From a virus, in the IMG/VR virus record IMGVR_UViG_3300006874_000013, positions 1 through 64,000 of that record: 64,000 nucleotides of DNA; one strand, 5' to 3'. Below, piece after piece: positions 1 through 64,000 of the stretch. Position numbers and translations under genes: made by a program. Position 1 is the stretch's first letter. Every line of letters begins with the position of its first letter. The notes below the pieces were generated by a model. The model saw nothing but the letters and a program-made list of their open reading frames with translations. It searched no databases and was not told the DNA's origin.

Positions 1-410
1 TGGTTACAACTTCTGCATTTGAAATTACAGATATTTGATGTACGCATATCGAAATATCTCATGCGAAAACGTTCAGGATCTATGATGCCAGTGTTGTTAT
101 CAGTCATATCTTTGGCATCGCTGATATACTTTGCGTACTCTCTGTTCATGTTGATACGTGGACTGTTTTGTGTGCTTTCCTCTTGTCCTTTGCACACACG
201 ACAGCCTTCTGGTAATTTATCCTGTAACATTTCTATACGGTACTTCTTCATATATTCAGAGTTGATGTAATCGTTGAGATGCGGACTGTCAATTTTTTCT
301 TCACTAAACTGTGCTACACAACAAGGTGCTACTTTACCGTTAGGCTGTCTGTACACACTTATAAAAGGGTATACGCAAAAGCCTTCGCTACCTGATGTTG
401 GGCACTTCAT
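1..410 (-). CDS. Radical SAM protein with N-terminal Cys motifs (partial, 3' end outside window)
   Basis: This gene is cut by the left edge; 136 codons are visible, reading leftward from an ATG at 410. Near the N-terminus it has FC..PF and APCC motifs, then CRVC, and ends at the window edge with the radical-SAM cluster motif CNFKCRSC (Cys 128, 132, 135), which binds the 4Fe-4S cluster that cleaves S-adenosylmethionine. The same order is seen in the next two genes. It matches the family often labelled twitch-domain radical SAM proteins, whose substrates are mostly unknown. Its ATG overlaps the stop of the upstream gene (ATGA), so translation is probably coupled. It is absent from a simple list of complete ORFs only because it lacks a stop here. 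Confidence 0.85.
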   Translation of the reverse strand, partial: MKCPTSGSEGFCVYPFISVYRQPNGKVAPCCVAQFSEEKIDSPHLNDYINSEYMKKYRIEMLQDKLPEGCRVCKGQEESTQNSPRINMNREYAKYISDAKDMTDNNTGIIDPERFRMRYFDMRTSNICNFKCRSCN

Positions 411-1600
411 GCAACCATCTCCTTGAGTTCTGGGAATACCAATTCAAAGTCCTCTCCTCTGATTTGATCTAAACGGTTTGTGTTTTCTATAAATGCTGAT
501 TTATTCAGTTCCCATGTGTGTTCACTGTCAACTACATCTGGAAATTTACTAAATGCTTCATGCACTTCTGGTTCTATGTGATCCTTTAGTTGTTCACACA
601 TATCTTGCCAATTACGTCTACCTTGATCTTTCAACTGCTGTGGTATGCTGTGAATACTCAAATAGGTAGGTTGAAACACTGGATTCAATTGCCAATGTCC
701 TTGTGGCCACAAATCATTCTCATACATGTGCATGATAAATTTTGGTAGACTTACATAATTTAATGCACTAACTGTTGTGGTTATGTTTAATTGTACATTG
801 CTCATGTCTAATAATGTTTTGTAGTTTGTTTCAATCTGATTCCAAATAGTACCGCTTCTAATATATTCACCACGCATACCATAATGATCTAAACTGGCAT
901 ATACACCAATTGGTTTTTCAAAGTTGCTCCACAGTTCTGCTATGTCGTTGTCTTTGAATTTTAATTTACTGATATTGGTATTATAAATTAATTCTATATC
1001 TGTACGACCACTATCAATCATGGCTTTTAATATTACATAATGCTCGTTGGTAACCAGTGGTTCGCCACCTGCAAAATAAGCCTTTTCCATGTGCGGAATA
1101 TGCTCTAAGACGCTGTGTAATGCGTTGTGCGTGTTGTTTTCTTTTATCTCGACTCCAAGTATGCCTTGCTGTTTATCTTCTAATGCCCATTGACTACTAT
1201 AGCCTGCATTGCAACTTCTGCACTTAAAGTTACACACGTTACTGAATCGTATATCAAAATATCTCAGTTTGAAATGTTTAATAGTGCCGTCGATATCTGT
1301 GTCTTTGACTAAATTCATATGCTTCTTGTACATTTCGTTTGCTTCTTGCCTAAAACTTTTGAACCCTGACTCTTCACTTTTATAACAGTTCTTGCATATA
1401 TCGGTTTTAATACCAGCGACCATATTGAGTCTAAGTTCTCTCATAAACTCTGAATTCATTTGCTTGTCTATAGTCCCAACGTTTTCTATTTTGTGTTTGT
1501 AGGACATATCTGAAATACAGCAGGGCAACACATGCCCTTCAGGGCTGTGATGAATGTGTATCCAGGGTAATATGCAAAAAGTATTATTGTTATCAATCAT
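407..1600 (-). CDS. Radical SAM protein, twitch-like
   Basis: This 397-residue protein has the canonical CxxxCxxC motif (Cys 123, 127, 130 in SNVCNFKCRSCN), followed by a glycine-rich AGGEP segment typical of the SAM-binding part of the radical-SAM barrel. Before the barrel there are further paired cysteines (C9, C27-C28, C69, C72), in the pattern FCxxPW...PCC...CxxC. These could hold an auxiliary cluster or a zinc. Both neighbours have the same architecture, so the three are probably paralogues acting on related substrates. Start and stop overlap the neighbours by ATGA. The substrate is unknown; peptide or sugar modification are both possible. Confidence 0.88.
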   Translation of the reverse strand: MIDNNNTFCILPWIHIHHSPEGHVLPCCISDMSYKHKIENVGTIDKQMNSEFMRELRLNMVAGIKTDICKNCYKSEESGFKSFRQEANEMYKKHMNLVKDTDIDGTIKHFKLRYFDIRFSNVCNFKCRSCNAGYSSQWALEDKQQGILGVEIKENNTHNALHSVLEHIPHMEKAYFAGGEPLVTNEHYVILKAMIDSGRTDIELIYNTNISKLKFKDNDIAELWSNFEKPIGVYASLDHYGMRGEYIRSGTIWNQIETNYKTLLDMSNVQLNITTTVSALNYVSLPKFIMHMYENDLWPQGHWQLNPVFQPTYLSIHSIPQQLKDQGRRNWQDMCEQLKDHIEPEVHEAFSKFPDVVDSEHTWELNKSAFIENTNRLDQIRGEDFELVFPELKEMVA

Positions 1601-3021
1601 ATGTTGCGGGTCATTATTAAGTCATCATCACTTGCTAACTCTCCACACATATGATAAAAGTCTGCCATTTCTGGGAATGTTTCTAAAAAGTTTGTCCCTC
1701 TACGTTTGTCGTATTCATTAAACCAATTGTAAAAATCTATACGTCCACGTAAAACTTTATCCTCATCATACTGTTCGTTCACAAAGTAATCACGTACTCT
1801 TCGGAATCTTTCATATTCTAATTCACTGAATTTAGTTCTGTCTTCCTCGTCTACATTCTCTCTAATAAAATCTAGTATTTTATCAAAGTATGGTGTAAAT
1901 TGTTCTTTGGGTAATATGTGCATGTCATACTGTAGAGGCTCCTTCAAATACGGAGTATCGAAACGTATTTTACGAACCATTTCATCAGAGCCTAAATTGT
2001 TAGGTATGACATATTCATAACGCTCTCTCCATTCTAATACTTTTTTGAGATAGTCTACAAAACTTGTAACACTGAGAATATTAAATGTAACCATGTGTGT
2101 AATATGGCTTTTCACACCACGTACATAGATGTCTTGATTCTTTTCCCATAACTCTAAGTTTAATCCTGTACGCAAATATTCTGCACGGTCACCCCAAGTG
2201 TCCATGCTAGTAAACATTTTGAATCGACGTATTTTACCATTCCCTAATAGATCGTTCATAACCTCAACAAGTCTTTCAACATGTCGTGATGTATAACCTA
2301 AGTTTGTGTTGATGTTTATTTCCAATTGTGGTTTAGGATTGTTCTGTAGTTCTTCAAACAGTCTCCACGTTGTTTTATGCAGTAAAGGCTCACCTCCCGT
2401 TATTCTCAGTATGTTCAACGTCTTGGAAACTTCTGGCCACCATTTCCACCATGCTTCTACATATGGCGAATCCTCATCATAGATATCAAACCAATCTATG
2501 TCGTTGCGGTGGTTCTTGACCATATCGTATGGTCCATGCTTTTTAATCTCTTGATAGTAACTGCTACTGTGCATTGGATGACAGTAACCGCATTTGAAAT
2601 TACATTCTGAACTGAACGCAATCTCTATGTATTCTGGATTGATTTTGTAATCAGGCGGATTATATAATATTTCGTTTAGTCTTTCTTCAGTATAGATACT
2701 GTTATTACGTTGGTGTCTATCACTTACATGATCGCCACCCATTTCTTCTACATTCCAGCAATACTGACATCCACTTGGTTTTTCGCCATTAAACATTTGT
2801 ATACGTTCTTCAATCTTTTGTGGTGTGTTGTGTAGCACACTAGGATCGTATTTTAATTCTTCAAGAGGGATATCATGCGGCTTAGGGTGATAACAACTGT
2901 GTGTTTGACCTCTGTGCATGTATATTGTAGTGTGGTGCCACTTTGCTAAACAAAATGTTTCACTGACCTCTCGGGTCATCATCTCGTTTGTTTCTCGTAT
3001 TCGATCTACTCGATCACTCAT
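1597..3021 (-). CDS. Radical SAM protein, twitch-like (longer paralogue)
   Basis: This 474-residue protein has the CxxxCxxC motif in SSECNFKCGYCHP at about residues 139-146, then RITGGEPLL, the usual glycine-rich SAM-binding strand. N-terminal cysteines (TFCLAKW, SCYHP, CQYCW) parallel those of the two downstream paralogues. The C-terminal third is rich in charged and aromatic residues and has no recognisable SPASM cysteine cluster. It starts at an ATG 8 bases after a weak AGGA ribosome site and is first in the radical-SAM trio. A GC-rich hairpin lies just upstream. Its substrate is unknown. Confidence 0.87.
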   Translation of the reverse strand: MSDRVDRIRETNEMMTREVSETFCLAKWHHTTIYMHRGQTHSCYHPKPHDIPLEELKYDPSVLHNTPQKIEERIQMFNGEKPSGCQYCWNVEEMGGDHVSDRHQRNNSIYTEERLNEILYNPPDYKINPEYIEIAFSSECNFKCGYCHPMHSSSYYQEIKKHGPYDMVKNHRNDIDWFDIYDEDSPYVEAWWKWWPEVSKTLNILRITGGEPLLHKTTWRLFEELQNNPKPQLEININTNLGYTSRHVERLVEVMNDLLGNGKIRRFKMFTSMDTWGDRAEYLRTGLNLELWEKNQDIYVRGVKSHITHMVTFNILSVTSFVDYLKKVLEWRERYEYVIPNNLGSDEMVRKIRFDTPYLKEPLQYDMHILPKEQFTPYFDKILDFIRENVDEEDRTKFSELEYERFRRVRDYFVNEQYDEDKVLRGRIDFYNWFNEYDKRRGTNFLETFPEMADFYHMCGELASDDDLIMTRNI

Positions 3022-3037
3022 TGTTTATGTCCTGTAA

Positions 3038-3057
3038 TGGGGGAGTTGCCTCCCCCA
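3038..3057 (-). other. GC-rich RNA stem-loop with GCAA tetraloop
   Basis: A perfect 8-bp inverted repeat (TGGGGGAG / CTCCCCCA) encloses 4 bases. On the minus-strand transcript the loop reads GCAA, a GNRA tetraloop. It lies between the stop of the dehydrogenase-like gene and the start of the radical-SAM trio. No T-run follows it in the direction of transcription, so it is not a standard intrinsic terminator. It may be a processing, stability or attenuation element. The sequence GATAAACA at 3059-3066, one base off a late-promoter box, lies immediately upstream. Confidence 0.7.
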
Positions 3058-3061
3058 GTGT

Positions 3062-4384
3062 TTATCTTAATGCGTCTGCTCTTGTGTTTCCATAATGTAC
3101 AACTTGCACACCTTCAATAGCAGGAATCTTTCTCCATGGGTCAACTACAACACTTCCTGGCGCAAAGTTAAGTTCTGTGCCGTTTGCTGTTGCAACTGTG
3201 AGAGCTTCATCTGCTTCAGTAACACGATGTTTTCCATTGTACCAACCTTTCACAAAGTCCAGTTGCTCACCATAAGTGACTTCTGGATTGTGTGCTAGTA
3301 AATATACTGCTGGTTTGTCTAACACTGGTTGCGGTGGTACTTCACCAACAACCTCATCATAGTAGTACAAGTCAACACCTTCTTCTTTAACATAGTGTCC
3401 AACTAACATACTGCTAGACCCTGCTTCATACGGTACTAGCGGCTTGTATGCCTTGCCAACAATAATGATTGGCATTGGCGGCACTATGGTTGCACCTGCT
3501 GTAGCAAGTTCAATCATGCTGTCAGCCATGTTCTTTGCTTGTACTTCTCTACTAAGCATTACAGCATCAAACAAGTCATAACCTAAGTTTAAGTTATCTG
3601 CCATCCAACGTAATGCAATGTTATCTCTGGGGTGACAAGCACCACCGTCGCCCATACCTGGTTTCATGTAACCAGGTCCCATAATACGTCTGTCGCTAGT
3701 AGCAAGTGCATCGCATACAACTTCTGCATTAATGTTACCTTGCTTTTCTGCAACGTCTTGTATCATGTTTACTAGGCTAACTTTTGCACTAATAAATGTG
3801 TTGTAAAAAACTTTGATACACTCGCATTCGTCCCATGTTCCTATTACATAACGTGGGTCATTTTGCATAATAGTTTTATAGAAGTCTACAAGTTCTTTTG
3901 CGTCACCTGTTTCACTTCCATCATCAGTACCTATCATTACCATTTCTGGATTAACCATGTCCCATTTAACTGTGCCCATAGCAATCAAGTATGGGTTGTA
4001 AACAAAACGTGCATTTGGTATAAGAGGTACTAGTTCTCTTCTTACTGTTCCGGGCAATACCGTAGATATTAGCACCACCAGTTGCTCTTTGGTTGCAACT
4101 TCATTTACCTCTGACAGAACTTTTTTTACTAGTGTGTAATCAAAGTCTTTGTTAGGTAAATGGCTGGTAGGTGCCTTGCCATCATATTGTGGATCATGTG
4201 GAGTTTGTACTGCAACAAAAACAATGTCTTGTCCTTTTACAGCATCAACCAAGTTCGGAACCATTGTAAAGTTTTCAGGTTCTCTTGGTTCTACATCATA
4301 TCCGACAACATCATGGACCTCGGCTACCATCTCAGCACAGGCTTGCCCTAACTTGCCTACGCCAATGAATCCGATTGAGGCCAT
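3062..4384 (-). CDS. UDP-glucose/GDP-mannose dehydrogenase family protein
   Basis: This protein of about 440 residues probably oxidises a nucleotide sugar to the uronic acid using NAD. It opens with a Rossmann GFIGVGKLG motif, has a central YNPYL...NPEMVMIG segment like the family's NPEF region, and has a candidate catalytic cysteine in GGACHPRDN, matching the family GGxCxPKD motif. A C-terminal VGKAYKP segment matches the UDP-binding domain start. I chose the ATG at 4384 rather than 4390 because AAGGAG lies 6 bases upstream of it and directly abuts the earlier ATG. A late-promoter box precedes it at 4424-4431. Sugar specificity cannot be told from sequence. Confidence 0.88.
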   Translation of the reverse strand: MASIGFIGVGKLGQACAEMVAEVHDVVGYDVEPREPENFTMVPNLVDAVKGQDIVFVAVQTPHDPQYDGKAPTSHLPNKDFDYTLVKKVLSEVNEVATKEQLVVLISTVLPGTVRRELVPLIPNARFVYNPYLIAMGTVKWDMVNPEMVMIGTDDGSETGDAKELVDFYKTIMQNDPRYVIGTWDECECIKVFYNTFISAKVSLVNMIQDVAEKQGNINAEVVCDALATSDRRIMGPGYMKPGMGDGGACHPRDNIALRWMADNLNLGYDLFDAVMLSREVQAKNMADSMIELATAGATIVPPMPIIIVGKAYKPLVPYEAGSSSMLVGHYVKEEGVDLYYYDEVVGEVPPQPVLDKPAVYLLAHNPEVTYGEQLDFVKGWYNGKHRVTEADEALTVATANGTELNFAPGSVVVDPWRKIPAIEGVQVVHYGNTRADALR

Positions 4385-4423
4385 TTTCATCTCCTTTGTC
4401 TTCTGTAGATTTAACTACGCATA

Positions 4424-4431
4424 TATTTATC
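4424..4431 (-). promoter_or_regulatory. T4-type late promoter (GATAAATA)
   Basis: On the minus strand this reads GATAAATA, one base from the T4 late box TATAAATA. With the box at about -13 to -6, transcription would start near 4418 and give a leader of about 33 bases with a good AAGGAG site before the dehydrogenase-like gene. A second box in the opposite direction lies 29 bases away. Confidence 0.75.
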
Positions 4432-4460
4432 GTAACATTTTTACACAAAAAGCATTTTAC

Positions 4461-4468
4461 GATAAATA
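4461..4468 (+). promoter_or_regulatory. T4-type late promoter (GATAAATA), divergent
   Basis: GATAAATA on the plus strand lies 5 bases before the ATG at 4474. With the usual late-promoter geometry (box at -13 to -6) the transcript would begin on the A of that ATG, giving a leaderless mRNA. It is arranged back to back with the minus-strand box at 4424-4431. Confidence 0.65.
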
Positions 4469-4473
4469 TCTAT

Positions 4474-4971
4474 ATGCTGATAGAAGATATAGTAGGAAGT
4501 TTTCAAAATTGGAAAAGTAAACGCACTCAGTTGCCTATACCTCCAAAAAGCATGTTATATCATGCAACTCCTGCTATGAACCACAATGCTATTATGCAAC
4601 AGGGCATATTAAATAACGGTGTGTGTAAGTTGTATAAAGGTTGCACAGACGGTGTAGTATTCTTAGCAGACAATCCAAGAACAGCAGTAGAAATGTTAGG
4701 CAATGACAATCCTGGTATTGATCATGACATGTTGGAAAGGTCAGATGGCAAAGGTGTGCTGTATGAAATCAATCCACGTGCTATTGATCCAAGAAACCTA
4801 AGACAAGATCCTGCATTGCCACCAAACTGGCTCAATCCGAAGTTCACTTACATGTATGCTGGCAGTGTGCCTGCAAATGCTATTGTGAAGCACAATGAGT
4901 TTACTATAGATAATAGTTATTACTTGGGTAAAAGGTTTACTGATCAGCCTGTTGCCTACCGTCCGCAGTAA
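4474..4971 (+). CDS. Putative ADP-ribosyltransferase/KptA-fold protein
   Basis: This 165-residue protein has the layout of ART-fold enzymes of the KptA/DarT type: LYHAT near residue 28, then QQGIL, a VFLADNPRTAVEML segment, LYEINPRAID and a final beta region containing YAGSVPANAI. In that fold the His near the first strand helps bind NAD. This is a pattern match by eye, not a search result, so the function is tentative. It is the only plus-strand gene in the left island, has no visible ribosome site, and has a late box 5 bases before its ATG. The open frame extends upstream to 4375, but that part overlaps both promoters. Its 3' end overlaps the convergent NeuB-like gene by 35 bases. Confidence 0.6.
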   Translation: MLIEDIVGSFQNWKSKRTQLPIPPKSMLYHATPAMNHNAIMQQGILNNGVCKLYKGCTDGVVFLADNPRTAVEMLGNDNPGIDHDMLERSDGKGVLYEINPRAIDPRNLRQDPALPPNWLNPKFTYMYAGSVPANAIVKHNEFTIDNSYYLGKRFTDQPVAYRPQ

Positions 4972-5692
4972 GCAATATATTACAACTGTTCCACAAATCA
5001 AAAAATTGTGCTGACTCTAGCACACCTGGCATGTTTTCTTTTTCGTCACCCAAGTATGCTTCTAAATAATCTATACCTTTGTACATAGTAGCCATTGCAG
5101 GAAATATACCTGCTTCTTTGCTTTCGTATCCTGTGGTGTAATTTAAGAACTTCATTTTGTCTAGCATATTAAGTTTTAATTCACTAACCTCAGGTGCATA
5201 TCCTTCTGTGGTGTGATATATCGCAAAACGTTTGTGCTTACGTTGATAATATTGATTTACTAAGTCAATATGCTTATTAGGAATGTAAGCATAGTCAATG
5301 TTGTTATAGCAGTATGGTACAAGTAATTCAACTTCAACTGCATCATTGTGTATTTTAAGTTCGTTTACTGTGCCGTGATCTTTAACAAACTGCAATGCTT
5401 CTTGATCTGTTACACTCCATATCAGCGGAATGCCAATGTTTTCACATAGTTTTGTTACATGTTCTATGGTTTCTTCTGACAGTTCGCTTAATTTAGCAAC
5501 TTCTATGTAAGGCTTTGTACCCCACTTGCTTTGTATTGCTACGTATTTTTTCTCTTCTGGTATAAGCAAACGCGGTGTGGTTTTAGTTAATACAACTGCA
5601 TCAGCATTGCACTGTGCCGCGGCAACAATTCTAGCATCTAATAATGATTTACTGTTTTCATGTCCAACACTGATATTAGCAAACAGTTTCAT
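4937..5692 (-). CDS. Truncated NeuB-like (sialic acid synthase family) protein
   Basis: This 251-residue protein follows the order of the NeuB TIM barrel. It has an N-terminal NISVGHENS segment with ADAVVL after it, then a YIEVAKLSELSEE block like the family's KxxELS region. WSVTDQEALQFV follows, then a KIHNDAVEVELL strand, and AIYHTTEGYAP, which resembles the family's LLHCTSxYP. NeuB enzymes condense phosphoenolpyruvate with an amino sugar and are usually about 340 residues with a C-terminal SAF domain. That domain is absent here, and the usual KFQ strand is altered, so it may be inactive or have a different substrate. It is coupled by ATGA to the upstream gene. Confidence 0.65.
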   Translation of the reverse strand: MKLFANISVGHENSKSLLDARIVAAAQCNADAVVLTKTTPRLLIPEEKKYVAIQSKWGTKPYIEVAKLSELSEETIEHVTKLCENIGIPLIWSVTDQEALQFVKDHGTVNELKIHNDAVEVELLVPYCYNNIDYAYIPNKHIDLVNQYYQRKHKRFAIYHTTEGYAPEVSELKLNMLDKMKFLNYTTGYESKEAGIFPAMATMYKGIDYLEAYLGDEKENMPGVLESAQFFDLWNSCNILLTADGRQQADQ

Positions 5693-5931
5693 TTAGGGTG
5701 ACCTTCATACCACTCTTTAATAGTATTGACTCTCACATCTCGCCATGCTTTTTTATCTAATGCATACATAAGAATTGTATCACTGTTAGTATCGTAATTT
5801 TTTATATCAATACCTTGTTTATGTATATCTTGATTAAGAGTACACGGCATACTTCGAATTTCTTTTGTATCTATCTTTTCAAATACTACTGTTACTACTC
5901 CTTTCTTGAGTGCTGAAATCAGTTTGTCCAT
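5689..5931 (-). CDS. WYL_2/DUF2693-like Sm-fold small protein
   Basis: This 80-residue protein has the pattern of small phage proteins in the WYL_2 (DUF2693) family: a VVTVVFEKID strand, an MPCTLN turn and a final LDKKAWRDVRVNTI segment. These form a small SH3/Sm-like barrel of unknown role, common in T4-like phages. The frame is open further upstream, but the ATG at 5931 overlaps the stop of the preceding membrane protein (TAATG), which favours this start. Confidence 0.7.
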   Translation of the reverse strand: MDKLISALKKGVVTVVFEKIDTKEIRSMPCTLNQDIHKQGIDIKNYDTNSDTILMYALDKKAWRDVRVNTIKEWYEGHPK

Positions 5932-6074
5932 TAGAAGAGCCAGACCGCCAATAGTATGCCAATTACAAATCCTTCTATCCAACTTATCCATGCAAGATGA
6001 TATTCATCTAAGTTGAATTTATACATGAAGTCCCACACAAATTTTCTATGCCACTTGTGAAGTTTATCAATCAT
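5931..6074 (-). CDS. Small membrane protein, 47 residues
   Basis: This tiny protein has a basic, aromatic N-terminal half (KLHKWHRKF) and one likely membrane segment at residues 28-47, rich in W, I, L, V and F and running to the C-terminus. The ATG at 6074 overlaps the stop of the upstream gene as ATGA; a longer frame starting at 6134 would overlap that gene and lacks this coupling. No function is recognised. Its position among sugar-handling genes may hint at membrane-side work. Confidence 0.6.
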   Translation of the reverse strand: MIDKLHKWHRKFVWDFMYKFNLDEYHLAWISWIEGFVIGILLAVWLF

Positions 6075-7075
6075 TGTATTAATCCTTTTTCTAATAAGTC
6101 TTGTATTTGTTTTTCTCTGATCATTACACCCCAACGTTTTGGATTAACGTAAGTTTTCTTAAAGAATTTACACATTTGTGGGTCTGGGTCAAACAACATC
6201 ATTTCATTTATCTCGTCATTTAATCTACGCCCGAGACTGCATATCTCTTTGTGTAGCATGTTGCTGTCCCATTCAATTTTTGTGTATCTACATTGTTTGT
6301 CGCTAAACCCTTCGAACTGTGGTGCAACGTCTTGATAAAAGAATGCCTTGAACCAATCGTAATCAGAAATACTGTTGCAATCAAAATCTTCTAACACTGT
6401 CATCTCACAACCTAACCTTGCTCCGTAGATAGCCCACAAGCCATTTTCTACATCACTTCCTATGTTACACCATGTTTGTAATCTGTTATAATTACCATAC
6501 CAAATACGATCTACAAAACGATCACGTGGTACTTTGGTACCCTGATCTAAACTCATCTTAACACCCTCACGGAAGCCTGCTCTAAATGCTTGGAACGGTG
6601 AAGCAGTTTGATGCACTTCACTAAATGTGTCGTTTAGTTGTATGTAATTTAGTTTCCAACAAAACTCCATACCTTCTTCGTCATCTGATGCTTCGTGGGT
6701 GTTGATTGTTTTGGTATACTCAGTGGGCCAACACTTTAGTCCACCGTTTCCGTACACCAAACCATTCAGTAAGTTTTTGCCGTTCCAACTAAAGATGCTT
6801 TGTGCAATGTCATTGCCATCGTGATCTGTTTCTGGAAAATCAAGTTCTTGTTCAAAGAAATCATCCATCACAATGTTATCACCGTCTACTGTGATAAAAC
6901 GTTCTGTTTCTGATTGCTCTGCACATGCCTTGTGAGCGGCATCGAATCCTTTGACTCCGTGTACACGTTTTGCCCAAGGTACTTTGTTTAGTAAGTCTGC
7001 CCAATGCTCTTCGCAGTTGGGCTCATCATACGAAATATAGAATATGTCTAGTTCTGTAACGTCAACTTTAGCCAT
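6071..7075 (-). CDS. Probable GT-A-fold glycosyltransferase
   Basis: This 334-residue protein has the early layout of a nucleotide-sugar GT-A enzyme: FYISYDEPN at the start, a HGVKGFDAAHKAC helix, then FITVDGDNIV, where DGD could be the metal-binding DxD motif. Later segments contain many Trp and Asp residues but no motif I can name. It sits between other glycosyltransferase-like genes and overlaps its neighbours slightly, consistent with one translational unit. Donor and acceptor are unknown. Confidence 0.6.
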   Translation of the reverse strand: MAKVDVTELDIFYISYDEPNCEEHWADLLNKVPWAKRVHGVKGFDAAHKACAEQSETERFITVDGDNIVMDDFFEQELDFPETDHDGNDIAQSIFSWNGKNLLNGLVYGNGGLKCWPTEYTKTINTHEASDDEEGMEFCWKLNYIQLNDTFSEVHQTASPFQAFRAGFREGVKMSLDQGTKVPRDRFVDRIWYGNYNRLQTWCNIGSDVENGLWAIYGARLGCEMTVLEDFDCNSISDYDWFKAFFYQDVAPQFEGFSDKQCRYTKIEWDSNMLHKEICSLGRRLNDEINEMMLFDPDPQMCKFFKKTYVNPKRWGVMIREKQIQDLLEKGLIQ

Positions 7076-8444
7076 TGCAATTATCCATTAATGGTTGTAT
7101 TATTGTACTACATACAAATTCTTTGTCAAGTAGTAATTCTGCATTATGCATTATATCTTCTTTATTAGGTAACTGCTGACGTTCATATATCTCCTGGTAA
7201 ATATCTGCTAATCTCAGTGACTTACCTATGTTTGAATAATCGTCTATGTCAGTTCTGTGTATCTTAAAACCTAAATCTTCCAAATAATCATCAGTGCCAT
7301 TGGTTCCACATATTAATGGCATTGCACCTGCTATCATTGCTTTGAATGTTTTTTCAGTAATAATGCCATATCTAATCAGTGCAACTTTTTGATCTAACAT
7401 TGTTTCATTGATTATATGCCAGTAATATTTACCTACAAGATGTTCTGATATGCTTATTATGTTGGTAGGATGTTCCTCAGTTGTAGGTAATAACTTAGGC
7501 AGTTTTACTTTGCTTAAGAAGTTGTGTACTGTTTCATAATAGTATTCAATATACTTTTCGTTTACCTGATTGAAACTATCGTTATTATTGCCAGGTAATC
7601 TATTAACCTGCATGTCTAATTTCCAAGTATCAGGATTTGTTTTGTTTTTATAAAAGTCCCAATATGTTTCATTGCCTTTTGTAAATGGATTCATTAAGTT
7701 TTGATTATACCCAACTAAACTCCAATCCATTGTGTCTAATAAATTTCTTTTATACATTTCAGCAATGAATGCTAGTCGAGGAGCTCTTGGTTTGAAATTT
7801 GGGCACAGAGCAAAATTTTTATCTCTGTCGAGCATGTCTAAGTAATTTTGTTTTGCTGTATTGTTATTGTATGCATGAATTAAAAATCCAGTAGAACCAA
7901 TTGTGATATGCATCCAAATTGGTAAAGGAACAGACTTAATGTTTAATTGTTTGTGTTCAAATTTTGTAATATTACTTGTAAGGCATATAATTTCTCTAGG
8001 CATAACTCTCAGAGACATAATATACTGTAGCCATGTTCCATTATCATTTATGTCTCTGCCGCCGAGCCCGTCTTCAAAATCACAAATTATTACTTTGTGA
8101 TTTACTAGTATACGTTTTAGTTCTTCAGGTGGAGTATTAAAAAATGTTGTCAAGTCAAATTCATAATAAGTATTTTGTTCTTTGGCATCTTTTGTTTCAA
8201 CTTGTTCATTGCTGAAATCAATTTTGTCTTTACTTAATTTTAGAAATGTGTCCTTTAGAGCGTGTGTTTGCAAGTTTATGGGAACCAAATGATTTGGGTA
8301 CTGCGTAACACAAGACTCTAAAGGATCACGTGAATCGTTATATACTTCAGCAGGTTCCCTCATTATTAAGTCGGTTAATGTCCATCTTAATTTGTTTTTG
8401 GGATCCAGCCAGTAATGTTGTTTGACTGTTCTAATCTTTATCAT
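7068..8444 (-). CDS. Probable GT-B glycosyltransferase (GT10-like C-terminus)
   Basis: This 458-residue protein has a C-terminal ITEKTFKAMIAGAMPLICG segment at about residues 360-380. It resembles the donor-binding motif of fucosyltransferase-like (GT10) and exostosin-like enzymes, in which a Glu-Lys pair precedes an AG.P.. turn. The N-terminal half is less familiar but contains alternating strands and helices (VIICDFEDG, EIICLTSN) expected of a first Rossmann-like domain. The gene overlaps both neighbours. A GT-B transferase acting in the same pathway as the adjacent transferases is the best reading; the sugar is unknown. Confidence 0.6.
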   Translation of the reverse strand: MIKIRTVKQHYWLDPKNKLRWTLTDLIMREPAEVYNDSRDPLESCVTQYPNHLVPINLQTHALKDTFLKLSKDKIDFSNEQVETKDAKEQNTYYEFDLTTFFNTPPEELKRILVNHKVIICDFEDGLGGRDINDNGTWLQYIMSLRVMPREIICLTSNITKFEHKQLNIKSVPLPIWMHITIGSTGFLIHAYNNNTAKQNYLDMLDRDKNFALCPNFKPRAPRLAFIAEMYKRNLLDTMDWSLVGYNQNLMNPFTKGNETYWDFYKNKTNPDTWKLDMQVNRLPGNNNDSFNQVNEKYIEYYYETVHNFLSKVKLPKLLPTTEEHPTNIISISEHLVGKYYWHIINETMLDQKVALIRYGIITEKTFKAMIAGAMPLICGTNGTDDYLEDLGFKIHRTDIDDYSNIGKSLRLADIYQEIYERQQLPNKEDIMHNAELLLDKEFVCSTIIQPLMDNCNG

Positions 8445-9102
8445 TTCTCACATAATTGTCAAATAATTTTACAGTAAAGACACTACAAGATCTTAGATCG
8501 CTTGGCAGTTGTCTTTGTGCATATTCATCTGTGAGAAGTTCTGCAAGACTTATTGTTGTGTAGTAAAAAAGCACATGTGGGTCGTCTTTAGCAGTAATAT
8601 AAAATTTACAAAGTCTTACACCATTGCGTGTAGCACTGATAGGATACACATCAGTATATTCTTCTTTTACTGTGGGATTCATAAACACTCTTATATGTTT
8701 CTCTGTGAGTTTGACTTTGATATCCCAAAGTTTGCTATCGCTAAATTCTACATTGTAAAGAAAGTCTGCATTTGCATCTATAACATTGTTTTCAATTGGT
8801 CGCAATTCAATACTGTATAAGTTATCAACATTTGGATCTTTTTTAACTCTGTATTTGTTGATTGTCTTTTCTTTATCAATTAAAATTTTTAATTGATCTT
8901 GTGTAAAGTCGTGTGTTAACCAATCAGGTCTTACTTCCACATCTGAAGAAGTAAAACAAACTATATTACCCTCTTTGTCAAAATATAATTTATAATTTTT
9001 AGTTTGATTTACAAGAGCGTCAACGCCTCCTGCCTCTTCCTTGGCTTTTACAAAGGCTTGTCTTCTCGCAAGTGCCGCATCTGAAATTTGATCATCTGCC
9101 AT
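8431..9102 (-). CDS. Hypothetical protein, 223 residues
   Basis: I do not recognise this protein. It starts with a charged helix (MADDQISDAALARRQAF), followed by alternating beta-rich segments with many Asp, Lys and aromatic residues. It has no signal peptide, membrane segment or catalytic motif that I can name. A GGAGA ribosome site lies 7 bases before the ATG. It lies between two glycosyltransferase-like genes in the same unit, overlapping one by 14 bases and the other by 11. Confidence 0.75.
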   Translation of the reverse strand: MADDQISDAALARRQAFVKAKEEAGGVDALVNQTKNYKLYFDKEGNIVCFTSSDVEVRPDWLTHDFTQDQLKILIDKEKTINKYRVKKDPNVDNLYSIELRPIENNVIDANADFLYNVEFSDSKLWDIKVKLTEKHIRVFMNPTVKEEYTDVYPISATRNGVRLCKFYITAKDDPHVLFYYTTISLAELLTDEYAQRQLPSDLRSCSVFTVKLFDNYVRNDKD

Positions 9103-9958
9103 AATCTGTCTCCAATTGTTGAATTCTTTTTTCTGTCATCCAATCCTTTTGCACATAATGAAATGGTAGTAACTGTTGAAAGTTACCTATCTTAAAGTCA
9201 TTATATGTTTTGTAATATGTGGGAATACTGTCTTCCCAGTAATCTGATATAGTTGCACCCTTAATGTTTTGAATATGACTTTTCATATGTACAAATGTGG
9301 GCACTGCATCTATGTTTTCTCTAGTGCATTCTGATTCTATTCCTAGTAACTTAATTGCTAGAGCAAAAGCAACATCCGCACTTAATATATCTGGTTTGCC
9401 TTTTGGTAGGTACTTGTAAAACATTCTTTGCCAGTGTTGAAATATTATTTCTATCATAGTAAATAATTCTGCGGCTAATTCGCTTTTCTTAAAATAAAAG
9501 AATGCTGTGTATATGTTAGGCAAATTATTTAATTCGAAGGTTTTTCGATAGTAACCTCCTTTGGCAATTTCCCCTCTAAAGGTTCTCACATTTGTAGTTG
9601 CCCATACATCTTTTTGTTCAAGTATATCCCACCAGTGGCTTACATCTGTAGGAAAAATCATATCTGTATCTAAAATAACAGTCTCGTCATAAGGAGTCAT
9701 ATGAAAATATTTCCACTTGTTATTAATTTTCCAATCTAATTCTTTTTCAGCGTCATCGTTCCATGGTATATCAATTATCTTATCAAAAACATTTTCGTGT
9801 CTCTGTCTAAGTAATTTACGTGTAGGTGCATCAACACAAACAGCCAATTTGTTAACTGTACTTTGTGTTAGTTTTAGATTTAATGCTAGTGCATAAGCCT
9901 GTTCCAAATAATTTACATCTTTGGTATTTTGTGCTATTACAATATATCCTTTGCTCAT
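9092..9958 (-). CDS. GT8-like glycosyltransferase (paralogue of the gene at 10603)
   Basis: This 288-residue protein has a YIVIAQNT start, a TPYDETVILDTDMIF segment whose DTD is a likely metal-binding DxD, and a YTAFFYFKK strand, as in nucleotide-sugar-dependent GT-A transferases of the GT8 type. The DVAFALAIKLLG segment near the C-terminus has a counterpart in the gene at 10603, which shares the PYDET..D.D core, so the two look like diverged paralogues. Its ATG overlaps the Smr gene stop (ATGA). Acceptor unknown. Confidence 0.72.
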   Translation of the reverse strand: MSKGYIVIAQNTKDVNYLEQAYALALNLKLTQSTVNKLAVCVDAPTRKLLRQRHENVFDKIIDIPWNDDAEKELDWKINNKWKYFHMTPYDETVILDTDMIFPTDVSHWWDILEQKDVWATTNVRTFRGEIAKGGYYRKTFELNNLPNIYTAFFYFKKSELAAELFTMIEIIFQHWQRMFYKYLPKGKPDILSADVAFALAIKLLGIESECTRENIDAVPTFVHMKSHIQNIKGATISDYWEDSIPTYYKTYNDFKIGNFQQLLPFHYVQKDWMTEKRIQQLETDYGR

Positions 9959-10176
9959 ATTTCTCGTATCACTATTATTCCGTATTGGTCCATTGCTACT
10001 GTTTTACAACCTACATTGTCTATGCCTTTGTTTGCAAAATCAATCATGCGTTGGCTATTACCGCATATAATTTTTAATGGTACACGATCTTGATTCATAA
10101 GAATAAAATCTTCTACCATTACTTCTACTTCGTGGTGCCTTACACCGTGTAAATCTAAATTATGTGTTATCCCCAT
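9955..10176 (-). CDS. Stand-alone Smr-domain protein
   Basis: This 73-residue protein is essentially one Smr (small MutS-related) domain. It has the LDLHG motif at residues 7-11 and a later strand IICGNSQRM where other Smr domains have the HGKG-like turn. Smr domains bind or cut nucleic acids, and free-standing versions occur in T4-like marine phages. The frame extends to a GTG at 10191, but I prefer the ATG at 10176: it lies within the end of the preceding small ORF, which suits translational coupling. Why it sits among glycosyltransferase genes is unclear. Confidence 0.75.
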   Translation of the reverse strand: MGITHNLDLHGVRHHEVEVMVEDFILMNQDRVPLKIICGNSQRMIDFANKGIDNVGCKTVAMDQYGIIVIREI

Positions 10177-10321
10177 CAAACTTTCTTTCACCTCTTGAAT
10201 AACTGTCCTCAGGGTCTATTTCTGCATCAGCATTCATAAATCTCATACGTTGTACTAAGTCCCAATTGACTTCTTTCCAATCTTCTTGAATACTGATATA
10301 TTCTTCTTTTTTCTTATTCAT
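10160..10321 (-). CDS. Small hypothetical protein, 53 residues
   Basis: This short frame was read directly from the sequence. It starts MNKKKEEYIS and ends RKFDGDNT, and is very acidic and basic with no hydrophobic segment. Its ATG overlaps the stop of the 35-residue ORF before it (ATGA), and its own end overlaps the Smr start by 17 bases, the packing seen throughout this unit. There is no known function. Confidence 0.55.
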   Translation of the reverse strand: MNKKKEEYISIQEDWKEVNWDLVQRMRFMNADAEIDPEDSYSRGERKFDGDNT

Positions 10322-10425
10322 TTCTTTTTTTGATTTTTCATAAACAATCTATCTGCTTGACGTTGAAGACTTTTTTCAAGTTGTTTGTCAAACCACTTTC
10401 TAAACCATTGCCTAATCTTTCCCAT
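10318..10425 (-). CDS. Small basic hypothetical protein, 35 residues
   Basis: This frame encodes 35 residues (MGKIRQWFRKWFDKQL start, KNQKKK end), strongly basic and probably one amphipathic helix. It begins inside the last codons of the gene at 10412 and ends in an ATGA overlap with the next small ORF. The overlaps on both sides support it, but its size keeps confidence modest. Confidence 0.45.
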   Translation of the reverse strand: MGKIRQWFRKWFDKQLEKSLQRQADRLFMKNQKKK

Positions 10426-10597
10426 TTTTCAAACTCCAATCTTCAGTAAACATACAATGACGCCTATTGCCTTTTGGTGTTACGTACACAAACTGCATTG
10501 CTAATAGTTGTTCAACGGTGCCCTCATTTACTCTGTTAAAATAAGGTTCCTTGTGTACTATGTAATCACCTACACTAGGCGCTTTGCGTTTACCCAC
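10412..10597 (-). CDS. Small hypothetical protein, 61 residues, GTG start
   Basis: This 61-residue protein begins at a GTG with AGGA 8 bases upstream. The start SVGDYIVHKEPYF and later FVYVTPKGNRRH suggest a small beta barrel (SH3/KOW-like), but this is a guess from hydrophobic periodicity. It follows the glycosyltransferase at 10603 with only 5 bases between them. Function unknown. Confidence 0.6.
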   Translation of the reverse strand: MGKRKAPSVGDYIVHKEPYFNRVNEGTVEQLLAMQFVYVTPKGNRRHCMFTEDWSLKNGKD

Positions 10598-10602
10598 TTC
10601 TT

Positions 10603-11580
10603 CTATCCTGTGCTTGTTGCTTTTTTAGTTCTTCGTTTTGTTTTGGCTTTTGTTGTTGTTGTTTTTGTGCCATTGTTAACTCCTAAATATTGTAGCATAT
10701 CTTTACTTACCCTGTTAAGGGCCCACTTATTCATAATATGAATATCAACATCACGCCAATGCGTGATAATAAAATCTCCAGGGCTTCTTGGCTTTTCTAA
10801 TAATAATGCAATAGTATTTAATCCTGTAACTTTCCACACATCATCTAAGTCCCATGTTTTATATAATTTTATGGGCAGTTGTTGTACGCCTTTGTCTTTG
10901 TAACCTGCTAACATGTGAGCGGCTATACTAAAACTATAATCATTTCTATACACACTGTTATTGAATTTATACAAGTCACTATAATAGTCTCTATTATTTT
11001 TTACATGCTTTACAAAATTAAAAAATGTTTCGCATGTGGTATCTTTTCTAAAATACACTACAGTTGCCCAATACATTGAAATACCTAGTGGACTTAATCT
11101 ATCAAGATCCTGATATCTTCTACCACGCATGATATCTGTGTATTCCCAATTCATCATTAAATTATTTTGATGTCCCCAACAATGATTCAACGAATTACTA
11201 AGTATCAAGTAATCCGCATCTATCATTATGGTTTCATCATATGGGGATAGATCATAAGCATCACAGCGATTAATGTTGTAAAAGGATAGTTGCTTTGATG
11301 TGTGACTTGTGTCTTTGTAAGTGCGATTATTTTTGAGTTTGAATTCTCGATCTTTTTCAATCTCAATAATATTGCTGGTACACTTGTTGATAAACCTTTT
11401 ACCAACATCTTTGATTTTATATTTTAGGCTGTGTGGATCAGTTATAATAGTAATTTGATCTTTTGTAAATCCTAGGTTCTTTTGTATTAATAGTGCATTG
11501 GTCAGAGCTAAACCTAAATAATCAATCTCGGTATTATTGTGGGCAAATATTAATATACCTCGGCTATTCTCCGTCTTCAT
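10603..11580 (-). CDS. GT8-like glycosyltransferase with basic Thr/Lys tail
   Basis: This 325-residue protein has ILIFAHNNTE at the start, a SPYDETIMIDADYLI core with DAD as likely metal-binding motif, a WATVVYFRK strand and a YSFSIAAHMLAG helix. These parallel the protein at 9092, so the pair are paralogues. It differs in a low-complexity C-terminal tail of about 20 residues made almost only of Thr, Lys, Arg and Ala, which could bind nucleic acid or a negatively charged surface. It overlaps the upstream gene by 17 bases. Acceptor unknown. Confidence 0.7.
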   Translation of the reverse strand: MKTENSRGILIFAHNNTEIDYLGLALTNALLIQKNLGFTKDQITIITDPHSLKYKIKDVGKRFINKCTSNIIEIEKDREFKLKNNRTYKDTSHTSKQLSFYNINRCDAYDLSPYDETIMIDADYLILSNSLNHCWGHQNNLMMNWEYTDIMRGRRYQDLDRLSPLGISMYWATVVYFRKDTTCETFFNFVKHVKNNRDYYSDLYKFNNSVYRNDYSFSIAAHMLAGYKDKGVQQLPIKLYKTWDLDDVWKVTGLNTIALLLEKPRSPGDFIITHWRDVDIHIMNKWALNRVSKDMLQYLGVNNGTKTTTTKAKTKRRTKKATSTG

Positions 11581-11923
11581 TTAAGTCTAGTACCCTGTGT
11601 GTTTTTCTTGCTTGTTTTAGTTTTTCAAACTCAATTAGATATTCATTTGTTACTTCAAAATATCTACTGGTAATCTCTTCTACAAATTCATCTAAGTTAA
11701 CTTCAATTGGATTTTCATATATGTCCAATAGCACTGCTGTTTTGTGTTTTTGTTCTTGGAGCATATTGCAGAATGTGATTAAATTTCTATCAATAGAAAA
11801 TGTGCCACCGTTAATACTGTAACTTAGCAAACTTTGTGTTTTTGCCCTTAGAGCATCTTGTTGATTGTTTAAGGTTATGCGATAGTTTGAAAATTCTAAT
11901 GCTTTAGTTAATTTTGCACTCAT
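11564..11923 (-). CDS. Hypothetical protein, 119 residues, first gene of the island transcript
   Basis: I do not recognise this 119-residue, mainly helical protein. It lacks membrane segments and known motifs; the C-terminus is acidic (DLNEDGE). It is the first gene after a perfect late-promoter box (11936-11943), which lies 12 bases before the ATG. The predicted transcript would have a leader of only about 7 bases and no clear ribosome site. It probably heads the unit running down to the NeuB-like gene. Confidence 0.75.
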   Translation of the reverse strand: MSAKLTKALEFSNYRITLNNQQDALRAKTQSLLSYSINGGTFSIDRNLITFCNMLQEQKHKTAVLLDIYENPIEVNLDEFVEEITSRYFEVTNEYLIEFEKLKQARKTHRVLDLNEDGE

Positions 11924-11935
11924 CTTGTGTTCCCA

Positions 11936-11943
11936 TATTTATA
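11936..11943 (-). promoter_or_regulatory. Perfect T4 late promoter TATAAATA
   Basis: The minus strand reads TATAAATA, the exact T4 late consensus. It directs transcription into the 119-residue gene and the glycosyltransferase unit. Predicted start is near 11930, about 7 bases before the ATG. Confidence 0.82.
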
Positions 11944-11957
11944 CTGATATTTAAGTC

Positions 11958-11991
11958 AAAAAAAAGCCAGTAAGTGATTTTACTGGCTTTT
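11958..11991 (-). terminator. Intrinsic terminator between structural and island units
   Basis: A 12-bp inverted repeat (core AAAAGCCAGTAA) with a 6-base loop at 11962-11991 is followed, in the minus-strand direction, by a run of T (A on the plus strand at 11958-11965). It lies just after the stop of the virion protein gene at 12010 and before the late promoter at 11936, separating two leftward transcripts. Confidence 0.88.
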
Positions 11992-12009
11992 AGATTTGCG
12001 TGATTGTTA

Positions 12010-12987
12010 TTATGAACCGCTTATTGCACCCATACTGTCTGTAGGCTGAGTAAAGGTAAAGCCAGAGCCGTTAGCATCTGGTGCATGCCTTCTTGCATTG
12101 ATTGTTAACGTACCTGTTGCACTTGCGTCGATTACGTTATCAGTTGCGTCAATAAGTTGTATTCTCAGTGTTACCACTGTTGGGTTTGTTACACTGTTAA
12201 CTTTTGCTGATGTTTGAACATAGTCATTTGAGTATGGAGCACTTGCACCATAGTATGTCCAAAGTGTTTGATATGATGTTGCTAGTTCGTAAAAACCAAT
12301 ACCACTTGCACTACCTGCACCTGCATTTGATGTTGAGTAATCCATATAGAAATCACCCATGCCACTTAATCTTGCCGCATGTGCATCAAACTGATCACCA
12401 CTTGAACCTGTGTAACTAGCACTGAAACCTAAACGTCCACCACCGTTAAAGAATGCTCTACAAGCACCCTCACTAGCAAATGTCCAAGTTGTTTCTTGCG
12501 TTAGTGTGTTAGTCCATGAACTGGTATATGTTACACTTGCATCTGTTGCTACACTTCTACTTGCTGGACCAAATCTAGCATTCCAGCAATCTTGAATGTT
12601 TAACATCAAATTTGACCAAGTAGTTGCCGCAATAGTTGTGCTTGAACTTACATCTGAACTAACACCAGAGCGTTGACTTACACCTAAAAACAAACACAAT
12701 GCCTGTACATCATCCTGAAGTCTTTTGAAACCGCCTGTTGCGTTGTCAGCATATACAATGCCTCCTGCACTTGCGGCATTAACACCGGCACCACCTTGAC
12801 TGTATCCATAAGCAGTAGAATATGTAAATGAAGCGCCTGCAGACAACTGAACGTCTTGTGAACCACCTAGTAATTTGTTTACGTTAGTACGAGCATTATT
12901 GAAATCTGCGTCATCTATAACGTCACCAGCAACAACTTGCGTCATTGTAGTCATACCGTCTGCGGTAACTGAACTTCCTGATGCCAT
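12010..12987 (-). CDS. Virion structural protein, 325 residues
   Basis: This 325-residue protein is rich in Ser, Thr, Ala and Gly, with many short beta segments and almost no Lys, as in tail-fibre or virion surface proteins. It has a FFNGGGRLGFSASY segment that recalls the GGG motifs of the 1577-residue protein nearby (FFDGGGTF, KGGGTF). Late in the chain a long beta strand (TLRIQLIDATD) resembles an Ig-like domain. The TTAGGAGA ribosome site lies 6 bases before ATG, and a late box lies 25 bases upstream. An intrinsic terminator follows it, so it may be monocistronic. Confidence 0.75.
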   Translation of the reverse strand: MASGSSVTADGMTTMTQVVAGDVIDDADFNNARTNVNKLLGGSQDVQLSAGASFTYSTAYGYSQGGAGVNAASAGGIVYADNATGGFKRLQDDVQALCLFLGVSQRSGVSSDVSSSTTIAATTWSNLMLNIQDCWNARFGPASRSVATDASVTYTSSWTNTLTQETTWTFASEGACRAFFNGGGRLGFSASYTGSSGDQFDAHAARLSGMGDFYMDYSTSNAGAGSASGIGFYELATSYQTLWTYYGASAPYSNDYVQTSAKVNSVTNPTVVTLRIQLIDATDNVIDASATGTLTINARRHAPDANGSGFTFTQPTDSMGAISGS

Positions 12988-13011
12988 ATGTATCTCCTAA
13001 TAATATACTTG

Positions 13012-13019
13012 TATTTATC
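13012..13019 (-). promoter_or_regulatory. T4-type late promoter (GATAAATA)
   Basis: GATAAATA on the minus strand lies 24 bases upstream of the ATG at 12987, overlapping the last base of the fibre gene stop at 13019. Predicted start is near 13006, giving a 19-base leader that contains AGGAGA. Confidence 0.78.
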
Positions 13020-16000
13020 TATTTTACACCGATGACTGCTTCAATAACGCCTGCGTCACCGTCTTCTTTATCTTCTAAACTTCTACCAATAACTGCTCTA
13101 GCATCGTACTCATCTTCGCCTAATGCCCAGGCAACACCTGGTACGTCACTGCTGATTAATCTTTCGCCTTTGCAAACTTTGCCTATTACTTTAACAGGAA
13201 CTCGACCTGTTAATGCTACAGGTAAACCCTCTGCATCTTTGTTCATTAGATATGCTGGATCAGTAGATATCACACCAAACACTTCTGTGTCTGCATGATT
13301 TGTAGTTTGAGTTATTTCTGCACTTCCGCCCAGTTTCACAACTGTGCCTGCTTCGTATTGTTCATCACTTGCATATATCTCAGCCAAGTCAGCATATTGA
13401 GCCTGTGTTGCTGTTGCAGTAATTGTGCCTGCCGCAAAATTACCACTTGAATCTCTAACTACGGCCTTACTTGCTGTATTTGTACTTGTGAACGTGGTTG
13501 TGTCTGACAAGTCAACAGTTAATGTAACATTACCTGCTGTGCCACCTCCACCTAAACCATTACCTGCGGTAACGCCAGAAATTAATCCAGTGTCTGATAA
13601 ACTAATAACACCCGTTGAGTTATCATAAGTTATGCCAGTACCACCTGATACTCTGCCTCTGATATAACTTTCGTGGTTAGTAATACTACTAACAGTACCT
13701 GTTAACGCACCTGTTGAATTTTCTAAAATTTTTGTTCCGTCGTCTTTGAGGACATCACCTCTGATGTCACCGTCAAAGAAATTATTTGCAGTAAACGTAT
13801 CACCTATATAATTAGTTGTGGTCAACGTATGAGTTACAGCATTGTAGGAAATTTCGGTTGCATCGGTATATAATGGTCTATCAGTTCCTGTTCCTGACTG
13901 TGACATAACAATATAGTTTGTTGTAGCACTAGTACTTGTTAATGTTACAGCGGCCGCATTGTCTGAGTTATCAGCAGTACCAATTAAATCACCTGTAAAG
14001 TTACCTGTTGCACTGATATTAGTTGCAGTAACTTGTGTTAATCCTGTTATGGTTGTATCAAGATTAACAGTAATTGTTTGCCCACTTGCACTACTTGTTA
14101 AGTTTGTACCACCGCTAACTGTGAGAACTTGTGTATCTAAATCTACTAGACCAGTTCCTGAATTACCAGCAATACTTAAATCGTCATCTCTGTCTAATCC
14201 ATCGACGTATGCTTTCAATTCTGTGTTAGCAGTATCAACGTAATCTTTTACAGCGGCTGATGTTGGTATTGTTGTATCAGTGTCATTACTTGCAATACCA
14301 TCTGCTTCGTCAACAAATTTAGTTACAGTAATACTTTCGCCTGTATCTCTCAGAGAGCCAAATGACACAGTGCCGCCTATTGTGGCGTCACCTGATGCTG
14401 TTGTGAATCCTGCTGAAGTAAATACACCTGTACCTACAATAGTACCAGGACCAAATGTCAATGATCCTGATGCAGAAATAAATTCCATTTCTGGTGCAGT
14501 ACCACCAACTCTCAATTTGTTTACATACAGTCTATCTTCACTAGGAATATATTTGAGATTAAAGTTATTTGTGCCGCCACCTTTTAGGTCACTAGCACTA
14601 CCAGTAGCATCTGAGAACAATACATATTGTGCTCCAGTAGATGTTGTATCTGATGTGATACTAACCTGTGTTGCTGGACCTACTAGTCTACCTGTGCCAC
14701 TTAAATTAATATCTTGGTTTGCTCTAACATTTATTTCATTAAATGTTGCAGAAGGAGAACCTGATGCAGACATAATTAATGAACTATCAAATGTTGCAAC
14801 ACCTGTAACACCTAATGCTCCGTCAACATTAGTGATACCTAAATTAGATGTTCCTGTTACTGATAAATCTTGATCAAATGTAACATCGCCTAGTGATCTC
14901 AATGACGATGTGATGTTTGCGGTAGCAATGTTTCCGTTATCTGCAAAAATATTGTTTACATAAATGTTATCAATTTTATTTGATAAATCACCTAAATCTT
15001 CTGCGCCTAAACCATTTACAACTAAGTTACCATTAATGGTTGTATCGCCATTAAGTGTAGAAGTGTTGTTAACTGTTAACACATCTGTTACTAGTTCTGC
15101 AGATGTAATACTTAGTGAACCACTGCTACTAGTTAAATCACCCGTTAAGTCTATGTCACCACCGACAACTAAATCATCGTTAACAGTGATGTCTTCAATT
15201 GTTAAACTAGATAAGCCAATAATGCTGTTAGCATATAATGTTGTCACTTCGTTTGAAGCGTCACCTATTTGGTTGGCGTATAATGTATCAAATGATGTAA
15301 CAGCATCCAACTCGTATTCTTGTCTAACATTAATACCTTTTTTGATTAGTCCAGTTGCTCTACCAGTACGTGATGATGCTATACCAACACCAGTTTGTGT
15401 TAGTTCAGGATTGTAGTTAATTGTTAAACCATCTACAGGTGTTTGAGTATCAGACGCTATTGTAAATTGACTGTCTGAGAACAATGCCATGATTGTTTCG
15501 TATTGCTCGCCAATTTGTGTTGTACCTCTGTTTGCACCTGCATTTGAATCTATAGTGCTTTTTACATACACTAATGCCAATACTGGATGTACAATGCCAA
15601 TCGGCCCGTCTTCTTTTAAGAAAAGTGTACGTAATCTAGTTCCAAAGAATGTGGCATTATCGTTGTTAAGATCATTGCTAAATGTATTAGTAATTTCTCC
15701 ACCATATGATGCTGGTAAGAATTGATTACCGTTGTAAATTTCTAATACGTTTTTGCTTGTATTAAAGAATGCTGTACCTGCACGTAAATCAGTTGTTGGT
15801 CTATTAGGCTCACTGTTTACTAAAATGCCTGTGGATCTTTTCCATACATCACCGTCATAAACTTTGAATAAGCCTTCTGATTTATCATACCAAAGTTGTC
15901 CTGTTAATTTTACAGCAGGATTTGGTGCAGTAGAACTAGCAAAATTTTCTAAATGCCTTAAAGTGTTCTGAGCAAAATATTGTCCGTAGTTGGATACCTG

Positions 16001-16099
16001 GCGTCCAACTAGAGCCAGCGAATAATTAGTAGAATCGACTTTGTTGTCTTCTACTGTAACTGTAATTGTTTGATCGCTGTTTTTTATAATATATGGCAT
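13019..16099 (-). CDS. Tail-fibre/adhesin-like virion protein A (1026 residues)
   Basis: The N-terminal 260 residues match those of the 789-residue fibre gene at 20861: LVGR, a GQLWYDK motif, TRLRTLFL, TIMALFSD and a KKGINVR segment. This is probably the shared virion-attachment module. The middle is long, repetitive and rich in Thr, Ser, Asn, Asp and Gly, suggesting trimeric beta fibre. The C-terminal domain (ADLAEIYASDEQYEAGTVV onward) is a domain seen at the end of many marine phage fibres and differs from the S74 end of its paralogue. An AGGT site lies about 8 bases before the ATG. It should sit distal to the baseplate and contact the host surface. Confidence 0.82.
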   Translation of the reverse strand: MPYIIKNSDQTITVTVEDNKVDSTNYSLALVGRQVSNYGQYFAQNTLRHLENFASSTAPNPAVKLTGQLWYDKSEGLFKVYDGDVWKRSTGILVNSEPNRPTTDLRAGTAFFNTSKNVLEIYNGNQFLPASYGGEITNTFSNDLNNDNATFFGTRLRTLFLKEDGPIGIVHPVLALVYVKSTIDSNAGANRGTTQIGEQYETIMALFSDSQFTIASDTQTPVDGLTINYNPELTQTGVGIASSRTGRATGLIKKGINVRQEYELDAVTSFDTLYANQIGDASNEVTTLYANSIIGLSSLTIEDITVNDDLVVGGDIDLTGDLTSSSGSLSITSAELVTDVLTVNNTSTLNGDTTINGNLVVNGLGAEDLGDLSNKIDNIYVNNIFADNGNIATANITSSLRSLGDVTFDQDLSVTGTSNLGITNVDGALGVTGVATFDSSLIMSASGSPSATFNEINVRANQDINLSGTGRLVGPATQVSITSDTTSTGAQYVLFSDATGSASDLKGGGTNNFNLKYIPSEDRLYVNKLRVGGTAPEMEFISASGSLTFGPGTIVGTGVFTSAGFTTASGDATIGGTVSFGSLRDTGESITVTKFVDEADGIASNDTDTTIPTSAAVKDYVDTANTELKAYVDGLDRDDDLSIAGNSGTGLVDLDTQVLTVSGGTNLTSSASGQTITVNLDTTITGLTQVTATNISATGNFTGDLIGTADNSDNAAAVTLTSTSATTNYIVMSQSGTGTDRPLYTDATEISYNAVTHTLTTTNYIGDTFTANNFFDGDIRGDVLKDDGTKILENSTGALTGTVSSITNHESYIRGRVSGGTGITYDNSTGVISLSDTGLISGVTAGNGLGGGGTAGNVTLTVDLSDTTTFTSTNTASKAVVRDSSGNFAAGTITATATQAQYADLAEIYASDEQYEAGTVVKLGGSAEITQTTNHADTEVFGVISTDPAYLMNKDAEGLPVALTGRVPVKVIGKVCKGERLISSDVPGVAWALGEDEYDARAVIGRSLEDKEDGDAGVIEAVIGVK

Positions 16100-16118
16100 A
16101 CTTTTTACCTGTTTACAC

Positions 16119-16126
16119 TATTTATC
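16119..16126 (-). promoter_or_regulatory. T4-type late promoter (GATAAATA)
   Basis: GATAAATA on the minus strand lies 19 bases before the fibre ATG at 16099 and just after the stop of the upstream gene at 16128. Predicted start is near 16113. Confidence 0.76.
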
Positions 16127-16127
16127 A

Positions 16128-19100
16128 TTATCGATCAATCCCAAAACTTGGTGTGTCTGTATTAAAAGTATCATCAATTGGATCAGTATATCCACAGAAT
16201 TCACTGTTAAATTCTATTACTTGTTGATATGTACCACCTTGTCCATCATGGTAGTCTTGATATTGTATGTACCTTGCACTTCCAGTTCCACAATATGCCG
16301 TTCCGGCTGGTGTACCTGCCGCTGGATGCTGTGGGGGCTCTTCATAACCACATGCTTCTGAGTTTTCTTCTATTAATTCTCTGTATGTACCGCCTTGTCC
16401 ATCATGATAGTTTTGATAACGATTATATCTTGTAGTTCCTGTGCCACAGAACGGTTGACCTGCTGGTGTTCCTCTATCTGGATAATCTGGAGCAGGAACA
16501 TAACCACATTCTTCAGAATTTGCTTCTACAGTTTCAAAATAGTATCCACCTTGGCCATCGTTATATGTTTGTACTAATGCATACTCACCATATTCATTAT
16601 ATTCTCCTAGTAAATTAGCACAAAATGGTGCACCCAGTGGTGTGCCATTGTCTGGATGATTAGGCTCAGGCTCTGGTTCTACATAACCACATGTTGTAGA
16701 ATTTCTTTCTACAACCTGTGTTGTTGTGCCGCCGGCGCCATCATGATAATCTTGATACAAGGTATACTCATCACTGCCAATGCCGCAATACTGATTACCT
16801 GAAGGAGTTCCTGCATCTGGATAGGTAGGTGGTGCTTCGTATCCACACTGTGTGGAATTTTCTTCTAGTAATACAGTAATAATGTTGCCATTTCCATCGT
16901 GCTGTCTTTGATACAAGTTGTATTGTGCTCTTCTTTCTCCACAGAATGGATCTCCTGCTGGTGTACCTTCTGGTGGATGATCTGGGCCCGGGTCCGGTAC
17001 TACGTAACCACACTGTGTAGAATTTGTTTCAATAACTCTGATTTCTGGTATGTTTGTAGATGTTGCAAAAGTCTGTAATAGATCAAACTCACCGTATGTA
17101 TTGTAAACTCCTAATACACTAGCACAGAACGGTTCACCAATTGGGTCACCTGGATTTGGTGTATCTATAATGGGTTCTTCGTAGCCACATATTTTAGAGT
17201 TTGCTTCAATTAAACGTGTCTCTGTCCCACCTTGTCCATCATGATAATCTTGATAGCGATTGAATCGATTTGACCCAGTGCCACAGTATGCCGCTCCGGC
17301 TGGTGTACCTGCCGCTGGGTGTTCATCATCTACAGGTGCTGTGTATCCACATAATTCTGAATTTGGTGTTTCTCTGGTTTCACTTGCGCCACCTTGACCG
17401 TCTGCAAGTACTTCATATAATGTATATTGCACACCCGGCATTGTGACTGGGCTACCTAACACATCAATGGTTCCGCCACCACAGTAAGAAAATATCACTG
17501 TTCCTGCCGCAGGATTTTCTTCTGGTATAAAGCCACATTCTGTGCTATTCACTGTGTCTAAAGTTCTTATTTCGCCACCTGTGCCATTAGCAACCACTTT
17601 GTATCTATTATACTGTGTGTTCTCAGTATTACCACATTCATATCTCAGGAATGTACCATATATAGGATATTGTGTATAACCACATAATGGACTATTAAAT
17701 TGTGTTTCTGTATAGAAACCGCCCTGACCATTGTGATACGTTACATATCTTGTGTATTGATCTGTGCCTGTTCCGCATATTGCAGAATGGAAAGTTCCGT
17801 ATGGTTCAGGTGTTACATCACCAAACTCTTCTTCTAAGTATTTCAGTAAGTCTTCATCACTACACCCAAAATCTGTGTTTAATGGAGCCGGTGGAGCATT
17901 AGAATTAAGGTAACCATATGTTTCAAAGTACTCCATTAAAGCAGTCCAATATGCTTCACATGCTGTGAAATCTGTTTCTGGGTCGCCGCCCGGATCAGGA
18001 TCATATAAACATGTTTGTACATCATTAGAACGTATAAATGTTGCTATTTCGCCACCTGATCCATCTGCAGTGATTTTATACAATTCATATCCAAGTGTGT
18101 TAGGATTACCGGTAGTATCTCTACATTCCCAACGCAAGAAAGTTCCAGCAGTGGGATCATCAGTACCTGGATCATTTGGACAAGGCCTATTTATGAAATT
18201 ATCGGCACCAAGTGAAACACTTATAGTTCCAACAGCATTAAATGTTTCTCCTGTCTCATTGTCTAATACTGAATATGTTGAGTGTCCTGATATATGAAAG
18301 CCCATTTCTGGACCCACTTTGACACCTGGTGTATCTGTTGACAGGCTCAAAGAAAACATGCCGCTGTTTACACTTACTCGACCTTGTACCATAAAAAACA
18401 CATCCATGATTGGATCTATTTGAGCTTCGTCATTTACATAAGCATGTCCAATTAATGTTTGATTAAGAGCCAATGTTTCTTGAGGAGTAAGGAAGAACGT
18501 TAGTCTATCAGAAAACTCGTCAGGTACACCAGAGTGCCAATTTCTAGTATAAGTTACACCATCATTGAATGGACCAGCCCTAGCAGTAAAAGTCCCACCA
18601 CCGTCAAAGAAGGCTGTCATAAACAATTCATCAACTGGCATTGTTGCAGGAGTACAATATTGTTGATGAACGCCCACATCATTAAATGTAGGAGTTGTAT
18701 ATTGGCTGTCAGTGTTGAGAATTTCTAAAGGCACTGAACCAATTGGACTGAGATTCACGCCTAGGCCGGACGCATCAAATATTTTCAATCTTCCGCGTTT
18801 AGTTTCATAATGATCTGGGTCTTCTCTGGTAACAACACTAAAATTACCTACGTATCTGCCATCTTTTCCGTTTCTTGGATAATTGTTATCATAAGTTAGG
18901 CTGTAAGTACCGGTTCTGTTACCTGTTGCTAGGTCATCAGTGTCATTGAGATCAGAGATACTGTAACTCAAAAATGGGCTCGGTACTTGATTAAAACCTT
19001 CATACTCGCCAACGTCATAGCCTTTTACATTTCTGCCCCAAACTGTGTAGTTAACAGTTTCTCCTTCGTCAACCACAGAGTGGCCTTCGTATGGCGCAGG

Positions 19101-20861
19101 GCTTCCTGATTTTTGCTTGTCTGAATCTAAATAAAGTTGTTGTGGGCGATTTAATTCTCTTGCAAATGCAGTAGGGGATTCATCCCATGGTACTGCAACT
19201 GGTGGATAAGGCGCCGCACCAATTTTAGGTCCAGCCCACACTGTGGCCTTAACTGTTATTAGGTTTCTTATATCCCTATAGACGGTGCCATCTCCGGTGG
19301 CCCAAATTCCATATTCACCGTTGCATCGATTATCTTTTTCTGTGGTAAATGTTAATCTAGCATAACCTTGTTCATTTACTTCCGAACCCATATTATTGGA
19401 AACGCCAAAAAGGGTATCTAAGCCTGATCTATTTGGCGATGGTGCATCAAATACCACATAATATACATTACCAAAATCAAAACTGTCGTTAGGATCATCG
19501 TATAATTCTCGAGCGGTAAATTTTCCATCCTTCATGTAGTTTTCTAATTTGGCTTCTAATATGATTGTGTCACCCTCTGTGTGATGCATGATTTCTTGGC
19601 CTGAAACATTTAAGATTTTGATGTGGCTAATCCATGGTCCTGTGAGTTCACATGCTGGTATTTCTTGTGTGTAAATTGTCAATCCAACATTGCCGCCAAA
19701 ATATTTTACCTCAGAATCATTTATTACCTCACCAGTTATTTTATGCGTAAATTTGAGGTATGTCTCACATTTGATTCTCATGTATCCTGTGTTATCATTT
19801 ACATAAGTATTTGCCCATTCATACCAATGCTCTAGAGTACCAAAATAAACACCACTGCCAGTCCATGGTTCATGCCCACCTTCTGCAACACGAGTTTCAA
19901 GTTCTACGTATCCGTTTTGACCAACAGTTGGCTCCAGAATTGAAATACTTGCATCTACCGGATAGTCCAAGCCACCTGGATCACCTCTGAATCTTTGCCA
20001 TGTTCCATCTAGGTATTGAACTTCGATAGTCATCCCTAAATTTTCTGAATTCCATGCTGTGCTCGGCGATATAAATGTGCGTAAGTTTCTCAATGATGCC
20101 ATAAAGGTGCCGCCACCTTTGTATTCGCCCTCTGCTACACAATAGTTAATGTGCATGGGCTCCGACACAGCAAAGTCACCTATGATGCTGACATTAGGTG
20201 TTTCCGCTGTACTTTTATAATTTAGTGTAGAAACCCTAGATGGTTCGTTTGTTTGGGCTACAACAATATATTTGTCGGGCTGGTTCTCATGATCAAAATT
20301 GTAGGTTCCTTTAACCCTACCAATTGTCATCATTCTGAAACGATAATTGTGCAGACCACTCTGACCGTTATTAATTTCTAGTGTGACTTGTCCTTGGGCC
20401 GCGTTTGAAAAATCAATACTAAACTGACCACTGGCAGTACTAATTGGGGCAAAACCTCCTCCTGGTGGTGCCATCTCCCATATATAACCTGGTTCTTCGT
20501 TGAGATGTTGCGGACATGATCCTGGCTGAGACTTGAATGTGGTTCTGGCTTGTGCTGTGATTTTTTGTGTTGCAGTGCCACCCTCATAGGCATCAAACGT
20601 AGTTGGAGGTTGCTGAAGATATTCTATTTCTGGTGCATTGAATACACAAGTTGGCAAGCAAGAGTTTTTATCGAAATCACTGAAACAAATTTTACCTGTA
20701 GGTAAAACTACATCATCTGCTACTTCGGAATCAAAATATCTTAGGCCTCTGTAATCACCTATGCAGTTTGGATCATTTGATGTTGGAAAACAACTAGACA
20801 GTTTTGTTTTAATTTCTGAGATGCAAATGCCATTTAATTTATCAATTGCTCCACCACTCAT
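16128..20861 (-). CDS. Large virion protein with 11 Cys-containing C-terminal repeats
   Basis: This 1577-residue protein has Ig-like beta regions in the first 900 residues, including GGG-type motifs (YKGGGTF, FFDGGGTF), with Cys pairs near the N-terminus. From about residue 900 to 1560 it holds 11 tandem units of 45-65 residues that share GTPAG...YCG, a YHDGQGG turn and a NS..CGY end, each with two conserved Cys. This suggests a stiff rod with disulphides or metal sites, perhaps a fibre shaft or host-binding surface. Its ATG overlaps the stop of the S74 fibre gene (TAATG), so the two are probably made in fixed ratio. Confidence 0.8.
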   Translation of the reverse strand: MSGGAIDKLNGICISEIKTKLSSCFPTSNDPNCIGDYRGLRYFDSEVADDVVLPTGKICFSDFDKNSCLPTCVFNAPEIEYLQQPPTTFDAYEGGTATQKITAQARTTFKSQPGSCPQHLNEEPGYIWEMAPPGGGFAPISTASGQFSIDFSNAAQGQVTLEINNGQSGLHNYRFRMMTIGRVKGTYNFDHENQPDKYIVVAQTNEPSRVSTLNYKSTAETPNVSIIGDFAVSEPMHINYCVAEGEYKGGGTFMASLRNLRTFISPSTAWNSENLGMTIEVQYLDGTWQRFRGDPGGLDYPVDASISILEPTVGQNGYVELETRVAEGGHEPWTGSGVYFGTLEHWYEWANTYVNDNTGYMRIKCETYLKFTHKITGEVINDSEVKYFGGNVGLTIYTQEIPACELTGPWISHIKILNVSGQEIMHHTEGDTIILEAKLENYMKDGKFTARELYDDPNDSFDFGNVYYVVFDAPSPNRSGLDTLFGVSNNMGSEVNEQGYARLTFTTEKDNRCNGEYGIWATGDGTVYRDIRNLITVKATVWAGPKIGAAPYPPVAVPWDESPTAFARELNRPQQLYLDSDKQKSGSPAPYEGHSVVDEGETVNYTVWGRNVKGYDVGEYEGFNQVPSPFLSYSISDLNDTDDLATGNRTGTYSLTYDNNYPRNGKDGRYVGNFSVVTREDPDHYETKRGRLKIFDASGLGVNLSPIGSVPLEILNTDSQYTTPTFNDVGVHQQYCTPATMPVDELFMTAFFDGGGTFTARAGPFNDGVTYTRNWHSGVPDEFSDRLTFFLTPQETLALNQTLIGHAYVNDEAQIDPIMDVFFMVQGRVSVNSGMFSLSLSTDTPGVKVGPEMGFHISGHSTYSVLDNETGETFNAVGTISVSLGADNFINRPCPNDPGTDDPTAGTFLRWECRDTTGNPNTLGYELYKITADGSGGEIATFIRSNDVQTCLYDPDPGGDPETDFTACEAYWTALMEYFETYGYLNSNAPPAPLNTDFGCSDEDLLKYLEEEFGDVTPEPYGTFHSAICGTGTDQYTRYVTYHNGQGGFYTETQFNSPLCGYTQYPIYGTFLRYECGNTENTQYNRYKVVANGTGGEIRTLDTVNSTECGFIPEENPAAGTVIFSYCGGGTIDVLGSPVTMPGVQYTLYEVLADGQGGASETRETPNSELCGYTAPVDDEHPAAGTPAGAAYCGTGSNRFNRYQDYHDGQGGTETRLIEANSKICGYEEPIIDTPNPGDPIGEPFCASVLGVYNTYGEFDLLQTFATSTNIPEIRVIETNSTQCGYVVPDPGPDHPPEGTPAGDPFCGERRAQYNLYQRQHDGNGNIITVLLEENSTQCGYEAPPTYPDAGTPSGNQYCGIGSDEYTLYQDYHDGAGGTTTQVVERNSTTCGYVEPEPEPNHPDNGTPLGAPFCANLLGEYNEYGEYALVQTYNDGQGGYYFETVEANSEECGYVPAPDYPDRGTPAGQPFCGTGTTRYNRYQNYHDGQGGTYRELIEENSEACGYEEPPQHPAAGTPAGTAYCGTGSARYIQYQDYHDGQGGTYQQVIEFNSEFCGYTDPIDDTFNTDTPSFGIDR
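16172..18158 (-). repeat. 11-copy protein repeat (Cys-x-Gly type) within the 1577-residue protein
   Basis: Each copy has P.aGtp.g..yCG at its start, Y..Y..YhDGqGG in the middle and E.NS..CGY at the end. Copies differ enough in length (some carry an insertion such as the LLGEYN type) that they are not simple recent duplications, while the last two are closer to one another. Two copies (ASVLGVYN and ANLLGEYN) form a second subtype with an extra segment, and they alternate with the common type. Confidence 0.88.
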
Positions 20862-23230
20862 TACTTCCCTAGTTCCTTCTTAAGAACTTCAATCTCACTG
20901 CTAAGTGATTTAACGGCTTCTATGAGTAGGGGAACAAGTTTGTGATATGCTACAGATTTAACACCAGTATCTTCGTCTGTTTTAACTACTTCAGGTAAAA
21001 TCTCTTCAACTTCTTGTGCAATTACTCCTACGTCGTGCCCACTTTTGCCAGATTGTTCGTTCCAATCAAAGGTAACTCCCCTTAATGATTTTACTGTATC
21101 TACTGGATTTACAATTAATTCTATGTTGTCTTTGAATCGTCTATCACTGGTAACTGATGTATCAAATGCACATATATCACCAGACACATTTAAGTCACCA
21201 AGGACTTCGCCAGTAAAATTCAATTGCTGTGCTGAATATGAAAGACCTGTGCTGAATGTTATACTGCCAAATATCTCATCTGCTGTTGTGGCCGCTCCGG
21301 CTACATTAAATGATGGATATGTGCCTGTTACACTGCATTTTCCACTACCTGTGATTGCTACGATTTGATCAGGTGCACTGTTAGTAATTACACCACTGCC
21401 ATCTATGCTAATACCTGCGCCGGCGCTAAACAATCCTCTGATGTCAGCATTTGCAACTTCTATGTTATTTGCATTCACAGTTATACCATATCCGCCGCCA
21501 ACTTCAAGTTCAGTTGTTGTCAATGATAATCCGTCATTTATTGCAGGACTGTACACTGCTGAAGATGGTCTTAAACCTGCTCCCGGAAGAACTGAGTCTA
21601 GCCATACAGTTTTAGAAAACTCATATATGCCATTTGCTGAATTGTATGTAAGTCCAGCACCATCGCTAAAGTGTGCTCTTACTTCTGAAGCACTTGGTCC
21701 AGTATATGTAAATATACCTGTAGAATTATCATAACTCAACGAACCGTCACCACCATTATCATCCACACTTAATGCTAATCTAGAACGTGCATCTGTATAA
21801 TATAAATTTGTACTGCCTTCGTTTAAGTCGTCTGTGGTAAACTCATCTATGTCTACAATTATTTCATCTGGTGCTACTGTGATACCTGTGCCTGCACCAA
21901 TATCAAGTGTAACAGTGATTTCTTCGATGCCGTCTACAGTGGTTGTTGTTTCTGTTGACACAGTACCACCGCTGGCTACAAAATTTGTTAAACTACTTGC
22001 AGGTCTACGGAAAAACAATTGACCTGATCCGTTTGTGAATAACTGATGACCTGATGAACCATCTGATGTAGGAAATGCGTAACCGTCACCACCATGTGTG
22101 CCTACTGTTAGAACATTAGCAACATTTACATTACTAAAATATGCATTTCCGATTGGGTTTGCTTCACTGCCAAAGTCGCCACCATCTGTACTGATGTTGC
22201 CTTTAATAGTGATGTCGTCCACATATATAATGCTTATTGGATTTGCGTCTTCACCTATGTTAACATCATCGGCGCCGCCTGTGGTAATGCTATTACCTAC
22301 TATGAAATCTTGTGCAAAAACTTCATCAAATTGGCTTGCCGCATCACCTAAATCGTAAGTGGCGTTTGCACTTGGTAGGCTATGTTGTGAATTATAAAAT
22401 ACTTGACTTGCAGATATATTAGCACCGTCACTGCCATAACTTCCTAAGTTTAATGCATATGATGTATTTGCTCTATCTGCTACATTTGCTACTTCTACTC
22501 TAGTCTTGTTATCTGCTCTTAAGTTTAACCCTTTTCGAATAGTTGTACCAATACCACCAGTTTCGTTTAACTGATCGTACCAATTAATAGTTTCATCATT
22601 TGAAAAACTGTTTACATCGTCTGCTGTGAATTCTGCATGATCGTTAAACAGTGCAATAATTGTTTCACCACCAGGTTTTGTTGCTGAAGATGTACTGCTG
22701 TTTTCGTATATGACTGCCATTACTGCACGTTGCACACCTGCATCGTCAGTTAAAAATATTGTTCTTAATTTTGTACCATATTGTACAGGACTACCTAATG
22801 CGGCAATACCACTATATCCAGAATTGACTTCACCTGGTACTACTGCTAATTTATAAGAACCATTGTGAGCAATGTTTAATTGTTGTGTTGTGGTATCATA
22901 AAAAAATGTACCGTCACCATTTTGTCCTTGAAAACCCACAGGATTAGTTGCACTTACTATAGGTCTTGTTGGTAGCCATGCGCCACCTGCTGAATCAAAA
23001 ACTCTCAGTGTTTTGTATGTTTTATCATACCATAGTTGTCCGTCTACTGAATTAGCGGGTGGTGTTGCATCAGTTGCAAAATTATCAAGTAAGTCTACAA
23101 AAGTTTTTGCAAATATTTCACCGTAGTTTTCATAATTACGTCCAACTAAATCAATGGAAAAATCTTGATTCAGTTGATTGTCCGCTATTGTGATCGGATC
23201 GCCGGCTCTGTTGTCAAATACGTATGGCAT
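20861..23230 (-). CDS. Tail-fibre/adhesin-like virion protein B with S74 auto-processing domain
   Basis: This 789-residue protein shares its N-terminal module with fibre A (IDLVGRN, GQLWYDK, TKLRTIFL, TIIALFND, IRKGLNL). The middle is beta-rich and repetitive. The C-terminal 100 residues are an intramolecular chaperone domain (Peptidase S74). The TSDRRFKDNI segment carries the Ser for self-cleavage, followed by GVIAQEV.E.LPEVV and a coiled-coil end (SLSSEIEVLKKELGK). In known cases this domain trims itself off after trimer folding. An AGAGGAAAG site precedes the ATG. Confidence 0.88.
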   Translation of the reverse strand: MPYVFDNRAGDPITIADNQLNQDFSIDLVGRNYENYGEIFAKTFVDLLDNFATDATPPANSVDGQLWYDKTYKTLRVFDSAGGAWLPTRPIVSATNPVGFQGQNGDGTFFYDTTTQQLNIAHNGSYKLAVVPGEVNSGYSGIAALGSPVQYGTKLRTIFLTDDAGVQRAVMAVIYENSSTSSATKPGGETIIALFNDHAEFTADDVNSFSNDETINWYDQLNETGGIGTTIRKGLNLRADNKTRVEVANVADRANTSYALNLGSYGSDGANISASQVFYNSQHSLPSANATYDLGDAASQFDEVFAQDFIVGNSITTGGADDVNIGEDANPISIIYVDDITIKGNISTDGGDFGSEANPIGNAYFSNVNVANVLTVGTHGGDGYAFPTSDGSSGHQLFTNGSGQLFFRRPASSLTNFVASGGTVSTETTTTVDGIEEITVTLDIGAGTGITVAPDEIIVDIDEFTTDDLNEGSTNLYYTDARSRLALSVDDNGGDGSLSYDNSTGIFTYTGPSASEVRAHFSDGAGLTYNSANGIYEFSKTVWLDSVLPGAGLRPSSAVYSPAINDGLSLTTTELEVGGGYGITVNANNIEVANADIRGLFSAGAGISIDGSGVITNSAPDQIVAITGSGKCSVTGTYPSFNVAGAATTADEIFGSITFSTGLSYSAQQLNFTGEVLGDLNVSGDICAFDTSVTSDRRFKDNIELIVNPVDTVKSLRGVTFDWNEQSGKSGHDVGVIAQEVEEILPEVVKTDEDTGVKSVAYHKLVPLLIEAVKSLSSEIEVLKKELGK

Positions 23231-23241
23231 TCACTTTCCTC

Positions 23242-23931
23242 TTAACTTAATTGCACCCTTACTGTGTATATGATTTCTATAATTCTGTTTGAGCTTTTTT
23301 GCACTGGGTGAAAAATTACATGCGTAAGCATTGTGCTAGTGTCAATAGGATCTGAACCGTCTGTAGGTGTAGGATTTGTTGGGAACGTAAATAATGCTAG
23401 TTCATCAAATATATAATCACCTTCATTGGTAGTACTGCTATCGAATATATCTTGATCTGCTGGTTCGTTGTAACCTAGTGTACAGATAATTTTCAAATCA
23501 GTATAACTTGTGCCGTTAATAATTTCTATTCTGTTATTGTCAGCATCAGTATTAGAATTATGTTTACTAATTTCTTTCTTATAAGTTCTACTGTAAAGAT
23601 TAGCACCTGTTTCATATGAATCGTTTACTCTGGGGGTTTTATATTGTACTTTGCCCGAAGTATCTATGCTGGTTGCACCATTACCAAATGCCATATAGTG
23701 TATAAATGAATTATTACGATCATCGCTTGATTCTTTATATCCTTTTAGAGCCTGTGCAACAATGTATGCCATATTACCGTAGTGAATAGCATTTCTTTTA
23801 TTAACAATCTCTTCGCCAGTATCTTTGTCGCGAATCAAAATATGACCACTAACATTCAATCCCATATTTTCGTTAGGTTGCTCTGCATTGTTCATTTCTT
23901 TTTGATCCTCTGTATTCTTTTCTTCGCTCAT
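23242..23931 (-). CDS. Virion-associated protein, about 229 residues
   Basis: This protein starts with an acidic, Glu/Asn-rich stretch and then has an IRDKDTGEEIVNKRNAIHYGNMA segment and a YIFDELALF strand, typical of small virion proteins in marine T4-like phages whose function is not known. I chose the ATG at 23931; an upstream GTG at 23946 would put the late-promoter box inside the coding region. The late box (23937-23944) lies exactly 5 bases before this ATG, which predicts a leaderless transcript, and no ribosome site is visible. Confidence 0.75.
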   Translation of the reverse strand: MSEEKNTEDQKEMNNAEQPNENMGLNVSGHILIRDKDTGEEIVNKRNAIHYGNMAYIVAQALKGYKESSDDRNNSFIHYMAFGNGATSIDTSGKVQYKTPRVNDSYETGANLYSRTYKKEISKHNSNTDADNNRIEIINGTSYTDLKIICTLGYNEPADQDIFDSSTTNEGDYIFDELALFTFPTNPTPTDGSDPIDTSTMLTHVIFHPVQKSSNRIIEIIYTVRVQLS

Positions 23932-23936
23932 GCTGT

Positions 23937-23944
23937 TATTTATC
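23937..23944 (-). promoter_or_regulatory. T4-type late promoter (GATAAATA), 5 bases before ATG
   Basis: GATAAATA on the minus strand, followed by 5 bases and the ATG at 23931. With standard geometry the start of transcription falls on the A of the ATG. Confidence 0.75.
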
Positions 23945-23968
23945 ACTTTTATTAAGTACTGTTATAAA

Positions 23969-26900
23969 TTATAAGTTATGTAAAAACTTCATAATGCTGT
24001 ACTGGTTGTTAAAGTCTACATTTGCTCTATCTGCTAAACTTAATGAAATATTACTTAATACTTCTGCGGCATCCCATTTCTCATCTGCAGATTGATCACC
24101 ATAATCAAATGACTTAAAGTCTATTGTAGCATTTGCAACAAATAAATTAGTGTCCAGTGTATCAGTATAACTTGCTACTATTTCTATGTCGTTGCCATTT
24201 ATTGCTGTAATACTAACAACCTCATAAATGTTTGCATTGCTTTGATGTGTTAATCTCACTGCTTCACCTACAACTAAAGTCATGCTAGATTGTAGTGTAA
24301 CATTTGCAACTGTACTGTTAGCACTATTAACCACTGCATCTACTGTTGTTGTAGTAATATTACCAGATTCTATTGCGTCCCAAGCATCGTATATGTCATC
24401 GCCTGTGCCTAATTGTCCATCAAGCCCTGCTTCTATTTCGTCCCATTTTGCTCTAATATCGTCATATATAATTCCTAGATCAAGCCAAACGTTTGACTCA
24501 GGATTTAGATTATTGAAATGATCTAACACTTGAGCACTATATACTGGTGTATTAGTAACATGTTTTTCTATGCTGGTTCCAAACACACCGCGAGTTAACA
24601 TGCTTAATGTATTTCCAGACTTTCTACCATAGTGTATTCTTTCACTGCCTAACCAAATCATTCCAGGAGTAGTAGACGTTGGTTCTGGTAAAAATGAACC
24701 ATTATTTACTTTAATTTGTCTACTATTAATCTGAACATTTGCTGTTATATATGTTGTAGTCTTAGGCCTTATTCTCACATAGTCTGTGCCGCCAAACAAG
24801 TTGTTATGTACTCTATATGTAACTTCTTTGGCACTAGGTGTAACCTTTGCATGTTGTACATTACCGTTGGCATGGGCTGATGTTGTGACTGTTATGATTA
24901 AACTTTCTAAAGGATCAAGCAGTGCTAGTTCTTCTGGACGTTCTTCACCATATCCAACACGTTGGAATGTGATGCCGTCAAAGCCTTCTTTGATGTTACC
25001 GTCTCTTCTTATTGTAGCATTGCCACTGAATACGCCTTCATATTCTTTTAATTCTACTATTCTATCCCAAGTCAAATCACCTATTCCAACTGTTGTTGTA
25101 CCATAATCATTATCTACAATAACACTGGTATCCTTGTCAGTGTTATCATCGTATGGCAATGAGGAATAACCAAATTCCGTAATTTTTTCAGTGGTATAAT
25201 AAATGTCATCTGGTATAGTTGTAAAGTTATATCCGTCTAGTTCTTCACCTCTAAAGTTGCCGCCAACTTTTTCTTTGATCAATGCAAACGTGCCTTTAAG
25301 TCTATTGTCCTCAACCATATTTGTCATCAAAGTTGCATTACCAATTATGTTACTGTTAGAAGATGCATTTGATGTATTAAAGTATGCATTTACTTCAGAT
25401 GCAAACATGGATTTAACTTCTTGATCGTATTTGAATATTCTATCTGTTGCACGTATAGTAGCATTTGCAGAAACAAGTGTGCTTGTTCTATCACTGATAC
25501 TTGCGTTGCTTAACAAGTTTAGATTAGCAATATTTTCGCCGATACTTTGTGCTAGTGTAACATTTGATTTATCCCAATCTGCTGTTGTCAGTCTCCAGTT
25601 TGTTCTATCAAATACTAATGTAGATTTAACTTTTCTTATAGGATTGGTTGACATATCCTGTAGTCTTTGTTTATAATAGTCTACATATCGTTTGTGTTGT
25701 CTCATTATTTCAGAGTCATCTCTGGAGAAGTCATCTAGTATTCTCACAGAGTTTGTACTTGCATCGACATATGGAGGTTTGTCAAAATCTGTTAAAGCAT
25801 TTTGGCCTATGTAATCAATAGGAGTTTTCTTGCCGTCTTTGTATTCTCTGATTTTTGAGCTAAATGGTTTAACTTCATTCATGTAATCGAGAACTTTTTC
25901 AAAGTTATCAGGCTTGAATCCGCTAAATTTAATAAGGTCTGATTCTTCTTTTTCAATGTAGACATAACTGGTCTTAAATGCCCAACTAAGTTCGCCTTGC
26001 TCTAAGTATGCATACTTCATTAATTCAAAGAAGATCTCATTTATAGAACCATTTGTTTTGAATACATTATTAATCAAAGCAGTTAGTACTTCTCTTAACT
26101 CCAATGCCAAACCAGTGTTTGGTTCATCACTGAATACTCTATCACTAAATTCTATTGTTTCATCTTTAATAGACACTAAATCAAATTTTGACAATGGTGC
26201 ATTCCATAAAAACAATTTAGTTTCTTTATTGTTTTTATATTGAACTTGTATAACTGTAGCATCTGGTAAATCAGTTAAGCGATCCATTTCTTCTATGCTG
26301 GCAACTTTATAAGTAGGTTTGTATGAATCATCATACCTAATTTTTTTATTAGTTAGTTCATCTACTCTAATAGTTTCGTAATAGTTTACTGTGCTAACAT
26401 AATTGAGATTGGTACTCAATCCTATGTTCCAGTTCTTATATTCCGTATTAAGTTTTGTATCTGCTAAAATTTCATTCAGTTTAGATACCAACAACCTTCT
26501 TGCTTGTTTAATATCTGCAAACATTGTTTGTCTAGGTCTAACAGCAATACCATATTTTTCAATTTCACTGAGATTATCAGCAGGTACTTGATTTCCTAAA
26601 ATATCTTGACCGCATATACTGTCAATTAATTTTTCAATCAAAAAGTCAGGTATTTTGTTATCTGAATCATTTTCTCTCAGTAACTTCCAAGCAGTGTGGT
26701 TAATGCCTTCATTGTTTTTAGAATTGTTGATGTTTACTTGTAAATTTACTTCTTGATCTATATTGTTATCTACATTAGATAATACTAATGTGTCATTGGA
26801 AATGGCTGTTAATAATTTTATTCCGTAGCCAATTGGATTTGCAATATATCTTGCAAGTGTACGTGTATCAATTTTTCTGCCAAGATCTCTTTTTGTACGA

Positions 26901-29900
26901 TTGTCTACTTTGGTCCTATTCATTACCCAGTAATAATACATTTGCTTGTACTCACCATTGGTGTCTAATCTACGTTCAGTAACGTATTGATTAGTCCAAC
27001 GTGGTACGCCGTCGCCTATCCAATTTTGTGGTAGTGATTTACTTTCTACCCATTCACATACTGTAATAGAACTTCCTGGGAAAGCTCTACCCCAATTCTT
27101 TGCTCTTTCTTCTAGTGGGCCTTGTTCGTACCAAGTGTATTTTACAGTACTGGTATCCCACCAAACTTTACCTACTTGATCTTTACCAAATGTTGTTCTA
27201 GCAGTGTTATAGTTTACTGGATCGGTGTCAGTAATATAATGTATTTCGTTGTCCATAAAGCCAGGTAACACACCTTTGAATGGATCCCAAAGATTGAGAT
27301 CAAATTCTTTGTTGCCTGTTTCTGGGTCATAAATTATTGCATTTTGTATGTAGTCAACATCTACTAATTCTGTTTGCCATCTTATAGGATTACCGTATTC
27401 AAGATAAGCCCATCCACCTTCGATAAATCCAGGCATAGAGTCTATTGATATGTCAAACTCGGTAGTAATAAAATTGTCTACCCATGCTTTAGGTTCTCCA
27501 ACATACGGATTTCTTTCTTCGTCTAGATTATCGTTTGCAGTTACTACGTTGTTATCGTTAAATCTCTTACTTTCAAATACCTGTATTGGTGTTACTTGAT
27601 TTGCTGAGCCAGTTAAAAATACATTACCACCTTGCAATGTTTGCAAGTCGTATTCATAAACTTCCATCCAACTTTCTGCATCACCGTCACCAAATAAACT
27701 GTTGTTGTCGTTTAGTGGGTATCGTTGGAAATTAATAGGATTACCTGCTAAAGGATTATCTGCACTGGATACAGGTGGTCGTCCAACTGTGTCAACACAA
27801 AGCATAGTCATTACCACAGCATCTTCTGCTACATTTCTATCAGGTCCCACTAATGCACGTATTTGTTCTGCTTCTAGGACACCTAATTGTCCTGAATCAA
27901 TTAATTCTTGTACTTTTCTTTTGTATAAATCTGTTGCGGCATCTTGTGTTAATCCTCCAACATCGATAGTGCCCTCTATACAATACGATGCAACATTATA
28001 ATCGCCTAATGGTATTTCTATAGGCGGTTGTGGATCACCAGTAGGCGATGTAATTCTTATACCAGGATACGATGTTTTAATTATTAACGGAACAATGTCT
28101 CTGTTGTCGTCAACTGTTGCTGTCAAATCTTCTGGATCATATCCAACACCACTGAATGCATCACGCATTCGACGTGCAATATCTGCTGGTGCATTTATTT
28201 CTTGTACAACATCAGGTAAATTTAATTGTTCTTTTATTGTGCCTTTTTCATTACAGTTTGCAACGTTTTGACTTGTGAGGAATACCCTAGCACCAGTACC
28301 ACCAGGAACTTTTTTATCTCTAAGATATTGTCCAAAGTTGCTTTGTTCTACACCATTTGCATCAATGTAAGTGCTAGTTGGATCAAAATCAATTGCATAT
28401 TCTTTTCTTAACAGTAAACCTAAATTATATGCTTCTTCGGCAAATCTTTCCCAATCTTTTGCTGTTGTTGGTGCCACTGGCCAATTACCAGTTAACATAG
28501 GTGCAATATCTACTAACACAAATGTACTAGGATCATACGCACCTGGACTACCGTTGTATTTTATCCATCTTAGTGGTTTATCATCACTTGCATTAGTATC
28601 AAAAGGATAACCTGTGTATATAAATTCTGGATACCTTGTCCAATCTGGATGTTTGTAATTTGTACCGTAATCACTTAGTGAACCAGACTTTTCAAATGGT
28701 ACTTGTGCATATTCTGGGTGTACATCTACACCAGTCTTGCCGCCTGCTTCAACTATTTCTTGATCTATGTCAACACTAAAACCCTGAATAATATTATATG
28801 AATCTTCGATGTCACTGTAAAATATATTATTTCTACTAGGGTCTCCCATACCTAGCACTTTAGCCTTACTACTAAAGAAGTTTTCTAAGAATGGTTCTGT
28901 ATTTTGTAATTTTCCGCTAAAGCCAATAGGTTCATAATCGTATTCTAACGGAATACCATATGTTAAATCACTTGGGAAAATTTCATACAATCCTCTATCA
29001 ATACATTTTAGAGATGTTATACCTCCACTACCGTCGATACCTGTGACAATAAATTTTGCAACTCGCAGTGGACCTTCCATGCCTTTAGCATCCGCTGACA
29101 TTTCAGCATTAGGAGACAATAAATCTGCTACGCCTGATCTTTCTGTACCTAGTGATGCAGGGTCTATGCCTATCAATGCTGATACCTGTGCAGGAACTTT
29201 CTGCATGTTAGGATTAACTGTTTCTATCCACCAGTCGCCTGATTCGGAAAACTCTGCTGGTACATTATAATCTGTTATCCATGTACTTCTTGCTTCTATA
29301 CTGATTTTTGTGTGCCTTGGGAATATAGCATTAACAGCCTCAGCACTTACAAAACTTTGGTGTTGTATTTCAAAGAACCATGGCGACCAACCAAATGCAC
29401 CACTGTTATCATGATTATTTCTAATCACAAGATCAACACCGTAATTGTCGTCATAAACAGTACCAGTTGCACCCGCGGCTGGCGCCGAAGTTGCAACAAA
29501 CCTAGTTCCTATAGTATTGTTATCAGCACCATGATCTGTGTAAGTCACATTTCCAACTGTTCTAATACCGTATGTTCTGCCTGGTATCATCTCTGCGGCA
29601 TTAATATATGGTGGTGAATCCAAAGGTTCTTCTTGCAATGTTTTTGGAACCCAAAATAATGTAAATCTTTTATGACCAAATGTTATGGTATCACCTGCTT
29701 TGTAATCAAGAGACTGATCACCTGGATCACTGTAAGTAAATGTGGAGTCGTATGCTTGTTTACCCCAATGATTGTCATCTGTTGCTATCACAACTGTGTT
29801 GGTGTTTTCATCAATACTGTTTACATATCCGTGCCATCTAGTTGTGTTAGCAAGATCAATGTTTCCACGATCTTCGTCGGCATCGTATGTGACGTTAACA

Positions 29901-32900
29901 ACTAAGTCACCAACTTCAATACCATCTACGTTATTAAGTACCAAAGAATGGTGTGTATCATCAGCGGTCGATGTGTTATTAAATACGTCCGCATAAGCCA
30001 CGTTTGCATCTAATATTTTTGTTAAGTCATTGCTAACAGGATAGTGTCCTATTTCAACATATGATTGCTGTCTCAGTGCTTTACCTGGTGCAAAGGCATT
30101 TGTAAAGGTACTGTTATTAGTTACAATTCTAGCTCTTTCCGCTTGTCTTACATGTGGTTCAACGTCTGGATCTACCCAAAAAACTCCTTGCAATGAAGCA
30201 AAGCCTCCTAAGCCTACATCAGCATTACCATAGCCTCTGTCTTCACGCTCGGAAGTTGTTGAACCATCTGGATTTCTTGTGGCATGCATGTCATACGTAT
30301 ATGATTGACCAATAGTAGCAGGTCTTCTTGCACGTACATATCTATCAAAAATTTCTGTGGTTCCTGTGGCGTTTCCGTTAACATCAAATTCTTGGACTTC
30401 TCTTGTGACTTTGAAAAGTTCATTTTCTACTACAGTGTATTGAGGTGTCCAAGCGTCATTGATTGTTTTATCTGCAGTACGTCTAGGTGAATAATCTACT
30501 ACAGTGACTTTTGGTGGATTATTATAATCATATCCAAAACCGCCATTCAATAATTCTATTGCCGCAATGCCGCCATTTTCATCTAATGATGTTACAACTG
30601 CCGCCGCACCTATACCAGAACCGTCTCCGGCTTCTCCGCTCGAATCTATAACAATTTGTATATAATTAGGGTCGCTATATCCTGCGCCGGCACTATCTAT
30701 ACAAATCATTGTGATAGGACCACGTGGGTCTTGTACTGGTGTTCCACCTACTAATCTTAATCTATCGCCTATCTGATATCCACTACCACCTGTGCTGTAC
30801 ACAGATACATTAGATTCTGTTTCTGTAACTTGTGGTAACCACACATTAGGTGCTTCTCCTTTTGAAAATCCCATTTCTCGAAGTTCTGCTTCAGATGGTA
30901 TGTATTCAACAAATCTTTCTAGATTTGGATCAGGGTCAAAGTCGTGATACTTTGCTTTGAGCTTTTCTGCAAGTGTTGCATTTTCAGGGTCATCTAATTC
31001 ATCAGGCGTGTGCCTTAGAGATAAAAATGGGCTTCTACCTTGATCTACTAATTGTGTTTTGAGATACGATTGCGGATATGGTTTTTGACTTGATTGTTGT
31101 CCTCTTTGTACAGGATATGTTCCACCAATAACATCATTGGCACTAAAAATTGTGGCATTAGCAGTTTTTGCAATACTTTTATGCGTGTCTGCTCTTTGCT
31201 CAAACCCTCTGTTAACATGAAAGTCACCAACTTGTTTGTATTTTCCTGCTCCACAGCCATTAGCAATATTAAATGGCATACCATCGCAACTTGACAAAAC
31301 AATTTCTTTATCGCCAGTACTGCCTGCTGATACTTCGGCTCTAATACCAGATCTCAAACAGTTAACTTGTGTTGCTATGTCTATTACACCGTTACCTCTG
31401 AAAATAACTTTACGCCCGTTTAGCAGTAACTCAGAACCTCTGTTTAATCCTGTCATATCTCCTTCAGGTATTACAACATTTGGGACTGGTGCTCTAAATT
31501 CAACTCTTGCTGGAGGGCCTGCAGGTTCCAAGAATCCGCCTGGTCCAAATTCCAGAGGAGTAATATCCATCATTTGTATATTATTATATTTTATATCATC
31601 AAATGGTTCTGCATATTCTAATGGTTCTGGAATGAACACATCATCCTCTTGTGTAGCAGAATATCCTGTACTTGCATTTCTTGGTTGAGATGTGTTTGGT
31701 ATTGTAGGAGTGTCATCAAACGGTACAGTAATGCTGTCATCGGTTGTTGGTCTACCTGATGTTACATTATTAACAGGTTGCCCATTTACATAATATTGTG
31801 AACCTACTTTTACAGGTTGATAAGATATTGTCCTGCTAGTTTTATTTAGATTTAATAAGTTTTGTAAATTTTTAGCCCATGGTTCTTGGTTAGCATCATA
31901 TGATTGAAGAGGTGTTGATTCTCTGGCTACTGTTGTTAACTTTTTAGCCAGAGGTATTACAAAACCTCCACTAACACGTTGCGTAGTTTGATTTACATAT
32001 CTATCAGTTGAGAGTTCTTGACTAAATCCTACTTGTTGTAAATCTGATAATTTAATTCTCTTTGGTGCTTTTGCAGTTGAAGGTATAAATTTATTACCAC
32101 TATAAGGCTTTGCATAATAAGGACTACTATTACCTGCTTTTACACTTCCTAATTCTTCAGCATTAAATGCCGCAAAATATTTTTCTTTCAACGAAGCATT
32201 ATCGTCTACAACACCTTCTTTATAAGTGTAATTGCTTAATGGAGTATCAAATCCCTTTTGTAGACTTACACATTGATTAATTATTTGTTGCTGATCATTG
32301 CCTGCCCAATATGCATTTAATGTCAAACAATGTGCTAATGCTTGTGAACACAAGATAGGTTTTCTGCCTTCGGCATCTGATGCGCCTACATACATAGAAC
32401 CCATAGGCGTACCTAAACATGATAACCCTATTCTTTCATCAGTTAAAGGAACGTCTATTTTATATGGAACCATTGCAGTATCAGGTATAGATACCTGAAG
32501 AGCTATATATTGCCTAGTTGCAGGTGCGTCTTCTGCCGTTGAACTTCCAGTGTTGTCGTAATTAGTGCCTACTGTGGCCCACGAGCCATCAAAGTTACTA
32601 CTGTCAGTAAAGTCAGCATAGATCCTTTCATAGTTTTCTGGTGGTCCTTTTAACGTTTCAAAATTGTTTTCAGTGACACCTCTATATGTTTTCCAGTTTG
32701 TAAATCTAGTTACAAAATTGTATTCAATGCCTTTTGAATTATAAATTAAGCCATAATGTCCTACACTGGGTTGACCAGAATTTTTTAGCATTGGTGTTCT
32801 GGAAATTGCTTTGCTCCAATCGTTGCCATTGAGTTTGTAGTGCCAAAATGCAAATGCTTTATGCTGTGCAGACTCGTGCCAAATCTTAATGTATTCAGCT

Positions 32901-33883
32901 CTCATGTATCTCCACAAATCACCATTTTGTTTCCAGTATTCGCTTGTCCATGGTATTACTGGAGGTAAACCTACACCTGCTTGAATCTTACCGCCTATAG
33001 AACCAAACGCATTCTGAGCACCAGGAATATATGCTGGGTTACCAATTTTTAAGTTTTCATATATCCATGCAGGGCTTAAATTTTCAGGATTTGCAAGTTT
33101 CATATCCTCAAACGTTTTTGTTTTGTCAAACATTGAACCAGTTACTAACCTTGCCAATTGTAATTCATAAAAAGCATAGTCTCTTTGAGATATGCCGTCT
33201 GGCATACCTGGCATCTGAGTATAAGGATCAGCATTTAATATTGTGTCTGCCCAACGATCTAAAAGTTGTACCTTTGTATCTCGATTCATTACAGTTTCAA
33301 AAAAGTTTGCTGACTTAAATTCTGTCTGTAAATACTCTGAATTATTTGCGTTATGATATCCTCTAAAAATTGCTTGCCTAAAGTTTAATGAACCCATATC
33401 TTTAAGGCGAGAATATTTGATAAAGTTTTTATACCATGCTTCTCTGCTATTACTTTGGCTTACATAAGTTCTATCATCATTGAATATTGGGATAGGAGTA
33501 AATGATCTTGTTGTTGGAAAATCAAATCCTACACTTCTAAAATTGTTAAAGAAATTTTGTGCTGGAACTTCACTCCATGGATTATGATCGGCTTCTTTGT
33601 ACTCTAGTGTCCACTCAAATAAACTTTTTCTGTAGCCAGTTGGGTCTGCAGATTCTTGTGCTACTGCAAAGTTAGAAGAATTCCACACTGTCCATAATCC
33701 TTCGAGTTCTTTGAAGTTGCTGGAAAAACTTGCTAATGATCTAGAAGTGTCTAAATCTTTACCGTTCAACTTTTGCCAATCATGAAAAAGTAGCTCGAAG
33801 CCTGGCCAAGAATATGGGCTGAGATTTCCTACTTGTGAATCAATCTCTATAGAATCAGTTGTGGTATAATTTTCAACAGCCAA
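23969..33883 (-). CDS. Giant virion structural protein, 3304 residues, TTG start
   Basis: This 3304-residue protein fills the position after the 5038-residue gene, where T4-like phages keep baseplate-wedge and tail-fibre connector genes. It is rich in Asn, Asp, Thr and Tyr, with several GxGYxxP beta segments (GAGYSDPNY, GGFGYDYNNPP) that resemble repeats in the 5038-residue protein. No enzymatic domain is evident. Translation seems to start at a TTG, since AGAGG lies 7 bases upstream and no ATG or GTG is near. A late box lies 18 bases upstream of the TTG. I infer a peripheral baseplate role from its place only. Confidence 0.8.
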   Translation of the reverse strand: MAVENYTTTDSIEIDSQVGNLSPYSWPGFELLFHDWQKLNGKDLDTSRSLASFSSNFKELEGLWTVWNSSNFAVAQESADPTGYRKSLFEWTLEYKEADHNPWSEVPAQNFFNNFRSVGFDFPTTRSFTPIPIFNDDRTYVSQSNSREAWYKNFIKYSRLKDMGSLNFRQAIFRGYHNANNSEYLQTEFKSANFFETVMNRDTKVQLLDRWADTILNADPYTQMPGMPDGISQRDYAFYELQLARLVTGSMFDKTKTFEDMKLANPENLSPAWIYENLKIGNPAYIPGAQNAFGSIGGKIQAGVGLPPVIPWTSEYWKQNGDLWRYMRAEYIKIWHESAQHKAFAFWHYKLNGNDWSKAISRTPMLKNSGQPSVGHYGLIYNSKGIEYNFVTRFTNWKTYRGVTENNFETLKGPPENYERIYADFTDSSNFDGSWATVGTNYDNTGSSTAEDAPATRQYIALQVSIPDTAMVPYKIDVPLTDERIGLSCLGTPMGSMYVGASDAEGRKPILCSQALAHCLTLNAYWAGNDQQQIINQCVSLQKGFDTPLSNYTYKEGVVDDNASLKEKYFAAFNAEELGSVKAGNSSPYYAKPYSGNKFIPSTAKAPKRIKLSDLQQVGFSQELSTDRYVNQTTQRVSGGFVIPLAKKLTTVARESTPLQSYDANQEPWAKNLQNLLNLNKTSRTISYQPVKVGSQYYVNGQPVNNVTSGRPTTDDSITVPFDDTPTIPNTSQPRNASTGYSATQEDDVFIPEPLEYAEPFDDIKYNNIQMMDITPLEFGPGGFLEPAGPPARVEFRAPVPNVVIPEGDMTGLNRGSELLLNGRKVIFRGNGVIDIATQVNCLRSGIRAEVSAGSTGDKEIVLSSCDGMPFNIANGCGAGKYKQVGDFHVNRGFEQRADTHKSIAKTANATIFSANDVIGGTYPVQRGQQSSQKPYPQSYLKTQLVDQGRSPFLSLRHTPDELDDPENATLAEKLKAKYHDFDPDPNLERFVEYIPSEAELREMGFSKGEAPNVWLPQVTETESNVSVYSTGGSGYQIGDRLRLVGGTPVQDPRGPITMICIDSAGAGYSDPNYIQIVIDSSGEAGDGSGIGAAAVVTSLDENGGIAAIELLNGGFGYDYNNPPKVTVVDYSPRRTADKTINDAWTPQYTVVENELFKVTREVQEFDVNGNATGTTEIFDRYVRARRPATIGQSYTYDMHATRNPDGSTTSEREDRGYGNADVGLGGFASLQGVFWVDPDVEPHVRQAERARIVTNNSTFTNAFAPGKALRQQSYVEIGHYPVSNDLTKILDANVAYADVFNNTSTADDTHHSLVLNNVDGIEVGDLVVNVTYDADEDRGNIDLANTTRWHGYVNSIDENTNTVVIATDDNHWGKQAYDSTFTYSDPGDQSLDYKAGDTITFGHKRFTLFWVPKTLQEEPLDSPPYINAAEMIPGRTYGIRTVGNVTYTDHGADNNTIGTRFVATSAPAAGATGTVYDDNYGVDLVIRNNHDNSGAFGWSPWFFEIQHQSFVSAEAVNAIFPRHTKISIEARSTWITDYNVPAEFSESGDWWIETVNPNMQKVPAQVSALIGIDPASLGTERSGVADLLSPNAEMSADAKGMEGPLRVAKFIVTGIDGSGGITSLKCIDRGLYEIFPSDLTYGIPLEYDYEPIGFSGKLQNTEPFLENFFSSKAKVLGMGDPSRNNIFYSDIEDSYNIIQGFSVDIDQEIVEAGGKTGVDVHPEYAQVPFEKSGSLSDYGTNYKHPDWTRYPEFIYTGYPFDTNASDDKPLRWIKYNGSPGAYDPSTFVLVDIAPMLTGNWPVAPTTAKDWERFAEEAYNLGLLLRKEYAIDFDPTSTYIDANGVEQSNFGQYLRDKKVPGGTGARVFLTSQNVANCNEKGTIKEQLNLPDVVQEINAPADIARRMRDAFSGVGYDPEDLTATVDDNRDIVPLIIKTSYPGIRITSPTGDPQPPIEIPLGDYNVASYCIEGTIDVGGLTQDAATDLYKRKVQELIDSGQLGVLEAEQIRALVGPDRNVAEDAVVMTMLCVDTVGRPPVSSADNPLAGNPINFQRYPLNDNNSLFGDGDAESWMEVYEYDLQTLQGGNVFLTGSANQVTPIQVFESKRFNDNNVVTANDNLDEERNPYVGEPKAWVDNFITTEFDISIDSMPGFIEGGWAYLEYGNPIRWQTELVDVDYIQNAIIYDPETGNKEFDLNLWDPFKGVLPGFMDNEIHYITDTDPVNYNTARTTFGKDQVGKVWWDTSTVKYTWYEQGPLEERAKNWGRAFPGSSITVCEWVESKSLPQNWIGDGVPRWTNQYVTERRLDTNGEYKQMYYYWVMNRTKVDNRTKRDLGRKIDTRTLARYIANPIGYGIKLLTAISNDTLVLSNVDNNIDQEVNLQVNINNSKNNEGINHTAWKLLRENDSDNKIPDFLIEKLIDSICGQDILGNQVPADNLSEIEKYGIAVRPRQTMFADIKQARRLLVSKLNEILADTKLNTEYKNWNIGLSTNLNYVSTVNYYETIRVDELTNKKIRYDDSYKPTYKVASIEEMDRLTDLPDATVIQVQYKNNKETKLFLWNAPLSKFDLVSIKDETIEFSDRVFSDEPNTGLALELREVLTALINNVFKTNGSINEIFFELMKYAYLEQGELSWAFKTSYVYIEKEESDLIKFSGFKPDNFEKVLDYMNEVKPFSSKIREYKDGKKTPIDYIGQNALTDFDKPPYVDASTNSVRILDDFSRDDSEIMRQHKRYVDYYKQRLQDMSTNPIRKVKSTLVFDRTNWRLTTADWDKSNVTLAQSIGENIANLNLLSNASISDRTSTLVSANATIRATDRIFKYDQEVKSMFASEVNAYFNTSNASSNSNIIGNATLMTNMVEDNRLKGTFALIKEKVGGNFRGEELDGYNFTTIPDDIYYTTEKITEFGYSSLPYDDNTDKDTSVIVDNDYGTTTVGIGDLTWDRIVELKEYEGVFSGNATIRRDGNIKEGFDGITFQRVGYGEERPEELALLDPLESLIITVTTSAHANGNVQHAKVTPSAKEVTYRVHNNLFGGTDYVRIRPKTTTYITANVQINSRQIKVNNGSFLPEPTSTTPGMIWLGSERIHYGRKSGNTLSMLTRGVFGTSIEKHVTNTPVYSAQVLDHFNNLNPESNVWLDLGIIYDDIRAKWDEIEAGLDGQLGTGDDIYDAWDAIESGNITTTTVDAVVNSANSTVANVTLQSSMTLVVGEAVRLTHQSNANIYEVVSITAINGNDIEIVASYTDTLDTNLFVANATIDFKSFDYGDQSADEKWDAAEVLSNISLSLADRANVDFNNQYSIMKFLHNL

Positions 33884-33901
33884 TTTATTTCCTCTTTCCT
33901 A

Positions 33902-33909
33902 TATTTATC
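33902..33909 (-). promoter_or_regulatory. T4-type late promoter (GATAAATA)
   Basis: GATAAATA on the minus strand, between the 5038- and 3304-residue genes. Predicted start is near 33896, with AGAGG in the leader before the TTG start at 33883. Confidence 0.78.
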
Positions 33910-33928
33910 ACATCAATAAACTAGGGTT

Positions 33929-36900
33929 TTATCTCTTCTGCTTTTCATTACCATCTTCTAATGTCGCAGAGTTGTGTACACACATATCTTCAACAAAGTA
34001 GTTATGGTATTCACCAACATCACACAAGTGATAAACAGTATCAGTTTTGCCAGTGTTAACAATATTTGTTACAACTGCATTATCAACAAGTCCATGTAGT
34101 TCTCTGCCAATTTCTAATTTCTCTGCTTGTTCAGTTGAATCTAGTCCTGTTACATACTGCATGTCTTCTTGTACAAAGTTAGGATCTATATTAGCCCACT
34201 TACCGTCAGCAGTTCTAAATGGATGGTCTGCTGTGGTTTCAATAACAGTGCCATCGTCTAAAGTTAGTTCGTATATGTTACATGTTCTTGGAACCATTAA
34301 TTCTTCGACAGTAGCATTTACAATTTCATTTGTATTGTTATCATATGATTTAACTGCATCACCTTTTACAACATCTTTAATTTCTTTTTGTGTACCATCA
34401 GCCATAGTAACTTTCATGTGTCCCGTGAAACAGCCGCCGCCACCACCTGAATTCTGTCCTGGCGGAGTACCATCTGATGGTGGTGCATCATCCTCGCAAC
34501 TGAATCCTCCAAATATTGGATAACCTGAGATATTTCCTCCTTGAGCTCTGTTACATGTCCACATTAATCCGTAATGCCCTGGTCCACCTCTGTTACTAAA
34601 CATTAATCTAATAAAATAGAATTTGTTTGCTTCTAGATACACTGCTTTTCTGTGTTGCGACCACTGGTTCCACCAATTTGCCTTTGTTTCATCTGTGGTA
34701 GTCCATCCAGTTTTCATCAACCAGTTATGTGCAGGACCATTAGCAACATTTTCTTTGCTACTTTCTAATCTGTCGGTCCAGCATCCGTTGTGTGCAACAT
34801 TTGCTGTGCTGATATAATTATACCCATTATCAGCATTAAATCCATCATCAGTGAACCATTCTTTGAAAGTCCCTGGTGCGGCATCACCGCCGCTTGGTGA
34901 TGGTCCAGAGCCATCATCTGGCACACCAATTCGGGCATAATTTTTGAAACCGCCGCTAATGTAATTTGGGTATGCGTTCCATATGTCTAAATCTGGTTCA
35001 GGCGGGCCACTTGACAAGTAGACAATCAATTGGTCATCACCCCAACCACTAAAGTAATATACGCCTGTGTGTGGAGCAAACATATATCCTTTTAGTTCAT
35101 ATGAATGCTGACCTTGTCCTGAATTATATTTGTGGAAGGATTTTACAGTTCTATTTACTATTGGTGCAGACCCTGCTGTACGTGTTCGCCATGGCTTCCA
35201 AATGTTAGAGTTTGAGAAACTTTTGAAATACGAAGGAGAAATATACAAGTCATGGTACGGCCAATATACGTTGTCAACTTCACGTTTAGAACCCCACCAA
35301 TCTTCTCCGTGTTTTGCATCTTGTGCAGAGTTGTTATCATCTCTGAGGGCTTTCCAGCCTTTTAATACAGCACCATTTCTATATGCTCTACTTGGTCTAT
35401 TAGTATCATCACAAGAAGGTCCTGGTGGCACATAGTCATCTGGCTTTTCGCCTACAAATCTTATCACCGCTTGGTTTCTTATTATTGAAGGTCCGTCTGC
35501 TGTATCGTCAGCCGCTTCAAAATAATTATATGCATGACTGTAGTCATTAGCATACGAGCCGTTAACATCTCTAAGTGTGTTACCTGCTGTATCTGAAAGT
35601 GAAGGTACCATCCATAATGTGATGTATTTGCCTTTATTACAATCTACATTTAATGCTCTAATATAGCCAATGCCATTGAAACCAAACTCATTGTTTTCGT
35701 TAAAGCCTTTGCCTGTCATCTCAGTGGCAAGATCACTATCCCAATCTGACCATTTAACAGAGATATCATCGTCGTTGAGTTCTGATATTAATCTTGTGAA
35801 TGTTAAATCATTATAGAGTCTTGTTTCGTTGTTTGAAATATTCTCTACATTATCATACGTGTGTAGGCCTTTGTCATTGGTATCAAATATAGCATCAACT
35901 TGTGTATATCTATTAGCACCAGATGTTAAATTTTGATCTACACCATATCTAGATATTTGATCACCATTTCTGGTTGGAATATCATTTGCATTGTTCATTG
36001 TGGTTTTAAGCAGTCGTGTGTCCGGGTCTGCTAACCAAGCACCTAGATCAAGATGATTGGTCATAACTTTGCTGGATCCAAACAACGGCTGTTTACTTTG
36101 CCATAAAACATAACCAGTTGCATTACCCCAAGGTTTTGCTTTTATGGTGTCGTTTTCAACATGAGAATTTAGGAATACATCTATACTGCCTGATGTTGCT
36201 ATTTCAACTGTTTTGCTAAAGAAGAATTGCATGTCACCACCGAATCCATATTGATTACTATCAAAAAATGCTTGACAATTTGTTAATGTATTAAGCATTA
36301 GTTGTGTAGTAAATGATCTCCCGGCATCGGTTGTATTAACTGAGCCAGTTGGATTACTTTTTCCTTCGAGGCCGTCATTCATTTCCTCAAAGAAATACTG
36401 TGTTTCTTTTTCTGTACACACACCTGGTGCAGTTGTGCCAGGAGGCGTAGGATCATCTGGCGTTTCTATTGCTAAACAAGGACCAGGTGCCTGGGTAATT
36501 TTTGCCAGTGTGTTTACAGGTGCGCCACCCTCTACTGTGGGTACAGATTGGAAGCCTAATTGTTGTTCTAATTCGCCACTGCTGAGTAATCTTGTATTAC
36601 TCAAACTGTAATTTTGTGTACTTCCTGCAACTGGTATAGGTGTTGCACTTCTAGTCAATGCTGGAAGATCTACAACTAAGGTATCGTCATCACCAGTACT
36701 AGCACTGCCAGTTTCTACAGGATCAAATTGATCTATATAACTATCAACATCATCTGGTGTGAGTATTGCTCCTGATTGGTTAATAGCATAATCAACTGTT
36801 ACATTATTCCAGCCTTTTCCAGCCCAACCTGTGTCAGGTATCAATCTTCTTGTGATTGCATTTGGTGGTAATTCTGTAAGCCTGATATATTTTACACGTA

Positions 36901-39900
36901 CAACTGTGCCGTCGTAATCACTGTAAATAGGTGCTGGATTGCCGTCTGCATCAAGTTGATCATAGTTATAACCTGTTATCTGATCAACGTATGTGAATGG
37001 CTCTGTCCAAAAACATGCAACAAATATATGTTCTGGGCGTAGTAATGTGTTGTCCTCGTCGTTGTCATTTTCATTTGCAACGCCGTCACTGACCACTTCA
37101 TCAATTTCTAAATAGTCCCACCACTCTTCATCAAAGAAGAAGTTGTAATCAATTTCTCTATCAACGCCATTGATATCTTCGAATATGCCATCCCAAAATG
37201 CTTGATTAGAGTCACCTTCTCTTGATCTGCTGTCTGGTTGCAATCCAGTAAGATCTTCTTCTGTATATCTAACACCATTAATTTCGTATAAACGTCTGTC
37301 AACGTTAAATACAGGAGGATTTACAGTAAATCTTCTACTGTATTTGAATCTAGAAATAGGCTTGTCATATGTAAGGTCACTTACATCGGGATAGTCTAAT
37401 GCATCATGGTCGTCACCTGCTTGATAATATCCACTACCGTAACCTAGTGTTTCATTATCTACTGATCCAGGGCCGCCTGATGTAGGTGCCCATTGACCTG
37501 GTGCTAGACCTGGTGTCCATAGAAGGAATTGGCCAAAGCCTGTTTGTGGAACATATATTTCTTCTCCTTCGGCACCACCTGGTAATATACCTCCTGGCTC
37601 TCCAATTGGATAATCTATATACGTAGATAGTTTGGCCTGTGTTCCACTTGGTAATGCTGTAAAGTTTGCTATTCGATCTGAATTATTTCCACCTGCTAAC
37701 GCAAAAGGTTCTGGAATCAATTGAGGGCCTACATAAGCGGCCGGTTCAACTGCTTTTAAGTTTACAATGTTTTTGGTTTTTCTCAATCTAATAGGATCTT
37801 TTGGTTCTGTAATCTTATTATCAGAATCAATTGAAGGTAATATCTCATTTCTCCAATAGTAATCTGTTGTGTCATATTGACCAAAATCGGCATACCTATT
37901 GAGAGTAGCATTAAAATCATGATCTATGTTAGGTGGATTACTCTCATCCAACTTAATATAATAAACATGATTATCTGAATTTTGTACTGCTTGGTAAATC
38001 AAAAATACATTTTCATTTTTAATTGCACGTAACCTGTATGTAGGAATACTAATAGAATCTGAACCTGCAGTAAACGTCTTTTTATCAAGCATGTTGTATG
38101 TTTGTTGTTTTCTACCAGGCCTCCAAGATCTACTTGAGTTTGCACTACCAGGAATTTGTTTTAGAACTAAATCCTCATTTATATAATCTAGGTTATTAGT
38201 TTGCATGTAGGTACCAACATGAAACTCCGGCATTGGAGGAATTCTTGGTTCTTGTTTGTCATTTACAATTACACCATCTTTCACAATAGTTTCTTCGGGC
38301 ACATACATTTGTATTTCGTTATCCCAAATATAATTGATATCATCTTTAACATATCTCAATCCGTACACAGGACCTGATTGTATTGGGCCTTTATAAAAAT
38401 TAGGATCTATTCTGGATTCATCCTCTGAACCAATTACCATTGAACCAGTAACAGAATTTTCTTGAATGCTATTTAATGCTTCAGTGCTTAAAACATAAGG
38501 CCCGTAATCATGAATTAACGGTGCAGGTGTATCTCCTACAACAGGTATCCACGGACTTTTCAACATTGGAATTTTAAGTTGCATAGATGGTAATCCTGTT
38601 TTTGGATTAACTGTTGTCATGCTAGTTGGATCTGTGAAACTTTGTTTTAATTTAATAGTTCTGTTTAGGTCGTTTTCCAATGCCTGTGGATTCAAATAAC
38701 TAGTTAAATGTTGTTGACTGCCTTTAAGTGTAACAACACCCTGGTCCACAGTACTTAATTGTGGATATAAAATATTTCTACCCATGTCTCTTTGTACATC
38801 AACATCAATACTAATTTGTGTATCACTTGGTAATGCATCTGGGTGTATTACACAAACACTTCCGTCCTCTACAATGCTTACAAATCTTGGATTAACAATT
38901 TCAGCATTGCTTGAATACTTAACAACTGTTTCTGTTAAATCTGTGCTTCTGGTTAATCCTATACTGTTAGTTGAGTTTGCAAAATCAGCATTTATGTTAC
39001 CAGATTCATATGGCACACTGCCATTGATTGTTCCTATTTTGTGATCATAGTAAATCTGTGTTGTAGTTGACTTAGCCCAACGATTATTAATGTATAATTC
39101 TTTTGGTGTAACTTTATTAATGCTGTAAATTTGATTGTATGCTTTTGGACTAGCAAAGTGTACAGCAATGCGTTTTCCATATTCAGCATATAGAGGCGAT
39201 ATACCATGATCACTTACTGTTTTAATTTTGATTCCTTCAGTGGTAATGGTACCTGACTGGTATCCAAATGTAAACGGAGAAGGAATTGTAATATTGCCAT
39301 TTTCAGAACTTTTAACTCTAAACATACCTTCAAAGTTATTTGCAAATACTCTCACAATATCATTATCGCTTAGTGGAAGATCTGGATTGCGTGTAACTAA
39401 TTTTGTATTGTTTAAGTGTCTAACACTTAAGGCATTACCAGCAACACTATTAGGTCTTGTAATGGTAAAACTTCTTTGTGTGACATTGCTAACAATGTGA
39501 TATCTACCTGTATCACTAGAATAATCTTTATATGATTTTATAACAAATGCTAAATTGTTAATGTTACTTACAACATTAGCATCTTCGAGCAAAGGCTCAT
39601 TTATATGGAGCAATGCATTTGTAGGATTTTGTGAATAGCCAATCAGTTTATGAGTTTTTGTAAACAGTGATTGAATTTTAGCAATAGTTGCTGTGTTTGC
39701 ATCTGATGGTAAACCAAATTGTGTGTCTACATTGATGCTACCAGTAACCGTTATACTGGTATTTGCAAAACTACCACTAGAGTCATCAAGAATATTTTGA
39801 TCAATTTCAGCATTTCCAAAATTCATATTAGGTGTTGCTGTTGCTGAACCACTGATACTGATTGTTGGTGTGCTAGTAAAGCCTACACCGCCATTCACAA

Positions 39901-42900
39901 CATTTAGTGCTGTAACTTTGGCATTTATTACTGCTTCGCCTGAGAAACCTGTGCCGTCACCGTGTATGGTTACTGCTGGTGCTTGAGTATATCCAGAGCC
40001 AATGTTTGTAACAACTGCTCTCACATTACCTTGTAGAATTGGTACTGCGGTTGCATTTTGTCCGCCTGTGCCTGTGATTGTCACAGTAGGTAAATTGTTA
40101 CTTTCATAACCGCTACCACGTTCTAAAATATTGATATTTAATATTTGACCAGTTACTGGGTCAACGTCCATGTCTCTGACTTCTGCTGTTGCTGTTGTTC
40201 CTGAACTAGGTGGAGTAATTGTTACTGTTACTGGATTAGTAGCATTGTAATCGCCGTTACTGTCAGGTCCAGTGTACAAATAATCTTGTCCTGGGTCGGT
40301 AATTGTAAAGCCCACAATTTCAGCATCAAAAATATCTGTACGCACTGTAGCGCCTGTTCCACCACCACCGCCAAGTGACACATTAGCACGTTGGAAATTG
40401 TTGTCAGTGATAATGTTTACGGTGCTTACATTACCTTCTATGTTTGCTGTAATGGTTGCACCTAAGTCTGGTGTTACTGTAACAGTAGGTGGTTCTGAGT
40501 ATCCTGAGCCTGCACTTGTAATTGTTAAGTTAGCAATACTAGTTGGGTTAAGAGATACATTACCTGATGTTACTGTAGCAACTACAGCGTCACGTTGTAC
40601 TTTAGTACCAATGTTATCTATGATTTGTACAGCATCACCGTTACTGATAGTGCCTATAGACCCGGTTAATTGTACGGTGTTTCCATCACTGCTACTTACA
40701 ATACTAGCACGTAATCCAGACAACACTTGGCTTACAACTGGTTCTGTAGATATAATGTCATAACTGTTAAGAGGACCAATAGATTGAATTCTTGCTTCAA
40801 TCTGCCTTGGTGCCTCAAAGCCTCTAACTTTGCTGGTTGCTTCTCTAATTATTCTTTCGTTGTTCCATACAACAATGTTATCATTTACATTTGCGTTTTG
40901 TAATGACAACACAAAATCTAAATATTTTCCAGTATTGATTTCGCCAATTTGGTTGCTGTCAATGTATGATATCAAACTGTAATTTGTAAACAGTGTTACA
41001 TTGCCACTTTCACTTCTTTCTAGATAGTTTACTTTTTTACTTGCTGTTTCGCTTAATAAATTATCACCTGCAGGAATTAATTCGTATACGTTCCAATCTT
41101 CGTTTTCTGATTTAGCAACATGTATGTAATCATTTTGTTTTGGCTTGAATATAAAATCATCTCTGTATAAATCACTAATACTTTCTACATCAAATGCCAA
41201 GAAGTTAACATTCGCTGAGTTTACATAACCAGCATTACTAATTCTAGGATAGTTACTGTCTGTCATGCCAAATATATCAACGTTGGCTGTAGTTGGCCAA
41301 AGTTTGCTGATTTTATCACCTTCTGGTTTCTTCAAGAATCTTGTAGCATCGTCAATATCAAATACTAGTATGTCTTTTGACGATGACGGCACAACATCAT
41401 ATGTTCGCTTGATTCCTACTCTAGGGGCAATACCTTCTTTAGCAGTTACTTTGATTCTCACTTTAGAATTAGGTAGATCACCAACAAAATTTTCAGTGAA
41501 AGTTAGTGTAGGTCTTTCTATAATTTGTATTACAGCATTTTCATCTAACGCATAATAAGTGTCACGTTGTTGTTCGTTTGCATCATAATCTCCTGGTGGA
41601 TTAACTTTTGCTGTTAATACAGAATCAGGTAACAGACTAATATCATTAAAAGTAATACTGTTTGTAGCCAATGTAAACACATTACCATTTGAAACTAATG
41701 TACCATCTGAAGTGTATGTGCTAGGCGAATTATAAATTCTCACATTGTTTACAAAAACTTCAACGTATTTGTATTGGCTGTTGTCGCCTTTAACTAAATT
41801 AGATGGATCTATGTTTTGAGCACTATTAAATGCTAAAGATACACTGTTATTAACTAATTCAAATGCATTGTTGTCTGCATCAGCAATATTACTTGTATTA
41901 AGTGATGGATATTCTGCAAGTGTTGTAATTGAAAAATTAGAACCTTCGTCAAATGTCCAGTATATATCTAAAGGATTATTCGGATCAACTCTAGGTACAT
42001 TTGCATCATCAACTTCCACAACTATATCATTTGCTGTAGTTGTATAAGTAGGATCTTCGTTTGCTAATGCGCCAACAAGACTAAATTTTTGTTGAGGTTG
42101 ATATCTAGCATTAGTTATTCCAATGTTTGCGCCGTCTACCACAGTAAAATCACTACCTGATAAAGTAATAATATCTTTTGCAACTAAATCAATTACAGAT
42201 GCGTTTGCATCAAGGTCTGTATAGTTTGTTATGCTACTTGCTGTGACATTAACGTTCAGACTAGTATTACTGTTAATTGCACTTGCAATATTTGCACCAG
42301 TAACGTTTGAAGTACCGTCTGAATGTGTAACAGTAAGCCTAACAGTGCTTTCAGAAACATGATCTGTGATCTCAAATTCTGTAGAAGTTGTGTCAGTAAT
42401 GTATGTATTACCAATTGCTAATGCTTTGTCAAGCACAGTTTCTACTTCATTGATTAATACATTTGAAGCAACTACTCTTGCGGCTAATGCAGTTGGGTCA
42501 TCATAACCTGAACCAGACTCCGTTACAATAATACTGTCTAATTTGTTATTGCTGTTTAACTTAGCAACTGCTGTTGCACGTTTTCCTTTAGGATTACTAG
42601 GCATTGATATTTCAATCTCTGGTAATCTTTCGTAATTGTATCTTGCTTCGAACACATCTATGCGTTCAATACAATTAGTTGTACTTTGTGGATAATCTAA
42701 TTTTATTAATTGACTATTCTGTTTGAAGTCTGTTTTGTATAATTTAAGTTCAATGTTTTGCTTGTTTTTTGTATTACCAAAATCGCCTACACGTAATGCC
42801 CATTCGTCGTATACAGTAATGTTGCCTTGGACAATACTGTTACTGTTAGCCAAACGTGTTAAACTTTCCTTAGTACCTTTATTCTGAATCATGCCTTGAT

Positions 42901-45900
42901 AGAATTCAAACTGTTGTTCATCAAGCACATCAAGTTCTGTTAGATAACTTTTTTCTTGGTAGCCAAACAATGCTCTACTTTGTTCGTATAGTTGTTTTTC
43001 AACAGGCACAAATCCTAATTCATGATAGCGACCTAAACTTTCCGCCATATTATCTAAGTTTGGTCTAAGTTCGTCACCATCAATTATAAAGCCTTCTGAA
43101 AAGAATTTACCTGTCCAGTTCTTTGTTCTGTTTGCTTTGATCTTGATTCTCTTATGTCTTTGATCATATAAATTATCAAAGATTACATCAGCAAACACAG
43201 TTTGATTATCAAACACTAGTGCATGTTCAATTTCTTTTGTGAACAACATGCAACCATAAATTTGTTGTCCTAGCGGAGGAATAATTTCTATTTGAGACCC
43301 TTCTCTATTAATTTGGCATTTACCAGGATCAACAACTGCGCCTGTTTGATCTATGATAGAAAATTGATCTCTGTCAGTCCTATTAATCTTAGCAATAAAA
43401 CCTCGAGGAGCAGTAAACAACAAACGTTTTGCAAGTGGTGATAATTCAATGGTATTACCTATTTCCCATTTACCTGTTGTCCAAAACAAAAATTGTTTGC
43501 CAGCATACATCCAGTCATTGACATCATTGATAGCACCGTCAAATTCTCCAAAGTCAAAACCTTCCTGATTATTATAAGCACCTAGGCCTATTAATAAGTC
43601 AAAAACTTCTTGTATAGTTTCAAATTCTGTATCATAGTATACTCTAACTGGTACTGATTTTCTAACTTGATACAATGCCGCTTCTGCACCATTTTTCTGT
43701 GGTAATTTACTTAATGTATTCCAATACTGTGGATCAAAATTTGTACCAGATGTAACATTTAGTTTTGCTCTAAAGTAACTTCTATTATACTCAACTATTG
43801 TGCCTTTAGGATAACTTTGTTCTGGTGCCCATTTAACATGTGGTGCTGGTTCGCCACCAACAGAAATTAACGATTTAGGACTCTTAGGATCAACTGGTAA
43901 TACATTAAAGTATCCTCTGTTTTTATCGTACCCTCTTACAATATACCCACCAGCACTTTTTTCAATAATAATGCCGCTATAAAAATTCCTTGATTTATAA
44001 TTACTACTATGTAGGTTGACATTTATATTCTCTTGTGGTATAATTAAACTTGTAGCATTACCGTCATTACTATATTGGTCTGTTCTAGCAACCATGGTGT
44101 CTTTATCAATGAAGCCACTCATTCTCTGTGCTAAATTGGTATTCAGGGTTCTCATTTTAGTTGCAAAGTCATCTACAATGCTGAGATTTTGAAACTTTAA
44201 CCATGTGTATATAAATTGTGTATAACCAATTGCTGTTATGAAATTTTTATTTTGATCTAGTTCGCCATGTATATGGAATTCCGTTGGATCATAAAACTTC
44301 CAAAACTCTCCAGTATTTTTATTGAGAATATATTCTTTGTTACAACTAGGCCTTGTTAAAGAAATTGGATTACTAAAGAAAGTAGCAAACAATCCTGGTT
44401 TGGATAATAGCAGTGCCTCCGACATTGCAAAAGGAAATTCTTCTGTGTTCCTCCACGCATACTCTGCTGGACTGCAATCACCAAATGACCATTTACCAGA
44501 AATACCGGTTGTGCTAACCACTGAAGTATTTAATGTGCTTCTTATATAATAATCAGCATCTTGATTTATATACCCATTATTTTTGTTATTGTCTGTTTCA
44601 TCTATAACTACTTCTAATATAGCTCTGTAGCCATCACCTTGTATAGTTGCTAATGCTTCAGTGTAACCTGAGCCGGAATTTGTGATTGTAATTGCTTGTA
44701 TAGCACCATCAACAATAGTTGCAGTAGCAGTAGCACCACTTCCGTTGCCAGTAATTGCAACTGTTGCGTTAGTGTACTGCCCACCTTTGTTTTTGATTTT
44801 TATTTCTTTTATTAAACCTGTATCAGGAGCATTTGAATAAAAACAATTTTGATAAACATTATTACCTGAAGTTCCTTGCCCTGAACTTCCGCCTACATGG
44901 AAAGGGAAAACAGGTTTGTTGTTTTCATCTACTGTGGCAACATAAAATCTAATAGGTGTATTCGGTGATTCTGGTGTACGTGCATATCTAACATTATATT
45001 CATCAACATACTCGTCACCACTGCCGGCAGTTGGTTCCCAGTCTTCTATAAATTGACCAGTGTAAGCACCACCTGGACCAGATTGTCTTGTACCTGATCT
45101 CACTGCCCATTTAGATTTAATTCTCACAATACTGTTTGAGTCTATACCTTGAGCACCACCGTATCCATATGGACCATAAATAGGCAGACCATCTAATGCC
45201 CAACCTACTATTGGGGAGTGTTCAGTTGTACTCCACTCAGTTAATCCTGCTACACGTGGACTAAAGACATGATAGTGTAAAATGCCGTCCTCAACACTTG
45301 CATGACCTGAATCCGGATCATGATTTTTTGTAACAGTTGAGTAATGCCATTCACCTTCGCCTTTCCAACTTTCTTCTGATTTAATATTGTATACCGGTAT
45401 ACCATTTACTGCCACAGCAACAGGACCCTTGCCTTGCTTTTGTGAATTGCCTGTAGGAGGTATATTTGCTAAATCTCTTTTTGGAATAGTGTAACTTACA
45501 GCATCAAATTCAATTGACTCGCCATCTAGTGTGGCGTGTCCAGAATGTTCGTAGTGTAACCCGTCTAGTGTATGATTAGGTATAGTATGACTTTGTACAT
45601 ACAAATTACCGCTATCTAGTGAAACTGATACACCGTCGTTTCTAGCAAATGATGTTACTTGAATATCTGTAAGGGCATTTACAAATTCGTTATTCCATTG
45701 CTTTGTTAGTGTTGTGGTATCTGTAGAAATAATATCAGCAGGTGCAATCAAGTCGCCGTTGCTGTCAACTGGAATTACTTCATGCAGTCCAATTCTTCTA
45801 AAGGGGTTGTTCTTCTTGAACGCATCATTGTGAATATTTGCTCTAGGGCCTTTTCTTATTATGCCTTGCTCTAAATCATTCCATAATTTTTCATTGGTAG

Positions 45901-48900
45901 GAGAATAATCTATAATAGGACTTACTTTGTTTGTATCGCCCGAAGCATACAAAGCATATTCGCTGTCCCACCATATAGGCTTTTCTGTAAAGCCTAACAT
46001 TTCCCATGGATGAGTATTTGGTTTAATGGTATCGTAGTAATACAAATAGAAGCCTTTCCAATGCCCTGGTATTAAACCTGTATTTGCATAGTTCCATGTA
46101 AATTTATTATTTTCATCATAGAATTCATTGACTGTACCATCGAGATTATTTCTCTGCAACCAACTAGAGTATGAACTTATCATCAAGTCATTGAACTCTT
46201 TATACTCTAATGATGTTTTTCTAAATTCGCCATTTTGTGAACTAAACACACTATGTTCTGGCATGCTGTTATTAGTTCTAAACTCTGCTTTAGCACTGTT
46301 AAATATTCTCTTTTCAAATTCTAATAACAAGTCATCACGTAAGTCTCCCTTGATAGGTGTCTCACTTCCGTCATGGCCTATAATAACCTTTAAGGGTTGA
46401 GAGAAACTCTTGTCTATTGTAATTTCAGGTTTGAACAGTGGATATAATCCCATTGTGCTTGGAGTAGGAGGACATTGAGCACTATCTCTTTCTGCATCGT
46501 ATAACTTAAATAAAACAGTATCACCAGAACTCAAATTAACACTGTCTTGTATTGTAATGGTTAAAGGTTCAAACGAACTTATTACATAATCGTGATCAAC
46601 AGTTAATAATTTTTGATTTAGAAATACCAATAAACTGTGTTCAAGTTTGTCTAGGTCTGCATCATATACACTTGTAAATGTCTTATCTGCAGGCGTACTT
46701 GGAATGCCAACTAAAAATTCTTCTTCTTTGTAATTGTCACCATATGGCAAAATATATGTTCTATTAAATACATCTCTGCCTACTTTGTAACTTTGTGTAT
46801 TTCGAATAACTTGTTCTAAAATATCACTGACAGCAATACCATCTGTATCTTTGGTATCATAGTATTTGTTAATTTCATTTTTGATTCTGTTTTTGAATTT
46901 CACATACTCAGCTCTATTAAATTTCAAAGCATCTATTAAGTTGTGTGGTTGATCATCAAGTAAAAATGAACCTAGTATAACATTTTGATCAGTGTTTACA
47001 ATTTTGTTTGCAAATGTATCACTTTTAACAATACTATCAGAATTATTTGAACCAAATTTTAATCCAGAGAAACCTTCTTGGTTGCTCATGTAATCACTAA
47101 AGTGTTCCATATATTGTGGCTGACTTATACCAACAATATCTTGTTTTAGTACATTGTTTTTCCAACCAATTGGTAATTCGTATTTAGAAATATTTTGATC
47201 GTCAATTAATCCTACTTCTGAATTTACACTGATTTCTAAAATATCATTTGCTGAATATGGAATAGAATCTAGTCGTATAAAACCTTTGTTGGTGCTAAAG
47301 TATTGAAAGCCTGTGATTTCATCACCGTTAAGTGTAACTGTAATTTCGTAGCCGCTACTAAATTTAGGATTGCTTTTTGGTTCAGCACCAATATAAAAAT
47401 CTTTTATTTGTCTATCAACAACTGCTTGTGGTAAAGAATATGTAGAAACAATTTTTTGTACATTAGGTTCTGAAACATGTTTCCAATGTGCATGATATTC
47501 TACAACTTTTTTGTTTAACTTGTAAAATTTGTAACCACTGATGTTTTTGCTTGAGTTGCCACCAAACGGAATAAAATTATAGTTACCTGTTTTTTGAAAA
47601 TTTTCAAACAGTATTTCTGAACTAGATTTGAATTGCTTGTATACTAACGGAAACCCAAGCTCTATATCAGAAACCAAACTTACACTTGTGTTACTTTCCC
47701 CGGTAGGAATGCTAGTTGCATAACCAAAGATTTTGTTTCCTGTAAAGTTGTTCTGAGGATATAAATCACTATCACCTAAATATTGTCCTTTGTTATCATA
47801 GAGATTAAATAAAGGCTCTTGATTAATTTTTGATTTGTGCTGTGCTTGTACCCAACCTACACTAGTCCAGACATATTCGGAACCAAGATATTTTGAACCT
47901 GAATCTACGCAAACAACATCACCAACTACTGGCGTCATTGGTATAAAATTATCATCGCCGTCAACTGCGCCTGCTGGATTATTTAATGCTGGAACTCTAG
48001 ATAGTGTAACAAATGCTTGTGCGTTTGAGCCTTGATAGATGTATTGTGAAACTTCCTTATCTTCATTAGGAAAGATCATATATGCATTTGATACATCTAC
48101 TGAATCAACTAATTGTCCTGTTTTAAGTCCCTTTACGTCAGCAATTGAGAAATCAGCCACAGAAACATTTACAGTGTAAAGTAATTTCTCTCCATGCTTG
48201 TATAATTCTAATTCTTTATCAAACTCTATAATAGGTCTATTTGCACGTTTGGTTTTTTCTGGTATTGAATCGCCAGCATCTCTGAAATTTTCTATGTGGT
48301 ACCAATGATTAACTCTACTCCAAGCGTTTTTATTAGTAGCACCACGCTCCTGAATTAAGTAATCTTTTTCCCAATCTACTGATGTATCAAGTCTATAAGA
48401 TACAGGATTGTTTGATGTTATTTCAGTTAATTTTATTGCATCGCCAACACCAGATACAATAAATGTTTTGCTAGTTTCTGTTGCTGGAATGACATAGTTG
48501 CCTGAGAACTCTACCTTCATTCCGTTTCTCATAGACTTACCATTAGGCAATGTATAAGTTTTTTTACCAAGTATGTCTAAGTCTATATCTATATAATCAG
48601 ATGCTGTACCAGTTATTGTGATTACCGATGGTCCTTCTGGTACCCAATAATATTCTTGGTAATTAATAAATTTGTCAACATTTATAGGAGGTAAAAATGT
48701 ACTATATCTATCTGAAAATAATTTATTATGGTTTTTTGTCTGTACACCATAACTTTTTAATAAGTCTATAAACTCATCATAAAAAATTAAATTTTCTGGC
48801 TTGTTAGTATCTGATGTTTTTGTACTAACTGTAGGCGATAAACTATAGAAACGTTTTGACGCAGTAGGGTGTATAATATATGCACCTTCTACATCATGGT

Positions 48901-49045
48901 CTTCGCCACGTTGGCTACCAATAAACCCTTTGACTAATTCAACATTAGCCTTGCTGAATAATTGCTCAACAGTGTTATCAAAGAAATTTTTGATAGCATT
49001 AGTTTGATGTATAACTGGTAACTTTTTATAAATCTTATCAGCCAT
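33929..49045 (-). CDS. Giant virion structural protein, 5038 residues, with YHYH, beta repeats, PA14-like region and C-terminal Hint domain
   Basis: This 15.1-kb gene encodes about 550 kDa and directly follows gp6 (TAATG overlap), the place of gp7 in T4. The N-terminus (DRYSTFLPPINVDKFINYQ region) resembles a conserved large structural protein of marine T4-like phages. At about residues 1200-1390 is a YHYH domain (GILHYHVF, GWALDGLPIYGPYG). At about 2840-3080 are tandem GSGY..PPTVT repeats, and at about 4640-4870 a region like PA14/GLEYA lectin domains (HTGVYYFSGWGDD, FYFIRLMFSN). The last 170 residues are a Hint domain with a short tail. The role is baseplate or adsorption by position; the domain calls are by eye. 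Confidence 0.82.
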   Translation of the reverse strand: MADKIYKKLPVIHQTNAIKNFFDNTVEQLFSKANVELVKGFIGSQRGEDHDVEGAYIIHPTASKRFYSLSPTVSTKTSDTNKPENLIFYDEFIDLLKSYGVQTKNHNKLFSDRYSTFLPPINVDKFINYQEYYWVPEGPSVITITGTASDYIDIDLDILGKKTYTLPNGKSMRNGMKVEFSGNYVIPATETSKTFIVSGVGDAIKLTEITSNNPVSYRLDTSVDWEKDYLIQERGATNKNAWSRVNHWYHIENFRDAGDSIPEKTKRANRPIIEFDKELELYKHGEKLLYTVNVSVADFSIADVKGLKTGQLVDSVDVSNAYMIFPNEDKEVSQYIYQGSNAQAFVTLSRVPALNNPAGAVDGDDNFIPMTPVVGDVVCVDSGSKYLGSEYVWTSVGWVQAQHKSKINQEPLFNLYDNKGQYLGDSDLYPQNNFTGNKIFGYATSIPTGESNTSVSLVSDIELGFPLVYKQFKSSSEILFENFQKTGNYNFIPFGGNSSKNISGYKFYKLNKKVVEYHAHWKHVSEPNVQKIVSTYSLPQAVVDRQIKDFYIGAEPKSNPKFSSGYEITVTLNGDEITGFQYFSTNKGFIRLDSIPYSANDILEISVNSEVGLIDDQNISKYELPIGWKNNVLKQDIVGISQPQYMEHFSDYMSNQEGFSGLKFGSNNSDSIVKSDTFANKIVNTDQNVILGSFLLDDQPHNLIDALKFNRAEYVKFKNRIKNEINKYYDTKDTDGIAVSDILEQVIRNTQSYKVGRDVFNRTYILPYGDNYKEEEFLVGIPSTPADKTFTSVYDADLDKLEHSLLVFLNQKLLTVDHDYVISSFEPLTITIQDSVNLSSGDTVLFKLYDAERDSAQCPPTPSTMGLYPLFKPEITIDKSFSQPLKVIIGHDGSETPIKGDLRDDLLLEFEKRIFNSAKAEFRTNNSMPEHSVFSSQNGEFRKTSLEYKEFNDLMISSYSSWLQRNNLDGTVNEFYDENNKFTWNYANTGLIPGHWKGFYLYYYDTIKPNTHPWEMLGFTEKPIWWDSEYALYASGDTNKVSPIIDYSPTNEKLWNDLEQGIIRKGPRANIHNDAFKKNNPFRRIGLHEVIPVDSNGDLIAPADIISTDTTTLTKQWNNEFVNALTDIQVTSFARNDGVSVSLDSGNLYVQSHTIPNHTLDGLHYEHSGHATLDGESIEFDAVSYTIPKRDLANIPPTGNSQKQGKGPVAVAVNGIPVYNIKSEESWKGEGEWHYSTVTKNHDPDSGHASVEDGILHYHVFSPRVAGLTEWSTTEHSPIVGWALDGLPIYGPYGYGGAQGIDSNSIVRIKSKWAVRSGTRQSGPGGAYTGQFIEDWEPTAGSGDEYVDEYNVRYARTPESPNTPIRFYVATVDENNKPVFPFHVGGSSGQGTSGNNVYQNCFYSNAPDTGLIKEIKIKNKGGQYTNATVAITGNGSGATATATIVDGAIQAITITNSGSGYTEALATIQGDGYRAILEVVIDETDNNKNNGYINQDADYYIRSTLNTSVVSTTGISGKWSFGDCSPAEYAWRNTEEFPFAMSEALLLSKPGLFATFFSNPISLTRPSCNKEYILNKNTGEFWKFYDPTEFHIHGELDQNKNFITAIGYTQFIYTWLKFQNLSIVDDFATKMRTLNTNLAQRMSGFIDKDTMVARTDQYSNDGNATSLIIPQENINVNLHSSNYKSRNFYSGIIIEKSAGGYIVRGYDKNRGYFNVLPVDPKSPKSLISVGGEPAPHVKWAPEQSYPKGTIVEYNRSYFRAKLNVTSGTNFDPQYWNTLSKLPQKNGAEAALYQVRKSVPVRVYYDTEFETIQEVFDLLIGLGAYNNQEGFDFGEFDGAINDVNDWMYAGKQFLFWTTGKWEIGNTIELSPLAKRLLFTAPRGFIAKINRTDRDQFSIIDQTGAVVDPGKCQINREGSQIEIIPPLGQQIYGCMLFTKEIEHALVFDNQTVFADVIFDNLYDQRHKRIKIKANRTKNWTGKFFSEGFIIDGDELRPNLDNMAESLGRYHELGFVPVEKQLYEQSRALFGYQEKSYLTELDVLDEQQFEFYQGMIQNKGTKESLTRLANSNSIVQGNITVYDEWALRVGDFGNTKNKQNIELKLYKTDFKQNSQLIKLDYPQSTTNCIERIDVFEARYNYERLPEIEISMPSNPKGKRATAVAKLNSNNKLDSIIVTESGSGYDDPTALAARVVASNVLINEVETVLDKALAIGNTYITDTTSTEFEITDHVSESTVRLTVTHSDGTSNVTGANIASAINSNTSLNVNVTASSITNYTDLDANASVIDLVAKDIITLSGSDFTVVDGANIGITNARYQPQQKFSLVGALANEDPTYTTTANDIVVEVDDANVPRVDPNNPLDIYWTFDEGSNFSITTLAEYPSLNTSNIADADNNAFELVNNSVSLAFNSAQNIDPSNLVKGDNSQYKYVEVFVNNVRIYNSPSTYTSDGTLVSNGNVFTLATNSITFNDISLLPDSVLTAKVNPPGDYDANEQQRDTYYALDENAVIQIIERPTLTFTENFVGDLPNSKVRIKVTAKEGIAPRVGIKRTYDVVPSSSKDILVFDIDDATRFLKKPEGDKISKLWPTTANVDIFGMTDSNYPRISNAGYVNSANVNFLAFDVESISDLYRDDFIFKPKQNDYIHVAKSENEDWNVYELIPAGDNLLSETASKKVNYLERSESGNVTLFTNYSLISYIDSNQIGEINTGKYLDFVLSLQNANVNDNIVVWNNERIIREATSKVRGFEAPRQIEARIQSIGPLNSYDIISTEPVVSQVLSGLRASIVSSSDGNTVQLTGSIGTISNGDAVQIIDNIGTKVQRDAVVATVTSGNVSLNPTSIANLTITSAGSGYSEPPTVTVTPDLGATITANIEGNVSTVNIITDNNFQRANVSLGGGGGTGATVRTDIFDAEIVGFTITDPGQDYLYTGPDSNGDYNATNPVTVTITPPSSGTTATAEVRDMDVDPVTGQILNINILERGSGYESNNLPTVTITGTGGQNATAVPILQGNVRAVVTNIGSGYTQAPAVTIHGDGTGFSGEAVINAKVTALNVVNGGVGFTSTPTISISGSATATPNMNFGNAEIDQNILDDSSGSFANTSITVTGSINVDTQFGLPSDANTATIAKIQSLFTKTHKLIGYSQNPTNALLHINEPLLEDANVVSNINNLAFVIKSYKDYSSDTGRYHIVSNVTQRSFTITRPNSVAGNALSVRHLNNTKLVTRNPDLPLSDNDIVRVFANNFEGMFRVKSSENGNITIPSPFTFGYQSGTITTEGIKIKTVSDHGISPLYAEYGKRIAVHFASPKAYNQIYSINKVTPKELYINNRWAKSTTTQIYYDHKIGTINGSVPYESGNINADFANSTNSIGLTRSTDLTETVVKYSSNAEIVNPRFVSIVEDGSVCVIHPDALPSDTQISIDVDVQRDMGRNILYPQLSTVDQGVVTLKGSQQHLTSYLNPQALENDLNRTIKLKQSFTDPTSMTTVNPKTGLPSMQLKIPMLKSPWIPVVGDTPAPLIHDYGPYVLSTEALNSIQENSVTGSMVIGSEDESRIDPNFYKGPIQSGPVYGLRYVKDDINYIWDNEIQMYVPEETIVKDGVIVNDKQEPRIPPMPEFHVGTYMQTNNLDYINEDLVLKQIPGSANSSRSWRPGRKQQTYNMLDKKTFTAGSDSISIPTYRLRAIKNENVFLIYQAVQNSDNHVYYIKLDESNPPNIDHDFNATLNRYADFGQYDTTDYYWRNEILPSIDSDNKITEPKDPIRLRKTKNIVNLKAVEPAAYVGPQLIPEPFALAGGNNSDRIANFTALPSGTQAKLSTYIDYPIGEPGGILPGGAEGEEIYVPQTGFGQFLLWTPGLAPGQWAPTSGGPGSVDNETLGYGSGYYQAGDDHDALDYPDVSDLTYDKPISRFKYSRRFTVNPPVFNVDRRLYEINGVRYTEEDLTGLQPDSRSREGDSNQAFWDGIFEDINGVDREIDYNFFFDEEWWDYLEIDEVVSDGVANENDNDEDNTLLRPEHIFVACFWTEPFTYVDQITGYNYDQLDADGNPAPIYSDYDGTVVRVKYIRLTELPPNAITRRLIPDTGWAGKGWNNVTVDYAINQSGAILTPDDVDSYIDQFDPVETGSASTGDDDTLVVDLPALTRSATPIPVAGSTQNYSLSNTRLLSSGELEQQLGFQSVPTVEGGAPVNTLAKITQAPGPCLAIETPDDPTPPGTTAPGVCTEKETQYFFEEMNDGLEGKSNPTGSVNTTDAGRSFTTQLMLNTLTNCQAFFDSNQYGFGGDMQFFFSKTVEIATSGSIDVFLNSHVENDTIKAKPWGNATGYVLWQSKQPLFGSSKVMTNHLDLGAWLADPDTRLLKTTMNNANDIPTRNGDQISRYGVDQNLTSGANRYTQVDAIFDTNDKGLHTYDNVENISNNETRLYNDLTFTRLISELNDDDISVKWSDWDSDLATEMTGKGFNENNEFGFNGIGYIRALNVDCNKGKYITLWMVPSLSDTAGNTLRDVNGSYANDYSHAYNYFEAADDTADGPSIIRNQAVIRFVGEKPDDYVPPGPSCDDTNRPSRAYRNGAVLKGWKALRDDNNSAQDAKHGEDWWGSKREVDNVYWPYHDLYISPSYFKSFSNSNIWKPWRTRTAGSAPIVNRTVKSFHKYNSGQGQHSYELKGYMFAPHTGVYYFSGWGDDQLIVYLSSGPPEPDLDIWNAYPNYISGGFKNYARIGVPDDGSGPSPSGGDAAPGTFKEWFTDDGFNADNGYNYISTANVAHNGCWTDRLESSKENVANGPAHNWLMKTGWTTTDETKANWWNQWSQHRKAVYLEANKFYFIRLMFSNRGGPGHYGLMWTCNRAQGGNISGYPIFGGFSCEDDAPPSDGTPPGQNSGGGGGCFTGHMKVTMADGTQKEIKDVVKGDAVKSYDNNTNEIVNATVEELMVPRTCNIYELTLDDGTVIETTADHPFRTADGKWANIDPNFVQEDMQYVTGLDSTEQAEKLEIGRELHGLVDNAVVTNIVNTGKTDTVYHLCDVGEYHNYFVEDMCVHNSATLEDGNEKQKR
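33971..34432 (-). other. C-terminal Hint/intein-like domain in the 5038-residue protein
   Basis: After a GGGGG linker the chain has CFTGHMKVTMADG, matching intein/Hint block A with Cys at its first position. Next comes TADHPFRT, matching block B with its Thr..His pair, and finally YHNYFVEDMCVHN followed by Ser, matching blocks F and G. The span is 154 residues, with a 13-residue tail after HN. All residues needed for self-splicing or cleavage by the intein chemistry seem present, and no homing endonuclease is inserted. It resembles bacterial intein-like (BIL) domains more than a classical intein. Confidence 0.85.
39815..40520 (-). repeat. Tandem beta repeats (GSGY..PPTVTI type) in the 5038-residue protein
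   Basis: Several copies of a 45-55-residue unit occur in a row, each with a GSGY or G.GF turn, PPTVTI- or APAVTI-like strands and a TA.A strand. They look like a beta-solenoid or carbohydrate-binding repeat. A further two copies occur near 44600-44810, and single related units occur in the 3304-residue protein. Confidence 0.7.
44880..45440 (-). other. YHYH domain inside the 5038-residue protein
   Basis: The segment contains GEWHYSTVT, GILHYHVFSP, then a HSPIVGWALDGLPIYGPYGYG stretch and a later FHVGG turn. These are the marks of the YHYH family (PF14240), found in bacterial secreted proteins and some phage virion proteins. The biochemical role of the family is not established. Confidence 0.8.
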
Positions 49046-52000
49046 TAGTAACTACTGCCTCCACTTGAACTTGAACCTGTGCCAGTGCCAGACGAAGTAT
49101 CAGAACTGCTACTGCTTATCGTGGTGTCTGATGTTTTATAATTTCCGTGATAGTATGTCACACCATTTGGCATATAGAAAGTTTGCCCAAAGAATGTATG
49201 CATATGAGTTGTACCGTTACCTGCTAATTCAGCAACTTCTTTTGATGAGTACAATGGATAGTAACCTTCGATTGCATATGGTCCTGCTTCTTTGTTTGCG
49301 TTTGCATATTTACTACCTACATTGACTTCTTCCTGTAAGTCGTTATTACTTAATGTTTTACTGTCCAATCTACTGATAATTTCGATATCATTTACAGTGG
49401 CAGTACTCAAGAATAATTCGTTGGGTTCAGACTTAACTTGGAACATTTCGCCAAACTTGCCTGTGCTGTTTTGTGGCATGATAACAATACTACCAATCGC
49501 ACTTCCTAACTGCTGGTGTATATATGTACTCAATTCTGTGAAGTAGAATGTTTCACCAAACTCCCAATTTTTCACATTGAAGTATTGATTGATTACAGAA
49601 ATTATTCTAGTTTTTAATTCATTGTCACTGAATTGATCTGACAATTTGATAACTCTAAATTTTGCTCTTAATTTACTATTGGCTTTGTTACCAAATAATA
49701 ATTTGAATTTTGCACTTCTAAATACTAGACTATCTGTTGCATTCTTATAATCATTTAATTTTTCAAATTCTATGCCTAACTGATTGCTTGTAGGCTCTAA
49801 TGGAAATTCTGTATTTTGTCTATTTTGCCATTTGAGAACTTCTTCGTAGTATGTTGTTGTAAGCATGACCATTTCTATAATGTTACTGATGCTTGGATCA
49901 ATTCTCACATCACCGGGTGCAATATGATTCCATTTAATAATGGCATTCTCTTTAATAGGTGCTAGATTGTTTTGAGTTTGACCTCTGCCTGGCCTTGTAA
50001 AATAATCTGCGGCCTCTATTAATTTTGTTTCGGTGATAGATGTGCCAATTGGTGTAACTTGATACGTTTTATCATCATCTAACACATAAATTATCAAACC
50101 AGACGCATTGGATTTGTTTTCAAATTCTAGTGCTAATGCTTTTGTTTTAACAACAATCCAATCTAAAGTATTAAGAGTATACTGCCTATTGAAACTGCCT
50201 GGAGACAGAATGTTTCTACTGTTTGAAATATCTAGTACAGTTTCATCTCGTAGATCTACTATGTTGCCTACAAATGGTCTATTGTATCTATAACCGTCAA
50301 AGTCATTATAATACTCAAAATACACCAAGTCTGTTTTGTCAGCAAACTCAGAAAATTGTAAAGGATAGTCTGGTACTAAATCACCATCAGTGTCTATTGG
50401 TGCAACTTTGATTTTCCTAGCATCAATATATCCGTCTGCTTCTTTGAATACATCTACAACGTCCCAAACAATCGGTCTATCCAATTTATCTCTGTTATTT
50501 TCATAATAGACATTTAATTTGTCGTTGCTGATATTACCACTGGTGTCTGACATATACAGATAATCTGAATTTTGTAAATTAGTATATCGCAATGTACCTG
50601 TTCTTGTTACTGAATCCCATTTGGTAAAAAGTATTCTACCAAAATTATCTGCAATGGCATTTCCATTTTTATCTGTTGCTTGTGGTGATGTAGCACCTAA
50701 GTTTGCTTGGACAAATTGCTCAGTTGATAATGAACCGTTTTCTTGTAACTGCTTATACATAATAAATGCAACTGTACCTGAATCGTCTACAATATCAGAG
50801 CCAAATGTGGTTGCATTAAATGATATGTCTATGTATGATGGCATGGAACTAATTTTACCTGTATTAGATTGAATAACAACATTAGTTTCCGATGACACAC
50901 CGCCTGAACTGCTAAATGTGTTCAAAGGAACCACAGCATCATTTACAAATAAATCTCTATCTCTGTAACTTTGTGGGGTGGCACCAACATCAGTTCTTAA
51001 AATACCAAAATTACTTACCCAAGAAACGTTAACATCTTCCCAGGTAGTATCTCTGGTTCTCAACGGTATTTCTACCAATCTACCACGTGGTACAGTTGAA
51101 ACTCCAATTGTTTCGTTTTGCCACGCACTGCCTGTCCAACTGAATGTTTCAGTTTCGCCCGGCCTAGTATTCACTGTAGTAAAGATTACACTATCACGTT
51201 TACTTCTGTTGTTGGAATCTAATACTTTAATACTTTTTGTGTTGTAAAATTTGAGATCGCTTTTGCTTTGAACAACATAATCAAAACCTCTTGTTGTTAA
51301 TGTGTATTTGTAAGTATTGTTATCAACAGCAGAATACTCCATAAACAATAGCCAACTGTTTGTTCCTCTGTAATTATTGTCTATGCTAAAAGCATTAGTT
51401 TTTGTATCTGTAGAGATATTTGCTGAGCTAATCACGTACCAAGAATCTTTTAATAAATCATAACCTAAAGCAAACGATTCTTCTGCTTTAATTTTATCTA
51501 CGATCGTTGTTGCTTCAGTTGTAGAAAATTGTTTTCTCAATGAAGGTATAACTTCTATGAGTCTGTATCCTGTTGGTACATCTTCACTTAGTGTCCAAGG
51601 ACCAGTTCCTGTGGACAATGCACTAGACAATGCTCCGTTGTTAGAAATTTTAATGGCTCGTGCCCAAACAACTTGTGCTGTGTCATTTGGATTTACAAAT
51701 TTTAAGAAACAATTTTCTTTCAAAGGCAATAATTTATTACCATGCGTATTGTAAGTTTCTGATCCTATAGTAGGATTGTTTGTGAGCACATCAACAGAAC
51801 CAGTAGAGAACTGCTCAGTTAAATATCCTGTTGTGCCTTTTGCTTTGGATGGTTGTGTGTTCCACAACACATTATCTGCTACAGTATATTTGAATGTGTT
51901 TACACTGCCATTTGCAGTAGGGTCAGTATAAATGTTTCTCATAGAGTAGTAAACAAAATTATTTAATGATAATGTTTTTAATTTGTTTGTTAAAATACTT

Positions 52001-53526
52001 GCTGTAATTTCCACAGGTGTTGAAGTATCGTTAACAAAAATTTGTTCACTTTCAGTTGCGTCATCTATATACAAGAACGCATCGTTGGCAAATGTTTCAA
52101 CACTTTTATATGCTCCAGTAGGATCGTTGATATCAATGTATCTACTGTGTCCGCTGTGAGTTCTGTTGATTGCCTTCATTTTAGTAATGTTTGTGCTTTG
52201 ACTTTGTGGGAACACATTATAGTCTTGTGCTGACACCATTCTATTTTGTGTATAGAATACCTGTGGTGCTCTTTCTTTGATAGCCGCTAAACTTTCTGCA
52301 GGTGTACTATTTCTAATAACCTCCATTAAATCGAATGTAATTGTCAAACCAAAGTTTTTACCATCTTCGTTTTTGTACGGTATTGTGATTGATTTATTTT
52401 TTGCATCATTTGGTTTGATAACATATCTAGTAGGGGAACTTATTCTATGCCATAATCTAAATACACCGTTTGGAATGTTTGCAAAGTTTCCATCGCTGAA
52501 TCTAAGAGTAATTCCTGCTGTGCCTTTATTTTCTATTGCGTATAGATTACGTGTGTTCAACGATGAACTAGTGTAATTTAATGTCTGCCCAATTGTGTTT
52601 GGAATTTTTGTCCATTTATTTTTAACAGAGCCGTTTGCATTGATTTCTTGCAAGTAAACATCATCTTCATTGATATCAATTTTAGATATTGTTTCTTGTC
52701 TATTTTCAACTGGTGTAGTAAAATTAAAATCTTGTGACTGTAAATCACCTTGCTTTATCATTACAAAAAAACCAGTATCCTTACTGTTAAGACCTTTACT
52801 GTCATTTCTATAAATCATATGGAAAGGATTTGTAGGGTCTGGGTGCCTCTCATAAAATTGATCGTTGTCTTTGAGATCTGGATTAATTACATTGAAGTTT
52901 CTTTTCACACCATTTACTGAGATAGGAATGTTGTATGTTATAGGTGCATTCAATGCAGTATTTAATTGATACAGTTCTGAAGGAATGTCATTGATTGTGC
53001 CTTCTTTCACAGGTGCCGAAAACCTATTTGTTTTACTCATAGCACTGTTTAAGATTGTTATAAATTGTTCGTAACTTTGACCGTTATTAACATCGTCCCA
53101 ATAAATTGTTCTACCTGATAAGTTAGTACCTAAACTGTCTGTAATAGGCTCGTTTGTTCTAACGCTGGTAACTTTCATTAGTCCACTTGCGGCAATGTTT
53201 CTTTTAGGATTGTATCCTAACATACGTGCAAGTTTGAAAACAGAATCTCTACTTTCAGCAGTTTCTAAAAAGTTTTCTCTGCTGTTAAGATCCATTCTGA
53301 AAGAAAGTGATTGTGAAAGGTATGCTAACAGATCAATGATGGCAATAAATTCTGAACTGTCAATGTAATCATTGAAATTTTCAGGATAATTTTTCCTAAT
53401 GTAATCTACTAAAGAACTTCTTATAGTATCAAAGTCGTATGCTTGAAAGTTAATTTTAGTATATGCTTTATATGCAACTTTCCAATCTTCTGCCGCAAAT
53501 AAATTATTTTGTCTATTAATAGCCAT
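49045..53526 (-). CDS. 6: Baseplate wedge protein gp6-like
   Basis: This 1493-residue protein is the gp6 wedge subunit, which forms the inner ring of the T4 baseplate. The N-terminal region (FDTIRSSLVDYIRKNYPENF, then SEFIAIIDLLAYLSQSL and NFLETAESRDSV) is the conserved gp6 start. It is over twice the length of T4 gp6 (about 660 residues), with added beta-rich regions before a conserved C-terminal gp6/J-type part (INQYFNVKNWEFGETFYF), and it ends in a Ser/Gly/Thr-rich tail. It is coupled by TAATG to gp25 upstream and to the giant gene downstream, matching the gene order of marine T4-like phages. Confidence 0.92.
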   Translation of the reverse strand: MAINRQNNLFAAEDWKVAYKAYTKINFQAYDFDTIRSSLVDYIRKNYPENFNDYIDSSEFIAIIDLLAYLSQSLSFRMDLNSRENFLETAESRDSVFKLARMLGYNPKRNIAASGLMKVTSVRTNEPITDSLGTNLSGRTIYWDDVNNGQSYEQFITILNSAMSKTNRFSAPVKEGTINDIPSELYQLNTALNAPITYNIPISVNGVKRNFNVINPDLKDNDQFYERHPDPTNPFHMIYRNDSKGLNSKDTGFFVMIKQGDLQSQDFNFTTPVENRQETISKIDINEDDVYLQEINANGSVKNKWTKIPNTIGQTLNYTSSSLNTRNLYAIENKGTAGITLRFSDGNFANIPNGVFRLWHRISSPTRYVIKPNDAKNKSITIPYKNEDGKNFGLTITFDLMEVIRNSTPAESLAAIKERAPQVFYTQNRMVSAQDYNVFPQSQSTNITKMKAINRTHSGHSRYIDINDPTGAYKSVETFANDAFLYIDDATESEQIFVNDTSTPVEITASILTNKLKTLSLNNFVYYSMRNIYTDPTANGSVNTFKYTVADNVLWNTQPSKAKGTTGYLTEQFSTGSVDVLTNNPTIGSETYNTHGNKLLPLKENCFLKFVNPNDTAQVVWARAIKISNNGALSSALSTGTGPWTLSEDVPTGYRLIEVIPSLRKQFSTTEATTIVDKIKAEESFALGYDLLKDSWYVISSANISTDTKTNAFSIDNNYRGTNSWLLFMEYSAVDNNTYKYTLTTRGFDYVVQSKSDLKFYNTKSIKVLDSNNRSKRDSVIFTTVNTRPGETETFSWTGSAWQNETIGVSTVPRGRLVEIPLRTRDTTWEDVNVSWVSNFGILRTDVGATPQSYRDRDLFVNDAVVPLNTFSSSGGVSSETNVVIQSNTGKISSMPSYIDISFNATTFGSDIVDDSGTVAFIMYKQLQENGSLSTEQFVQANLGATSPQATDKNGNAIADNFGRILFTKWDSVTRTGTLRYTNLQNSDYLYMSDTSGNISNDKLNVYYENNRDKLDRPIVWDVVDVFKEADGYIDARKIKVAPIDTDGDLVPDYPLQFSEFADKTDLVYFEYYNDFDGYRYNRPFVGNIVDLRDETVLDISNSRNILSPGSFNRQYTLNTLDWIVVKTKALALEFENKSNASGLIIYVLDDDKTYQVTPIGTSITETKLIEAADYFTRPGRGQTQNNLAPIKENAIIKWNHIAPGDVRIDPSISNIIEMVMLTTTYYEEVLKWQNRQNTEFPLEPTSNQLGIEFEKLNDYKNATDSLVFRSAKFKLLFGNKANSKLRAKFRVIKLSDQFSDNELKTRIISVINQYFNVKNWEFGETFYFTELSTYIHQQLGSAIGSIVIMPQNSTGKFGEMFQVKSEPNELFLSTATVNDIEIISRLDSKTLSNNDLQEEVNVGSKYANANKEAGPYAIEGYYPLYSSKEVAELAGNGTTHMHTFFGQTFYMPNGVTYYHGNYKTSDTTISSSSSDTSSGTGTGSSSSGGSSY

Positions 53527-53894
53527 TACAATCCTTCCGAAATATTTCTTATATACTCAACATAAAGTGAATCTGTGGTATTCTGAGGCACGAATGTAAA
53601 TTCAATTTCGGCACGAATTACATGGTCAAGCACTATAACATTGAGTGTTTTAATCTTTGCTCTAGGATCTCTATTAAAAATTTTTTCTATATCCTCTTCA
53701 ACTTCTTTTTGTAACTTTGTTGTGCTAGGCTCCATTAAAAGATCCCATATAATAGAACCAAAAGTTGGATTCATTACTCTTTCGCCTTTGCGAGTATAAA
53801 GTTCATTCAATAAATCACGTTTTACCAATTCAGAACCTGTCAACGTAAAAGGTGCTGAATTTTCTACTGTGCTGAATCCTACGAAGTTTACCAT
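53526..53894 (-). CDS. 25: Baseplate wedge protein gp25
   Basis: This 122-residue protein is the GPW/gp25 family wedge protein that nucleates sheath contraction. KRDLLNELYTRKGERVMNPTFG..IWDLL is the family signature, and the length is as expected (T4 gp25 is 132). It starts a wedge transcript (25, 6, giant). The late box lies 5 bases before its ATG, so transcription is predicted to begin on the start codon itself, with no ribosome site. Confidence 0.95.
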   Translation of the reverse strand: MVNFVGFSTVENSAPFTLTGSELVKRDLLNELYTRKGERVMNPTFGSIIWDLLMEPSTTKLQKEVEEDIEKIFNRDPRAKIKTLNVIVLDHVIRAEIEFTFVPQNTTDSLYVEYIRNISEGL

Positions 53895-53899
53895 ACAAG

Positions 53900-53907
53900 T
53901 ATTTATC
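53900..53907 (-). promoter_or_regulatory. T4-type late promoter (GATAAATA), 5 bases before ATG of gp25
   Basis: GATAAATA on the minus strand, then 5 bases, then the ATG of gp25 at 53894. This is the same spacing as at 4461 and 23937. Confidence 0.8.
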
Positions 53908-53943
53908 TAATTTATTAAAACTAGTTTTAATTACCAAAAACAC

Positions 53944-53972
53944 TTGACAATACTTCTAGAGTGTGCTTAAAT
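53944..53972 (+). promoter_or_regulatory. Sigma70-like promoter (TTGACA, 17 bp, TTAAAT)
   Basis: A perfect -35 TTGACA (53944-53949) is followed after 17 bases by TTAAAT (53967-53972). It drives the small gene at 54028, in the opposite direction to the baseplate genes and divergent from gp25. Confidence 0.72.
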
Positions 53973-54027
53973 ACATACAAGCACTGCAAAGTGTGAAACC
54001 CTAAACCCACAGAAAGAGGATGCTTAA

Positions 54028-54273
54028 ATGCGTCGGTTAGCAAAAAAGTTCAGAGATATTTGGGCTGTGGCTGAGCAACGTAACAAACAAGAGTCGGGCA
54101 GATTCCATCAAATTTATGAAACCAAAAAAGGCTTTGTAGAGATGGGCATTTACGACTACAAAACCAAAAAGTTTGTTACGTTCAACACTGTTAATCTAGT
54201 AGGCAACTACAGATATGATGGTGTTGACTTTCCAACTGAATTTTCGGAGATGGAAAATTTAGTGCTGTCATAA
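54028..54273 (+). CDS. Small hypothetical protein, 81 residues, early-type promoter
   Basis: This 81-residue protein begins with a basic helix (MRRLAKKFRDIW) and has a beta-rich second half (VEMGIYDYKTKKFVTF). It has no recognised domain. It has its own sigma70-like promoter, an AGAGG ribosome site and a strong intrinsic terminator, so it forms a complete independent plus-strand unit between gp25 and gp5. It may be an early host-takeover protein, but this is only inference from promoter type. Confidence 0.75.
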   Translation: MRRLAKKFRDIWAVAEQRNKQESGRFHQIYETKKGFVEMGIYDYKTKKFVTFNTVNLVGNYRYDGVDFPTEFSEMENLVLS

Positions 54274-54274
54274 T

Positions 54275-54305
54275 AAAAAAGAGGGGTTTGACCCCTCTTT
54301 TTTTA
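54275..54305 (+). terminator. Intrinsic terminator after the 81-residue gene
   Basis: A 10-bp stem (AAAGAGGGGT / ACCCCTCTTT, loop TTG at 54288-54290) is followed by a run of T to 54304. The stem begins 4 bases after the stop codon. The A-run on its left could let it work in both directions. Confidence 0.92.
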
Positions 54306-54311
54306 TAAAAG

Positions 54312-54319
54312 TGTAAATA
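54312..54319 (+). promoter_or_regulatory. Late-promoter-like box (TGTAAATA) before small gene
   Basis: TGTAAATA, one base from the consensus, lies 6 bases before the ATG at 54326. It is inside the palindrome GTAAATATTTAC. The match is weaker than the other boxes. Confidence 0.45.
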
Positions 54320-54325
54320 TTTACT

Positions 54326-54499
54326 ATGTCAAATCATGAAGACTCTAATGCAGAAATCTATCGTCGACAAATTTTAGCACTTGAGGATACTATAAAGTTA
54401 TTGAAAAGAAATCTATTGGAAGAAAGCAAATTGAAATATGATGCCTACAAACGCATCGGAGAATTGACTTCTACTAGATCTTCGTTGAATCAAAACTAA
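54326..54499 (+). CDS. Small coiled-coil-like protein, 57 residues
   Basis: This 57-residue frame was read directly from the sequence. It is almost wholly helical and charged (RRQILALEDTIKLLKRNLLEE), with heptad-like spacing of Leu and Ile, so a short coiled coil is likely. It follows the terminator of the 81-residue gene, has a weak late-type box and no ribosome site, and its end overlaps the 3' end of gp5 (convergent) by 26 bases. Function unknown. Confidence 0.6.
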   Translation: MSNHEDSNAEIYRRQILALEDTIKLLKRNLLEESKLKYDAYKRIGELTSTRSSLNQN

Positions 54500-57293
54500 A
54501 GTTTCTAAAGGCCGCTTTAATTTCGTTTATGGTTTGAGGAGCACCAAACGCCGCATTTGGATCTCCTTGGAACTTCATTTTGTGAAAATCTTGTCTCTTG
54601 TAATATAAATCTTCAGCAAGTTCGCCAAGTGGTGCGCCACCACGTGGATAATCTCTGGTAAGCCCAATACCCTGTTCATCTGATGTTTGGAATACTTCTG
54701 CTTCGTATGCTCTCATTTGCACTAACGTTTCTTGTTTTTCCATATCGCCACCTGGGGTGCTTGGTGCCATAGTCCAACCTTTCATGAGATAAGGAACAAT
54801 TTCAAATTTTTCTTCATTAATTGCTCTCAGTACATTGCTGTTCAAAAATCTTTCTGGGCCAATGTGATGTGCAAAACTTGTTACTGCTAAACGTTGATTA
54901 TTGCTCAGTGGAGTTTTTACAGCATGTTTAACACTTTCAAAAGATTTATTCATATCGCCAATAAAACCAACTGTTTCGCCTATAGGACCTAAGCCATTTG
55001 AGAAATCAACAATTTGAAAACCGTTAGCATCTTCAAATATAAATCCTCCAGCATCTTGTATCATTGAAATACCTTGTGCTTCTAATGCATTAGCAAATCC
55101 TTTTACGTCTGTGATAACACCATTGATGTCTGCAAATTGAGATTTAATGTTGTTAATCTCTCCCATTAATTCTTGTACTTGCCCTTCAAGTAAATCAACA
55201 GGTATGCCGGCTTCAAGTGCAAATGCTCTTAGCCTTGCTTCAATCTCAGTTAAATTTTTAGCCATACCAATCACTTTTTCTAGTTCAGGATTTGAAACTG
55301 CAAATCTAACTGGTGGCAACATTGCTTTGAATGCCGCGGTCATTTCATCCAATCCTGTGATCTGTAAAAGTTGATCTTTGGCCATTTCCTTGAATTCGTT
55401 ATATACAGCGGCAAGTCCAGCAAAGGTTGGGATACTGTTTAATAAAGCATTGCCTGCTCCTGCAATTTGACTTGCGGCACTAACTGCTTGATCTGCGGCT
55501 CCAGTAATACTGTTTTGTAAGTCTGTTACAGTTTTTCCAGCAGAATCTACTGCACCCATAGCAACTTGTGTACCACTTGGGGTTTGAACATCACTGCCTT
55601 TGCCTGTGGTAGGGTCAACAGTGCCTTCACCTTGTGTAGCATTTTCCACTTTTTCATAAGCGGCCTTGACTGCTTCGTTTTGTGTGTCTATTGCTAGGTC
55701 ACTAGGTATAAGTTGATTCTTTTCAGGATCGTAATTGTAATGCATATCAGGCTCTGGGCCTGGCAGTCTTGTTAATGTTGTTAAAATCTCATGCACCGTG
55801 CCAGTACGTTTACCACCAGTAGTAAGTGGTGCAGTGGAATCTCTATCAAATTCTGGTGCATCTTCTGGTGCTAGTTTCTTTTTGCCTTTTGCGGTTTCAC
55901 TGGCTGGTCTTGCATACGGAGGTACAGGTGGAGTAGGTGTACTTGCAAAACTGTTCAAATTCATAACAAGAGCATCAGCATTAAATGCCAATCCACCAAA
56001 CATATTAACAGCACCTGCTATCACATCAAATCCGATACCCGATAACATTGTAACTCTGCCTGCCATACATACAACTTCAAAGTTACCTGTACCAGTAGAC
56101 ATAGAATTAGCGCCTGTTGTTACCAAAGTAGAACCACCACTGTTTATATTGACATCACCAGTACTGGCTGTTAAGTATGAGTTTCTACTGGAATTAAAAT
56201 GCATGTCACTGGCAGAGTCTAATTTAATTTCACCACCTGTGCCCAGTGGTCCTGTAATGTCTCCTGCTATGCCTTGTATAACAGCACCACCTGGTGCTCG
56301 TTGTCCGGCTATGTTGTCACCTAATGCAGTTACATGTACGTTTTGCCCTGCTTCTAAATTTAAGTTGTATTCTGCACGTAAGTTTAAGTCTCCCATAGAT
56401 CTGATATTGATACTGTTCTCACCAAATATATCAATTTGTCCATTGTTTTTGAACTCCATTTTTGCGGAGCCTTTTTGATTAATTATAAATATCGAACCAG
56501 TGGTATCATCGAGCAAAAGTTGTGCGCCGCCACCGGACCTTATTCTGATAATTCTGCTGTCCTTGTGATCATCCATTATGAACTGATGACCTGAAGCTCT
56601 AACGTTAGATTTTTTGCCGGGCTGTGTTAAATCTCCGCCGCCGCTTTTAAGCAATCGTCCTGGTGTTAGTATACCAAATACTTCACTGGGTGCTTCACGT
56701 CTTGAACCCGAACTGCCAAATCCCCTAATAGGATCTAGTGCCAGCCCTTGCTTGACCACTGCTTCTGATAAATCAAACTCAATGGGTCTCGGTCTATCGT
56801 TTGATGTGGGCTTGCCTTCTTTGGGACTTATTTCTGTAGTAGGTAATGATACACTGCTGTCGGCATATGATACAGCCGCTGGTTGTCCTGGAATACTGTT
56901 TGAAAATTTTCCTGGAAAAACACATGATAATATTAAACCAAATTTTGAATCACCGTCACCAAATGCCACAACAACATGGTTGCCAATATCAGGTGGTTGC
57001 ATCCAAAATCCATAGGATTGTATAGCACCTTCTGGGTCTTCTATGTCGTCGCTGAGATTTGCATATCGTGTTGTACCTGCAAACGGAGAGCACCATAAGC
57101 ATTGCACAATCTGAGAGCTTCTACTTTGAGTTGCTGGAATTCTCACTGCAATCGCATGTTCGAATGCTTCGTCAAGATTGTCTTCGATGATTCCCAGTGC
57201 AATGTTTTTAGGAACACCAAGACGCTCTCTGAAATCTCTTATATTTACGATTTCATTGATGTCTCTATTTAATGTTCTAGTTGTCTGCGACAT
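54474..57293 (-). CDS. 5: Baseplate hub/spike protein gp5-like
   Basis: This 939-residue protein is the gp5-like spike. Its N-terminal 140 residues fit the gp5 OB fold (WCSPFAGTTRYANL, GFWMQPPDIGNHVVVAFGDGD). Residues about 230-420 are a VgrG/needle-like beta helix (DDTTGSIFIIN, INIRSMGDLNLRA). A helical linker follows, and near residue 800 there is a SFAHHIGPERF..SNVLRAIN segment resembling the C-terminal lobe of phage lysozymes (GH24). The GH24 Glu-Asp-Thr catalytic part is not seen, so lytic activity is doubtful. In T4 the lysozyme lies in the middle; here the remnant is C-terminal. AAGGAA precedes the ATG. Confidence 0.85.
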   Translation of the reverse strand: MSQTTRTLNRDINEIVNIRDFRERLGVPKNIALGIIEDNLDEAFEHAIAVRIPATQSRSSQIVQCLWCSPFAGTTRYANLSDDIEDPEGAIQSYGFWMQPPDIGNHVVVAFGDGDSKFGLILSCVFPGKFSNSIPGQPAAVSYADSSVSLPTTEISPKEGKPTSNDRPRPIEFDLSEAVVKQGLALDPIRGFGSSGSRREAPSEVFGILTPGRLLKSGGGDLTQPGKKSNVRASGHQFIMDDHKDSRIIRIRSGGGAQLLLDDTTGSIFIINQKGSAKMEFKNNGQIDIFGENSINIRSMGDLNLRAEYNLNLEAGQNVHVTALGDNIAGQRAPGGAVIQGIAGDITGPLGTGGEIKLDSASDMHFNSSRNSYLTASTGDVNINSGGSTLVTTGANSMSTGTGNFEVVCMAGRVTMLSGIGFDVIAGAVNMFGGLAFNADALVMNLNSFASTPTPPVPPYARPASETAKGKKKLAPEDAPEFDRDSTAPLTTGGKRTGTVHEILTTLTRLPGPEPDMHYNYDPEKNQLIPSDLAIDTQNEAVKAAYEKVENATQGEGTVDPTTGKGSDVQTPSGTQVAMGAVDSAGKTVTDLQNSITGAADQAVSAASQIAGAGNALLNSIPTFAGLAAVYNEFKEMAKDQLLQITGLDEMTAAFKAMLPPVRFAVSNPELEKVIGMAKNLTEIEARLRAFALEAGIPVDLLEGQVQELMGEINNIKSQFADINGVITDVKGFANALEAQGISMIQDAGGFIFEDANGFQIVDFSNGLGPIGETVGFIGDMNKSFESVKHAVKTPLSNNQRLAVTSFAHHIGPERFLNSNVLRAINEEKFEIVPYLMKGWTMAPSTPGGDMEKQETLVQMRAYEAEVFQTSDEQGIGLTRDYPRGGAPLGELAEDLYYKRQDFHKMKFQGDPNAAFGAPQTINEIKAAFRNFSFDSTKI

Positions 57294-57301
57294 GTTGTTC
57301 C

Positions 57302-59749
57302 TTAATTATCGCCTGGACCCATTCCAAACATATTCTCATCAAAGTTATTAGTTTCTTCTTTTTCTTCAACCTCTTCAACCTCTGTTTCAGTTTTCTTCAA
57401 AAGGTTAGTGCCTACAATTCTTGATGCTGTAACGTTTGTGGTAAACCTACCACCATTAAACGTACACACACTAGATATATATCTATATAGGCCGCTAAAG
57501 GTCCTGGATTCTCCGTCGTATTGCCAGTAGCCACTATTATATGCACTGTCCTCATCACGCCAGTCAATATCAAATTTTTCTGGTGCTTTGATTCTCAGTA
57601 TAAAATGATTATCGTTGTGGTACCAGTCTGCACTTTCTTCATCGCTTCTTTCTATTCCAGGTGCACCTAAATACCAAGGATCTCCTCTGATTTCCATATC
57701 TAATCTAATTAAAAATGATCTGTCTTGCATGTGTTGATCAACAAGATTTCCAAACAGAGTATTTCTCACACTGTTTGATTTGTATGTGGCTTCTTTGACT
57801 GGATTAGAAGAAACATTTGTGCTTTTGGTTTGAGGGTCACTTAGTGATTCGTCAACCTCAACTTTGGTAAATCCAAGTTCTGTTAATACATCAGATGATT
57901 GTGAACTGTCACTAGCCAATACCAAATCAGTGCTATAAATGTAAGGAGATTCATCTGGTTCATAACTGTCTACGGGCGTTACATTAATTACATTATCGTA
58001 TCCCAACGAACCAGCAAGATCTGATGCAGTATTACTGTCTATGCCACCTATGAGATCATCTAAAGCATCATCGTCACCCGAAGTAAGTATAGCAGTAACC
58101 TCATCAAGATCGGCGCCTGTTAATTCTGATAATGTACTTAATGCTGTGTTAACCGAATCCAATCCCTCATCTATTTTATCTTTGATATCGTTGAAGAAAG
58201 ATTTTATGCTGTCTAAGTCATTTTCTTTTTTGGCTTCTTTTTCTTTTTCAACTTCAGATTCAACTGTGGTTTCTTGATCTTGAGGAATAGTTGTACTAAG
58301 TTTGTTTGATTCCGCAACTGAAAAACTGCCTACGGAACCAAAACCTGGTGCTAACAGTAATGCCACACCAGCATCATATTTTATATCTAATGCAATAATT
58401 TGATCATTCAGTCCAGTAAAAATATAATTGTATGCTTTTTTAAGACCGCTTTCAGCAATTATTTGTTCTAGGCGTGACTGTGCCGAATCTGTTTTGAGAT
58501 CTTGTTCATCTTCTTTAACTGCAATGTCAGTTCTAGAACTTTTATAAAGCACAGGTATATACTTGTATTTGTAAGCATACACTTTTCTTTTGCTGTCGTA
58601 CCCAGTAGTTTCTGTTATTGCATTAAGCCTATACCAACTCACATAGGCTTGCTCCGGTTTAGAATCTGATCCTGGATCCTCAATATCATCTCTTCGTGTG
58701 ATTTTTGTATAAAACTCATCGTTCATGCTAAGTAATGTTGCAAAAAATTGATCTATGGTTGTTCCAATTGGAAATGTAATTTTGTCACCATCTATGATTT
58801 TTTCTGGTGAGCCATCATTTTCAATTTTCTTGGTTTGAACAATAGCAGATTCACGTTCTATAGCATCAGCCACACTAGCAAGTTCATTCATTTGTCTGTT
58901 TATTCTTTCAGCATCTTGTGTATCGGATGTTAGCAAGTCTTGATTTTTGATTGTGTAAAAATCGTCTTCTGCATCACCTTTGTTAATTAACTGTGATAAA
59001 TCAAATTCATATTGGTCGGGTGTTTCACTATCAGACAACTCTTCGTAGTATTTGTTAAGTGCATCTTTTAGTACGTTTACATGGTCTTCTATGGTTTTGC
59101 CACTGGTTGATATTTCAATTGGCAATTTATATACGGAACGTCTAAATGCAAAACTCTGTAGTGATGCACAGATAAAGTCATATTTACTGCCACCATTGTC
59201 TATGGCTACAGTAAAGTTTCTAACTGCTAATTTGTATCTATATGGGCCTGATATTACCAGAGGGGAACCACCCTCATCTAATATTTCTGAACCACCTTCA
59301 CTGGCAGTTGGTCCTGTGTATCCTTGAAACCTTATCTCCAAAAACAAGTTTGGATTGACATTTGGTTTCATGCCTAAATATTTCATTGCCAATTTCATTT
59401 CGTCTATGAATGTAGCAGAGCCTGGTTGCGTAATAGTAAATTTTACACCAACTGAATTTGGGCCATTGGCATTACTGAGATTAGTAATTTCAACATTATC
59501 TATGAGATTCCCGCCTACTACTCCTGTTTGTGCTAGTATAACCATGTCCCCTGGATTTTCAGGTGCAAGTGATGGATCAGGACTTGATAGTTCGTCTTTG
59601 GCGTCTTTGGTTAATGTATCATTCATCATATAAAGACGAATGTTGTATGTTGGATTAGAAAAATAGTCTAAGACGTTTCCGTAAACCTTACCAACATAAG
59701 GATCGTTAAATTCAGGTATTCTTGCATTTGAACCGAGAAATCTAGCCAT
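57302..59749 (-). CDS. Large baseplate hub-like structural protein
   Basis: This 815-residue protein lies between gp53 and gp5 in the baseplate unit. The N-terminus (FNDPYVGKVYGNVLDYFSNPTYNIRLYM) and the C-terminal LDMEIRGDPWYLGAPG segment resemble hub proteins of marine T4-like phages. The middle holds a Glu/Lys-rich helix (ESEVEKEKEAKKEN) that may form a coiled coil, and an Asp/Ser-rich linker. The C-terminus is very acidic. By position it may be the gp27-like hub partner of gp5, but I see no specific gp27 motif, so I leave the symbol blank. Confidence 0.7.
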   Translation of the reverse strand: MARFLGSNARIPEFNDPYVGKVYGNVLDYFSNPTYNIRLYMMNDTLTKDAKDELSSPDPSLAPENPGDMVILAQTGVVGGNLIDNVEITNLSNANGPNSVGVKFTITQPGSATFIDEMKLAMKYLGMKPNVNPNLFLEIRFQGYTGPTASEGGSEILDEGGSPLVISGPYRYKLAVRNFTVAIDNGGSKYDFICASLQSFAFRRSVYKLPIEISTSGKTIEDHVNVLKDALNKYYEELSDSETPDQYEFDLSQLINKGDAEDDFYTIKNQDLLTSDTQDAERINRQMNELASVADAIERESAIVQTKKIENDGSPEKIIDGDKITFPIGTTIDQFFATLLSMNDEFYTKITRRDDIEDPGSDSKPEQAYVSWYRLNAITETTGYDSKRKVYAYKYKYIPVLYKSSRTDIAVKEDEQDLKTDSAQSRLEQIIAESGLKKAYNYIFTGLNDQIIALDIKYDAGVALLLAPGFGSVGSFSVAESNKLSTTIPQDQETTVESEVEKEKEAKKENDLDSIKSFFNDIKDKIDEGLDSVNTALSTLSELTGADLDEVTAILTSGDDDALDDLIGGIDSNTASDLAGSLGYDNVINVTPVDSYEPDESPYIYSTDLVLASDSSQSSDVLTELGFTKVEVDESLSDPQTKSTNVSSNPVKEATYKSNSVRNTLFGNLVDQHMQDRSFLIRLDMEIRGDPWYLGAPGIERSDEESADWYHNDNHFILRIKAPEKFDIDWRDEDSAYNSGYWQYDGESRTFSGLYRYISSVCTFNGGRFTTNVTASRIVGTNLLKKTETEVEEVEEKEETNNFDENMFGMGPGDN

Positions 59750-59751
59750 TG

Positions 59752-60072
59752 TTAACCTTTCAAAGAATTCACAGAGCTCTTCGAAGGTAAAATTATTTTA
59801 GTGCCGGCCTTAAAGTCTCTGATTGGGTCTTTTAATATATCAGGATTTCTAAGTGAGAACACCCACCATAATCGTGAATTTTCGTATATAGCATAAGCCA
59901 ATAGATCTGGGCGTTCATCGTACATGGGAGCAATTACATAACTCTCATCTTTCAGTGTGCTTTTAATTTTAGGCAATTCGTTAAGTCCTAAAAACTTATT
60001 ATCAATAAGTTCATCTTTACGAATAAAACTATCTCCACGATAAATTTGCTTGTTGTCTGCTGATTTAGCCAT
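59752..60072 (-). CDS. 53: Baseplate wedge protein gp53
   Basis: This 106-residue protein matches gp53, a LysM-like wedge component. It has ERPDLLAYAIYENSRLWWVF, then LRNPDILKDPIRDFKAGTKI and an ILP end, the family signature for binding other wedge proteins. T4 gp53 is longer (about 196 residues), so this is a minimal version. The ATG at 60072 overlaps the stop of the gene upstream (TAATG). Confidence 0.88.
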   Translation of the reverse strand: MAKSADNKQIYRGDSFIRKDELIDNKFLGLNELPKIKSTLKDESYVIAPMYDERPDLLAYAIYENSRLWWVFSLRNPDILKDPIRDFKAGTKIILPSKSSVNSLKG

Positions 60073-60992
60073 TAAATAAATCCTGGTAATGTGCCGTTGG
60101 CAACATTGTGTATACTAAAGTTCCTTCTCACTCTGTGAGGTGTGTATGCTGTTGATAAGTTAAGCATGATGTTTGAACGCGAAGGCACATAGGTCACTTT
60201 ATCACCAAAGGTAACTGGTACATAGTCAACATCATCTGGATACTGAATAGTGTAGTTTGAAATAACTACTGGTATTTTATTAAATCCATATTCGCCCATA
60301 TATTCAAATAACAATACCGGAGGTGGCGTACCATAATCTTTATCAACCACTGCTCTATCACCATAATAACCTTTTGTTGCAATTTTTATAAATGTGTAAA
60401 CTGCTAAAAGATATCTTGCTTCATAATTATTAGTAGCATAGAAGTCTGCCGCAACTGGCAATTCAGGTGGTACACTTTTGTTAAATGTTTGAACAGGATA
60501 ATTCATACCTTGTTCTTGGTGAGTTTCATACTCTGCTGTACCTGATAAGAATATCTGTGGCGTTGTCTGCCATACTAAACCGCCCGAGTCTTGTATGGGT
60601 TGCATTAAATATTGGTCTGCACCTAATGCATTGTAAAATGTTTCTTCGCCACCTTTTTTTGGACGCAGTCTTGCTCTCCAGTCATAGTTTTCCATGTGAG
60701 GCTGACCAGTGTCTAGTGTTAACTCATCAGTAGATGCTGTATTAATAAAACTTTTCTTCTCTTCAAGGGATTCTGCTAACTTTTGTGCAATAACCGTATC
60801 AAATGATGAGCTACCATAATCGGCCTGGGTTCCACCAAAGCCAGGAAAAACTTTACCTAGCAATCCACCGGCTATATCACCAAGCAGTGGATTCTTATTT
60901 CTAAGTTTGTCAATACCTTTGGCCGCGGCTTGGTTAAGCACATTATCAATTGCTGTGGTAGTACTTGTAAAATCTTCTGGTCCTAGTGCCAT
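60072..60992 (-). CDS. Tail-tube cap/baseplate protein, gp48/gp54-like
   Basis: This 306-residue protein begins MALGPEDF and has an early Ala/Lys/Gly-rich amphipathic part. Later comes a conserved PVVISNYTIQYPDDVDYV stretch and SRSNIMLNLSTAYTPHRVRRNFS, resembling the gp48/gp54 tail-tube cap proteins that link baseplate and tube in T4-like phages; I cannot separate 48 from 54. A longer frame reaches 61049, but the ATG at 60992 has TAGGAGA just upstream and sits after the late promoter, so I use it. It heads the transcript with gp53, the hub-like gene and gp5. Confidence 0.65.
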   Translation of the reverse strand: MALGPEDFTSTTTAIDNVLNQAAAKGIDKLRNKNPLLGDIAGGLLGKVFPGFGGTQADYGSSSFDTVIAQKLAESLEEKKSFINTASTDELTLDTGQPHMENYDWRARLRPKKGGEETFYNALGADQYLMQPIQDSGGLVWQTTPQIFLSGTAEYETHQEQGMNYPVQTFNKSVPPELPVAADFYATNNYEARYLLAVYTFIKIATKGYYGDRAVVDKDYGTPPPVLLFEYMGEYGFNKIPVVISNYTIQYPDDVDYVPVTFGDKVTYVPSRSNIMLNLSTAYTPHRVRRNFSIHNVANGTLPGFI

Positions 60993-61009
60993 GGTTTCTC
61001 CTATAGTTG

Positions 61010-61017
61010 TATTTATC
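61010..61017 (-). promoter_or_regulatory. T4-type late promoter (GATAAATA)
   Basis: GATAAATA on the minus strand heads the gp48/54-like to gp5 transcript. Predicted start is near 61004, with TAGGAGA in a 12-base leader. Confidence 0.8.
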
Positions 61018-61064
61018 GAAATAGTTAAAACTAGTGTTAATAGCCACATTTAGTACATTTTAGG

Positions 61065-61093
61065 TTGACATAAAGGTATATATATTATATACT
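61065..61093 (+). promoter_or_regulatory. Sigma70-like promoter (TTGACA, 17 bp, TATACT)
   Basis: TTGACA (61065-61070) is followed after exactly 17 bases by TATACT (61088-61093), one base from the TATAAT consensus. It reads into gp55, gp47 and gp46. An ATAGGAGA ribosome site precedes the gp55 ATG. It is divergent from the late promoter at 61010. Confidence 0.85.
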
Positions 61094-61125
61094 GTTTGTT
61101 AAATTAATCTATTATAGGAGACTCA

Positions 61126-62007
61126 ATGGCAGTCGCAAAGAAAACAAATTACCTAAACAACAAAGACATATTAAAAGAAATACACAAAAGCAAAATGAGT
61201 TTTTGTTGGTTAACTGACGAGCAATACAGCATCTATGATATCATTTTAGATGATGTCAGCGAAATTAATTCTAACACATTGCTGGCCGCAAAAGAAAACA
61301 AGGCCGCTAGATTACAAAGTGAAGCCTATGCTGAAGCAATGAGTACACATGACAAGAAAAATTATCGAAATAAACCAAAGCAAAAAGACTTTGCTGTAGA
61401 TATAGAGACCATAGGAGATGACGAAGTTGTGTTTCGCATCATGACTTACGATCACATTCCTGAAGAAGAAGGTCGTAAAAAGAATCCAAAAACAGTAGCA
61501 GACACAAAAGCAAAAGTAAACTTCCCTCCATTTCAGCATTATGCGTATGTAGGTAAGCAACTTAAAGAAGTAGCAAGAAGCCATTGGAAGGGCGATATTG
61601 CTACTGGCACGTTTGATGCAAAACACGGACAGATCACAAATAAACTAGGAACTATGTTCTTAAAACTAGTAGAACGTTACAGTCATAGAGCAAACTGGCG
61701 TGGCTACACTTATGTAGACGAAATGCGTGGACAAGCATTAGTCCAACTAAGCCAAGTGGGCCTTCAGTTTAACGAAGCAAAATCTGATAATCCTTTTGCT
61801 TACTATACTGCGGCAGTGAACAACAGTTTTACCAGAGTTCTAAACTTAGAAAAGAGAAATCAAACTATCAGAGATGATATCCTTATTGAGCAAGGTCACT
61901 TACCAAGTTTCAGCAGACAAATTGCACACGAAGATGAAATGAAAAGGTTACGTGAAAGTGCTGAAAAAGAACCCACAAATTCAGACACAGAGGCATTCGA
62001 TTACTAA
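61126..62007 (+). CDS. 55: Late sigma factor gp55
   Basis: This 293-residue protein is the T4-type late transcription sigma factor, which redirects the host RNA polymerase to TATAAATA promoters. The core (RGQALVQLSQVGLQFNEAK, then NPFAYYTAAVNNSFTRVLN and EKRNQTIRDD at about residues 203-250) is the sigma region-2-like part. It is longer than T4 gp55 (185 residues), with an extended N-terminal region. The C-terminus, which in T4 binds the clamp, is acidic. It overlaps gp47 by TAATG. Its presence agrees with the late boxes found before the leftward units. Confidence 0.9.
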   Translation: MAVAKKTNYLNNKDILKEIHKSKMSFCWLTDEQYSIYDIILDDVSEINSNTLLAAKENKAARLQSEAYAEAMSTHDKKNYRNKPKQKDFAVDIETIGDDEVVFRIMTYDHIPEEEGRKKNPKTVADTKAKVNFPPFQHYAYVGKQLKEVARSHWKGDIATGTFDAKHGQITNKLGTMFLKLVERYSHRANWRGYTYVDEMRGQALVQLSQVGLQFNEAKSDNPFAYYTAAVNNSFTRVLNLEKRNQTIRDDILIEQGHLPSFSRQIAHEDEMKRLRESAEKEPTNSDTEAFDY

Positions 62008-63023
62008 TGAGTTCGCTGTTTAAGACAGCGGCTTGCTTTACAGATATACACTACGGATTAAAGCAAAACAGCCGCTTACATTTAGACGACTGTCATAGAT
62101 ATATTGACTGGTTCATTGCAGAAGCAAAAGCAAGGAATGCAGAAACCTGCATATTCCTCGGAGACTGGAGTCATCATAGAGCAAGTGTAAATGTTGCTAC
62201 ACTGAATGCTTCAATTCAAGATCTAAAAAAACTTAATGACGCATTTGAAAAAGTGTATTTCATTACAGGTAATCACGATTTGTATTACAGAGATAAACGT
62301 GAACTAAACAGCATTGAGTATGCCAGAGACCTTTCTAACTTTGTTATGGTCGATGACATGTTCCTTGAAGATGACGTTGCTATTGTACCGTGGCTTGTAG
62401 GCGACGATTACAAAACTGTAGCAAAAATGAAATGCAAATACATGTTTGGGCATTTCGAATTACCGTACTTCAAAATGAATGCAATGGTAGAAATGCCAGA
62501 CCATGGTGGCATCAATGACACAATGTTAAGTGGTCCTGAGTATGTGTTCAGTGGACACTTCCACAAACGTCAATACAAAAACAACATACACTACATTGGC
62601 AATGCTTTCCCACATAATTATGCAGACGTTTCAGATGATGAACGTGGTGCTATGTTTTTAACATGGGGCGAAGAACCTGTGTATGTGAATTGGGGTGAAT
62701 GTCCTAAGTATAGAGTTTTTACACTTAAACAATTACTTGATGATCATGAAAATCTACTTGACAACTATACGTATGCTCGTGTAAAATTAGATATAAGCAT
62801 TAGTTACGAAGAAGCAACTTTTATTAAAGAAAAGTTTGCTGAACAATATAATGTTAGAGAATTACAATTACTGCCTATCAAAGAAGAAGAAAACGAGTTT
62901 GAAGGTGGCGAGATTAAATTTGAAAGTGTTGATCAGATTGTTATTAATCAATTAGAAACAATCGAAAGTAACACAGTGGACAAACAAAAACTTATTGATA
63001 TCTATAACGGTTTAGAAATATAG
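62007..63023 (+). CDS. 47: Recombination endonuclease subunit gp47 (Mre11-like)
   Basis: This 338-residue protein is a metallophosphoesterase of the Mre11/SbcD/gp47 type. All the metal-binding blocks are visible: FTDIHYG (residues 11-17), LGDWSHHR (51-58), TGNHDLYY (87-94), GHFELPYF and SGHFHKRQY. With gp46 it resects DNA ends in phage recombination and replication. Length matches T4 gp47 (339). It overlaps gp55 by 1 base and is followed by gp46 one base after its stop. Confidence 0.95.
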   Translation: MSSLFKTAACFTDIHYGLKQNSRLHLDDCHRYIDWFIAEAKARNAETCIFLGDWSHHRASVNVATLNASIQDLKKLNDAFEKVYFITGNHDLYYRDKRELNSIEYARDLSNFVMVDDMFLEDDVAIVPWLVGDDYKTVAKMKCKYMFGHFELPYFKMNAMVEMPDHGGINDTMLSGPEYVFSGHFHKRQYKNNIHYIGNAFPHNYADVSDDERGAMFLTWGEEPVYVNWGECPKYRVFTLKQLLDDHENLLDNYTYARVKLDISISYEEATFIKEKFAEQYNVRELQLLPIKEEENEFEGGEIKFESVDQIVINQLETIESNTVDKQKLIDIYNGLEI

Positions 63024-63024
63024 T

Positions 63025-64000
63025 ATGCTGAAAATTAAAAATGTGAGTGCCAAAAACTTTATGAGTATTGGCGCACAGACGCAGGCAGTTAATTTTGGAG
63101 ATTGCCAACTTACATTAGTTTTAGGACATAATTTGGACTTGGGTGGTGACGGTAGCAGAAATGGTACTGGTAAAACCACTATCATTAATGCACTCAGTTA
63201 TGCACTGTATGGCGATGCTCTCACAAACATTCGCAAAGACAATCTCATAAACAAAACAAACGGTAAGCAAATGATTGTTACTGTTGACTTTGAAATTGAC
63301 GACGTGTCATATAGAATTGAACGTGGGCGTAGACCTAACACACTGAAGTTTTTTGTTGACGGGACTGAACCTGGTGATGGTGAACAACAAGGCGATAGCA
63401 GAGAAACACAAAAAGAAATTGAAAAAGTAATTGGCTTCCCACATGAAATGTTCAAGCAACTTATTGCACTGAACACTTACACGGAACCTTTCCTCAGTCT
63501 CAAAGCAAACGATCAACGTGCAATGATTGAGCAACTGCTTGGTATCACAGAGTTGTCGCAAAAAGCAGAATTACTTAAAGAGTTATTAAAGCAAACAAAA
63601 GACAATATTAAAGAAGAAGAAATTAAAATTACTGCTATCAAGAACAGCAACGAAAGAATAGAAAAAAATATTACAGAGATCGAAAGTCGCAGTAGAGCAT
63701 GGGATAAAACACATCAAGATAAAGTTGTAGATCTTAAAAATGTTGTTGAAACTATGCAAGAAATTGACATTGATGTTGAACTAGAAAAACACAAACACAA
63801 TGCAGAAGTTAAAGAACAAACTGATTCGTTAAAAACATTAGAAAACGAATTGGAAAGAAACAGCACATCTCTTACTCGCAGTAATAAAAAAATACAAGAA
63901 CTAAAAGATAATATTGTAAAAGCAGAAGAAGGTGTATGTCCTGCATGTGAACAAAGTACAGCACACTTAGATACACACGAAGAATACACACAAGATTTAC
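63025..64000 (+). CDS. 46: Recombination endonuclease subunit gp46 (Rad50-like), partial
   Basis: This gene runs off the right end; 325 codons are visible. It has the N-terminal ATPase half with a Walker A motif (GSRNGTGKTT, about residues 43-52), then a charged helical region that should form the coiled coil. A CPAC motif (Cys 305 and 308) fits the zinc hook of the Rad50/SbcC family at the apex of the coiled coil. The second ATPase half lies outside the window. It partners with gp47 immediately upstream. Confidence 0.94.
   Translation, partial: MLKIKNVSAKNFMSIGAQTQAVNFGDCQLTLVLGHNLDLGGDGSRNGTGKTTIINALSYALYGDALTNIRKDNLINKTNGKQMIVTVDFEIDDVSYRIERGRRPNTLKFFVDGTEPGDGEQQGDSRETQKEIEKVIGFPHEMFKQLIALNTYTEPFLSLKANDQRAMIEQLLGITELSQKAELLKELLKQTKDNIKEEEIKITAIKNSNERIEKNITEIESRSRAWDKTHQDKVVDLKNVVETMQEIDIDVELEKHKHNAEVKEQTDSLKTLENELERNSTSLTRSNKKIQELKDNIVKAEEGVCPACEQSTAHLDTHEEYTQDL

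Follow-up and report, generated by a model that had tools for sequence, protein, structure and literature searches.

The 64,000-nucleotide stretch of viral DNA that was analyzed here (IMG/VR record IMGVR_UViG_3300006874_000013, positions 1 to 64,000; hereafter the window) encodes, at the gp7 position of its baseplate genes, a giant protein (gp7A) that ends in an intact Hint domain. We infer from the sequence that this domain, which lies at a chain break, is probably a self-cleaving module of the BIL-like kind and that mature gp7A ends in poly-Gly. The original prediction had placed a complete Hint domain with its catalytic residues at the C terminus of a baseplate-class protein of 5,038 residues. 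Profile matches and the predicted fold bear this out, and residues 4872–5025 occupy exactly the interval in which the domain had been placed (Table 1). Self-processing, which had been put forward as the likely function, is also supported, and release by cleavage appears to fit the sequence data best.

Profile searches and structure prediction had been proposed as checks on the domain, and both were carried out. Four profiles matched above their curated cut-offs: PF14890 (Intein_splicing, 50.5 bits; cut-off 35.8), TIGR01445 (36.5; 24.5), PF01079 (37.0; 29.7), and PF07591 (pretoxin-Hint, 29.3; 27.7). An AlphaFold2 model calculated from an alignment with 33 relatives has the horseshoe-shaped, all-β Hint fold (pLDDT 88, pTM 0.85). 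A search of this model against the PDB returned 62 chains at E ≤ 0.001; the 50 of the 62 that were listed are all inteins, BIL domains, or hedgehog autoprocessing domains, and the top match is the Tetrahymena BIL2 domain (TM 0.76/0.87). The block A cysteine (Cys4872) and the block B TxxH motif (Thr4938, His4941) that mark the Hint superfamily are both present. Prediction of the last 480 residues of gp7A, comprising the GLEYA adhesin-like and Hint domains, drew on three sequences only and reached a pLDDT of 28. Two candidate classes were rejected: a homing intein, because the window Hint has no endonuclease insert, and a pretoxin Hint (PT-HINT), because only 13 residues and no toxin domain follow the Hint, although PF07591 scored above its cut-off.

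Table 1. Baseplate genes of the window and features of the gp7A C terminus (window positions)
Feature	Position	Strand	Details or basis
gp25-like baseplate wedge subunit	53526..53894	(-)	122 aa; context
gp6-like baseplate wedge subunit	49045..53526	(-)	1493 aa; context
gp7A, gp7-position baseplate wedge protein, N-terminal part	33929..49045	(-)	5038 aa; homology, synteny
YHYH domain (PF14240) within gp7A	44921..45448	(-)	context
GLEYA adhesin-like domain, N-terminal of the linker	34565..34711	(-)	PF10528, 30.1 bits (cut-off 26.2)
Gly5 linker	34433..34447	(-)	immediately upstream of Cys1
Hint domain, residues 4872-5025	33971..34432	(-)	profiles, predicted fold, family profile
Cys1 (Cys4872)	34430-34432	(-)	block A
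TxxH (T4938, H4941)	34223-34234	(-)	block B
Block F His (H5014)	34004-34006	(-)	
HN (H5024, N5025)	33971-33976	(-)	Asn5025 at 33971-33973, followed by S5026 at +1
Tail of 13 residues, SATLEDGNEKQKR	33932..33970	(-)	3' of HN; +1 is Ser; non-conserved
Shine-Dalgarno-like aggaaagagg	33891..33900	(-)	7 nt upstream of the gp7B TTG; identical in orthologous contig
gp7B	23969..33883	(-)	3304 aa, TTG start; C-terminal part of single-chain gp7-like proteins matched by residues 2075-2701 and 3018-3116

Apart from a fragment identical to the window, the only further orthologues of the gp7A C terminus that were found are two IMG/VR contigs of almost the same sequence, in which gp7A also carries the Hint (open frame of 5,035 codons). 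Comparison of the Hint between the window and one relative (L007) gave a dN of 0.19 and a dS of 0.69 (NG86); the resulting dN/dS of about 0.28 indicates purifying selection. In an alignment assembled without selection on catalytic residues, Cys1 is kept in 81 of the 82 rows reaching that position, the block B His in 74 of 76, and the terminal HN in 18 of 18. The domain is therefore maintained: the gene is intact in relatives, dN is lower than dS, and the catalytic residues are preserved. The near invariance of Cys1, the block B His, and HN in an alignment that is otherwise 28% conserved (its rows having been partly selected on motifs) also argues against a Hint that performs no catalysis and serves as a folded end-cap or assembly domain, its catalytic residues being kept for stability. 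We consider such a role unlikely; in its favor are the short, non-conserved tail, the retention of the domain in genes that are already split and seem to have no need of cleavage, and the tail-region Hints of two cultured phages that lack the HN end.

Within the Hint superfamily, the module is closest to the A-type BIL domains. The family profile scored the solved BIL domains highest (99 bits for 2lwy and 95 bits for BIL2, 6y75/6tmm) and canonical inteins at most 60, in agreement with the fold search; the window Hint sequence used alone gave a mixed ranking of BIL and intein structures. With the BIL domains of Clostridium thermocellum (2lwy) and Tetrahymena BUBL1 (BIL2; 6y75, 6tmm) it shares the Hint fold, Cys1, the block B His, a terminal HN without a conserved nucleophile at +1, and occurrence in varied host proteins. 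It departs from them in that the phage modules lie at the end, or at a chain break, of baseplate proteins, and in that the wider phage family mostly has Lys or Arg at +1. Class 1 mini-inteins (Ssp DnaB, 1mi8; gp41-1, 6qaz) resemble the window Hint in having all splicing blocks and no endonuclease, whereas the window Hint lacks both a conserved Cys, Ser, or Thr at +1 and a conserved C-extein, and does not reside in an enzyme of DNA metabolism.

The +1 position and the tail bear directly on whether the 13 residues could be joined onto the poly-Gly end by canonical class 1 splicing, as the original prediction had entertained. The window itself has every class 1 motif, and the His5024-Asn5025 pair is kept in its relatives. 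Serine at +1, however, is peculiar to the window within its clade: the 67% identical orthologue has Met and a 51% identical relative (L009) has Ile. Among 32 distinct family modules, 20 have Lys at this position; Cys or Ser occurs only in the window and in two modules that resemble ordinary inteins and have long flanks on the C-terminal side, the other 29 having no Cys, Ser, or Thr. Nor does the Hint interrupt a conserved protein whose C-extein is functional. The tail is only 2/12 identical, versus 71% for the Hint, and the tails of the window and its nearest relatives (13, 15, and 6 residues) share no alignable sequence. BIL domains without a +1 nucleophile reportedly give mainly cleaved products (PMC7664689). 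Since the +1 residue is not conserved, the tails are unalike, and such BIL domains mainly cleave, tail splicing was rejected as the selected function, and we regard canonical splicing as highly improbable. Some splicing chemistry in the window copy is not impossible, since the +1 residue there is Ser. The poly-Gly stretch, which the original prediction had likened to a purpose-built linker, recurs in L007 and L009, but it cannot be called a dedicated signal, because many relatives have different linkers rich in Gly or Pro.

The host protein explains what the Hint terminates. The gene order gp25-gp6-gp7A has its equivalent in PA5oct, Atu_ph07, and Phosso, and the N-terminal 1,000 residues of gp7A match the proteins of these T4-like jumbo phages; its location downstream of gp25-like and gp6-like genes thus gives gp7A the position of T4 gp7. 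The four cultured relatives compared (PA5oct, SCTP-2, Atu_ph07, and Phosso) all encode the homologous protein as a single, Hint-less chain (3,807–4,555 residues); that of PA5oct is noted in its record as detected by mass spectrometry. The single chains are collinear with gp7A followed by gp7B: residues 4–2211 of gp7A match 5–2087 of the PA5oct protein, and residues 2075–3116 of gp7B match 2222–3810. Because the single-chain relatives correspond to gp7A plus gp7B, the Hint closes the first half of a baseplate protein whose gene is split. The assignment to a T4-like baseplate protein stands on synteny and homology, with the amendment that gp7A covers no more than the N-terminal part of a protein that cultured relatives encode as one chain. 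Extra sequence, including the GLEYA adhesin-like domain, flanks the break in both gp7A and gp7B. In contig L002, the gene break, the strong gp7B ribosome-binding site, and its start site are all conserved. Readthrough from gp7A into gp7B was rejected: the two genes share a frame in the window but are in different frames in L002, and they are separated by stop codons in frame. A Pfam search with the whole of gp7B (3,304 residues) gave no match.

A comparable arrangement is found in VrlC, which has been described as taking the place of gp7 in pelagimyophages and cyanomyophages (PMC7029224). No sequence similarity was detected between VrlC and the window gp7-like protein, so VrlC was rejected as a homologue and the comparison is one of analogy. 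Among the Hint-bearing VrlC loci from IMG/VR, 21 distinct ones have a single Hint or a pair of Hints in frame, mid-ORF, directly before the motif [DN]P[LI]AQ[ST]F. In 16 distinct split loci the Hint or Hints end ORF1 and ORF2 begins with the same motif (a seventeenth case, L188, is a likely frameshift and is left out of the count). When VrlC was searched for without use of the Hint, 67 of 67 Hint-less loci were unsplit. Fisher's test for the association of Hint with split gives 5e-9, a value that, we stress, is a guide only, since the loci share ancestry and the two sets were sampled in different ways. A tree built from the C-terminal part of VrlC requires five changes of the label "split", one of them caused by L188, which points to several changes between the split and unsplit forms. 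In the 21 unsplit proteins, the final HN is always followed by Lys (16) or Arg (5). Hint-bearing VrlC of uncultured T4-like phages (loci such as L119, L123, L148, and L177) resembles gp7A in that a BIL-like Hint lies at a chain break of a gp7-equivalent baseplate protein, and differs from it in the lack of detectable homology, in Lys or Arg at +1, and in the fixed site before DPLAQSF. Genes with one to three Hint modules at this site include L053:287-7236, L038:2-6759, L119:3401-9144, L123:5723-9253, L148:3356-9016, and L177:1260-8000. The domain is thus not restricted to the window: Hints recur at the gp7-equivalent protein of uncultured T4-like phages. In the open-access literature, we found no report of Hints in gp7-position or VrlC proteins or of a link to gene splits; databases already contain Hint domains in uncultured phage proteins.

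In the self-cleavage that we favor, Cys4872 would attack the carbonyl of Gly4871 in an N-S acyl shift aided by the block B TxxH, giving a Gly thioester. Hydrolysis of the thioester would yield mature gp7A with a poly-Gly end, and the Hint would be discarded; cyclization of Asn5025, aided by His5024, would release the 13-residue tail. The separately made gp7B would then assemble with gp7A without being joined to it, and the presumed purpose of cleavage would be separate chains with a defined C terminus. In unsplit VrlC, the same reaction would cut one chain into two. The outcome would be equivalent to that in split VrlC and in the window, because the break in the split forms is already encoded in the genes.

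In a gene that is already split, self-cleavage would remove only the Hint and a short tail, and the preservation of HN nevertheless hints that the C-terminal step has a further role. Joining of the activated end to a different chain would account for this preservation. BIL2 reportedly forms isopeptide bonds, joining a ubiquitin-like domain to lysine (PMC8616854), and because it is the closest fold match, thioester-mediated attachment to another molecule, also raised in the original prediction, is still considered. The Hint thioester would transfer the poly-Gly end of gp7A to an amine (a lysine or the N terminus of gp7B) and so covalently join baseplate parts. The poly-Gly before Cys1 resembles a ubiquitin-like end, the partner chain gp7B is the next gene, and both the Hint and HN were retained despite the split. 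Against this, only one of the two BIL2 zinc ligands is kept (His5006 at the H125 position; H48 is replaced by Pro, as read from the alignment), gp7B does not begin with Cys, no acceptor was found, and cleavage is the main reaction of BIL domains that have no +1 nucleophile. We therefore think a ligation of this kind improbable. The fuller proposal, that joining the activated end to gp7B or to a neighboring lysine re-links or cross-links the two-gene baseplate protein through a ubiquitin-like conjugation that needs no ATP and is part of the virion itself, and does likewise in split VrlC, seems a little less probable again. Hedgehog (1at0) offers a further comparison. Its autoprocessing domain is also a C-terminal Hint, and the window domain would similarly form a Gly-Cys thioester and leave the N-terminal part with a modified end; the window domain differs in keeping HN and in having no sterol-recognition region, and the fold match is weaker (TM 0.63/0.74). 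Hedgehog-like sterol ligation was rejected on the lack of that region and on the 13 residues that follow the Hint.

Related modules occur in other phage proteins. The 319-residue product of L009:3512-4486 is otherwise unrelated to gp7A, yet its C-terminal Hint is 51% identical to that of the window and is also preceded by poly-Gly. Such movement between unrelated proteins, together with the single fixed site in VrlC, which resembles an intein homing site, would suit a formerly selfish intein, now without its endonuclease, that is decaying at a selectively neutral C-terminal location. Decay is contradicted by purifying selection and by the intact motifs of relatives, and the repeated association with gene splits is unexpected for a neutral relic; we see very little chance that this explanation is correct. 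Among cultured phages, tblastn for the window-type Hint returned only inteins in terminases, helicases, and similar proteins, and none was found with a Hint at a gp7-type chain break. Achromobacter phage JWF (gp028, L191:4077-5528) and Providencia phage PSTNGR1 (L192:4554-5507) have Hints without the HN end near the C terminus of tail-region proteins.

If self-cleavage of gp7A is real, it would represent a route of virion-protein maturation for which we found no prior report in tailed phages, in which self-excising BIL-like modules set the chain ends of a central baseplate wedge protein without a protease. Gene fission would then have placed a gene-level break at the same site as the protein-level break, and would have done so in two baseplate proteins between which no homology was detected.

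Several phage proteins (L070:4022-5287, L014, L021, L025, and L081) contain tandem Hint modules, and several of these are linked as HN-K-(few residues)-C with no intervening domain. The gene for the L009 Hint protein adjoins nicotinamide phosphoribosyltransferase and cytidyltransferase genes. In the window clade, Cys4922, Cys5022, and His5006 (window positions 33980-34282) are invariant; these residues are rare in other Hint modules, and they might constitute a metal or disulfide switch.
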